Assembly: GCA_017540825.1 (NCBI GenBank)
Contig: JAFYAH010000050.1
Location: 1 to 34,628, forward strand
Source of the DNA: Candidatus Methanomethylophilaceae archaeon
GTDB taxonomy: Archaea; Thermoplasmatota; Thermoplasmata; Methanomassiliicoccales; Methanomethylophilaceae
DNA: 34,628 bases
Reading direction: 5' to 3'
Shown one piece after another: positions 1-34,628 of the stretch. How positions within the stretch are numbered: position 1 is the first letter of the stretch; every line of letters begins with the position of its first letter. A program made the translations under genes and the position numbers. The notes below the pieces were generated by a model. That model worked only from the letters and a program-made list of their open reading frames with translations, did not search any database and was not told where the DNA came from.

Positions 1-210
1 ACGTTACATGCGATCCATGCATGCATCCCCGAAATTGAGGCCGCATACCCCTGTAGAGGCCTTGTCATATGGTGGCGAATCAATCTCACGCGTGCACACG
101 CGCGCAATATAATAGAACCCTCATTTCATGTCGAGGTTAGGATATATATTTTGTAACTGATGGCTTGTCATCCAAGTAAGACCCATGAGTCGGCTGCAAG
201 CGCGCGGCCA

Positions 211-813
211 TTATGTCTCATGGGCGATGGATATCCCGTCTTCTATCAGCGCCATGTATTTGTCATCGCCATGTTCGTACTTTTCACGAATTAATCCAGA
301 AATGAAATCCACCAGTTGAACAGCCTTGTCTGAAGATGAGTTGACTTTTCTCACTGACTTGACATTGAGATCAGGAACTGTTTCGGCTACGAGCTCCAAC
401 AGATTTTTCATGTCTATGCAACGATTCTCATCGAAGTTCAGAGAAACATCTTTGGTGCATAGCATTTTCCCGATTAAAGGGAGTATCTCGCCAACAGCGG
501 CCTTGTATAAATTACAGTTACGAATGTCCTTGTAAGACGGCGATTTCTTCTTATCGATGACCACATAGACTATGGATATGGAACAATCTGAGAGCGATTT
601 CAATATCTTTATCCTCTCATGTGGATAAGAATTGCTGAATTTCACCTCTATGGCGGCGCCCTTCTTGCTTTTCCTGCTTGCACCCATTTCGTCAAGGACT
701 TTGAACGCCTTGCTCAAATCACGAGTGCGTCTGACGATTAAAGCCGACATTATGAAATATCTGTCCTGAGAGCCTAAATTCCCTGACTCGTCCAAAGATA
801 CTGTCGATGTCAT
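211..813 (-). CDS. DUF3800 family protein
   Basis: About 200 residues. The N-terminus carries the family hallmark (SLDESGNLGSQDRYF): an acidic DESG start like that of RNase H-fold nucleases. Near the C-terminus is the second family signature, LVDFISGLIREKYEHGDD. I prefer the ATG at 813, because DUF3800 proteins usually place the DESG strand within the first ten residues. A GTG at 843 would add ten residues. A TATA-like box sits at 858-866. DUF3800 proteins are often found near mobile elements and defence genes, and a nuclease role is suspected but unproven. The gene is visibly more AT-rich than the rest of the window, and its neighbours are broken toxin-antitoxin-like genes, so transfer is plausible. 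It ends with TAA. Family assignment is fairly sure; function is unknown. Confidence 0.8.
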   Translation of the reverse strand: MTSTVSLDESGNLGSQDRYFIMSALIVRRTRDLSKAFKVLDEMGASRKSKKGAAIEVKFSNSYPHERIKILKSLSDCSISIVYVVIDKKKSPSYKDIRNCNLYKAAVGEILPLIGKMLCTKDVSLNFDENRCIDMKNLLELVAETVPDLNVKSVRKVNSSSDKAVQLVDFISGLIREKYEHGDDKYMALIEDGISIAHET

Positions 814-843
814 CCTATCGCATTTGAAACCTGGGGATGACAC

Positions 844-1295
844 TCATTGATTGTGGTCATATAAGTTACTTGCCAATATGTACCAGATTATCCATCGGCA
901 ATGGCTTATGCAGAGAACAACGGATTCCCTTCGGTTCCGTAGGTATAACCCCGAACTGCCTGATGCCGGACGACGCCTTCGTCTCTCATCCCCTTCCAGC
1001 TCCCTCCTGATGTTCTCGACCTCCTCGTCGAGGGACGAGCGCATGCGAGGGTTCCCCGTGAAGCTGCATATCGTATCGATCTGATCTCCATCTCCGTGTA
1101 CACATCCATGAGGTAGAACAGCGAGACCTTGTAGAACTCCTGGTTGCTCCTGAACACCCCGAGCTCCAGGACCGGGTCCAGCATTTCCAGCAGCCCTACG
1201 GGCATGCTGACCAGAACGTTGACGTCGTCCCTCCTGTTAGTGGATTCCATTGTCTTGCGGTAGAGCGTGAACTCGTTCGATATGAGCTCCGTCAT
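844..1295 (-). pseudogene. Ribbon-helix-helix-type regulator, frameshifted
   Basis: The first part reads as a ribbon-helix-helix protein of the antitoxin/CopG style: a short beta segment (VNVLVSMPVGLLEMLD) followed by a helix with FRSNQEFYKVSLFYLMDVY. After VYTEME, near 1085, the frame becomes arginine/serine-rich nonsense. The adjacent minus-strand frame continues sensibly as an acidic helix (SLDEEVENIRRELEGDE). One missing base near 1083-1090 would join the two halves. The arginine-rich tail that follows also looks degenerate. The likely start is at 1295 or the internal Met before ESTNRRDD. The gene is probably a dead antitoxin or regulator, although a recent indel cannot be excluded. There is no recognisable partner immediately beside it; PIN and antitoxin-like remnants lie about 250 nt upstream. 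Confidence 0.55.
858..866 (-). promoter_or_regulatory. TATA box for the DUF3800 gene
   Basis: The minus strand reads CTTATATGA here, about 20-25 nt before the expected transcription start and 45-50 nt before the preferred ATG at 813. It is the only AT-rich box directly upstream of the gene. Confidence 0.4.
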
Positions 1296-1536
1296 CCTCC
1301 GCCGGTACCTTTCCTCACCTCGACGGAGGCCTGCAGCGGCTCCATCTCCCGGACGAGCTGTGCCGACATCTTATGCATCGCACGGAAGTCAAAGTCATTT
1401 CATCAGAGGATGCACTAAAGGGCGATGTTCGAAATCGAACTTAAACACATCCGCGGAGCATAATGCTATATGATCCGCGCGTCAGCACATCACGATGCCG
1501 ACCAAGGCATCTGAGAACGACTGATTCGTCAGAAGT

Positions 1537-1761
1537 TCATTCGAATGGATTCTCTGCGACAGCGTCTTTGAGGAGCTCATCGAACTCCTTATCTGACATG
1601 TCATCAAAGATCCGCCTTCTCCAGAGGGTGTAGTCTGGACAGCTTCCCCTAACCGAACTGATGAAAAGCTCGGCGTTAACGATGCCGAAGTTCTTGACCA
1701 GGCAGTCCATGCCCAACATCATCATCACGTCAGGCGTGTAGTTGCTAACCCTTTGATTCAT
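1537..1761 (-). CDS. Small antitoxin-like protein (74 aa)
   Basis: A 74-residue acidic protein with an intact ATG and a TGA stop. Recognisable features are an N-terminal helix (TPDVMMMLGMDCLVKNFG), a central NAELFISSVRG segment, a DYTLWRRRIFDDMS motif and an acidic end. From memory, short proteins of this pattern (helix, then 'ERFI', then 'DYT-W-R-LF-DM') occur in methanogens next to PIN-domain toxins, where they are taken to be antitoxins. Its start lies 13 nt after the end of the PIN remnant at 1775-2107, so the two were probably one operon. It is intact while the toxin is truncated, as expected if the toxin decayed first. Function is inferred from context only. Confidence 0.6.
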   Translation of the reverse strand: MNQRVSNYTPDVMMMLGMDCLVKNFGIVNAELFISSVRGSCPDYTLWRRRIFDDMSDKEFDELLKDAVAENPFE

Positions 1762-1774
1762 CTGAGCCCCTCCA

Positions 1775-2107
1775 TTATGTAAAGCATATCGTTTGGGGAT
1801 GTTTTATTGTTATCCTATCGTCTTTGTATTTAAGCATCCTATCGTCCGTAGTGATGAGGTAGTCGCACCCCGAGTCGATAGCACAAGCGATGTGCGTGGC
1901 ATCGGCACGCTTGATGCCGGCATCCATGATCTCCCGGATCATCGGCATGAGCTCTTCCATCCTCTTGGAACCGACGTATGACTTGGCATGTTCATGCATG
2001 ATACGTGCCCGCATCAAGAAGAAGAAAACAGCTTGAAACGATGGGGGTTGCCCCCGCCCTTCCTTTGAAACGATGCGACCGATCTGGCCTCCCTCGTCGA
2101 GGGGCAA
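1775..2107 (-). pseudogene. PIN-domain (VapC-like) toxin, N-terminus missing
   Basis: The C-terminal half is a clear PIN domain: IKRADATHIACAIDSGCDYL followed by ITTDDRML, which carry the conserved acidic residues of the VapC active site (AD-HIA and TTDD). The expected N-terminal strand with the first catalytic aspartate (IYLDTS-type) is absent. Upstream of the PLDEGGQIGRIVSKE segment, the frame meets an in-frame TGA near 2125 before any ATG or GTG; only a TTG at 2107 is available. An inserted-looking stretch (GRGQPPSFQ) interrupts the helix before AVFFFLMRARIMHEHA. The gene therefore cannot make a complete four-acid active site and is probably inactive. It is followed at 13 nt by the antitoxin-like gene. 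Confidence 0.7.
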
Positions 2108-2177
2108 TCGCGCATGGGGATCTCACGAAACCGCTCATAATATGGATCCGTGGCTCTGCCTCCTTTTAGGACAATGA

Positions 2178-2366
2178 TCAGAATCCTATCGGCATTTTCG
2201 CCTGTGCACCCTGCCGATACATGGCCAGCGCGGCTGCTGCCAGGCATATCCCTGCGCACATCACGACGAGCGGCGCTGCCCATACGTCCGGCTCGGGGAC
2301 CGCTCTTATGCGATACCTCTCTTCCATCAGGCAGTTTAGACAGTTTCGGTTATTGTTCTGACCCAT
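2178..2366 (-). CDS. Possible small single-helix membrane protein
   Basis: About 62 residues from the ATG at 2366. The N-terminus is hydrophilic (EERYRIRAVPEPDVW), followed by one transmembrane segment (APLVVMCAGICLAAAALAMY) and a short basic tail, TGA stop. A TATA-like box at 2398-2406 lies roughly 30 nt upstream, which would allow a near-leaderless transcript. I do not recognise a family. It could be a genuine small membrane protein or a chance frame in decaying DNA between the PIN remnant and the next genes. Confidence 0.35.
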   Translation of the reverse strand: MGQNNNRNCLNCLMEERYRIRAVPEPDVWAAPLVVMCAGICLAAAALAMYRQGAQAKMPIGF

Positions 2367-2395
2367 GGGCACACGTACGACGTGACGACTCCGCC

Positions 2396-2407
2396 GATTT
2401 TATATTC
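2396..2407. promoter_or_regulatory. TATA-like box between divergent genes
   Basis: ATTTTATATTCC is AT-rich in a GC-rich surrounding. It could serve the minus-strand small membrane protein (start 2366) or the plus-strand gene whose coding sequence becomes apparent from about 2419. Confidence 0.35.
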
Positions 2408-2581
2408 CGTTTCGATTAGGAATCGTCTGAGGACGCGCCTACGAGAATCCTTACCCGCGAATACTACAGGCTGAGACTCCTGGAGAGGAGCTACGATCTC
2501 TGGCCATGCCGCGTCGACCCCAGGACCTCGTCGTACGACCAGAAGTTCTATGAGGAGATATCCGAGGGCGATTTTCCAGAG

Positions 2582-3217
2582 ATGCACCGGGAATTCATCG
2601 CCCACGCTTTGGAAAAGGGTTTTTCCAGGTGCCCCACGCGGGAGGAGATCGTCGAGGATTACAAGAGAAGGCATGCGAACGATTCCGATCCGTGCTGGGA
2701 CCGCTTCCCCGAGGACGTGCTGTCCATGGCAGCCGGCACCAGGGTTCTAGGAAGGGGAGTCGTGTCCCCGGAGGTCTTCGACTACTGCATGAAGAGAAGG
2801 AGGGAGGCCTCGGAATCGGCCGGCGAGATCTACGGAAGATGGCTGTGGCATGTCTTGGAGGACCTTCCGGGTCAGATCGAAGAGGCTCAGGAGCTCGTGC
2901 TCCTGGTAATCGGAATCTGCCACAGGGTCGAGCACAGGGACGACGGCAGCATCCTGCTCAAGAGCAAGTTAGATGAGATCTCCCTCGCCGACGCCCGCAT
3001 CGTCGGCACAGATACCGGGTCGTTGAGCGCGGAATACTGCGAGCTGCATCGCGACGGCCGCGGATGGGTCCTCGAGACGATTAACGAGATCGGCGACTGC
3101 GACATACGGTTCTCCGGCTTCGACATCGTGAGGAGGCGTCGACATGAGGTTCTTCGACCTGGAGTGGTACGAGGCCATGCAGCTCACCGGTTTCGATTTC
3201 GGAAGGAGGGTGGATGA
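2582..3217 (+). CDS. Unrecognised protein, upstream paralogue; start unclear
   Basis: I do not recognise the family. The first ATG is at 2582, but the same frame is open and protein-like from the TAG at about 2416 onward (for example LTREYYRLRLLERSYDLWPC). It contains no ATG, GTG or TTG, so about 50 N-terminal codons seem to have lost their start. The protein is a paralogue of the next gene: FSRCPTREEIVEDY matches YGRIPTEKEVRDRM, GVVSPEVFDYCMKRRREA matches GFVTQEQFDMMSEVAERA, and DIRFSGFDIV aligns with FTIECDDVV. The last ~25 residues (from RRRRHEVL) overlap the next gene by 74 nt and are arginine-rich and unconserved. The original end was probably near the next gene's ATG. Both ends thus look damaged. 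The product is soluble and charged, with no signal peptide or membrane segment. Confidence 0.55.
   Translation: MHREFIAHALEKGFSRCPTREEIVEDYKRRHANDSDPCWDRFPEDVLSMAAGTRVLGRGVVSPEVFDYCMKRRREASESAGEIYGRWLWHVLEDLPGQIEEAQELVLLVIGICHRVEHRDDGSILLKSKLDEISLADARIVGTDTGSLSAEYCELHRDGRGWVLETINEIGDCDIRFSGFDIVRRRRHEVLRPGVVRGHAAHRFRFRKEGG
3131..3136 (+). promoter_or_regulatory. Shine-Dalgarno AGGAGG
   Basis: A perfect AGGAGG lies 7 nt before the ATG at 3144, inside the end of the upstream paralogue. It fixes the start of the downstream paralogue and suggests translational coupling. Confidence 0.75.
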
Positions 3218-4010
3218 AAGGGCCGCGTCGGATCCCGATTCCATAGCATCGGAGCAGTTCGGCCTTGCCTTCCTCCACGCCTACGAGGAGCTGGTCTCAG
3301 ACAGCAGAGACTATGGCCGCATACCGACGGAGAAAGAGGTTCGGGACAGGATGGCGATGCGGGCAGATGCCTCCGTGAGGGACGCTCTCCGCGCATGCCC
3401 CGGCCTTAAGATAGAGCATCCGGAGGTGTTCTCGTACGGATTCGTCACGCAGGAGCAGTTCGACATGATGTCCGAAGTCGCAGAGCGCGCCAGGCGCCTT
3501 TGCCGTGAGAGGGAGGCCCAGGCCGAAGCCTATTACTCCGCCAGAAGGGGGCTCATCAGCCGTCGCGTCCGCATGTCCGTCTCGATGCACGACTGCCATG
3601 TGAGGACGTCCGTCGAGGGGACCGGGATAAGGATGTTCCTGAAGCGTGGGCTCTCCAGCCTGTCGGAGATCGTGTTCGTCGGGGCGGAGGTCACGCAGGG
3701 GGAGGTCCCGGAGGAGTTCGAAGGGCTGTACCACGAGATCGATCGGAAAGACGGAAGGTACGAGATCGGCTTCCTGGTTGGGACAGGCGTAAGGGAATGC
3801 GCTGAATTCACCATCGAATGCGACGACGTGGTCGCCACGGACCGGCATGGGCGGCCCATAGACGACGGCTACGACATCCTTCTCGTGCCTCTCGTCGATC
3901 GCCTTCTGCAGGAGCTCGACGGAAAGCACAGATGGGTGCGCGACGAGGCGAGCAGGACCTACAGGCGCATCGAGAAAGAACAGGGGGTGCGAGCGGCCTC
4001 CCGGTTATAA
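3144..4010 (+). CDS. Unrecognised protein, downstream paralogue (288 aa)
   Basis: An intact 288-residue soluble, charged protein starting at an ATG with a perfect upstream AGGAGG and ending in TAA. The N-terminal half is helical and acidic (MRFFDLEWYEAMQLTG, EQFGLAFLHAYEELV, IPTEKEVRDRM, EQFDMMSEVAERARRL). The C-terminal half looks like beta strands (VRMSVSMHDCHVRTSV, FTIECDDVVATDRHGRP) and then a helix (LLVPLVDRLLQEL). It aligns along its length with the gene just upstream and overlaps it, so the pair arose by tandem duplication. I see no catalytic motif or metal-binding pattern and do not assign a function. Confidence 0.75.
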   Translation: MRFFDLEWYEAMQLTGFDFGRRVDERAASDPDSIASEQFGLAFLHAYEELVSDSRDYGRIPTEKEVRDRMAMRADASVRDALRACPGLKIEHPEVFSYGFVTQEQFDMMSEVAERARRLCREREAQAEAYYSARRGLISRRVRMSVSMHDCHVRTSVEGTGIRMFLKRGLSSLSEIVFVGAEVTQGEVPEEFEGLYHEIDRKDGRYEIGFLVGTGVRECAEFTIECDDVVATDRHGRPIDDGYDILLVPLVDRLLQELDGKHRWVRDEASRTYRRIEKEQGVRAASRL

Positions 4011-4083
4011 GCTGCACGATGCTGCCAGGAGCTCGCCGTCTGCCTAGAAGTCCTGCTCGGATCGTGGGTGCAGTGGCCAGCGC

Positions 4084-4180
4084 TCAGGCGGACCTCTTGC
4101 GACCAGAGCCGTTCTTGTAGTCAAAGTACACCTTAATGGCGCAGACATGCCGAGTTTGGCACGGGCGAAATAGTCGTTGC
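4084..4180 (-). pseudogene. Possible C-terminal gene remnant
   Basis: Between 4011 and 4363 there is no intact gene. On the minus strand a protein-like fragment reads RGNDYFARAKLGMS and, after a one-base shift near 4130, IKVYFDYKNGSGRKRSA followed by TGA. The upstream frame is closed by a stop. It could be the tail of a lost gene; no family is assignable. The rest of 4011-4363 shows nothing convincing apart from a weak AT-rich box (CAATAATATC, about 4330) ahead of the DoxX gene. Confidence 0.25.
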
Positions 4181-4363
4181 CTCTAAGAAGAGACGGCGTC
4201 GGCCTCGTCTTCATGGGCGGGATTCTCGTTGTAAGCGCCTATTTCTATCGAATTCTGGGCCTTCGATAGGCCACGATCGGGTCTGACGTCGCCTGGGATA
4301 GACGCACATCAAGAAGATGGCCTTAGCCAACAATAATATCTGCATGCCTATCCATCGGCGCCC

Positions 4364-4855
4364 ATGGACGATAAGACGAAAGGGCTGTACATATTGGCTG
4401 CGTTCCGCGTGCTCACGGGATGGATCATGCTGTGGCCGTTCTTCGACAAGATGCTCGGGCTCGGGTTCCAGACCCCTCACGGGGGCGGATGGATAGACGG
4501 CGTGTCGCCCTCGTCGTACGTGGTCTATGTGGCCGACGGCGTTTTCAAGGACCTCTACGCGTCCCTGGCAGGCAACTTGGCGATAGACGTCTTGATGATG
4601 GCCGCACTGCTGGTGCTAGGGATCACCCTCACATTGGGGATAGCCTCCAAGCTGACCACGGCCGGCATGTGCGCGTTCCTGCTGGTCATGTATTCGCTTC
4701 ATGTACCGCCTTCGGACAATCCCCTCATCGACTACCACCTGCTGCTTGTGCTGGGCGTCCTGGCCGCCTATTTCCTGGGAGGATACGAGAAGCTGTCCCT
4801 GAATCCCCGGTGGAGGGAGACAGGGCTCGTCAAGAGGCTCCCGATCCTGGAATGA
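4364..4855 (+). CDS. DoxX-family membrane protein
   Basis: 163 residues with four predicted transmembrane helices. The N-terminal helix has the family pattern (LAAFRVLTGWIMLWPFFDKM) followed by a glycine-rich loop (GLGFQTPHGGGW), as in DoxX/DoxD proteins. Further helices are IDVLMMAALLVLGITLTLGI, TTAGMCAFLLVMYSL and LLLVLGVLAAYFLGG. Family members are linked to thiosulfate:quinone oxidoreductase subunits or to thiol/redox homeostasis, but the function of stand-alone archaeal versions is not established. The start is the ATG at 4364, shortly after a weak AT-rich box at about 4330. The gene is complete, ends in TGA and stands alone, with its own likely promoter; the next transcription unit starts about 70 nt downstream. 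Confidence 0.75.
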   Translation: MDDKTKGLYILAAFRVLTGWIMLWPFFDKMLGLGFQTPHGGGWIDGVSPSSYVVYVADGVFKDLYASLAGNLAIDVLMMAALLVLGITLTLGIASKLTTAGMCAFLLVMYSLHVPPSDNPLIDYHLLLVLGVLAAYFLGGYEKLSLNPRWRETGLVKRLPILE

Positions 4856-4923
4856 GAAGCCGGTCGGGCCGAATCAAGCGGAAAAGACGGTCTGGACAGG
4901 GTCCTCAGCGGCCATGGCGGGCC

Positions 4924-4933
4924 ATTATATAAA
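4924..4933 (+). promoter_or_regulatory. TATA box for the EamA gene
   Basis: ATTATATAAA lies about 30 nt upstream of the ATG at 4961, the normal archaeal spacing for a leaderless or short-leader transcript. It is intact although the gene behind it is broken. Confidence 0.6.
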
Positions 4934-4960
4934 TTCCCGAGCAGATACGATGATGCGGAC

Positions 4961-5880
4961 ATGAAGATGCCTCCTGTAATCTCGTATTCGTCGCCGCGAT
5001 ATTGGCAGGAGTCCTGAACCTGTTCTCGAAGGACCTGCTCAACGCCGGCATGGGCCCGATGGAGATATGCGCCTGCCGCGAGGGCATCACGGCCGTCGTG
5101 TTCGGCCTGGCCCTTCTGCTGCTGGACCGCCGGGCTTTCAGGATCAGGGTCCGCGACGTCCCGTTGTTCCTGCTGTTCGGGGCGTTCAACGTGTATCCAA
5201 CGTCTGCGTGTTCACCGCGCAGGAGAGCCTTCCGCTGGAGGTTGCGGCCGTGCTGGAGATGACCAGCCCCTACTTCATGCTGGTGTTCGCGTTCTTCCTG
5301 TTCGGGAACAGGATCACCAGGAGGAAGGTCCTGGCGGCGGTCCTCGCCTTCGTCGGATGCGTGTTTATAATAGGCGTGGTGGACAGCCCTGGCGACATGG
5401 ACGTCCTGGGCGTCGCCATAGGGCTCCTGTCCGGGGCGACCCTCGCCGCGTTCACCATCGGCAGCAAGTACGTGGGCGAGAGGGGATGTTCGGAGAACTC
5501 GGCGATGTTCTACTTCTTCCTGTTCAGCGCCTTGCTGGTTCTGCCCCTCTCGGATTTCGGCTGCATCTCCTCGGTCGAGCAGCCCGTTGATACCGGCCTG
5601 CGTCCTGACCATGGGCGTGATGTGCACCCTTCTGCCCAATTACATCATCGTATATGCCGTGAGAAGGGTGGATCCGGCCGCGGTCTCCATAATCATGACT
5701 TCCAGCCTCATCGTCTCCACGATCTGCGGCGTGCTCGTCTTCGGCGACGAGTTCGGAGCCTCGGACGTGCTGGGAATAGCGCTCGTGATGGCCGCCATAA
5801 CGATCCTGGAGCCTCCGGAATCCGTCAGAAGGAGATTCGGCAGGACTGCGGGCCCAGATCGATGCCGTGGAGGGGCCTAC
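4961..5880 (+). pseudogene. EamA/DMT-family transporter, three frameshifts
   Basis: Drug/metabolite transporter-type permease of ten helices, split over the reading frames. The start (MKMPP, 4961) shifts within about 20 nt to LVFVAAILAGVLNLFSKD. At about 5195-5200 the frame changes from LLFGAFNVY to SNVCVFTAQESLPLEVAA, and at about 5580 it changes again to LIPACVLTMGVMC. Family features are visible throughout: the AVLEMTSPYFMLVFAFFLFG helix pair of the first EamA half, and TSSLIVSTICGVLVFGDEF followed by GIALVMAAITIL of the second. After the last helix the frame has no stop until 6081, inside the next gene. The three shifts do not fall in long homopolymers, so real gene decay is more likely than simple sequencing error, though this is not proven. 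The substrate is unknown. Confidence 0.8.
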
Positions 5881-6003
5881 GGCGCGAGAAGGAGACCAGG
5901 AACGACGGGGGATGCGCGCATCTCCTGCTCGGCGGACGAGCCCCGCTGCGCCAGGGCAAGGGGGTCCCGTTGCCGGCCATTCCGCTGCCCCTGCGGCTCG
6001 GGT

Positions 6004-6015
6004 TTTATATATATA
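6004..6015 (+). promoter_or_regulatory. Strong TATA box, leaderless arrangement
   Basis: TTTATATATATA, centred about 22 nt before the ATG at 6032. Archaeal initiation about 25 nt downstream of the box would start the transcript at or next to the start codon. Confidence 0.75.
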
Positions 6016-6031
6016 GGCCGTTTCGAGCCCC

Positions 6032-6523
6032 ATGGGAAGGCTGACCATATCCTACTATCACGGGGGATTCTGGTTCCATGACAAGGCCGTCATGCACGTC
6101 TCCGTAGACGGGACGGACGGCTTCGACCTGAAGGACGGCGAAGGCCGCGCCCTGGACCTTGACGACGGCCGCCACACGCTGCTGTTCAGCTCGGACGGCC
6201 GCAAGAGGAGGATGGAGCTGGACCTCTGCGGGGACGACTCGTTCCATGTCACCTGGGACTGCGAGCTCGGAGGGATCACCGTTGTCGACGCGGTGGTGAA
6301 GCGTCCGACCTACCGTCCTGCCTTCAGGCTGTTCCGGATCCTGGCGATCGCGCTGCTAGCCTACGGGTTTGTCATGAACCACATGAGGTACGTGGGCATG
6401 CTGTCCTCGGTCCATTACTGGATGGCCGCATCGGCGTTATTCGCAGCGGCCGCCGCGGGCCTCGTCGCCGCGTACTATCTTCGCTCGAGGCCGATCGTCA
6501 GGCCGAGGGATCGCGCTGCTTGA
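6032..6523 (+). CDS. Membrane protein with N-terminal beta domain, unknown function
   Basis: 163 residues. The N-terminal ~95 residues look like a small beta-rich cytoplasmic domain (VMHVSVDGTDGFDLKDGEG, FHVTWDCELGGITVV), with an HTLLFSSDGRKRRMEL strand pair. Two transmembrane helices follow (FRILAIALLAYGFVM and MAASALFAAAAAGLVAAYYL) and a short basic tail. The start ATG sits just after a strong TATA box. I do not recognise the family. It resembles the general layout of small proteins with a carbohydrate-binding-like or PEGA-like strand domain plus a membrane hairpin, but that is a guess. It stands alone; the next gene starts about 140 nt downstream with its own ribosome-binding site. Confidence 0.65.
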   Translation: MGRLTISYYHGGFWFHDKAVMHVSVDGTDGFDLKDGEGRALDLDDGRHTLLFSSDGRKRRMELDLCGDDSFHVTWDCELGGITVVDAVVKRPTYRPAFRLFRILAIALLAYGFVMNHMRYVGMLSSVHYWMAASALFAAAAAGLVAAYYLRSRPIVRPRDRAA

Positions 6524-6653
6524 CGCCCAGCACAGCGTTGAGCCGAGCGTCGCGCCTGGTCCGATGCATGATGCGGCACCTCTTACATCCTAAGACGAGC
6601 GTTTTAATGCGAATTCCTGTTACGCCACCGTATAAAGTTCTTGGATGAACAAC

Positions 6654-6658
6654 GGAGG
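6654..6658 (+). promoter_or_regulatory. Shine-Dalgarno GGAGG
   Basis: GGAGG lies 6 nt before the ATG at 6665 and favours that start over a TTG at 6641 in the same frame. A TATA-like GTATAAAG lies at 6630-6637. Confidence 0.65.
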
Positions 6659-6664
6659 CTCGGC

Positions 6665-7561
6665 ATGGACAAGGCGATCTGCGTCAACTCGTTATACAAG
6701 TCCTATGGAGGGGCGCCTGCGGTGAAGGGGATATCCTTCGAGGTCGAGCAGGGGTCGTTCTTCGCTTTCCTTGGCCCCAACGGCGCCGGGAAGTCCACCA
6801 CCATCTCCATAGTCTGCTCCCTGATGCCCAAGGACTCCGGCCGGGTCGAGGTCCTCGGGAAGGACCCTGCGGACGCGAAGCGGGAGATAGGCGTGGTGTT
6901 CCAGGACAACAAGCTCGACCAGAGGCTGACGGTCCGCGAGAACCTGGCGGTCCGCGGGTCGCTGTACGGGTTCCGGAAGGACGAGCTTTCGAGAAGGGTG
7001 GACGTCGCGCTCGAGAGGTCCGGATCCGCCGAGTTCGCGGACCGCGTGTACTCCAAGCTCTCCGGAGGCCAGAAGCGCAGGGCGGAGATCGCCAGGGCGA
7101 TAGTCCACGGCCCCAGGATCCTCATGCTGGACGAGCCGACCGCGGGCCTTGACCCGCAGACAAGGAAGCTCATATGGGGCAGCGTGCACAGGCTCAAGGA
7201 GGAGGGCATGACAGTCTTCCTCACCACGCACTACATGGAGGAGGCGGCCGACGCGGACGACGTCGTCATCATCGACAAGGGGGAGATCGTGGCCCACGGC
7301 ACCCCGTCCGCGCTCAAGGAGAGGTACAGCTCCGACTACCTGGAGGTGCTTCCCAAGGACGCCTCGAAGGTGAAGGAGGTCCTCGAGCGGGAGGGAATAG
7401 GCTACGCGGTCCGCTCGGACGTCCTGAGGATCCCTTTGGGGAGCACCATGGACGCCATCCCCGTGCTCGGCCTCTTTGAGGGGTGCATAGAGTCATTCGA
7501 GGTCCGCACCGGAACCTTGGACGACGCCTTCGTCAACATAACAGGGAGGTCCGAGGAATGA
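6665..7561 (+). CDS. ABC-2 type exporter ATP-binding protein (DrrA-like)
   Basis: 298 residues; cytoplasmic ATPase of a two-gene exporter. It has a complete nucleotide-binding domain: Walker A GPNGAGKST, Q-loop in VVFQDNKLDQ, signature LSGGQKRR, Walker B ILMLDEPTAGLD and the switch histidine in TTHYMEE. The C-terminal ~80 residues are the extension typical of DrrA/NodI-type ATPases, ending in LDDAFVNITG. The stop TGA overlaps the ATG of the permease (ATGA), so the two are co-translated. The substrate cannot be read from the sequence; relatives export drugs, lipids or polysaccharides. Confidence 0.93.
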   Translation: MDKAICVNSLYKSYGGAPAVKGISFEVEQGSFFAFLGPNGAGKSTTISIVCSLMPKDSGRVEVLGKDPADAKREIGVVFQDNKLDQRLTVRENLAVRGSLYGFRKDELSRRVDVALERSGSAEFADRVYSKLSGGQKRRAEIARAIVHGPRILMLDEPTAGLDPQTRKLIWGSVHRLKEEGMTVFLTTHYMEEAADADDVVIIDKGEIVAHGTPSALKERYSSDYLEVLPKDASKVKEVLEREGIGYAVRSDVLRIPLGSTMDAIPVLGLFEGCIESFEVRTGTLDDAFVNITGRSEE

Positions 7562-8492
7562 GTGGCGTGCTGATGCTCGCCAGGAGGAACGCCCTCTGCT
7601 TCTTCAGGGACAGGGCGTCGGTCCTGTTCTCCCTGATGGCGGTCCTGGTGGTCCTGATGCTGTACCTTCTCTTCCTCAGGAGCCTCCTCGTGGACAGCGT
7701 CGTCAGCGGAGGGCTAGAGCTCGCGTCGGAGAGCCAGGCCTTCAGCCTCGTGGACTCGTGGGTGATGGCCGGGATCCTGGGCATAGTGTCGGTGACGTCG
7801 TCGGCCGGGTCGCTGCAGTGCATGGTCGAGGACAAGGCGTCCGGGAGGGACCTGGACTTCAGGGTCTCCCCGATGAAGCCTCACCAGCTGGCCGCAGGCT
7901 ACGTCCTGAGCACGTTCGTCGTCGGGCTGCTGATGAGCGCGGTCGCCCTGGCCGTCGCCGTGGCGTTCCTGGCGGCGTCGGGGTGCGCTCTGGAGGCTTC
8001 GTCCGTCGCCGTGTGCGCCGCCCTCCTCGTCCCGTCCGCGCTCTCCGGCACCATCATAGTGTTCGCCCTGGTCTCGCTCCTGAAAAGCCAAGGGGCGTTC
8101 TCGGGGTTCTTCAGCGTCCTCAGCATCATGATCGGCTTCCTCACCGGGATCTACATGCCCATGGGGAGCCTTCCCGGAGCGATGCAGGCCGTGGGCACCC
8201 TCCTGCCTGCGACGCATATGGCCGCGCTTTTCCGCCAGAGCCTCTGCTCAGGGCCGATGGGCGAGGTCTTCGGTCCGTACGACGCGAGCGGGTTCAGGAA
8301 GGAGATGGGCTTCGACCTGAGCCTCGGAGGCTTCGAGTTCTCCCCGGAGGCCTCGATGGCGTACGTCGCGGCGGTGACAGCCATCTTCTTCACGGTCGCC
8401 GTGGCGGGGATGAGGAGGAGGCGAGACCCGCTCCACAGGCCCGGGATAACGCCGTCTCCGGGGAGGAAAGGACGCCGGAAACAGCGTTCTGA
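7558..8492 (+). CDS. ABC-2 type exporter permease (DrrB-like), no own stop
   Basis: Membrane partner of the preceding ATPase, starting at the ATGA overlap with a good upstream purine-rich site. About 285 residues are permease-like: an N-terminal cytoplasmic helix (LARRNALCFFRDRASV), a first helix (LMAVLVVLMLYLLFL), an extracellular segment, a cluster of helices including LLMSAVALAVAVAFLAASG and FFSVLSIMIGFLTGIYMPMG, and a last helix (MAYVAAVTAIFFTVAVAG) followed by MRRRRD. The frame then has no stop; it stays open to 10302, antisense-like in composition and out of frame inside the antiporter. The other two frames stop at 8408-8410 and 8490-8492. The end given here is my estimate, so a lost stop or a one-base indel near the C-terminus is likely. 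Confidence 0.8.
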
Positions 8493-8517
8493 AAATGCCC
8501 AAGCAACTGTTTTAACC

Positions 8518-8527
8518 GATAAAAACG
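8518..8527 (+). promoter_or_regulatory. TATA-like box for the antiporter
   Basis: GATAAAAACG lies about 27 nt before the TTG start at 8549 and suggests a short or absent leader. It sits in what would be the run-on tail of the permease frame. Confidence 0.4.
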
Positions 8528-8548
8528 ATATGGGACTCGGGATAGGGA

Positions 8549-10399
8549 TTGGACGAAGCGCTCTTGCTCACAAGCATTTCACTGTTCACGCTGCTGGCTG
8601 GAGTGTGCTCCATAGTCTTCAACAAGGCCAAGCTCCCTCCCCTCATAGGGTATCTCGTGGCGGGCATAGTCATCGCCAACTTCCTCACGGTCAGCGAGAC
8701 TGGGCTGACGGCCATCGAGATTCTTTCGGACTTTGGTCTGGTGCTGCTGATGTTCTGCATCGGGCTGGAGGTCAATATCAAGAAGCTCAAGGTCGAAGGG
8801 CCGTTCGCCATAACGGTCGCGGTGGTGGAGATACCGCTGATGGTCATCGGAGGCATAGTGGCCGGGATGCTGCTCGGATACAGCCCCGTCCAGTCGATAG
8901 CCCTGGGGGTCATCATCTCCGGCTGCAGCACAGCGGCGGTCACTGCGGTGCTGAAGACGCACAACAAGCTCACCAAAGAGCAGGGCGACATGCTGATCCT
9001 GGTCATCATAATGGAGGACATAGCGCAGGTCCTGATGCTGTCCATGCTGACCCCGGTATTCGCAGGGTCCACCATGGAGATCAGCAACCTCGTGGTCCTC
9101 ATCGTGTCGATCGCGGTCTTCCTCATCCTCAGCATCTTCATAGGGCTGAAGGTCGTCAACAGGGTGGTCAACTGGGTCTCCGACAACGTCACGCCCGAGA
9201 TCGTGATAGTGTTCTGCGTGGGGCTGGCTTTCGGCATGGCCTGGGTCGCGAACGTGATCGGGCTGTCCATGGCGATAGGCGCGTTCATCATGGGGATGCT
9301 GATGTCCGGATGCAGGAAGGTCAGGGAGATCGAGGAGGCCGTGGAGCCCATGAAGAGCCTGTTCATGGCCATGTTCTTCATATCCATCGGGATGGAGGTC
9401 CACCTCAGCACCCTGTCCGGGAACATCCCTACGATGCTGATATTCTACGTCCTGTTCGTAGGGCTGAAGACCTTCGCCGTGTCCTTCGGGAACTGGATCG
9501 GACAAGGGTCAGGGCGCGTCGGGTTCATATCCGCCATAGGGATGACCGCGATGGGAGAGTTCGCGTTCATCATATCGAAGGTTGCCTTCGACTACCACGT
9601 CCTGGACGAAGGGTTCTACACGTCGATCATCGGGGCGGCCCTCCTCTCCATGGTGTCCCTCCCGATACTGTCCAGGGTCTCGGACGTGTTCTGGGACTGG
9701 GGCTCCGCGAAGTGCCCGAAGGCTTTCAAGAACCTGGCAGGCAGCGCAAACAGCCTCAGGGACGGCCTTTACGCCAGCTTCAGGACCACGACCAAGAAGT
9801 CCAAGAAGACCATCCGCAAGGGCCTGACCTTCACTTACATAGACCTGATGCTGATACTGGTCATCGAGGTCGTGTTCTACGCGGGAGTGCCCATCCTCGG
9901 CCCCGTGCTGGCGGACATGTTCGGCGGAGACCTTCGCCTGTGGTACTTCGGCCTGGTGATGCTGAACTTCGTGGTGCTCATTCCCCCGACCAGCTATCTC
10001 GTCAAGAACGTCAGGGAGATCGAGAACCTGATAGTCAAGAACTCCCGCAGGCTCCTGGACATGGACGGGGAGAAGGACTTCAACCGCAAGGAGGACAAGT
10101 ACAGGAAGTACCTCGAGATAACCACGCTCCTTATCGTGACCCTGATAGACCTCATCCTGATAGCCATAGTGCCCAACCCCCTGGGCCTGGCCGAGCACCT
10201 CTACGTCATAGGCGCTGCCATAGTCATAGTCGCGGTGCTGTACTACTACGCGACCAAGGACAGGGGCAGGCCCGACGAGGAGGGCTCCGAGGACGATTCT
10301 GAAGACGCGGCCCTGCCTCCGGGGTACGAGGAGGATGCGTTGAGGGACGTGGGCGAGGAGCCCCTGGCCAGAGGCTCCCTCAAGCGACGACGTCGATAG
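8549..10399 (+). CDS. CPA2-family cation:proton antiporter (Kef/Nap-type)
   Basis: 616 residues, TTG start. Residues ~1-385 form the Na+/H+ exchanger domain of CPA2 transporters, with about 12 helices: the amphipathic start (LPPLIGYLVAGIVIANFL), the GLVLLMFCIGLEVN motif, the MLILVIIMEDIAQVLML helix with the conserved acidic pair, and IGLSMAIGAFIMGMLMSG. There is no TrkA-N domain. Instead, after a basic linker (TTTKKSKKTIRKG), four further helices follow (e.g. YIDLMLILVIEVVFYAGVPI, ITTLLIVTLIDLILIAIV), with a conserved-looking cytoplasmic loop, ending in a very acidic tail and four arginines. The role is probably Na+ or K+ against H+ at the membrane. It ends in TAG; reading through would add 12 codons to the next TGA. 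The last 154 nt overlap the convergent PHP gene. Confidence 0.9.
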   Translation: MDEALLLTSISLFTLLAGVCSIVFNKAKLPPLIGYLVAGIVIANFLTVSETGLTAIEILSDFGLVLLMFCIGLEVNIKKLKVEGPFAITVAVVEIPLMVIGGIVAGMLLGYSPVQSIALGVIISGCSTAAVTAVLKTHNKLTKEQGDMLILVIIMEDIAQVLMLSMLTPVFAGSTMEISNLVVLIVSIAVFLILSIFIGLKVVNRVVNWVSDNVTPEIVIVFCVGLAFGMAWVANVIGLSMAIGAFIMGMLMSGCRKVREIEEAVEPMKSLFMAMFFISIGMEVHLSTLSGNIPTMLIFYVLFVGLKTFAVSFGNWIGQGSGRVGFISAIGMTAMGEFAFIISKVAFDYHVLDEGFYTSIIGAALLSMVSLPILSRVSDVFWDWGSAKCPKAFKNLAGSANSLRDGLYASFRTTTKKSKKTIRKGLTFTYIDLMLILVIEVVFYAGVPILGPVLADMFGGDLRLWYFGLVMLNFVVLIPPTSYLVKNVREIENLIVKNSRRLLDMDGEKDFNRKEDKYRKYLEITTLLIVTLIDLILIAIVPNPLGLAEHLYVIGAAIVIVAVLYYYATKDRGRPDEEGSEDDSEDAALPPGYEEDALRDVGEEPLARGSLKRRRR

Positions 10400-11253
10400 A
10401 ACCGGCGGAAAGACCTTCTGAACGACCTGCACGCCTGACCGGTCTGCACGTACACCGTCGACGGGGCGTGCTCCATGAACCTCACGAACGAGGCGGAGCC
10501 CATCTGAACCTTCCGGGACGCGCTCTTCTCGGTGCCTAGGATGTCCACCTTGTGATCCTTGATGGAGTCCAGGAACCCGTCTACGTCCGAAGCGTCCGAT
10601 ACCGTGACCACGTTCCCGACCTCGGTCATCAGGTGCCCGTCCGTCCCTCCCGTGAAGCCTATCCCGTACCTCTTCGCGGCCTCGTGTGCGGACTGGTTGG
10701 ACCTGCGGGTCATGCCGCTGCAGATCACCTCGTACGCGTCGAGGCGCCTGGCGACCTCCGGATCGAGGTACCCCTTGCTTATGCACACCTCCACCCCTTT
10801 GTTGGACATGAGGTACCCCATGGGATGGGCCGCGGACACGACGCAGTTCTCCTTCTCCAGAAAGTCGAGTAGGGTCTCCGTCGGGCAGTCCTTCAGCGCC
10901 AGCCAGGGGCAGCGGTTGAGCCGGGGGCGGATGGACGCCTCCCAGAACGACTCCAGGTCCTTGTAGTCGTAGAAATAGACCAGGACATGGGGCCCGTCCG
11001 TGGTGCTGACCTCCATCCCCGGGATCACAGGGACCGAATACTCGTTCCCTTGGATCCTCTTGATCGAGGTGATGAGGTTGTGGTCGGTGATGGCCACGCC
11101 TGTGCGGCGAGCCTCGGCCAGCCTCATCAGCCTGTTGACGTCCGTGAAGGAATCGGAGCAGCTGGTGTGGAAATGCATGTCCGCGACCATCTTCCCCTGC
11201 TTCTCCAGGGACTTCAGGTCCGGCTTGCAGTGCCTGACTACCAATCGCGTCAC
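10246..11253 (-). CDS. PHP-domain metal-dependent phosphoesterase
   Basis: 335 codons from a GTG at 11253 that overlaps the deaminase stop (GTGA), so translation is coupled. It has the PHP signature: DMHFHTSCSDSFTD (HxH metal ligands), GVAITDHNLI, a later histidine in VVSAAHPMGYLMSNKG and a C-terminal GGTDGHL that supplies the last ligands. Such proteins hydrolyse phosphoesters of nucleotides or small metabolites using two or three metal ions. The conserved part ends at about 10395 (RRSFRRFYRR). The remaining ~50 codons are low-complexity and lie exactly antisense to the antiporter tail, ending at TAG. The natural stop appears lost. Coupling to the SAH/5'-deoxyadenosine deaminase suggests a shared role in nucleoside or SAM by-product salvage, which is inference. 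Confidence 0.85.
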   Translation of the reverse strand: MTRLVVRHCKPDLKSLEKQGKMVADMHFHTSCSDSFTDVNRLMRLAEARRTGVAITDHNLITSIKRIQGNEYSVPVIPGMEVSTTDGPHVLVYFYDYKDLESFWEASIRPRLNRCPWLALKDCPTETLLDFLEKENCVVSAAHPMGYLMSNKGVEVCISKGYLDPEVARRLDAYEVICSGMTRRSNQSAHEAAKRYGIGFTGGTDGHLMTEVGNVVTVSDASDVDGFLDSIKDHKVDILGTEKSASRKVQMGSASFVRFMEHAPSTVYVQTGQACRSFRRSFRRFYRRRRLREPLARGSSPTSLNASSSYPGGRAASSESSSEPSSSGLPLSLVA

Positions 11254-12539
11254 CTTATGCAGAGGGACCTCCAGGCGTCTTCAGCCTCGGAGAGGACCGA
11301 ATCGGCGTCGAGGGTGGCTATACTGCGGCCCTCCACGACCATGTCGCCTTGGCACAGCACGGTCTTCACGTTGTAGCTGCTGCCCGAGTAGACGATGTTG
11401 GCGATCATGTTCTCCGGAAGGAGGGGCCTCAGGTTGGGGGCCTTCCCGTCGAGGATGACGACGTCCGCGTACTTCCCGGGCTCGAGGGACCCTATGAGGT
11501 CCTGCATCCCGACCGCCTTGGCGCCGTTTATGGTGGCGAAGTCGAGAAGCTGCTGGGCGTCAGCGACCGTGGGGTCCCATCTGCTGGACTTCTGGAGAAG
11601 GCCCAGCGTCTTCATCTCGGCGAACATGTCGAGGGAGTTGTTGGTGGTGCTCCCGTCGGTGCCTATGGACACGTTCACCCCGTGCTGCAGGAACTCCGGG
11701 ACGGGGGCGACCCCTCCGGTGGCCAGCTTCATGTTGGAGACAGGGCAGGACGATATCGACATCCCCGCCTCGCCCATCGCCCTGACCTCCCTCAGAGTGA
11801 GCCAGGCAGAATGGGCGGCGACGCCTCTGGGGCCGAGGACGCCTATGTCCGCCAGCCACTCGCCGGGCCTCTTCCCGGTCTTCTTCTTGTGGTCGTTGAC
11901 CTCCCCCCTCGTCTCGGAGAGGTGGAAGTTCATGGGGGCCCCAGACTCGTCCGAGAACTCCTTGGCGCCGACGCAGGTCTCCTCGTCGCACACGTATACC
12001 CCTTGGAGCCCCACGCCCGGGACTATCTTCCTCTCGTCCTTGAACCGGGAGTGGAAGCTCTTGCAGTTCTGCAGGGGGTTCCCGACCTGCGTGGTCTTGT
12101 CCTGGTCAAGCACGCACCAGCAGAGGACCCCTCTGATGCCGGCCTCCTGCGTGGCCTTGGCTATGACGTCCTCGGAGTAGTAGAGGTCCATGAAGGTCGT
12201 GGTGCCTCCGAGCATCATCTCCATGCAGCCGAGCTTCGTCCCTGTGGCCAGGTCCTTGTCGGTCCTGTCCGAGTCGATCTTGAAGACCTTGTCCAGGAAG
12301 TCCGGGAAGGACAGGTCGTCGACCACGCCCTTCATCACCGACATGGCCACGTGGGTGTGGGTGTTCACCATCCCGGGCATGACGATGTCTCCCGAGGCGT
12401 CGATCTCCCTGTCGGCGGTGCCGTTGTATCTCGGCCCGACGGAGACGATCCTCTCGCCGTCTATCACCAGGTCTCCCCTGACTATCCTTCTCTGAGCATC
12501 CTGCGTGACTATCCATGCGTCGCGGATGGCTGTTATCAT
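11250..12539 (-). CDS. mtaD: MTA/SAH/5'-deoxyadenosine deaminase (amidohydrolase)
   Basis: 429 residues from the ATG at 12539. An upstream in-frame ATG at 12590 would add 17 unlikely residues. It is an amidohydrolase-fold deaminase converting the adenine of SAM by-products (methylthioadenosine, S-adenosylhomocysteine, 5'-deoxyadenosine) to hypoxanthine. Visible metal and substrate motifs are NTHTHVAMSVMKG (HxH), FHLSETRGEV, GVAAHSAWL and VSIGTDGSTTNNSLDM (catalytic aspartate). The C-terminal part is the small beta domain (LEPGKYADVVILD). In methanogens a homologue (DadD of Methanocaldococcus) prefers 5'-deoxyadenosine. Radical-SAM and methyltransferase-rich metabolism makes this a housekeeping function. 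It is followed by the coupled PHP gene and is divergent from the MBL-fold gene. Confidence 0.93.
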   Translation of the reverse strand: MITAIRDAWIVTQDAQRRIVRGDLVIDGERIVSVGPRYNGTADREIDASGDIVMPGMVNTHTHVAMSVMKGVVDDLSFPDFLDKVFKIDSDRTDKDLATGTKLGCMEMMLGGTTTFMDLYYSEDVIAKATQEAGIRGVLCWCVLDQDKTTQVGNPLQNCKSFHSRFKDERKIVPGVGLQGVYVCDEETCVGAKEFSDESGAPMNFHLSETRGEVNDHKKKTGKRPGEWLADIGVLGPRGVAAHSAWLTLREVRAMGEAGMSISSCPVSNMKLATGGVAPVPEFLQHGVNVSIGTDGSTTNNSLDMFAEMKTLGLLQKSSRWDPTVADAQQLLDFATINGAKAVGMQDLIGSLEPGKYADVVILDGKAPNLRPLLPENMIANIVYSGSSYNVKTVLCQGDMVVEGRSIATLDADSVLSEAEDAWRSLCIR

Positions 12540-12628
12540 GCGCGGGAGATACCATCCTGCAATCATAACGGTTTCTCTGAGAACGTGCATGCGGAAAAGC
12601 GAAATATCGCGCTGCCGATTCGTGCGGC
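12540..12628. promoter_or_regulatory. Divergent promoter region
   Basis: The region separates the minus-strand deaminase (start 12539) from the plus-strand MBL-fold gene (start 12629). CGAAATATCG at 12599-12608 lies about 25 nt before the plus start. On the minus strand, CGTTATGATT at about 12562-12571 lies about 25-30 nt before the minus start. Both would give leaderless transcripts. Confidence 0.45.
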
Positions 12629-13441
12629 ATGGCGTTCCGCATAACGTTCCTGGGCACCGGAGGCGGCAGGCATACGACGATGTTCCAGGTCCGCAGCACC
12701 GGCGGGATGCTGATAGAGCACGACGGGAGGTTCCTCCACGTCGACCCGGGGCCGGGGGCGCTCACCCAGATGCAGAGGATACACTACGACCCTGCGAACA
12801 CGGATTCGGTTATCATATCCCACTGCCACCCGGACCACTACTCCGATGCGGAATGCGTCATAGAGGGGATGACCCACGGCGGATGGAAGAGAAGGGGCAG
12901 CCTGTACGGGTCGCAGACCGTGATGGAAGGCTCCGAAGGCCTCGGCCCGTGCATCTCGGCCTACCACCGCAGGCTCCCGACCAGATGCGCGACGTTCAAG
13001 GCTGGGGACGTCCTGGACGTCGACGGGATGAGGGTCGACATCTGCAAGGCCCTCCACAGCGACCCCACCAACGTCGGGTTCGTGTTCCACACGGACCGCG
13101 GGAAGGTGTCGTACGTGAGCGACACGTCCTTCTCCGAGGATATCGCGAGGCAGTACATCGGGAGCAGGGTGCTCATCCTTCCCGTGACCACCCCTCGCGG
13201 GAACCGGATCGACTACCACACCTGCACCGACGACGCGGTTCTGTTCAACGAGATAGTGAGGCCGGAGCTCTGCGTCTTCGTCCATCTGGGCGTCGTGCTG
13301 ATAAGGGCGGGGCCCGAGAAGGAGGCGGCGTATGTCGAGGAGCAGACGGGAGTCCGCACCATCGCGGCCCGCGACAGGATGGTCCTCGACGTCGGCGACG
13401 AGCTGGAGGTCTCAGACGCCCCGTGCTACGACGACGGTTGG
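12629..13441 (+). CDS. Metallo-beta-lactamase-fold hydrolase, no own stop
   Basis: About 271 residues of conserved coding sequence. The N-terminus (MAFRITFLGTGGGRHTTM) and VIISHCHPDHYSDAE (HxHxDH) mark the MBL fold; later ligands are in DICKALHSDPTNVGF, VSYVSDTSFS (aspartate) and FVHLGVVLI (histidine). It resembles the archaeal RNase Z/PhnP-like hydrolases that cleave phosphodiesters or cyclic phosphates; the exact substrate is unknown. The family-like sequence ends near MVLDVGDELEV, but the frame continues without a stop to 14266, antisense to the next gene. The end given is an estimate. An adjacent frame stops at 13485. The start ATG follows an AT-rich box at normal spacing. Confidence 0.8.
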
Positions 13442-14296
13442 ATCCCTCCGTCCTCGGTGCGATCGTCGGCCGTCTATCCTCTTGACGAGGTCCTCGAACA
13501 TCTCCATCGTCTTCTCGTCGGAGCTCTGGTTGAACGCGTACATCTCCCCGTCCACCGAGAAGGCTATGCACGGCCTCACCTCCGAATAGGCGGCCAGCTC
13601 GTAGTCTCCGAACATGCTGTTCCTGTAGTGGCCGCTCGATATCGTGCCGGAATGGAAGCCCATTATGCGCTTGCCCTTGTCGAAGTCGTTGATGTACTGG
13701 CAGTCGTCGACGTCGTCGTAGGAGAACGTGTGGCTGAAGAAGGGGGCGCTTATCTTGAAGCTGTCCTCCCCGAGGGATACGTCCACGGAATCCGAAGTCC
13801 CGAGGCTCCCGCCGGCGATGTACATGAAAGGGACCACAGCCAGGACGAGGGACACGGCGACGACCGCGACGCGGGTCCCCTTGGACCACGAAGGCAGAGG
13901 CGACCCTTTCGAAATCCCCTTGAATATGGGGGCCACCATGAGGACTATGGAAGCGGCTATCAGGACCAGCCCCAGCACGACGTTGTACATGATCATGGCG
14001 CAGGCCCATACGAGCACTATGGACCCGATCGCTACCCACTTGCCCCAGCGGGACGCGATCTCCCTGGACTCCTTGTCGCTCTTCGACCTCCAGTCCACGC
14101 CCACGTTGAGGAACCTGTATCCGTTGCCGTGGAGCCACTGGCACAGGCCCATGCAGACGATCGGCACGCAGCAGAACAATATGATCGCTGTGAAGACGAT
14201 GAGGAACGGGCTCCATCCCAACGCCCATGCCGCCAGAGTGGCTGCTGCCGGCACCGCGACGGATAACACGGCGTAAGGCTTAGACGTAGGCTCCAT
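13412..14296 (-). CDS. DUF3784-like/PH-like domain membrane protein
   Basis: 294 codons. The N-terminal ~150 residues carry four hydrophobic helices (LSVAVPAAATLAAWALGW, LIVFTAIILFCCVPIVCMG, WVAIGSIVLVWACAMIMYN, VLGLVLIAASIVLMVAPIF). Between the second and third is a cytoplasmic loop (GNGYRFLNVGVDWRSKSDKE) like that of DUF3784 proteins. A further helix (VVAVSLVLAVVPFMYIAGG) leads to a C-terminal beta domain (VDVSLGEDSFKISAPFFS, SYDDVDDCQYI) that resembles bacterial PH-like domains and ends in EKTMEMFEDLVKRI. The last ~17 codons are basic and lie antisense to the end of the MBL-fold gene, so the natural end was probably near 13465. Function unknown, probably membrane-associated signalling or envelope biology. 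Confidence 0.7.
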   Translation of the reverse strand: MEPTSKPYAVLSVAVPAAATLAAWALGWSPFLIVFTAIILFCCVPIVCMGLCQWLHGNGYRFLNVGVDWRSKSDKESREIASRWGKWVAIGSIVLVWACAMIMYNVVLGLVLIAASIVLMVAPIFKGISKGSPLPSWSKGTRVAVVAVSLVLAVVPFMYIAGGSLGTSDSVDVSLGEDSFKISAPFFSHTFSYDDVDDCQYINDFDKGKRIMGFHSGTISSGHYRNSMFGDYELAAYSEVRPCIAFSVDGEMYAFNQSSDEKTMEMFEDLVKRIDGRRSHRGRRDPTVVVARGV

Positions 14297-14358
14297 GGAC
14301 GAGCATGGGCAACCGTCCGTTTAACGATATCGAACGGCCCAGGCCGTCGGTGTCCAGC

Positions 14359-15051
14359 CTGCCCGCCGCGAGCCTTCCTCATCCGCCTCAGCTCGTCTTT
14401 GACGGCGTCCGGGACGCGATAGGACTCCAAAGCCTTCTGGACCGTCCTGGAATAGGTCCAGGCGTCGAGAGAGCAGTCTCCCTTCAGGTAGCGCATGGTC
14501 CTGTCAGGGTATTTCGCCAGGCACGTCGCGAGGCACCATGCCACAGCCATCTTGAGGTAGTAGCCGTCGTTGCGAGCGCGGTCCATCTCCGCTATGACCC
14601 TGTCGACGTAGCCATCCTCGAGGAAATGGCCCATCATCATGACCGTGGCGAACCTCATCCGGAACTCGTCGTCGCTGTCCATGTACGACCGGACGAAGCC
14701 CCATAGCGCATCCTTCTCCTCCGGCTTCGGCTTCCATGTGGAGCAGAAGGAGTCGCAGACGGACCAGTTGTCTATCAGCGGCACGAAGTCCTCGTACAGG
14801 CGGAGCCTCTCTTCCAGAGGGACTTCCGCGTATGCGATGACCATCCCCCTCAGGATGTAGTCCTCGAAGAACTCCGGCCTCCATGAGTCGAGGTACTCCC
14901 TCCACCCGTCCTTGGCGATTCTCCTGGCGAGCCTCCTCATCTCGGGAAGCCTTGCGCCCAGGAAAGCATGGTCGCAAGGAGTCAGCTTCGCCTCGAACTC
15001 CGCATTGCCCTCGTCCCTCAGCAGAAGAAGCTCCGCTCTGGCGTCGATCAT
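14359..15051 (-). CDS. AlkD-type DNA alkylation repair glycosylase, no own stop
   Basis: About 231 conserved residues, ATG at 15051 behind a TATA box. It is a HEAT-repeat DNA glycosylase of the AlkD family, which removes alkylated purines (3-methyladenine, 7-methylguanine) without base flipping. Visible family features are LPEMRRLARRIAK, EFFEDYILRGMVIAYA, FVPLIDNWSVCDSF (with the conserved DNW-CD active-site motif), RFATVMMMGHFL and the NDGYYLKMAVAWCLATCLAKYP helix. Family members are about 220-235 residues, which puts the natural end near 14359. The frame nonetheless stays open to a TAG at 14032 and runs 265 nt into the next minus-strand gene. The run-on is arginine/serine-rich, a sign of an out-of-frame reading. 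Confidence 0.85.
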
Positions 15052-15081
15052 CTCGTTCCCGGAACTCCTATGTATTGTGCT

Positions 15082-15092
15082 CTTATATAAAG
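15082..15092 (-). promoter_or_regulatory. TATA box for the AlkD gene
   Basis: The minus strand reads CTTTATATAAG, about 35 nt upstream of the ATG at 15051. A GGAG-like site lies between the box and the start. Confidence 0.65.
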
Positions 15093-15185
15093 GACTGAAC
15101 TCCAGACGATACTTTTTTATCGAACATAACAAATGGATATCCAGAACTTTGACCGGCCCCTTTCGGGACCGTAAGAGGTTTGTTT

Positions 15186-15201
15186 CCTCCTTTAAAGGAG
15201 G
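15186..15201. other. Perfect 16-bp palindrome
   Basis: CCTCCTTTAAAGGAGG is a perfect palindrome in the intergenic stretch 15052-15287. It joins an anti-Shine-Dalgarno-like CCTCC to a Shine-Dalgarno-like GGAGG around TTTAAA. It could be an operator or a terminator stem, and no function is assignable. Confidence 0.5.
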
Positions 15202-15237
15202 CCTCTCAGCACTTCGACCAGAAGCCGAAGCGCGTCG

Positions 15238-15274
15238 AGGGCCAGGGACAACATTGCAGTGGAGTCCTGGCCCT
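15238..15274 (-). terminator. Stem-loop after the corrinoid-type operon
   Basis: AGGGCCAGGGAC and AGTCCTGGCCCT form a 12-bp arm pair (one imperfect position) with a 13-nt loop, just downstream of the stop of the last operon gene at 15288. No T-run follows on the minus strand, so it may protect a 3' end or mark processing instead of causing intrinsic termination. Confidence 0.45.
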
Positions 15275-15287
15275 CCTCCTTCCTCCG

Positions 15288-18227
15288 TCACTTCATGCGG
15301 TATCTGAACGAGACTAGCCCTGCTATCACGAAGAACACCAGAAGGCCGATGGTCACGTAGGTCATCGTATGGTCCTTCTTCTCTTCGACTGCCTCGTCCA
15401 GAAGGTCCACGTTGTCGTAGTGGGCCTTCCAGCCGTCGTAGTCCTCGGTCTTGACGTAGTAGCTGATGGATCCCAGGTCCACGCCGGCGAACGCTTCGTC
15501 CATGCCGCCAGGCCGAGGGCAGTACGCCTCTATCTCGGCCAGAGAGGTGCAGTTAGAGAAGGACCCTTCTCCGAGAGAGGCCAGGGACTCGCCGAACACC
15601 ACGCATTCCAGCAGGGGGGCGGCGCCCGAATTGGAGAACGCCGTGCGCCCGACGGACACCACGTTGTTCAGGTCCATGTACAGGAGACTGCTGCAGTTGA
15701 AGAACGCCCCCTCCCCTATGGTCCTCACGGAGTCCGGTATGGTGATGCTGTTGAGAGCGGAGCAGAACCCGAAGCAGTCCGCCGGGATCGCCGCTATGGT
15801 CTTCCCCAGCTTCGCCCCCGTTACGTTGCTGCAGCCGTAGAATGCCCCGCTTCCCAGCACCCTCAGGCCGTCGGGAAGGTTCACCTTGGCGAAGGTCTTG
15901 CCGGAGCAGCCCCTGAAGGCGCCGTCTCCTATGAACAGGAGTGTGTCCGGGAAGCTGACGCCGGAGAGCGAGGTGCATCCGCTGAAGGCCCCGTCCCATA
16001 TGCGCTCGACGGCGCCCATGCCGTAAACCGTCTTCAGGCCGGAATAGCGGAACGCGTCCGTCATGACGTCCCTCACCGACGACGGTATCTCCACCGTCTC
16101 GAGGCTGTGGTTCGTGTAGCGGAGCCCGTACGCGTCGTACATGTCCGCGGACAGCATGAAAGCGGAGCACCCTATGTACGACACGGGGCGCTCGCTCCCG
16201 CCGGCCGTGACAGACTTGGGAATCTGGACGTAAACGCCGGAGACGTACCTGTGGACGACGACCTCGTCGTTGACTATGTAGTAGTAGAAGGAGAACGGGT
16301 CCTTCTTGTACGCCCCCTCGTAGAGGTACAGAGGGATCGTATCGACGGAGCCGTCCCATCCGGAGGCCCCCTCCAGCCTGTGGACCGTCACCGAAGACGG
16401 GGCCTCCCCTGCGAACTCTGGAGCGTCGCCGAGGAAGTACACGTCCGGAACGGAGCTCGACCAGTTCTCCCAGCTGAAGCGTGCCACGCTGCCCGGGACC
16501 ACTATGGCAGATGCGTTCCTCACGTCGTTGAACGCCCCTGCGTCTACGGCGACAACCTGGCGGGAATTGAAGGACGAGGGCATGAACAGCACCCCTCCGA
16601 GGCAGTCGACCGCCATGGAGACGAGGGTGTTCTTCTGGACCCCCTGCTCGGACGCGATGCTGCACACGACGTCGCCGTACGGGACCACGACCTGCTCCTT
16701 GACCTCCGACGCCCCTTCGCTGTCGGTGCCGACCGCGTAGAACTGTATGACGCGGGAGCTGAACCTGACCGCGCCGCCAGAATAGTCCGCGTCCATCTGC
16801 TCGAGGGCCCCTCTGGACGTTATGTTCCATGCCGCCCCGTGAAGGCCCTGGGCCAGGCTCACGGGTATGTCGAAGACGGCGGGGGAGAGCCCTTCGGGAA
16901 GCTCCGTGACCGTGTGGCCTCCGGTCTTGAGGACGACGCTGTAGAAGACGGAGTAGTTGATCCTCTTCAGAGCGGTCGTTATCTTGATGCTGGAAGGGCC
17001 GTTGTTTATCGCGAGCGTCACGTCGTCGCCGTCGGCCAGGGAGCACAGGTCCCCCGCCCTGATCGACACGGTCCCGCGGGGGACGGCCATGCTGAACAGG
17101 ACGTCGTCGCCGAACCTGTCTGCCGCCGCTCTGATCGAGGCGGAGTCGATGGAAGCCACGCATCCGCTCCCGAACTGGGATATGTCGAACAGGACGACGC
17201 GCCCGCCCTCTGACGCCATCCGGGAGACGGTGGAGGCGTCGTGCGACACACGGACCACATTCCCTATGACGCTCCCGGCGGGGTCCCTCTCCGCCTCGTA
17301 TATCCCGGGGACCTCGCGGACGTAGACGTCCGTGTTCCCGATTATGACGGAGTCGACGCCCATCGGGCGGGTCAGCTCGGCGTCCCTGTACATCAGGGCT
17401 ATGCCGCCGTCGAACATGTCCAGGGCCGCAGCCCCTCCCAGCGCGGAGTTGTACTTCACGACCGAGGTCATGACCACGTCGGATCCGCGATGGAACGTCA
17501 CCGTGTACTCCGCCAGCGAAGGCTGGTAGAAGGCGAAGACGAACAGCGTGTCGGTGATATGGGAGAAGTCCGCGGGGCTGTTCCCGTTGGGGGTTATGCT
17601 CCAGCAGACGAACGTGTAGCTGTATCCGACCGTGGACGGCCTCGCAGGGTCCTCCGGCATGTCCGTCAGGTCCTCGCCGTACGCCACCTTCCTGACTGTG
17701 ATCAGCGTCCTGTCGTAGTCGAAGAAGCGGACCTCGCAGGACTTCGGGACGGGGTCGAACACCGCCATGACGTCCATGTCCGACGTCACCGAGGAGAGGT
17801 CCTGGCTCCATCCCGCGAAGACGTAGTCGTACATCTCGTCGGAGGCCTTGCTGGGAACGGCCGAGTACGTGGCCGGGTCGCCCTCCTTCACCACCTCCCT
17901 GTAGTAGCATATGCTCCCGCTCTCGTCGTGGTAGCTCACCACGTGGGCGGGGGTCCTGGACACGAACGTCGCCGTGAAGGTCGTGTCCTCGAATATCGGC
18001 TGGGTGACCGCCCCCCAGTACACCGTCACGTCGTCCGGGACGTCTATCGAAGGGATCTTCGAGAGGTCGGCCTGCCCCCCGTCCGCCACCTGCTGCTGCG
18101 ATATCACCGTGCCGTCCGGCAGGGCGAAGGAGACCGTATGGGTCCCGTCGGCGGAAGCCTCCCCCGAAACGGACACCGCGGAGAGCGCCAGGACAATGAT
18201 CAGCAGGAGGGCCTGGGCGGCGCGCAT
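15288..18227 (-). CDS. Membrane-anchored LRR/InlB-repeat surface protein
   Basis: 979 residues, last gene of the operon; its ATG follows the ATPase stop by one base. A signal peptide (AQALLLIIVLALSAVSVSG) is followed by InlB B-type repeats (~27-290), with AGWSQDLSSVTSDMDV and a preceding 'VxYxDESG' strand, like those of the 552-aa surface protein of this operon. A middle region (~300-650) of unrecognised beta structure comes next. BspA/LRR_5 repeats (~660-930) include WDGAFSGCTSLSGVSFPDTL and IGEGAFFNCSSLLYMDL. A C-terminal helix (YVTIGLLVFFVIAGLVSFRY) anchors it in the membrane with a short basic tail. A surface adhesin or assembly partner of the uptake system is plausible. It is unusual to find such a protein co-transcribed with ABC importer genes. 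Confidence 0.88.
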   Translation of the reverse strand: MRAAQALLLIIVLALSAVSVSGEASADGTHTVSFALPDGTVISQQQVADGGQADLSKIPSIDVPDDVTVYWGAVTQPIFEDTTFTATFVSRTPAHVVSYHDESGSICYYREVVKEGDPATYSAVPSKASDEMYDYVFAGWSQDLSSVTSDMDVMAVFDPVPKSCEVRFFDYDRTLITVRKVAYGEDLTDMPEDPARPSTVGYSYTFVCWSITPNGNSPADFSHITDTLFVFAFYQPSLAEYTVTFHRGSDVVMTSVVKYNSALGGAAALDMFDGGIALMYRDAELTRPMGVDSVIIGNTDVYVREVPGIYEAERDPAGSVIGNVVRVSHDASTVSRMASEGGRVVLFDISQFGSGCVASIDSASIRAAADRFGDDVLFSMAVPRGTVSIRAGDLCSLADGDDVTLAINNGPSSIKITTALKRINYSVFYSVVLKTGGHTVTELPEGLSPAVFDIPVSLAQGLHGAAWNITSRGALEQMDADYSGGAVRFSSRVIQFYAVGTDSEGASEVKEQVVVPYGDVVCSIASEQGVQKNTLVSMAVDCLGGVLFMPSSFNSRQVVAVDAGAFNDVRNASAIVVPGSVARFSWENWSSSVPDVYFLGDAPEFAGEAPSSVTVHRLEGASGWDGSVDTIPLYLYEGAYKKDPFSFYYYIVNDEVVVHRYVSGVYVQIPKSVTAGGSERPVSYIGCSAFMLSADMYDAYGLRYTNHSLETVEIPSSVRDVMTDAFRYSGLKTVYGMGAVERIWDGAFSGCTSLSGVSFPDTLLFIGDGAFRGCSGKTFAKVNLPDGLRVLGSGAFYGCSNVTGAKLGKTIAAIPADCFGFCSALNSITIPDSVRTIGEGAFFNCSSLLYMDLNNVVSVGRTAFSNSGAAPLLECVVFGESLASLGEGSFSNCTSLAEIEAYCPRPGGMDEAFAGVDLGSISYYVKTEDYDGWKAHYDNVDLLDEAVEEKKDHTMTYVTIGLLVFFVIAGLVSFRYRMK

Positions 18228-18228
18228 C

Positions 18229-19032
18229 TCATTCCCCTTCCGTCCTGAGGTATCTCTTGGGGAGGACGTAGATCTCGCCCTCGCGGTCGACCCCGACGCA
18301 GGACTCCACCTCGTAGACCTCCCTTATCAGGTCCTCGGTGATGACCTCCTTGGGGTCCCCGATGGTCACTATGCTGCCCTTCTTCATGATTATGCACAGG
18401 TCGCAGTACCTCGCCATGAGCGAGATGTCGTGCTCCGCGACCATGACGGTCATGTCGTTGCGGGCCATCTTCTGGAGGTACTCCATGACCTCCAGCTTGT
18501 ACTTCATGTCCAGGTGGGAGGTCGGCTCGTCGACGAGCATGACCTTCGGGTTCTGGACGTAGGCCTTGGCTATCAGCGTGCGCTGCTTCTCCCCGGACGA
18601 CAGCAGGGTCACCTGCTTCCTCCTGTAATGGTCCAGCCCGAAGGTCTGCAGGGCCTCCCTCACGACCTTCTCGTCCTCCTCGGACTCCCACCAGACCCTG
18701 TTCACGAACGGGTACCTCCCGAGCATGACCATGTCCATGACGGACATCCCGTAGATCGAGCCCACCTCCGCGGGGACGTTGGCGACCACCTTGGCGACGT
18801 CGGGAGGGCGCATCCTGGCGGTGTCCTCCCCGTCTATCACGATGGTCCCGGTCCAGTGGCCGTGGAGCTTCGATATGCACTTCATCATCGTGGACTTCCC
18901 GCACCCGTTCGGGCCGATCAGCCCCACCAGCTTCCCCTTGGGGACGTCGAACGACACCCCGTGGAGGGCCTCGAACCCGTCGAAGGATATCTTCAGGTCG
19001 CGTATCTCCATCATCGGCTTCTCATCCGTCAT
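18229..19032 (-). CDS. BtuD/FecE-type ABC importer ATPase
   Basis: 267 residues; cytoplasmic ATPase of a type II importer (cobalamin, siderophore or heme class). Walker A is GPNGCGKSTMMK, the signature is LLSSGEKQRTLIAKA (serine in place of the usual first glycine), Walker B is KVMLVDEPTSHLDMK, and the switch histidine lies in VMVAEHDISLMARYCD. The start ATG overlaps the end of the permease gene by 11 nt, and the stop is followed after one base by the LRR gene. Order and overlap show a single transcript. The corrinoid substrate is inferred from the DUF4430-like partners upstream, since the ATPase itself does not discriminate. Confidence 0.93.
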   Translation of the reverse strand: MTDEKPMMEIRDLKISFDGFEALHGVSFDVPKGKLVGLIGPNGCGKSTMMKCISKLHGHWTGTIVIDGEDTARMRPPDVAKVVANVPAEVGSIYGMSVMDMVMLGRYPFVNRVWWESEEDEKVVREALQTFGLDHYRRKQVTLLSSGEKQRTLIAKAYVQNPKVMLVDEPTSHLDMKYKLEVMEYLQKMARNDMTVMVAEHDISLMARYCDLCIIMKKGSIVTIGDPKEVITEDLIREVYEVESCVGVDREGEIYVLPKRYLRTEGE

Positions 19033-20104
19033 ATTCGCGCCCCCTCCTCACGAGCATGTATGCGAACACCGGCGTCCCTATGAGCGCGGTTATCGCCCCC
19101 ACCGGAAGCTCCAGCGGGGAGATGACCACCCTCGCGATGATGTCCGCGAAAAGCATCAGGCATGCGCCCAGGACTATCGAGGCCGGCATGATCAGCCTGT
19201 GGTCGCTCCCCAGGAGCATCCTGCAGGCGTGCGGGACGATGAGCCCCACGAAACCGATGACCCCCACGAAGGCGACGCACACGGAGGTGAGGACCGACGC
19301 TATGACCATCATGATGGCCTTGAACTTCCTGACGTTGAGACCCAGGAGCTTCGCCTGGTCCTCCCCGGACATGAACACGTTGAACTCCCTCGCCCACAGC
19401 ATCGCTATCACGGATATCCCCAGCGCCGGGATCATGACGAGGAAGGCGTTCTCCCAGGTTATGTTCCCGAAGGACCCGTACAGCCACCACATGACGTTGG
19501 TGAGGTTGTCCTTGTTCAGGGAGAGGAATATCGTCTGGACCGACGAGAACGCGAACCCTACGATGACTCCCGCCAGGATGTAGTTGGTGGCGGACCCTCC
19601 CGCGCCCTCGGCGACGGCCAGGGTGAACGCGAAGGCCAGAAGGCCCCCCACGATGGCCGCTATGGGTATGATGTACGAGCTGTAGCCGGCGAGGAACCCG
19701 AAGCTGGCTATAGTGGTGGACGCGGCCACGGCCAGGCATCCCGCCCCGGAGGACACCCCTGTGATATACGGGTCGACCAGGGGGTTCCTGATGAGGGCCT
19801 GGAACATGCACCCCGCGATGGCGAGGCCCGCCCCCACGCCGATGGCGGCGACCACCCTGGGGAGCCTGGACGCGAACACGTACAGCTCCTCCGTGGTCAG
19901 GTTCTCGCCGCCCTTGGATATCGCGGACACCAGCGACGAGAACGCGTCCGTGATGGGTATTATGCCCCCGGACGATATCGATATGGATATCAGGAACATC
20001 GCCAGCAGGAACACGGTGCCGGTGAGCAGGATGACCCTGAAGCGCCTCTTCTTGATCCTGATCTCGCTCCTGGTGTCGTCCGTGGGCACCATGCTGTCGT
20101 TCAT
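19022..20104 (-). CDS. BtuC/FecCD-family ABC importer permease
   Basis: About 360 residues from the ATG at 20104, which follows an AGGGAG site. A TTG at 20173 would add 23 unlikely residues. It is a FecCD-type permease with ~10 helices: VILLTGTVFLLAMFLISISI, SRLPRVVAAIGVGAGLAIAG followed by CMFQALIRNPLVDPYITG (the classic family signature), GSATNYILAGVIVGFAFSS, and the C-terminal VGVIGFVGLIVPHACRMLLG. The coupling segment near GLIVPHACRML contacts the ATPase. It lies between the beta-propeller gene (stop at 20178) and the ATPase gene (11-nt overlap). Family members import vitamin B12, heme or Fe-siderophores. Confidence 0.93.
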   Translation of the reverse strand: MNDSMVPTDDTRSEIRIKKRRFRVILLTGTVFLLAMFLISISISSGGIIPITDAFSSLVSAISKGGENLTTEELYVFASRLPRVVAAIGVGAGLAIAGCMFQALIRNPLVDPYITGVSSGAGCLAVAASTTIASFGFLAGYSSYIIPIAAIVGGLLAFAFTLAVAEGAGGSATNYILAGVIVGFAFSSVQTIFLSLNKDNLTNVMWWLYGSFGNITWENAFLVMIPALGISVIAMLWAREFNVFMSGEDQAKLLGLNVRKFKAIMMVIASVLTSVCVAFVGVIGFVGLIVPHACRMLLGSDHRLIMPASIVLGACLMLFADIIARVVISPLELPVGAITALIGTPVFAYMLVRRGREYDG

Positions 20105-20177
20105 GGACCTGACTCCCTTGCGAAGAGTCCCTATGACCCCTTTCAGCGGGCCCGATCCCTCCTCCTTTCCCAACCTA

Positions 20178-22079
20178 TCAGCTCCTGTACATCCTCACCA
20201 TCAGAATGGTGAAAGCCGCCAGAACGGCGAAGAGGGCTATCCACGACCAGTGGGCCAGCCCTTGCGATTCGTAAGATATGTCGGAAGAGCTCGAGCGCTC
20301 CTCCCCGCGGACCTCGGATATCACGTACACGGCCCCGTAGTCGTTGCCGACGAGCACCTTCCCGTCGACCACCGTGGGGGCGCACATGCTGTACGCGGCC
20401 CCTCCGTAGGGGCTCACCTTCGCCTTCCAGACGACGTCCCCGGTGTCCGCGCTCATGCACCACACCCATCCTCCCAGGGACCCTTCCGACCCGGGGGAGT
20501 AGTCCATGCTGTAGATCCTCCCGCCGCAGTAGGTGGTCCCGCCCACGGACAGGGCGTCGGTGGGGTGGATCCACCCCAGGGAGCCGTCGTCGACCCAGAA
20601 CGAGCAGTACCCGCTTACCAGCTCGACGTCCGCACGGGTGTAGTGGTCCACGACGGTCTTCGCGCCCTTCGAGGAGTACGTGACGTACGAGTAGAACCTG
20701 TCCCCGTAGACGGCGGGCTTGCTGCAGAGGACGTCCTGCTCCCAGATGACGGAGCCGTCCCTGAGGTCCACCAGGGCTACCCCTCCGCTGGACGAGACCA
20801 TGCCTCCGTCCGCGAAGCACACGACCGCCCTGCCGCCGGTGCAGACAGACACCGACGTGACGGCGCCGGACCTGTTTCCGCGGGAGTCGGACACGTCCGC
20901 CGCCCATATCCCCTCGCCGGTGCAGGCGTCGACGCACATCATCCTCCCGCTGTAGTTCCCGGCGACCACGACCTTCCTTCCGCCTACGTCGGTCACGTAC
21001 GGGGGGTAGTAGTAGAAGCATCCCCTGACGGACTGGTCCGGAACATGGGTCCAGATCTCCCTGAACCCCTCCTCCCTGTCCACGGAGTAGCACCTCATGA
21101 CCCCGTCGGAGGCGTCGAAGTACAGGGCCCCGCTGTCGTAGACGGCGTTGGTGATCCCGGCGTTCACATGGAGCCTGTCCTTGGCCACCGATGGGTCGCT
21201 CTTGAACACCTCGTACTCGGTGGAGCGGGACAGGTTGCACATGTCCGGGGAAGAGCCCGAGGGGTACAGCTCCGCGACGGCCTCTCCCGTGTACCTGTCG
21301 AGGCAGTACATGTGCCAGTTCCCGGAGGCCAGGACTATGAGGTCGCCGACTATCACCGGGGTGGAGATCTCTATGTTCCCCGAGTCGGAGTAGCTCGCGG
21401 ACCAAGCCACCTGCTTGTTCACCGGGTCGAGGCAGAACAGCCAGGCGAGGCTGTCCATCCCGACGCTTCCGTACAGACCTGAGACCGTGTGGTAGATCAG
21501 GCCGTCGGCGTAGAGGATCGAGCAGTCCACCGCGCCGGCGTATGCGCTGTACCACTCCAGAGGCACCGCGACCGAGCTCGGCCCGTACGACCGGCTAACC
21601 CCGTCGGAGGACGACGTCCCCCTGTAGCAGGTCCAGACGTCCTTGTAGTCCGGGGTGGAGGCGGGCACGATGGATTCCTTCGGATAGAACCCCAGGGCGT
21701 ACGAGCCGCCGAAGTACTCGAGGTCCACGTCCCTGGGCTCGGGCTCCCAAGCGACGCCGTCCCACGAGTAGACCCTCCAGACGCATTCCTGCATGTTGGC
21801 GGTGGCGTCGGTGCCTATGGTCACCGGCCCGCGGCCCCCGACGGAGCTGACGAGCCTGGAGTCCCCCTCCGAGACGAACGAGACCTCGACTCCTGCGGCC
21901 CCAAGCGTGCCGGATATGACGCCCTCCAATGAGTCGGAGGCGACGACGGGATACCATGACGTCCTCCCGTCCCCGTAGTCCACCAGCAGCTGCTCCGCAT
22001 CCTCTGCGGAGGCTTCGCATAGCATCGCCGGCGACAGAAGGGCGAGCACGATCAGAAGGAGCATCAGTCTTTTTGCCAT
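20178..22079 (-). CDS. DUF4430-like/PQQ-type beta-propeller, membrane-anchored
   Basis: 633 residues from the ATG at 22079, which overlaps the upstream binding-protein gene by 16 nt. Signal peptide: MLLLIVLALLSPAMLCEA. Residues ~28-135 look like a DUF4430 domain (LLVDYGDGRTSWYPVV, SLEGVISGTLGAAGVEV, then VWRVYSWDGVAWEPEPRDVD and YALGFYPKE). Residues ~150-590 form PQQ/pyrrolo-quinoline-type propeller blades with repeated strand sets: TPVIVGDLIVLASGNWHMYC, GGVALVDLRDGSVIWEQDVL, VWCMSADTGDVVWKAKV, PTVVDGKVLVGNDYGAVYV. A C-terminal helix (WIALFAVLAAFTILMV) anchors it, with MYRS in the cytoplasm. A propeller joined to a transcobalamin-like domain inside a BtuFCD operon is unusual. A role in ligand capture or hand-over is inferred. 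Confidence 0.85.
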   Translation of the reverse strand: MAKRLMLLLIVLALLSPAMLCEASAEDAEQLLVDYGDGRTSWYPVVASDSLEGVISGTLGAAGVEVSFVSEGDSRLVSSVGGRGPVTIGTDATANMQECVWRVYSWDGVAWEPEPRDVDLEYFGGSYALGFYPKESIVPASTPDYKDVWTCYRGTSSSDGVSRSYGPSSVAVPLEWYSAYAGAVDCSILYADGLIYHTVSGLYGSVGMDSLAWLFCLDPVNKQVAWSASYSDSGNIEISTPVIVGDLIVLASGNWHMYCLDRYTGEAVAELYPSGSSPDMCNLSRSTEYEVFKSDPSVAKDRLHVNAGITNAVYDSGALYFDASDGVMRCYSVDREEGFREIWTHVPDQSVRGCFYYYPPYVTDVGGRKVVVAGNYSGRMMCVDACTGEGIWAADVSDSRGNRSGAVTSVSVCTGGRAVVCFADGGMVSSSGGVALVDLRDGSVIWEQDVLCSKPAVYGDRFYSYVTYSSKGAKTVVDHYTRADVELVSGYCSFWVDDGSLGWIHPTDALSVGGTTYCGGRIYSMDYSPGSEGSLGGWVWCMSADTGDVVWKAKVSPYGGAAYSMCAPTVVDGKVLVGNDYGAVYVISEVRGEERSSSSDISYESQGLAHWSWIALFAVLAAFTILMVRMYRS

Positions 22080-23485
22080 TCCAGCAGCCCCTGCGCCTTG
22101 ACGTAAGTCAGGTATCCGTTGTCGCCGTCGTTGTAGCTGTTGTTGTAGTACTTCACCCCGACCACGTCGGTGGGGTCCGCCGCCTCGAAGGAGCCGGGGT
22201 CCATGATCTTGGCCAGGAGCTCCAGAGACTCCGGGAGCCTTGCGCCCGGCCTGGAGAGCAGGCTGGCAGCGTCCCCCGAGAACACGTAGACCTCCCCGTT
22301 CTGGTACGCCGGGGTCTCCTTCCACATGTCGTTCAGGTCTACCAGGAGCGCCCTGTACTCCCTCTGGGAGGTTATCTCCTTCAAATCGTAGATTATGATG
22401 ATGATCTCGGGCTGCTTGTCGTACACGGCCTCCTTGTCCACCATGAACCAGGAGTCCGAGTCCCGGGCGAATATGTTCACTGCGCCGAGGGACTCGACCA
22501 TGTTGGTGACGTAGGTGTGCCCTCCGGCCGTGTAAGGGGAGTCGCTGGCGCCGAGCGAGACGAACACCTTCTTCCCGCTCAGGTCGGCTATCCTGCAGAT
22601 GTTGTTGACCGCCTCGTTGACGTCCTTGATGTAGGAGTTGCCCCTCTCCGGGAAACCCAGGGCAGACGCGCAGATCCAGAGGTTCTTCAGGAGGTCGTCG
22701 ATGCCCTGCGCCTCGTACAGGACGACGCAGCTTATCCCGGCCTTGCGGAGCTTGTCCGCCATCGTGACGTGCTCTCCGGTGCCCCCGTCGAGGAAGACTA
22801 TGTCCGGGGTCTCGGCGACAATCAGCTCGAAGTTGGGGTCGGTGTACCCGCCTACGATCCTGACGTCGCCCTTGCTCTGCCTCTCCACGAGGCTGCGGGG
22901 ATAGTCGCAGTACCTGTCGGTGGCGACCACGTACTGCAGCCCTCCCACCGCGGCGACCGTCTCGGCGACGGAAGGGGCCAAGGCGGCGACCTTCAGCTTC
23001 TCGCCGTACGGGTTTCTCCCTTCGCTGGCGTAGCTGTAGTAGGTGAACCCGGTGGAGTCGACGGCGGGCATCATGCTGCTCCCCTCTCCCGCCCTGGCCC
23101 AGGATATTATCATCTGGCCTGAGACGTCGAAGGACGCCGGGTCCTCCACCTGCTTCCACGTGGTGCCGGCCCCGTATCCGTCCAGGACGTACAGCCCCCA
23201 GCTGACGCTTATCAGCCGAGGGATGTTGTTCACGGAGTAGACGGAGCCGTCCTCGTCGAACTCCAGCTTGTAGCCGCGCTTCTCGCATGCGGACTCGAGC
23301 GCCTCGACGCCGTTCTTGCCGCCGAGGTCCATCTCCACCCAGTCGACGTTGTAGTAGGCGAAGTCGATCATGACCCCCTGCTTGTCGTCGACGGTGTCCA
23401 CCGTGAACCCGATGAACGGTATCGAAGCCACCACGAACACTGCGACCATCGCGGCGGCGGCCAGCTTTATTGTCGATGCTCTCAT
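22064..23485 (-). CDS. DUF4430-BtuF fusion: substrate-binding protein
   Basis: 473 residues, start 8 nt after the preceding gene's stop. The N-terminal hydrophobic segment (KLAAAAMVAVFVVASIPFIG) is a signal or membrane anchor. Residues ~35-130 are DUF4430-like (VEALESACEKRGYKLEFDED, SVYSVNNIPR, WGLYVLDGYGAGTTWKQV). Residues ~165-445 are a BtuF/FhuD-type periplasmic binding protein: LKVAALAPSVAETVAAVGGL, VVATDRYCDYP, KGDVRIVGGYTDPNFELIV, AETPDIVFLDG, then KKVFVSLGASDSPYTAGGHT and a helical C-lobe. It delivers ligand to the permease and ATPase encoded downstream. Two ligand-binding modules in one chain suggest direct hand-over between them; this is inference. Confidence 0.9.
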   Translation of the reverse strand: MRASTIKLAAAAMVAVFVVASIPFIGFTVDTVDDKQGVMIDFAYYNVDWVEMDLGGKNGVEALESACEKRGYKLEFDEDGSVYSVNNIPRLISVSWGLYVLDGYGAGTTWKQVEDPASFDVSGQMIISWARAGEGSSMMPAVDSTGFTYYSYASEGRNPYGEKLKVAALAPSVAETVAAVGGLQYVVATDRYCDYPRSLVERQSKGDVRIVGGYTDPNFELIVAETPDIVFLDGGTGEHVTMADKLRKAGISCVVLYEAQGIDDLLKNLWICASALGFPERGNSYIKDVNEAVNNICRIADLSGKKVFVSLGASDSPYTAGGHTYVTNMVESLGAVNIFARDSDSWFMVDKEAVYDKQPEIIIIIYDLKEITSQREYRALLVDLNDMWKETPAYQNGEVYVFSGDAASLLSRPGARLPESLELLAKIMDPGSFEAADPTDVVGVKYYNNSYNDGDNGYLTYVKAQGLLEWQKD

Positions 23486-23493
23486 GCCTAGGG

Positions 23494-25152
23494 TCACTGC
23501 CTCTTTCTCATCAGGTAGACGCCGGCGGCTATCAGCGCCAGGCCTAGCACGGCCACCATGGCCAGAAGGGTGAAGTCCATGGAGCCTCCTTTCGCGGGGA
23601 TCTCCCTGACCTCGACCTCTCCGCACAGGGAGCAGGTGCGCGACTCCTGGCCGGGCTGGTCGGACGTAGGCTCCTTGACAGTCTTCCAGCCGGACCACGC
23701 GTGCCCGGTGGCTGGGATCGCCTCCGCCCTGGTCTCTCCGCAGACGGTGCATGTGTAGGTCTTGACGCCTCCCTCCTTGCAGGTCGCGGCCTTGGTCACG
23801 ACCCCGGCGTCCCATACGTGCTCGTGGATGTCCGGGACCGCCTTGAACACAGCGGTCACGTCCATGTCCCTGACGACGCTGGATAGATCCTCGCTCCATC
23901 CGACGAACTCGTAGGTGCATCCCTCGGAAGGCGCCTTGTAGGGCGTCTCGCCCTTGTACGTGGACGGGGACCCGCTCGGTACCGACTCGGCGTATAGGAC
24001 GACGACCTTGTTCTCGTCGTAGTAGCGGACCATGTACGTGGCGACCTCAGCGTACTGCGCCGTGAAGGTGGTGTCGCCGACTATCCTGACGGTGGTGTCC
24101 CCCCATCCCACGAAGATCTTCCCGGCCTGCGCAGGGGCCTCGGGGACCTTGGATATCCTGTCGCCGTAGCTGAGCTGCTGGGTCTCGACCACCGTCCCGT
24201 CCTCCAGCGCGAAGGTAACCATGGGGGTGCTGCTGATGCAGACTATCTCGTCCTTGTCCGGGTCGGGCTCGGGCCCTCCCTTGTCGATGACGAAGCCCTC
24301 CTCGTACGGGTCCTCGGTGGATATCAGGTATATGCACTCCACGTACCTGTAGACGGCCGGGTCGTAGAACCCGAGGGTCCAGTCGTTGTAGTACCACTCG
24401 TGGTCGACCCAGGTCCACTGGCTCCAGTACGACCAGGTGTTCTCGCCCACGAGGACGTCGCCCAGCCCGAACATGCTGTTCACCCATCCCTGCAGGTCGT
24501 TCCCGTTGGCGTCCGTGGTGTACGCCAGGTCTATCTGGAACCCGTTGGAGTCTATGGCGTCCTTCAGGACCTCTGCCATGGTGGACCCATGGCCCTTGAG
24601 CCAGAACCCCTTCTCCCTGACCTCCGCGGTGAAGGCCTCGAGGACCTCGGGGGTGTCGGGAGCGAACCCGTTGGCGAACCTGATGAACACGTACCCGTCG
24701 GCCTCGGGCCTGAAGTCGGGCGCGGAGTAGACGGTCGTCCCGTCCTGGACGCTCATCGTGGACAGGTGGAGGCAGTAGCTCGCTCCGGAAGCCATCATCC
24801 TGTCGGAGTCCGGTGCGAAGGCCATCAGGCCCCATCCGGACGTCCCCAGCGGGAGCCACTGGTGTATCCTCCACATGTGGTCCCCGTCGGCTTCGTGGCC
24901 GTCGACGGACCTGACGTTCCCTCTAGAGTTGAGCTCCATGGTCTTCCCCTGGTCGGCCAGGGCAGCGTCTATGGCCTCCCTCACCGTGGAGACCCCGCCG
25001 ACCACAGACATCTCGTAGCTGCCGTCCGGCTCCTCGACGAAGACCCTGACGTCGTCGCATGCCGCGGCCGAGCTGCCGTCCGACAGCGCGAGAGCAGGGG
25101 CGAGGAGCGCCAGAGCGGCCAGGATCACCAGGGCGATGCTTCCGTAACGCAT
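23494..25152 (-). CDS. Surface protein with two DUF4430-like domains and CxxC repeats
   Basis: 552 residues, first gene of the operon; ATG at 25152 with GGAGG at 25160-25164. Signal peptide (SIALVILAALALLAPALA). The first DUF4430-like domain (~34-130) has STVREAIDAALADQGK, GNVRSVDG and MWRIHQWLPLGTSGW. The second (~153-278) has MAEVLKDAIDSNGFQIDL, WVNSMFGLGDVLVGENTW and YYNDWTLGFYD. InlB-type repeats follow (~310-440, EFVGWSEDLSSVVRDMDV). Then come two repeats of the bacterial CxxC type (TYTCTVCGETRAEAIPATGH and SRTCSLCGEVEVREIPA). A C-terminal helix (LLAMVAVLGLALIAAGVYLM) plus MRKRQ anchors it. DUF4430 domains are related to the ligand-binding end of transcobalamin, so it is a good candidate surface corrinoid receptor. 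Confidence 0.88.
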   Translation of the reverse strand: MRYGSIALVILAALALLAPALALSDGSSAAACDDVRVFVEEPDGSYEMSVVGGVSTVREAIDAALADQGKTMELNSRGNVRSVDGHEADGDHMWRIHQWLPLGTSGWGLMAFAPDSDRMMASGASYCLHLSTMSVQDGTTVYSAPDFRPEADGYVFIRFANGFAPDTPEVLEAFTAEVREKGFWLKGHGSTMAEVLKDAIDSNGFQIDLAYTTDANGNDLQGWVNSMFGLGDVLVGENTWSYWSQWTWVDHEWYYNDWTLGFYDPAVYRYVECIYLISTEDPYEEGFVIDKGGPEPDPDKDEIVCISSTPMVTFALEDGTVVETQQLSYGDRISKVPEAPAQAGKIFVGWGDTTVRIVGDTTFTAQYAEVATYMVRYYDENKVVVLYAESVPSGSPSTYKGETPYKAPSEGCTYEFVGWSEDLSSVVRDMDVTAVFKAVPDIHEHVWDAGVVTKAATCKEGGVKTYTCTVCGETRAEAIPATGHAWSGWKTVKEPTSDQPGQESRTCSLCGEVEVREIPAKGGSMDFTLLAMVAVLGLALIAAGVYLMRKRQ

Positions 25153-25304
25153 TGAATATCCTCCATGTTCGTCTCTCAGGCGGCGAGATGCTGATCCGCG
25201 GCCTGAGGCAGGACGGCGGCGCATGATGCTGGCACGAATCGCACGCATGCATGTCACTTCCATCCATCGTCTTTCTTTTGAAATCATGTACACGTTATAT
25301 AATA
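25153..25304 (-). promoter_or_regulatory. Promoter and leader of the uptake operon
   Basis: ATTATATA on the minus strand (25296-25303) is a good TATA box. Initiation about 25 nt downstream leaves a leader of roughly 120 nt before the ATG at 25152, long for this window. The leader holds a 7-bp inverted repeat (CTCAGGC 25175-25181, GCCTGAG 25201-25207) and the GGAGG site. No cobalamin riboswitch core is visible. Confidence 0.5.
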
Positions 25305-25356
25305 GGTCTTATAGTCGTTCACATGAAGCGATGCACTGTGCGATTGGGACCGCCTG

Positions 25357-25366
25357 CATATATATG
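25357..25366. promoter_or_regulatory. Second TATA-like box
   Basis: CATATATATG is palindromic and lies about 60 nt further upstream of the operon start. It may be an alternative promoter for the uptake operon. Confidence 0.3.
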
Positions 25367-25425
25367 GACATTGCCTCCAAGTCATATCGCGCCATGCATC
25401 CAGCTCTGCGGACTTGATAAGAGAA

Positions 25426-25449
25426 AGGGCCGCCGAGGCCGACGACCCT
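25426..25449 (-). terminator. GC-rich hairpin after the 1116-aa surface gene
   Basis: Arms AGGG and CCCT enclose a GGCC-GCCGA-GGCC core, 12 nt beyond the stop of the upstream gene. On the minus strand it is followed by a pyrimidine run (TTTCTCTT). Weak but correctly placed. Confidence 0.35.
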
Positions 25450-25461
25450 GTTTTGATGAGG

Positions 25462-28400
25462 TCAGATCTCCCAGAGGACCCCGTCGGACCCGGAGAGCGC
25501 CTTGCCGGCAAGGGCGCTGGCCGAATGCGGCAGAGTGCCTCCGGCGGCCGACCTGAACACGATCCCCTGGAACGCTCCGGAGCCGAGCTTCTTGACGGCC
25601 TCCGGCATGACCGCGGTCTCGAGGGGGCAGGACTCGAAGGCGCTGTCCCCTATTGTCGCGGACGCCGACTCGAACTCCACGCGGGAAAGCTCGGAGCACT
25701 CGTAGAAGGCCTTTGCGCCGACGCTGGTGACCTTGGACGGCAGGATGGCCTCCTGTATGGGCGTGTACGCGAACGCGTAGGACCCTATGGTCTTCAGGGA
25801 GGCCCCGAGCGACACTTCGGACAGCTTGGTGCACTTGTAGAAGGCGTAGGAGCCTATGGTGGTCGCCGAGTCGGGGATGGCCACGGAGGTCAGCGACTTG
25901 CAGCCGTAGAACGCGTAGGCGCCGACCGTCTTCAGGGGCTCCCCGAACTCGATGCTCTTCATGCCGGAGCATCTGGCGAACGCCTTGATTCCTACGGAGG
26001 ACACGCTGTCCGCGTCGACAGGGGCGATATAGGTGCAGCCGTAGAACGCGTAGGAGCCTATCCTCTCGACGGAAGGCATGGCGACGGTGCGTATCTTGGA
26101 GTAGTCCTTGAAGGCGGAATCGCCTATCGCGGTCACCCTGCACTGGATCCCGCTGCAGTCGACGTACTCGGGGACGGTTATGTTCCTGAAGGAGCCGTCA
26201 TGGCCGATGACCTCGACCTCGGCGGGCAGCGAGGATGTCACCCTGTAGGTCAGCTTGCCGTAGGTGAACACGTAATCGGGCTGGACTCCGGCCTGGCGGA
26301 CGTACCTGTCGCCCGACTTCTGGTAGACGTAGCCGCTCAGCGCATCCGGGGACAGTCCCAGGACGGCGCCGTGCTCGTCGGCCATATCGGCAGGGAAGGG
26401 GCTGGTCGTTCCTATCGTGGATACGGACGACGGGACCGCTATGGAGGTCAAAGCGGTGCACTTGTAGAACGCATAGGAGCCTATGGCGCTCAGGGTCCCG
26501 GCCGAGTCTTCCAGGTTGACGCTGGCCAGCTTGGTGCACCTGTAGAACGCGTAGGCGCTGAGGGTCTTGAGGCTCTCCCCGACGTCGACGGTCTTGAGCT
26601 TGGTGCAGCTTGCGAACGCCTTCATCCCTACGGTGGACACTCCGCCGAGGTCGGCCTTCGTGATCGTGGTGCAGTTCTTGAACGCCTCCTTGCCGATGGA
26701 CGTCACCGGGACGGGTATGCCTCCGAAGGAGACCGTCTCGGGGACCACCAGTGAGGAGGGGGCCGTCTCGTACCCGACCAGGGACGCGGCCCTCGGCTCC
26801 AAGGACGTGACGGCGTACACGAGGCCGTTCTTCACGACTGTGTCGCCCACGGAGAGCGCCACCTTGTAAAGGGACTTTCCGGAGCCCTCGAAGTCGTGCC
26901 CGGGGAGGGAGTCGACAAAGATCTGGGACGCGCCGTCGTAGAACTTCAGGCCGTAGAACGCGTTGTTCCCGAAGCTGGCGACGGACGAGGCCACCGACAG
27001 CGACTCCAGCGCGGTGCAACCGCTGAACGCGCTCGTCCCGACGCTGCTGACGCCTTCGGAGATGACGACGCTCTTCAGCGCGGTGCATCCGGAGAACGAG
27101 TATCCTCCCGGGTTAGACCCTATGCGGACCGACGTCAGGGACGTGCAGTTGGCGAACGCCTTCAGGCCGACGGACGCGCCGTCCACGACGACGGACTCGA
27201 CGTCTCCGCAGTTGAAGAACGCCTTCTCCCCGATGGACTTCACGATGAACGACATGTCGGAGAAGCGGACAGAGAACGGCACGTGCAGGCGGGCGGGACA
27301 CTCCTCGTAGCCGATCAGGGAGACCTCCAGCGGGAGGACGGAAGTGACCTTGTACACTAGCCCGGAGACGACGAAAGTGTCGCCGACAGCGGCCTGCGAG
27401 CCTATAACCAGCATTCCAGGCGCGTACGAGAACGTGTAGTTGCTGGCGGACCCTCCCGACGGGACCAGCATGTAGGAGCCGGCGGAGAGGCACTCGGCCG
27501 ACACTGAAGGCGCGACGTATCCGGAAGCGGTCGAGGCGGTCTCGCCATAGACGAACCCTGTGACGCCGACCTGGAGCGCGGGCGAGGACCCGGCGGGTAT
27601 GGATTCGCTGACGTATGTAGCCACGAGGGTCGCAGGCGATATGCTCCAAGCGACGGACTTGTTGTCGAAGGTGCAGTCCTCCCATGCGTATCCGTCGTTC
27701 AGTACCAAGGTGGCGGAATAGCTGCCTGCGTCCTTGGCCGTGCCTCCGATGACGACGTAGGCGTCGCTCTGCTCCACGCCCGTCTGGGAGATTCCGGTGT
27801 AGACCAGTCTGCCTGCCTCGGGAATCCTAGCAGGCTGGACCATGGCCCCGCTCTCCTCGGTCATGCCGTATATGAGAGAGAAATTGCCCCCGTCCTTGTA
27901 GTACCCCAGCGTGAGGTCGTTGTAGACGCCGTCGTGGAACTGGATCCAGTACCTCCACAGGCCGTTGTCGTAGTACACGTCGCCAAGGCCGAATATGTCG
28001 TCGACCCAGTACATCAGGGCCTCCGACCCCGAGTCTCCGCTGTAGAACGAGCAGGGTATGCCCACGCTGTTGAGGACGGTCTCCAGGGCGGCCCCGGCGT
28101 CATGTCCCTGGGAGGTCAGCGTTATCCCTTCCCTGAGGTCGTCGGCGTCGTATCCCGAGCTGCCGAAGTCCGCCTCGTCCGCGCAGAAGTCCATCCTCAG
28201 GAAGAAGGTGAACGTGGCGTCTGGAAGCACATCCACCTGGCATGTGTCCGTCTTCCCCCCTGCGGTAGCGGTTATCGTCGAGGTCCCGATGGAAAGGGCG
28301 GCCAGGTTCCCGTCCTGGTCCACGGTTACCGCGCTGGTGTTGGAGCTGCTCCAGGTCACCTCGGGATGCGTGGCGTTGGACGGGCGGACCGTGGCCGAAA

Positions 28401-28812
28401 GAGTGTAGGTGTCCGTCACGCGAAGTGTCAAGCTCTCCTCGTCTATGGCGACGGACGTCACTTCTATGTCATGAGGGACCTCTATAGGCCAGAAGGATGT
28501 CTGAGAAGTGGTTCCGACCGATGTTGCTATGGCCTTCAGAGTCGCGGAGTCGCCTATCTCGCACCTGATGTCGGCGGAGAAGCTCTGGTTGCTGACGATC
28601 GCGAAAGCCCTGGTCACTTGAACGCCGCCCTCGTAGACCTCGAACCGCATCGACGACACCCAGGACGGCGCTGTGCCCTCTACATGCACCATCCCGTCCG
28701 CATAGACCGCGGTGAGCTCCACCGAGCTCTGGTCTGCGTCCGAGTCCGACGACAGAGCGGGCAAGGACGCTGCGACGGCCGCCGCCAGAAGCATCAGGAC
28801 TGCGACGCGCAT
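25462..28812 (-). CDS. Giant secreted Big_2/DUF4430-like/MBG/LRR protein (1116 aa)
   Basis: Start chosen at the ATG at 28812 because AGGAG lies 5 nt upstream and a signal peptide (RVAVLMLLAAAVAASLPALS) follows directly; an in-frame ATG at 28848 would hide it. Order: beta-sandwich (~28-112), Big_2 Ig-like domain (~113-195, with TLSATVRPSNATHPEVTWSS), DUF4430-like domain (~197-320, AALETVLNSVGIPCSFYSGD, YWVDDIFGLGDVYYDNGLW), one MBG-like repeat (~325-470, AGSYSATLVLNDGYAWEDCT), then BspA/LRR_5 repeats to the end (IGSYAFYKCTKLSEVSLGAS). There is no C-terminal membrane helix or known anchor; the chain ends GSDGVLWEI. Paralogue of the next gene upstream. Probably a surface-exposed adhesin or receptor; the attachment mechanism is unknown. 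Confidence 0.88.
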   Translation of the reverse strand: MRVAVLMLLAAAVAASLPALSSDSDADQSSVELTAVYADGMVHVEGTAPSWVSSMRFEVYEGGVQVTRAFAIVSNQSFSADIRCEIGDSATLKAIATSVGTTSQTSFWPIEVPHDIEVTSVAIDEESLTLRVTDTYTLSATVRPSNATHPEVTWSSSNTSAVTVDQDGNLAALSIGTSTITATAGGKTDTCQVDVLPDATFTFFLRMDFCADEADFGSSGYDADDLREGITLTSQGHDAGAALETVLNSVGIPCSFYSGDSGSEALMYWVDDIFGLGDVYYDNGLWRYWIQFHDGVYNDLTLGYYKDGGNFSLIYGMTEESGAMVQPARIPEAGRLVYTGISQTGVEQSDAYVVIGGTAKDAGSYSATLVLNDGYAWEDCTFDNKSVAWSISPATLVATYVSESIPAGSSPALQVGVTGFVYGETASTASGYVAPSVSAECLSAGSYMLVPSGGSASNYTFSYAPGMLVIGSQAAVGDTFVVSGLVYKVTSVLPLEVSLIGYEECPARLHVPFSVRFSDMSFIVKSIGEKAFFNCGDVESVVVDGASVGLKAFANCTSLTSVRIGSNPGGYSFSGCTALKSVVISEGVSSVGTSAFSGCTALESLSVASSVASFGNNAFYGLKFYDGASQIFVDSLPGHDFEGSGKSLYKVALSVGDTVVKNGLVYAVTSLEPRAASLVGYETAPSSLVVPETVSFGGIPVPVTSIGKEAFKNCTTITKADLGGVSTVGMKAFASCTKLKTVDVGESLKTLSAYAFYRCTKLASVNLEDSAGTLSAIGSYAFYKCTALTSIAVPSSVSTIGTTSPFPADMADEHGAVLGLSPDALSGYVYQKSGDRYVRQAGVQPDYVFTYGKLTYRVTSSLPAEVEVIGHDGSFRNITVPEYVDCSGIQCRVTAIGDSAFKDYSKIRTVAMPSVERIGSYAFYGCTYIAPVDADSVSSVGIKAFARCSGMKSIEFGEPLKTVGAYAFYGCKSLTSVAIPDSATTIGSYAFYKCTKLSEVSLGASLKTIGSYAFAYTPIQEAILPSKVTSVGAKAFYECSELSRVEFESASATIGDSAFESCPLETAVMPEAVKKLGSGAFQGIVFRSAAGGTLPHSASALAGKALSGSDGVLWEI

Positions 28813-28874
28813 CCAAACTCCTACGCCTGTATTGTTTTTTTCTATCATATTATCGCCTTTTATTTGTTTTTTAG

Positions 28875-28883
28875 TTTATATTT
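28875..28883 (-). promoter_or_regulatory. TATA box for the 1116-aa surface gene
   Basis: The minus strand reads AAATATAAA in a very AT-rich stretch, about 65 nt upstream of the preferred start. Expected initiation near 28850 leaves a short leader that carries the AGGAG site. Confidence 0.55.
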
Positions 28884-28917
28884 ACATTCATTGATGGAAA
28901 ATATATCCAATATTGAT

Positions 28918-28928
28918 TAAAAATTTTG
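28918..28928 (-). terminator. T-run after the 1571-aa surface gene
   Basis: The minus strand reads AAAATTTTTAA about 20-30 nt beyond the stop at 28950. Archaeal termination commonly uses such T-runs without a hairpin. Confidence 0.35.
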
Positions 28929-28949
28929 AACGCCTGATCGACCCGACGG

Positions 28950-31900
28950 TCAGAGCTCCCAGAGGACGCCTCCTTCGCCTGTGAAAGCCTTCCCGGACAG
29001 GCGGGACGCGGCATGCGGCAAGGCGCTTCCCGCGGCGGACTTGAACGCGAGGCCCTGGAACGCGCCGGAGCCGAGCTTCTTGATGGTGGCGGGCATGATG
29101 ACGCATTCCAGCGAGCAGGACTCGAAGGCGCCGTCGCCGATCGTGACGGAGGCTCCCTCGAACTCCGCGAAGACCAGGCTGGAGCACATCTGGAAGGCGT
29201 TGGCGCCGATGGAGGCCACCTTCGACGGCAGGACGATGCTCTGGATAGACGTGCAGGCGAAGGCATAGGAGCCTATCGTCTTCACGGAGGCACCGAGCGA
29301 CACGTCGGAGAGCCCTGTGCACTTGTAGAACGCGTAGGACCCAATGGTGGTCGTCGAGTCGGGGACGTCGACCGACGTCAGGGACTTGCAGCCGTAGAAC
29401 GCGTACGCGCTTATGGTCTTGAGCGAGGGGCCGAAGGATATCTGTCCCATGCCGGAGCACCTGGCGAACGCCTTCACGCCTATCGACGCGACGTTGTCCG
29501 TGTCCGTCGGGACGACGTAGGTGCACCCGTAGAAGGCCATGCTTCCGATCCTCTCGACGGAGGGCATGCTCACGGAGCGTATCTTGGCGTAGCCCCTGAA
29601 GGCCTCTTCGCCTATGGCGGTGACCTTGTAAGAAACGCCGCCCTTCTCGACGGACTCCGGGATGGATATGTTCCTGAACGACCCGTCGTGCCCGACTACC
29701 TCCAGCTCCGCCGGCAGGGTGGACACGACCCTGTAAGTCAGCCAGCCCACCTGGAACTCGCCTCCGATCTCCGCCCCAGGCTGGCGAACATAGACTCCGC
29801 CGGACTTCTTGTAGACGTACCCGTTCAGGGCGTCGGGAGTGGGGGCGAGGAGGCTTCCGTCCTCGTCCGCCATGTCCCCCGGGAAAGACGTGGCGCTGCC
29901 TATCGTGGTCACGAACGAGGGGACGGCGATGGAGGCCAGCGCGGAGCACTTGTAGAAGGCGTAGGAGCCTATGGCCCTAAGGGCCTTCCCGGAGTCCTCG
30001 AGGTTTATGCTGGACAGCTTGGTGCACCTGTAGAAGGCGTAGGCGCTGAGCGTCTTCAGGTTCTCCCCGACGTCCACCGACTTAAGGTTGGTGCAGCTGG
30101 CGAAGGCCTTTATCCCCACTTCGGAGACTCCGCCGAGGTCGGCCTTCGTGATCGTGGAACAGTTCTTGAAAGCCTCCTTGCCTACGGAGGTTATCTGGAC
30201 TCTGACGCCGTCGCAGGTCACGTATTCGGGAACGACCAGGCTGGACGGGGCGGACTCGTACCCCGACAGGGACGCCTTCCAAGGGTTCGAGGAGGCGACG
30301 GTGTACACCAGCCCGTCTATCGCGAAGGTGTCCCCTGCCGAGAGCCTCGCCTTCCACAGGGCTTTACCGGTCCCCTCGAAGTCGTGCCCTGAAAGGTCGG
30401 ACGCGCTGGCGCCGATCCTCGTGCCGCCGTCGTAGAACGTCAGGCCGTAGAAGGCGTTGGAGCCCACGCTTGAGACGGACGAGGCCACAGAGAGGGACTC
30501 CAGGGCGATGCACCCACTGAACGCGCTCTGCCCTATGCTCTGGACGCCTTCTGAAATCTCGACGTCCCTGAGGGCGGCGCATCCGAAGAACGCGTACCCG
30601 CCTATGTCTGAGCCGACGGCGACGGCCTCAAGGGACATGCAGTAGGAGAAGGCCTTGAGGCCAACGGAGGCGCCCCCTGCGTCGACGGACGCCACGTCGG
30701 AGCACTCGTAGAACGCCTTCTCGCCTATGGAGGTCACGGCGAACGACGTGTCCGAGTAGCGGACGCGGGACGGCACCTTCAGGCGGGCGGGGCAGTCCTC
30801 GTATCCCGTGAGGGAGACCTCGCGGGGGCTGAGGGAGGTCACCGTGTACACGAGACCGAACGAGACGAAGGAGTCGCCGACGGATGCGCCAGGGAGTATC
30901 GTGAGCGTCCCTGGGACGTACGAGAAGGAGTAGTTCCTGGCGGAGCCTCCGGACGGGACTAGGGTGTAGGTCCCTGGCGACAGGGAGCCCGCCGACACGG
31001 AAGGCGCGACGTATCCTGCGGCTGTGGAGGCGGTCTCGCCGTTAACGAACCCCGTGACGGACACCCGGAGCGAGGGGCTGTCCCCCTGAGAGATGGCCTC
31101 GCCGACGTAGGATGCCACGAGAGGCGCGCGCAAGATGGTCCAGCTGACGGCCTTTTCGGAATGAGATCCGTCCGCCCAGACGCAGCCGTCGTCCAGGGAC
31201 AGCCTTGCGGAATACGTCCCGGCGTCCCTTGCGACGTTGCCGGATATGCTGTATCCCGCTCCGGACGGCACCCCGACGCGATACTGGCCGTTGTAGACGA
31301 GGCCTGTCGCGGCGGAAGGCAGGTTGACAGGCACGTCGGAAGCCGTTATGGTGAGCGTCCCGGAAACATAGGTGAAAGAGTAGTTCCTGGCGGAGCCTCC
31401 GGACGGGGCAAGGGTATAGGTGCCGGGGGACGAGGATGTCGCGGAGACGGCGGGAGCGACATAGCCCGAGGCCGTCGAGGGGCCCTCCCCGCCCACGAAC
31501 CCTTCGACGGAAACCTGGAGCATGGGGGACGATCCCGCCTGCACGGTCTCGCTGACGTATGCGGCGGTCAGCATGGCGCGGGATATCGTCCAGCTGACGG
31601 TCTTTACAGAATGGGACCCGTCCGCCCAGACGTAGCCGTCGTCCAGGGACAGCCTTGCGGAATATATCCCGGCATCCCTGGCGACATTGCTCGAGATGCT
31701 GTATCCCGCTCCAGACGGCACCCCGACGCGGTACTGGCCGTTGTAGACGAGGCCTGTCGCGGCGGAAGGCACATCGACGGGCACGTCGGAAGCCGTGACG
31801 GTCAATGTACCAGGGACGTACGAGAATGAGTAGTTCCTGGCGGAGCCTCCGGACGGGACTAGGGTGTAAATCCCTGGCGACAGGGTGCCCGCCGACACGG

Positions 31901-33665
31901 AAGGCGCGACGTATCCTGCGGCGGTGGAAGCCGTCTCGCCGTTCACGAACCCCGTGACGGAGACCTCCAGCGACGGGCTGCCGCCTGCGGCTATCGTCTC
32001 GCTGACGTACGCGGCGGTCAGCACGGCGCGGGATATCGTCCAGCTGACGGTCTTTACAGAATGAGAGCCGTCCGGCCATGCGTATCCGCTGTACAGCGAG
32101 AGGGTGGCGGTGTACTCGCCTGCATCCTTGGCTACGTTGCCGGATATGCTGTATCCCGCACCGGACGGCACCCCGACACGGTACTGGCCGTTGTAGACGA
32201 GGTCTGTCGCGGCGGACGGGACGTATGCGGTCGATGACGAGCCCCCTATCGTCAGAGTCCCCGGCACGTACGAGAAGGAATAGTTCCTGGCTGACCCTCC
32301 GGACGGGACGAGGACGTAGGAGCCGGGCGAGAGGGAAGGGGACGAGACCGTCGGAGCGACATATCCTGCTGCTGTGGAGGCCGTCTCGCCGTTCACGAAC
32401 CCCGTGACGGATACCTGCAGCGACGGGCTGCAGCCTGCTGATACGGTCTCGCTGACGTACGAAGCCGTCAGGACCGCAGGGGCGATGCTCCAGGATACCG
32501 CCCGGTTGTCGAAGGTGCTGTCGCTCCATGCGTACCCGGGGTTGAGGACGACGCTCGCGGAATAGCTGCCGGCGTTCGTGGCGACGCCGCCGTTCACGGT
32601 GTAGCAGGCGCTCTGCTCCACTCCTGCCTGGGCCGATCCGTTGTATACGAGCCCTCCGATGGCGGACGGGACGCTTACAGGCTCTATGACGTTACCGTCC
32701 ACGTCGGTCAGGCCGTAAATGAGCGAGAACTGACCGCCGTCGGTGTAGTAGCCGAGGGTCATGTTGTTGTAGACGCCGTCATGGTACTGTATCCAGTACC
32801 TCCAGTTACCGTTGGAGTAATGGAAGTCACCCACCCCCAGGATGCTGTCCACCCAGTACTTCATCGATCCGGACTCCGACTCGCCGCTCCAGAATGAGCA
32901 GGGCACCCCGTTCTCGTTGAGGACCTTCTCCAAGGCCTCCCCCGCGTCGTGCCCCTGGGATGTCAGGGTGATGCCTTCCCTGAGCGATGCGGCGTCCAGG
33001 CCGGAGTCGCCGTAGTCGGCGTCCTCGGCGCAGTAGTCCATCCTCAGGAGGAAGGTGAACGTCGCATCGGGGAGCACCTCCACGACGCACGAAGCTGTTT
33101 TTCCTCCTGCGGAGGCGGTTATGACCGCAGTCCCGAGAGAGACGGCGACAAGGTTCCCGCCCTGGTCCACGGACACGGCGGCGGAGCTGGAGCTCCAGGT
33201 CACCTCGGGATGCGTGGCGTTGGAGGGGCGGACCGTGGCGGACAACGCGAATGTGTCTGAGACGTGCAGCGAGAGGCTGCTCCTGCTCAAAGTCACGGAG
33301 CTCACCTCGATCACGTGGGAAGGGAACTCGATCGCCCAGCGGGTTGTGACGGACGTGGACCCTGCGCCCTTCGCGACAGCGGTGAGGGTCCCCGATTCCT
33401 CTAAGAAGCAGCTTATGTTGACGGAGAACGCCGAGTTGTTCACCACAGCGTAGCCTGTGGACACCTGGACGCTGTTCTCGTCGTAGACGTAGAACCGCAT
33501 GCTGGTTGCCCAGGACGGCGCGGTCCCAGAAATATGGACGGCTCCGCCGTCGTATGTGGCGGTCAGGTCCACCGAGTCCTGGGCGGCGTCCGAGCCAGCG
33601 AACGCCATGGAGGACATCGTCAGGAGGAACGCCAGAAGCAGCGTCGCTTTCAATTCTCTGTTCAT
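28950..33665 (-). CDS. Giant secreted Big_2/DUF4430-like/4xMBG/LRR protein (1571 aa)
   Basis: ATG at 33665 behind a GGTGAT site, with a signal peptide (LKATLLLAFLLTMSSMAFAG). Domains: beta-sandwich (~30-118), Big_2 (~118-200, ATVRPSNATHPEVTWSS), DUF4430-like (~200-325, EALEKVLNENGVPCSFWSGE, YWVDSILGVGDFHYSNGNW, then a WIQYHDGVYNN strand), four MBG-like repeats of 150 residues (~330-935; each with GLVYNGQYRVGVPSGAGYS or a diverged form and SGGSARNYSFSYVPGTLTI), then BspA/LRR_5 repeats (~935-1571). The LRR part closely matches that of the 1116-aa paralogue downstream, and the chain ends GEGGVLWEL with no anchor helix. The extra MBG copies make a longer stalk. Probably extracellular; ligand and partner unknown, corrinoid suspected from the DUF4430-like domain. 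Confidence 0.9.
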   Translation of the reverse strand: MNRELKATLLLAFLLTMSSMAFAGSDAAQDSVDLTATYDGGAVHISGTAPSWATSMRFYVYDENSVQVSTGYAVVNNSAFSVNISCFLEESGTLTAVAKGAGSTSVTTRWAIEFPSHVIEVSSVTLSRSSLSLHVSDTFALSATVRPSNATHPEVTWSSSSAAVSVDQGGNLVAVSLGTAVITASAGGKTASCVVEVLPDATFTFLLRMDYCAEDADYGDSGLDAASLREGITLTSQGHDAGEALEKVLNENGVPCSFWSGESESGSMKYWVDSILGVGDFHYSNGNWRYWIQYHDGVYNNMTLGYYTDGGQFSLIYGLTDVDGNVIEPVSVPSAIGGLVYNGSAQAGVEQSACYTVNGGVATNAGSYSASVVLNPGYAWSDSTFDNRAVSWSIAPAVLTASYVSETVSAGCSPSLQVSVTGFVNGETASTAAGYVAPTVSSPSLSPGSYVLVPSGGSARNYSFSYVPGTLTIGGSSSTAYVPSAATDLVYNGQYRVGVPSGAGYSISGNVAKDAGEYTATLSLYSGYAWPDGSHSVKTVSWTISRAVLTAAYVSETIAAGGSPSLEVSVTGFVNGETASTAAGYVAPSVSAGTLSPGIYTLVPSGGSARNYSFSYVPGTLTVTASDVPVDVPSAATGLVYNGQYRVGVPSGAGYSISSNVARDAGIYSARLSLDDGYVWADGSHSVKTVSWTISRAMLTAAYVSETVQAGSSPMLQVSVEGFVGGEGPSTASGYVAPAVSATSSSPGTYTLAPSGGSARNYSFTYVSGTLTITASDVPVNLPSAATGLVYNGQYRVGVPSGAGYSISGNVARDAGTYSARLSLDDGCVWADGSHSEKAVSWTILRAPLVASYVGEAISQGDSPSLRVSVTGFVNGETASTAAGYVAPSVSAGSLSPGTYTLVPSGGSARNYSFSYVPGTLTILPGASVGDSFVSFGLVYTVTSLSPREVSLTGYEDCPARLKVPSRVRYSDTSFAVTSIGEKAFYECSDVASVDAGGASVGLKAFSYCMSLEAVAVGSDIGGYAFFGCAALRDVEISEGVQSIGQSAFSGCIALESLSVASSVSSVGSNAFYGLTFYDGGTRIGASASDLSGHDFEGTGKALWKARLSAGDTFAIDGLVYTVASSNPWKASLSGYESAPSSLVVPEYVTCDGVRVQITSVGKEAFKNCSTITKADLGGVSEVGIKAFASCTNLKSVDVGENLKTLSAYAFYRCTKLSSINLEDSGKALRAIGSYAFYKCSALASIAVPSFVTTIGSATSFPGDMADEDGSLLAPTPDALNGYVYKKSGGVYVRQPGAEIGGEFQVGWLTYRVVSTLPAELEVVGHDGSFRNISIPESVEKGGVSYKVTAIGEEAFRGYAKIRSVSMPSVERIGSMAFYGCTYVVPTDTDNVASIGVKAFARCSGMGQISFGPSLKTISAYAFYGCKSLTSVDVPDSTTTIGSYAFYKCTGLSDVSLGASVKTIGSYAFACTSIQSIVLPSKVASIGANAFQMCSSLVFAEFEGASVTIGDGAFESCSLECVIMPATIKKLGSGAFQGLAFKSAAGSALPHAASRLSGKAFTGEGGVLWEL
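30881..32680 (-). repeat. Four tandem 450-bp units encoding MBG-like domains
   Basis: A conserved stretch that contains TAGTTCCTGGCGGAGCCTCC on the plus strand (or a close variant) recurs at 30931, 31381, 31831 and 32281, exactly 450 bp apart. The three units nearest the LRR part are close to identical over long stretches. The fourth, next to the DUF4430-like domain, is diverged in its first half and matches the single unit of the 1116-aa paralogue. Whole-codon period, so gain or loss of units keeps the frame. Confidence 0.9.
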
Positions 33666-33716
33666 CCGATCACCGTGCCTATCGTTGCATCCTTCATCCT
33701 ATCACCCCTGCTGAGG

Positions 33717-33726
33717 CTTTTATTAC
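33717..33726 (-). promoter_or_regulatory. TATA box for the 1571-aa surface gene
   Basis: The minus strand reads GTAATAAAAG, about 55 nt upstream of the ATG at 33665. The expected start near 33697 leaves a leader of about 30 nt containing GGTGAT close to the start codon. Confidence 0.5.
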
Positions 33727-34166
33727 GAGAGCCTGCGCTGGAATATGCATCCATTGAAATCAGAGGTTTTATAACATATGTGTCCGAAGAAGTGATTTCT
33801 TAAAGCATCAGAACTCAAACGGATATCCGCCTCTCAGAAGATGCAAAAGGCACATCACAGCCTGGCTGCCTGCAACCAACAGAGCGGGAACGAGATCGTT
33901 GTCAGGGATGCGGGCATCGGCCACCTACGGGAATCGGCCGACCCTATAGCGAACGTTGCGACAGCGCGGTTGGAGAAGGCCCCATCCTTTCGAGGGCGCG
34001 ATGAGGGTCCAAGGGGTCGTGCATCGCGATGGGGCGTCCGCCTCCGAAGCAGCTATATCCCGGCCATGAGATAGGCCTGCGACATGGTCAGCGGATCCAG
34101 GAGGATTGCCGTTTGGAAGGTCGAGGATGCTCCGCCCGCCGGTTCCGAGCAGTGAAACTTCGATGG
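33727..34166. other. Intergenic stretch, no convincing gene
   Basis: About 440 nt. The first ~100 nt are AT-rich (TTTTATAACATATG around 33767-33780). The rest is of mixed composition, with one 77-codon plus-strand frame from 33841 that has no family features, ribosome-binding site or good promoter. I see nothing else in it. Confidence 0.5.
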
Positions 34167-34628
34167 CTAATCTGGACCAACAGAGAGCAGAAGGCTTAAG
34201 TGCATGGCTCTAAAAAGCCGGTCCTGGGCCGGACTGGGAGATCGCCTGTCCCCAGGAGCGGACGCCCCCGGCTGAGCGTCCCCTCCATGATCGGCACCCG
34301 AGAGGAACCTCCTCCCCATGGCCGACCTGATCTCCTCCGCGTCGGCGTCCGGGAGCATCGCCAGAGCGGACTCCAGGTCGCACCCTGTCTTTGCCATGAT
34401 GCCCCGGACCAGCTCGACGGCCCTGTCCTCCCTTCCCTCGGCCCTGCCCTTCAGCAGGCCTTCCTCCCTTCCCTCGGCCCTGCCCTTCAGCAGGCCTTCC
34501 TCCCTTCCCTCGGCCCTGCCCTTCAGCAGGCCCTCCTCGCGGCCTATGCCCTTCCAATGGTCCTTGAACTCCTCGCTCATGTTCATGTGGAACGCCCTCA
34601 CCCCTCTGATTATGTGCTCATCGCCGGG
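34167..34628 (-). CDS. C-terminal part of Rpn-type nuclease/transposase protein
   Basis: The gene runs off the right edge; the frame is open to the last base (DEHIIRGVRAFHMNMSEE). Only the C-terminus is visible. It has a helical segment, then a coiled, highly charged repeat (GREEGLLKGRAE three times), followed by a helix (RAVELVRGIMAKTGCDLESA) and ALAMLPDADAEEI, RSAMGRRFL. This layout is typical of the C-terminal half of Rpn-family (PD-(D/E)XK) recombination-promoting nucleases, in which the charged repeat precedes a small helical domain. The catalytic domain would lie outside the window. The last ~45 residues after RRFL are low-complexity and the frame ends at TAG, so a normal stop may be missing here too. 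Confidence 0.7.
   Translation of the reverse strand, partial: PGDEHIIRGVRAFHMNMSEEFKDHWKGIGREEGLLKGRAEGREEGLLKGRAEGREEGLLKGRAEGREDRAVELVRGIMAKTGCDLESALAMLPDADAEEIRSAMGRRFLSGADHGGDAQPGASAPGDRRSPSPAQDRLFRAMHLSLLLSVGPD
34426..34548 (-). repeat. 36-bp tandem repeat, about 3.3 copies
   Basis: The plus-strand unit starting GCCCTGCCCTTCAGCAGGCC begins at 34441, 34477 and 34513, with a partial copy at 34426-34440. It encodes GREEGLLKGRAE in frame. The copies are nearly identical at DNA level, so copy number could change by slippage without breaking the frame. Confidence 0.85.

Follow-up and report, generated by a model that had tools for sequence, protein, structure and literature searches.

Introduction

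Methane production in Methanomassiliicoccales relies on corrinoid methyltransferases. The order has been noted for its abundant BtuC (PMC10804542, 2024), and archaeal BtuCDF genes beside adhesin-like proteins are already known, as are proteins with SLBB and propeller domains and SLBB operons with CbiO/CbiQ. SLBB proteins in a CbiO/CbiQ operon context were reported in 2007 (Burroughs et al. 2007, PMC1796856), where a beta-hairpin inserted after the helix is the defining mark of the transcobalamin-like SLBB clade. The domains of transcobalamin assemble around B12 only when B12 is bound (PMC5599065). B12 is imported by BtuCD and also by some ECF systems, and an ECF B12 importer is the topic of PMC5997447.

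We analysed a window of 34,628 nucleotides (the whole stretch of DNA under study, contig 52 of a 2.37-Mb draft genome) from a Candidatus Methanomethylophilaceae archaeon, in which a BtuF-like substrate-binding protein (SBP) carries a predicted transcobalamin-like domain at its N-terminus. A search of the open-access literature found no SLBB-SBP fusion, no SLBB-propeller-BtuC fusion and no paper containing both 'SLBB' and 'BtuF'. The SLBB-SBP pairing is conserved beside importer genes in dozens of relatives, which suggests that B12-like cofactors are caught in a manner not described before.

Results

An SLBB-SBP fusion gene beside BtuC and BtuD genes

The reading frame on which the first-pass annotation was based is real: the gene is one ORF of 473 residues on the minus strand, running from an ATG at 23485 to a stop codon at 22064-22066 (Table 1). 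It belongs to a tight minus-strand run of the secreted SLBB protein, the fusion, the propeller protein, the permease, the ATPase and the BspA-type LRR protein, with two large adhesin-like genes upstream. The ATG of the propeller protein lies 16 nt inside the fusion gene, and the BspA-type LRR gene is syntenic among close relatives. For the ATPase, the top NCBIfam match is a corrinoid ABC ATPase, under the cut-off. An Rfam scan of the window found no cobalamin riboswitch.

Table 1. Features of the window, with the evidence for each
Feature	Positions	Strand	Evidence or remark
SLBB-SBP fusion gene	22064..23485	-	Peripla_BP_2 E 1.7e-29; AF2 pLDDT 90.9, pTM 0.86
N-terminal hydrophobic segment, residues 1-30	23396..23485	-	signal anchor or signal peptide, without lipobox
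Transcobalamin-like SLBB/DUF4430-type beta-grasp domain (predicted), residues 35-132	23090..23383	-	fold and profiles
Conserved linker, residues 133-160, motif PAVDxTGxxYYxY	23006..23089	-	conservation, AF2 pLDDT
BtuF-like class III SBP, residues 166-436	22178..22990	-	profile, fold, aligned docking and cage residues
SLBB + PQQ/BamB-like beta-propeller + C-terminal TM protein, 633 aa	20178..22079	-	PQQ_2 E 1.9e-14
BtuC-type permease (FecCD)	19022..20173	-	PF01032 E 3.4e-87
BtuD-type ATPase	18229..19032	-	ABC_tran E 5e-30
Secreted protein, two SLBB-like domains + List_Bact repeat	23494..25293	-	likely start ATG about 25152
BspA-type LRR surface protein	15288..18227	-	LRR_5 E 5.4e-52; final gene of tight run
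Adhesin-like LRR/Big_2/MBG protein, weak SLBB-like segment about residues 200-345	25462..28848	-	
Large adhesin-like LRR/Big_2/MBG protein, SLBB-like segment about residues 190-335	28950..33665	-	

The N-terminal domain has a predicted transcobalamin-like fold

Residues 1-160 of the fusion match nothing in Pfam, and NCBIfam likewise gave nothing for the N-domain. The Pfam DUF4430 model (PF14478) gave no match among 29 homologues even at E<=5 and none in the organism's own genome at E<=0.1; membership in this family means a score above the curated 23.8-bit cut-off, which the N-domain does not reach. When an HMM profile of the domain was compared with PDB sequences, only chance-level matches to BLIP-II were returned.

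AlphaFold2 produced a confident model of the 473-residue chain from a 69-row alignment (mean pLDDT 90.9, pTM 0.86). A Foldseek search with this full-length model returned SBP matches only, and the N-domain was therefore folded separately (pLDDT 86.7, pTM 0.80). In both models the elements follow the order b-b-alpha-hairpin-b-b-b (b1 37-41, b2 47-51, helix 59-70, hairpin 74-76/82-85, b3 94-102, b4 109-113, b5 126-132), that is, a beta-grasp with the hairpin after the helix, as in the transcobalamin-like SLBB clade. Foldseek comparison of the isolated domain with the PDB placed exclusively transcobalamin, haptocorrin, intrinsic factor and R. gnavus 3u7z, a bacterial DUF4430-type protein, at ranks 1-14 (prob 0.99-1.00, E 1.3e-3 to 4.2e-2, TMq 0.50-0.59); below rank 14 came unrelated ubiquitin-like and Raf-RBD folds of lower probability. 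The E-values are modest even at their best (1.3e-3), yet the ranking is uniform. An hhalign comparison with DUF4430 domains verified by Pfam in the same order gave the N-domain prob 93 and E 3e-7, and controls from the SBP lobe stayed at prob <1.

Because the top PDB fold matches and the profile-profile comparison agree, we assign residues 35-132 as a predicted transcobalamin-like SLBB (beta-grasp) domain joined to the SBP. The DUF4430-like N-terminus proposed earlier is thus supported by AlphaFold2 fold, Foldseek and hhalign, but is not detected by the PF14478 model itself. The boundaries first suggested (30-135 and 160-473) are close to those found here (35-132 and 166-436), and the idea that the N-terminal part might be disordered or belong to the BtuF lobe is excluded at the model level.

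Across 69 homologues, D41 and W96 of the domain are invariant. The candidate positions for the two signature glycines of the SLBB superfamily are less regular, with glycine at position 59 in 30/69 and at position 87 in 35/69 (87 is not glycine in P0001). In eight comparisons dN/dS of the domain ranged from 0.09 to 0.47, and by this measure it is under purifying selection.

An ordered linker and a probable membrane anchor

The full AlphaFold2 model has a helix at residues 2-20, and the best 19-residue KD of the N-terminal segment is 2.37. The N-terminal KD reaches at least 1.6 in 63/69 homologues and a lipobox-like motif occurs in only 3/69; from the hydrophobic segment and the rarity of the lipobox, the fusion protein is probably anchored in the membrane. 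The linker between the domains is conserved (D143 in 69/69, G146 in 64/69, Y150 in 63/69 and Y152 in 64/69), and its pLDDT is about 90 at residues 141-160 of the full model, compared to 54-61 at residues 134-152 of the isolated N-domain. Whole-chain pTM would imply a defined domain placement, and this value together with the ordered, highly conserved linker appears to suit two domains integrated into one unit better than two modules strung together flexibly.

The SBP lobe retains docking residues and four of six aromatic cage positions

The N-domain is followed, as the first-pass annotation had it, by a complete BtuF-type protein: residues 166-402 match Pfam Peripla_BP_2 (PF01497; E 1.7e-29, 103.4 bits versus a cut-off of 27.5), and the region also matches E. 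coli BtuF structures. The fold is that of a class III SBP (Foldseek TMt about 0.8), which places it with BtuF and with the heme/siderophore class III SBPs. Against the NCBIfam BtuF equivalog PRK03379 the fusion scores 63.6 bits, under the cut-off of 234, and is not a member. E72 and E202 of E. coli BtuF, which are known to form salt bridges with BtuC R56, R59 and R295 in BtuCD-F, align with E220 and E352 of the fusion, and the three arginines are kept in the window BtuC as R103, R106 and R348. Both the docking glutamates and the BtuC arginines expected for a BtuF-like corrinoid SBP are therefore present.

In BtuF the corrin is lined by Y50, W66, W85, F162, F168 and W196 (PMC5269720). Four of these (Y50, W66, F168 and W196) align with Y192, Y214, Y318 and W346 of the fusion, positions that are aromatic in 97-100% of the homologues (Y192 or F 67/69; Y214/F 69/69; Y318/W/F 69/69; W346 69/69), whereas the positions of W85 and F162 are non-aromatic (D233 and L311 in the fusion). 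Docking acids are found in the siderophore SBPs FecB, FepB and FhuD as well, without the cage. Since alignment of such distant proteins is imperfect, the cage supports a corrinoid ligand and does not prove it. A corrinoid is favoured because the docking glutamates and four of the six corrin-cage positions are kept, and we consider a corrinoid the likely ligand.

The organism's own genome has at least seven corrinoid-protein (PF02607) matches, which also speaks for a corrinoid ligand. It also carries CbiD and CobS; its own cobamide synthesis is therefore probable and import would not be needed for want of synthesis, so that we rejected the notion of a B12 auxotroph. In a methanogen with this many corrinoid-protein matches, salvage of cobamides that are scarce or preferred is plausible.

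The fusion recurs throughout the family

The same fusion, whose occurrence in other archaea had been raised with the original proposal, is present throughout Methanomethylophilaceae. A match was found in 56 of 60 relative genomes (Methanomethylophilaceae/Methanomassiliicoccales, mostly gut MAGs), and most own-family matches span both domains; SBPs without the N-domain are also present, mainly in other families. The scan patterns sat in the SBP lobe and exerted no selection for the N-domain, and all 77 fusion proteins extracted, from the best 80 of 496 loci, a choice that favours full-length matches, have the SLBB domain. On the sequences covered, Methanomethylophilaceae as a family have this protein in the fused SLBB-SBP form. 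Most of the relatives are MAGs, yet the pattern recurs across many independent assemblies.

Among 293 genomes of the phylum, N-domain matches at E < 1e-25 were restricted to the family itself and a single genome from a further family in the order. Weaker matches (E 1e-11 to 1e-4) were mostly in open frames of 570-1085 residues, and those examined were propeller proteins.

The order SLBB-SBP, SLBB-propeller, BtuC, BtuD is kept in 56 of the 58 loci with enough downstream sequence, and at 42/65 loci a single reading frame encodes both propeller protein and BtuC. In a tree, the fusion proteins separate into type I, which includes the window (24 rows), and type II (43 rows), both with SH-aLRT 99. 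Propeller and BtuC share a frame of about 950-1000 codons in 41/43 type II loci and are separate in 22/24 of type I; on contig 33 the organism's own genome has, in addition, a type II cassette that is complete and in which one frame contains both FecCD (E 6e-84) and PQQ_2. In relatives with the shared frame, capture module and permease are therefore parts of one chain, and this supports their joint function here.

Neighbouring proteins carry related domains

By hhalign (prob 97-99, E 1.5e-11 to 3e-17), propeller protein and fusion have homologous N-domains, and the SBP may therefore have gained its domain from the neighbouring gene. The secreted protein matched the fusion N-domain twice (prob 98.9, E 2e-17 and prob 95.7, E 1e-8). 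Of the adhesin-like proteins, the one at 28950..33665 gave prob 94.0 against the fusion N-domain and 95.9 against the DUF4430 set, and the one at 25462..28848 gave 51 and 88, respectively. These SLBB domains were missed by single-profile HMMs and detected by profile-profile comparison. Together with the BtuC/BtuD operon, they bear out the suggested link to an importer and to surface proteins with related domains. PDB matches of the propeller are BamB and PQQ dehydrogenases; homology to BtuG is unsupported by sequence.

In sister families (L150-L152) an SLBB-propeller gene lies near a CbiQ gene. It is followed in L151 and L152 by a DUF4430 protein that stands alone, CbiQ and a tandem ABC ATPase, and L152 also has an ECF S component. 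This setting is the one that PMC1796856 reported for SLBB proteins. Since BtuCD and some ECF systems both import B12, this partner adds to the corrinoid case. A single archaeal order thereby pairs one putative surface capture module with two unrelated importers, ECF and BtuCD.

Discussion

A putative two-sided grip on corrinoids

The best explanation, on which as a whole we are evenly balanced, is that a corrinoid-importer SBP gained an SLBB domain and forms a jaw with a propeller/BtuC partner. The fusion would bind the substrate for a corrinoid (B12/cobamide) importer of the BtuCD type, with the SLBB domain gained between the N-terminal membrane anchor and the SBP body. Its partner would be the SLBB/beta-propeller surface protein of the next gene, anchored at BtuC and, in the sister clade, covalently joined to it. 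The SBP cleft and the SLBB beta-hairpin would hold the corrinoid between them in the way that transcobalamin holds B12 between its alpha and beta domains; docking of the SBP to BtuC via the two glutamates would open the SLBB jaw, possibly assisted by the SLBB on the permease side. By analogy, the SLBB domain may serve in corrinoid capture as a second jaw or a tethered co-receptor; the jaw role by itself we rate at slightly less than even, and it is favoured because the linker is ordered only in the full-length model. Counting against the explanation are CbiD and CobS in the genome, the two cage positions without aromatics and the SLBB glycines, which are kept only in part. A more specific version is a single-chain B12 trap, in which SBP cleft and transcobalamin-type jaw would enclose the corrinoid and the SLBB on the BtuC-tethered or fused propeller would release it. 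We think this version unlikely, though well short of far-fetched. If it is true, gut methanogens have a high-affinity machine for cobamide capture and hand-over, built from components that elsewhere belong to transcobalamin in animals and BtuCDF in bacteria.

The SLBB domain might instead bind no ligand and act in docking, pairing with the SLBBs of the propeller (or propeller-BtuC) and surface proteins and thereby holding the SBP near the permease and the receptors. Paralogous SLBB domains in adjoining genes and the 42/65 propeller-BtuC fusions are consistent with such a scaffold, and complexes of co-encoded extracellular SLBB proteins were already suggested in PMC1796856. Transcobalamin-type SLBB domains of known function, however, bind ligand, and SLBB-SLBB pairing remains putative, which leaves the scaffold on the unlikely side, if still a serious contender. 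That an isolated human transcobalamin beta domain alone can bind cobalamin (PMC5599065), and that receptors with related domains are encoded alongside, would also suit a relay in which the SLBB domain is an independent capture site passing corrinoid to the SBP cleft. Such a relay seems distinctly unlikely, as the ordered conserved linker and the pTM of 0.86 suggest a fixed rather than mobile arrangement, and the two separate sites remain putative.

Heme, a siderophore, some other tetrapyrrole or a chelated metal could also be the ligand of this architecture. Binders of heme and of siderophores are among the class III SBPs and come close to BtuF by fold and by profile, the organism is itself likely to make cobamide, and a distinct metabolite for archaea was raised in PMC1796856. 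We regard a different ligand as quite improbable given the BtuF-type aromatic cage, unlike FecB, FepB and FhuD, the transcobalamin fold of the N-domain and the ECF/CbiQ partner in sister families. As for a mere annotation artefact, the absence of Pfam matches over residues 1-160 might suggest a disordered leader or mis-called start before an ordinary BtuF; with 69+ homologues sharing invariant residues, dN/dS well below 1 and a confident fold, this reading is refuted and its likelihood practically nil.

If the preferred reading, a corrinoid SBP with an SLBB jaw, is true, SLBB domains on the SBP and permease sides would explain gut competition for cobamides and form a structural parallel to the animal B12 carriers that gut microbes meet. 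It would also provide defined proteins to test in rumen methane studies.

Comparison with known systems

For Methanomassiliicoccales, BtuCDF genes beside adhesin-like proteins (PMC10804542) come from the same archaeal order and share transporter type and adhesin-like context with the locus described here, but that paper makes no mention of DUF4430, transcobalamin or propeller domains or of fusions. Bacteroides BtuG, a surface seven-bladed propeller (PMC6143338), is similar by analogy only, as a propeller encoded with a B12 importer; it works with BtuB at the outer membrane, and a sequence relation to the window propeller was not found. The SLBB-beta-propeller and CbiO/CbiQ operons of PMC1796856 resemble our locus in having an SLBB + propeller neighbour and, within the operon, SLBB proteins that are paralogous, whereas the fusion locus is linked to BtuCD and has SLBB also on the SBP, an arrangement undescribed there. 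E. coli BtuF/BtuCD-F (a class III SBP with a type II ABC importer) shares the SBP fold, E72/E202, BtuC R56/R59/R295 and four of six cage aromatics, although E. coli BtuF is a free periplasmic protein of ~245 residues without an N-domain. The beta domain of transcobalamin, intrinsic factor and haptocorrin shares the beta-grasp and the hairpin inserted after the helix; in that family the SLBB partner is an alpha/alpha toroid, whereas in the fusion it is an SBP.

In 42 loci (among L036-L110), we found that the SLBB-beta-propeller and the BtuC permease are encoded by a single uninterrupted open frame of ~950-1000 codons, almost fixed within the type II clade. This joint frame is a receptor-permease fusion, possibly more unusual than the SLBB-SBP fusion itself. 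It also occurs in the second cassette of the window's genome (type II locus L148), where the protein preceding the cassette scored 22.1 bits against PF14478, slightly below the cut-off. At one locus (L068 10001-12625), a single 874-codon frame holds two tandem SLBB-SBP units.

Features of the window and of the second cassette (profile probability from hhalign: first value against the SLBB-SBP N-terminal domain, second against the DUF4430 set)
Feature	Position	Strand	Profile probability
Adhesin-like LRR/Big_2/MBG protein with SLBB-like segment	window 25462-28848	minus	51-88
Adhesin-like LRR/Big_2/MBG protein with SLBB-like segment	window 28950-33665	minus	94-96
560-aa protein, repeated DUF4430-like domains, precedes second cassette	L148 7810-9492		
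SLBB-beta-propeller/BtuC joint frame, second cassette	L148 about 10903-14073		

The SLBB-like segments in two of the window's adhesin-like proteins suggest that some such proteins may serve in cofactor capture. An ORF of near-perfect ~13-residue repeats (EGLLKGRAEGREE...) lies at 34167-34601 (minus strand).

The sister families have the same capture module with another importer class: CbiQ lies near the SLBB-propeller gene (L150 10964-14242; L151 6683-11407; L152 4722-10122), accompanied in L151 and L152 by a stand-alone DUF4430 protein and a tandem ATPase, and in L152 additionally by an ECF S component.
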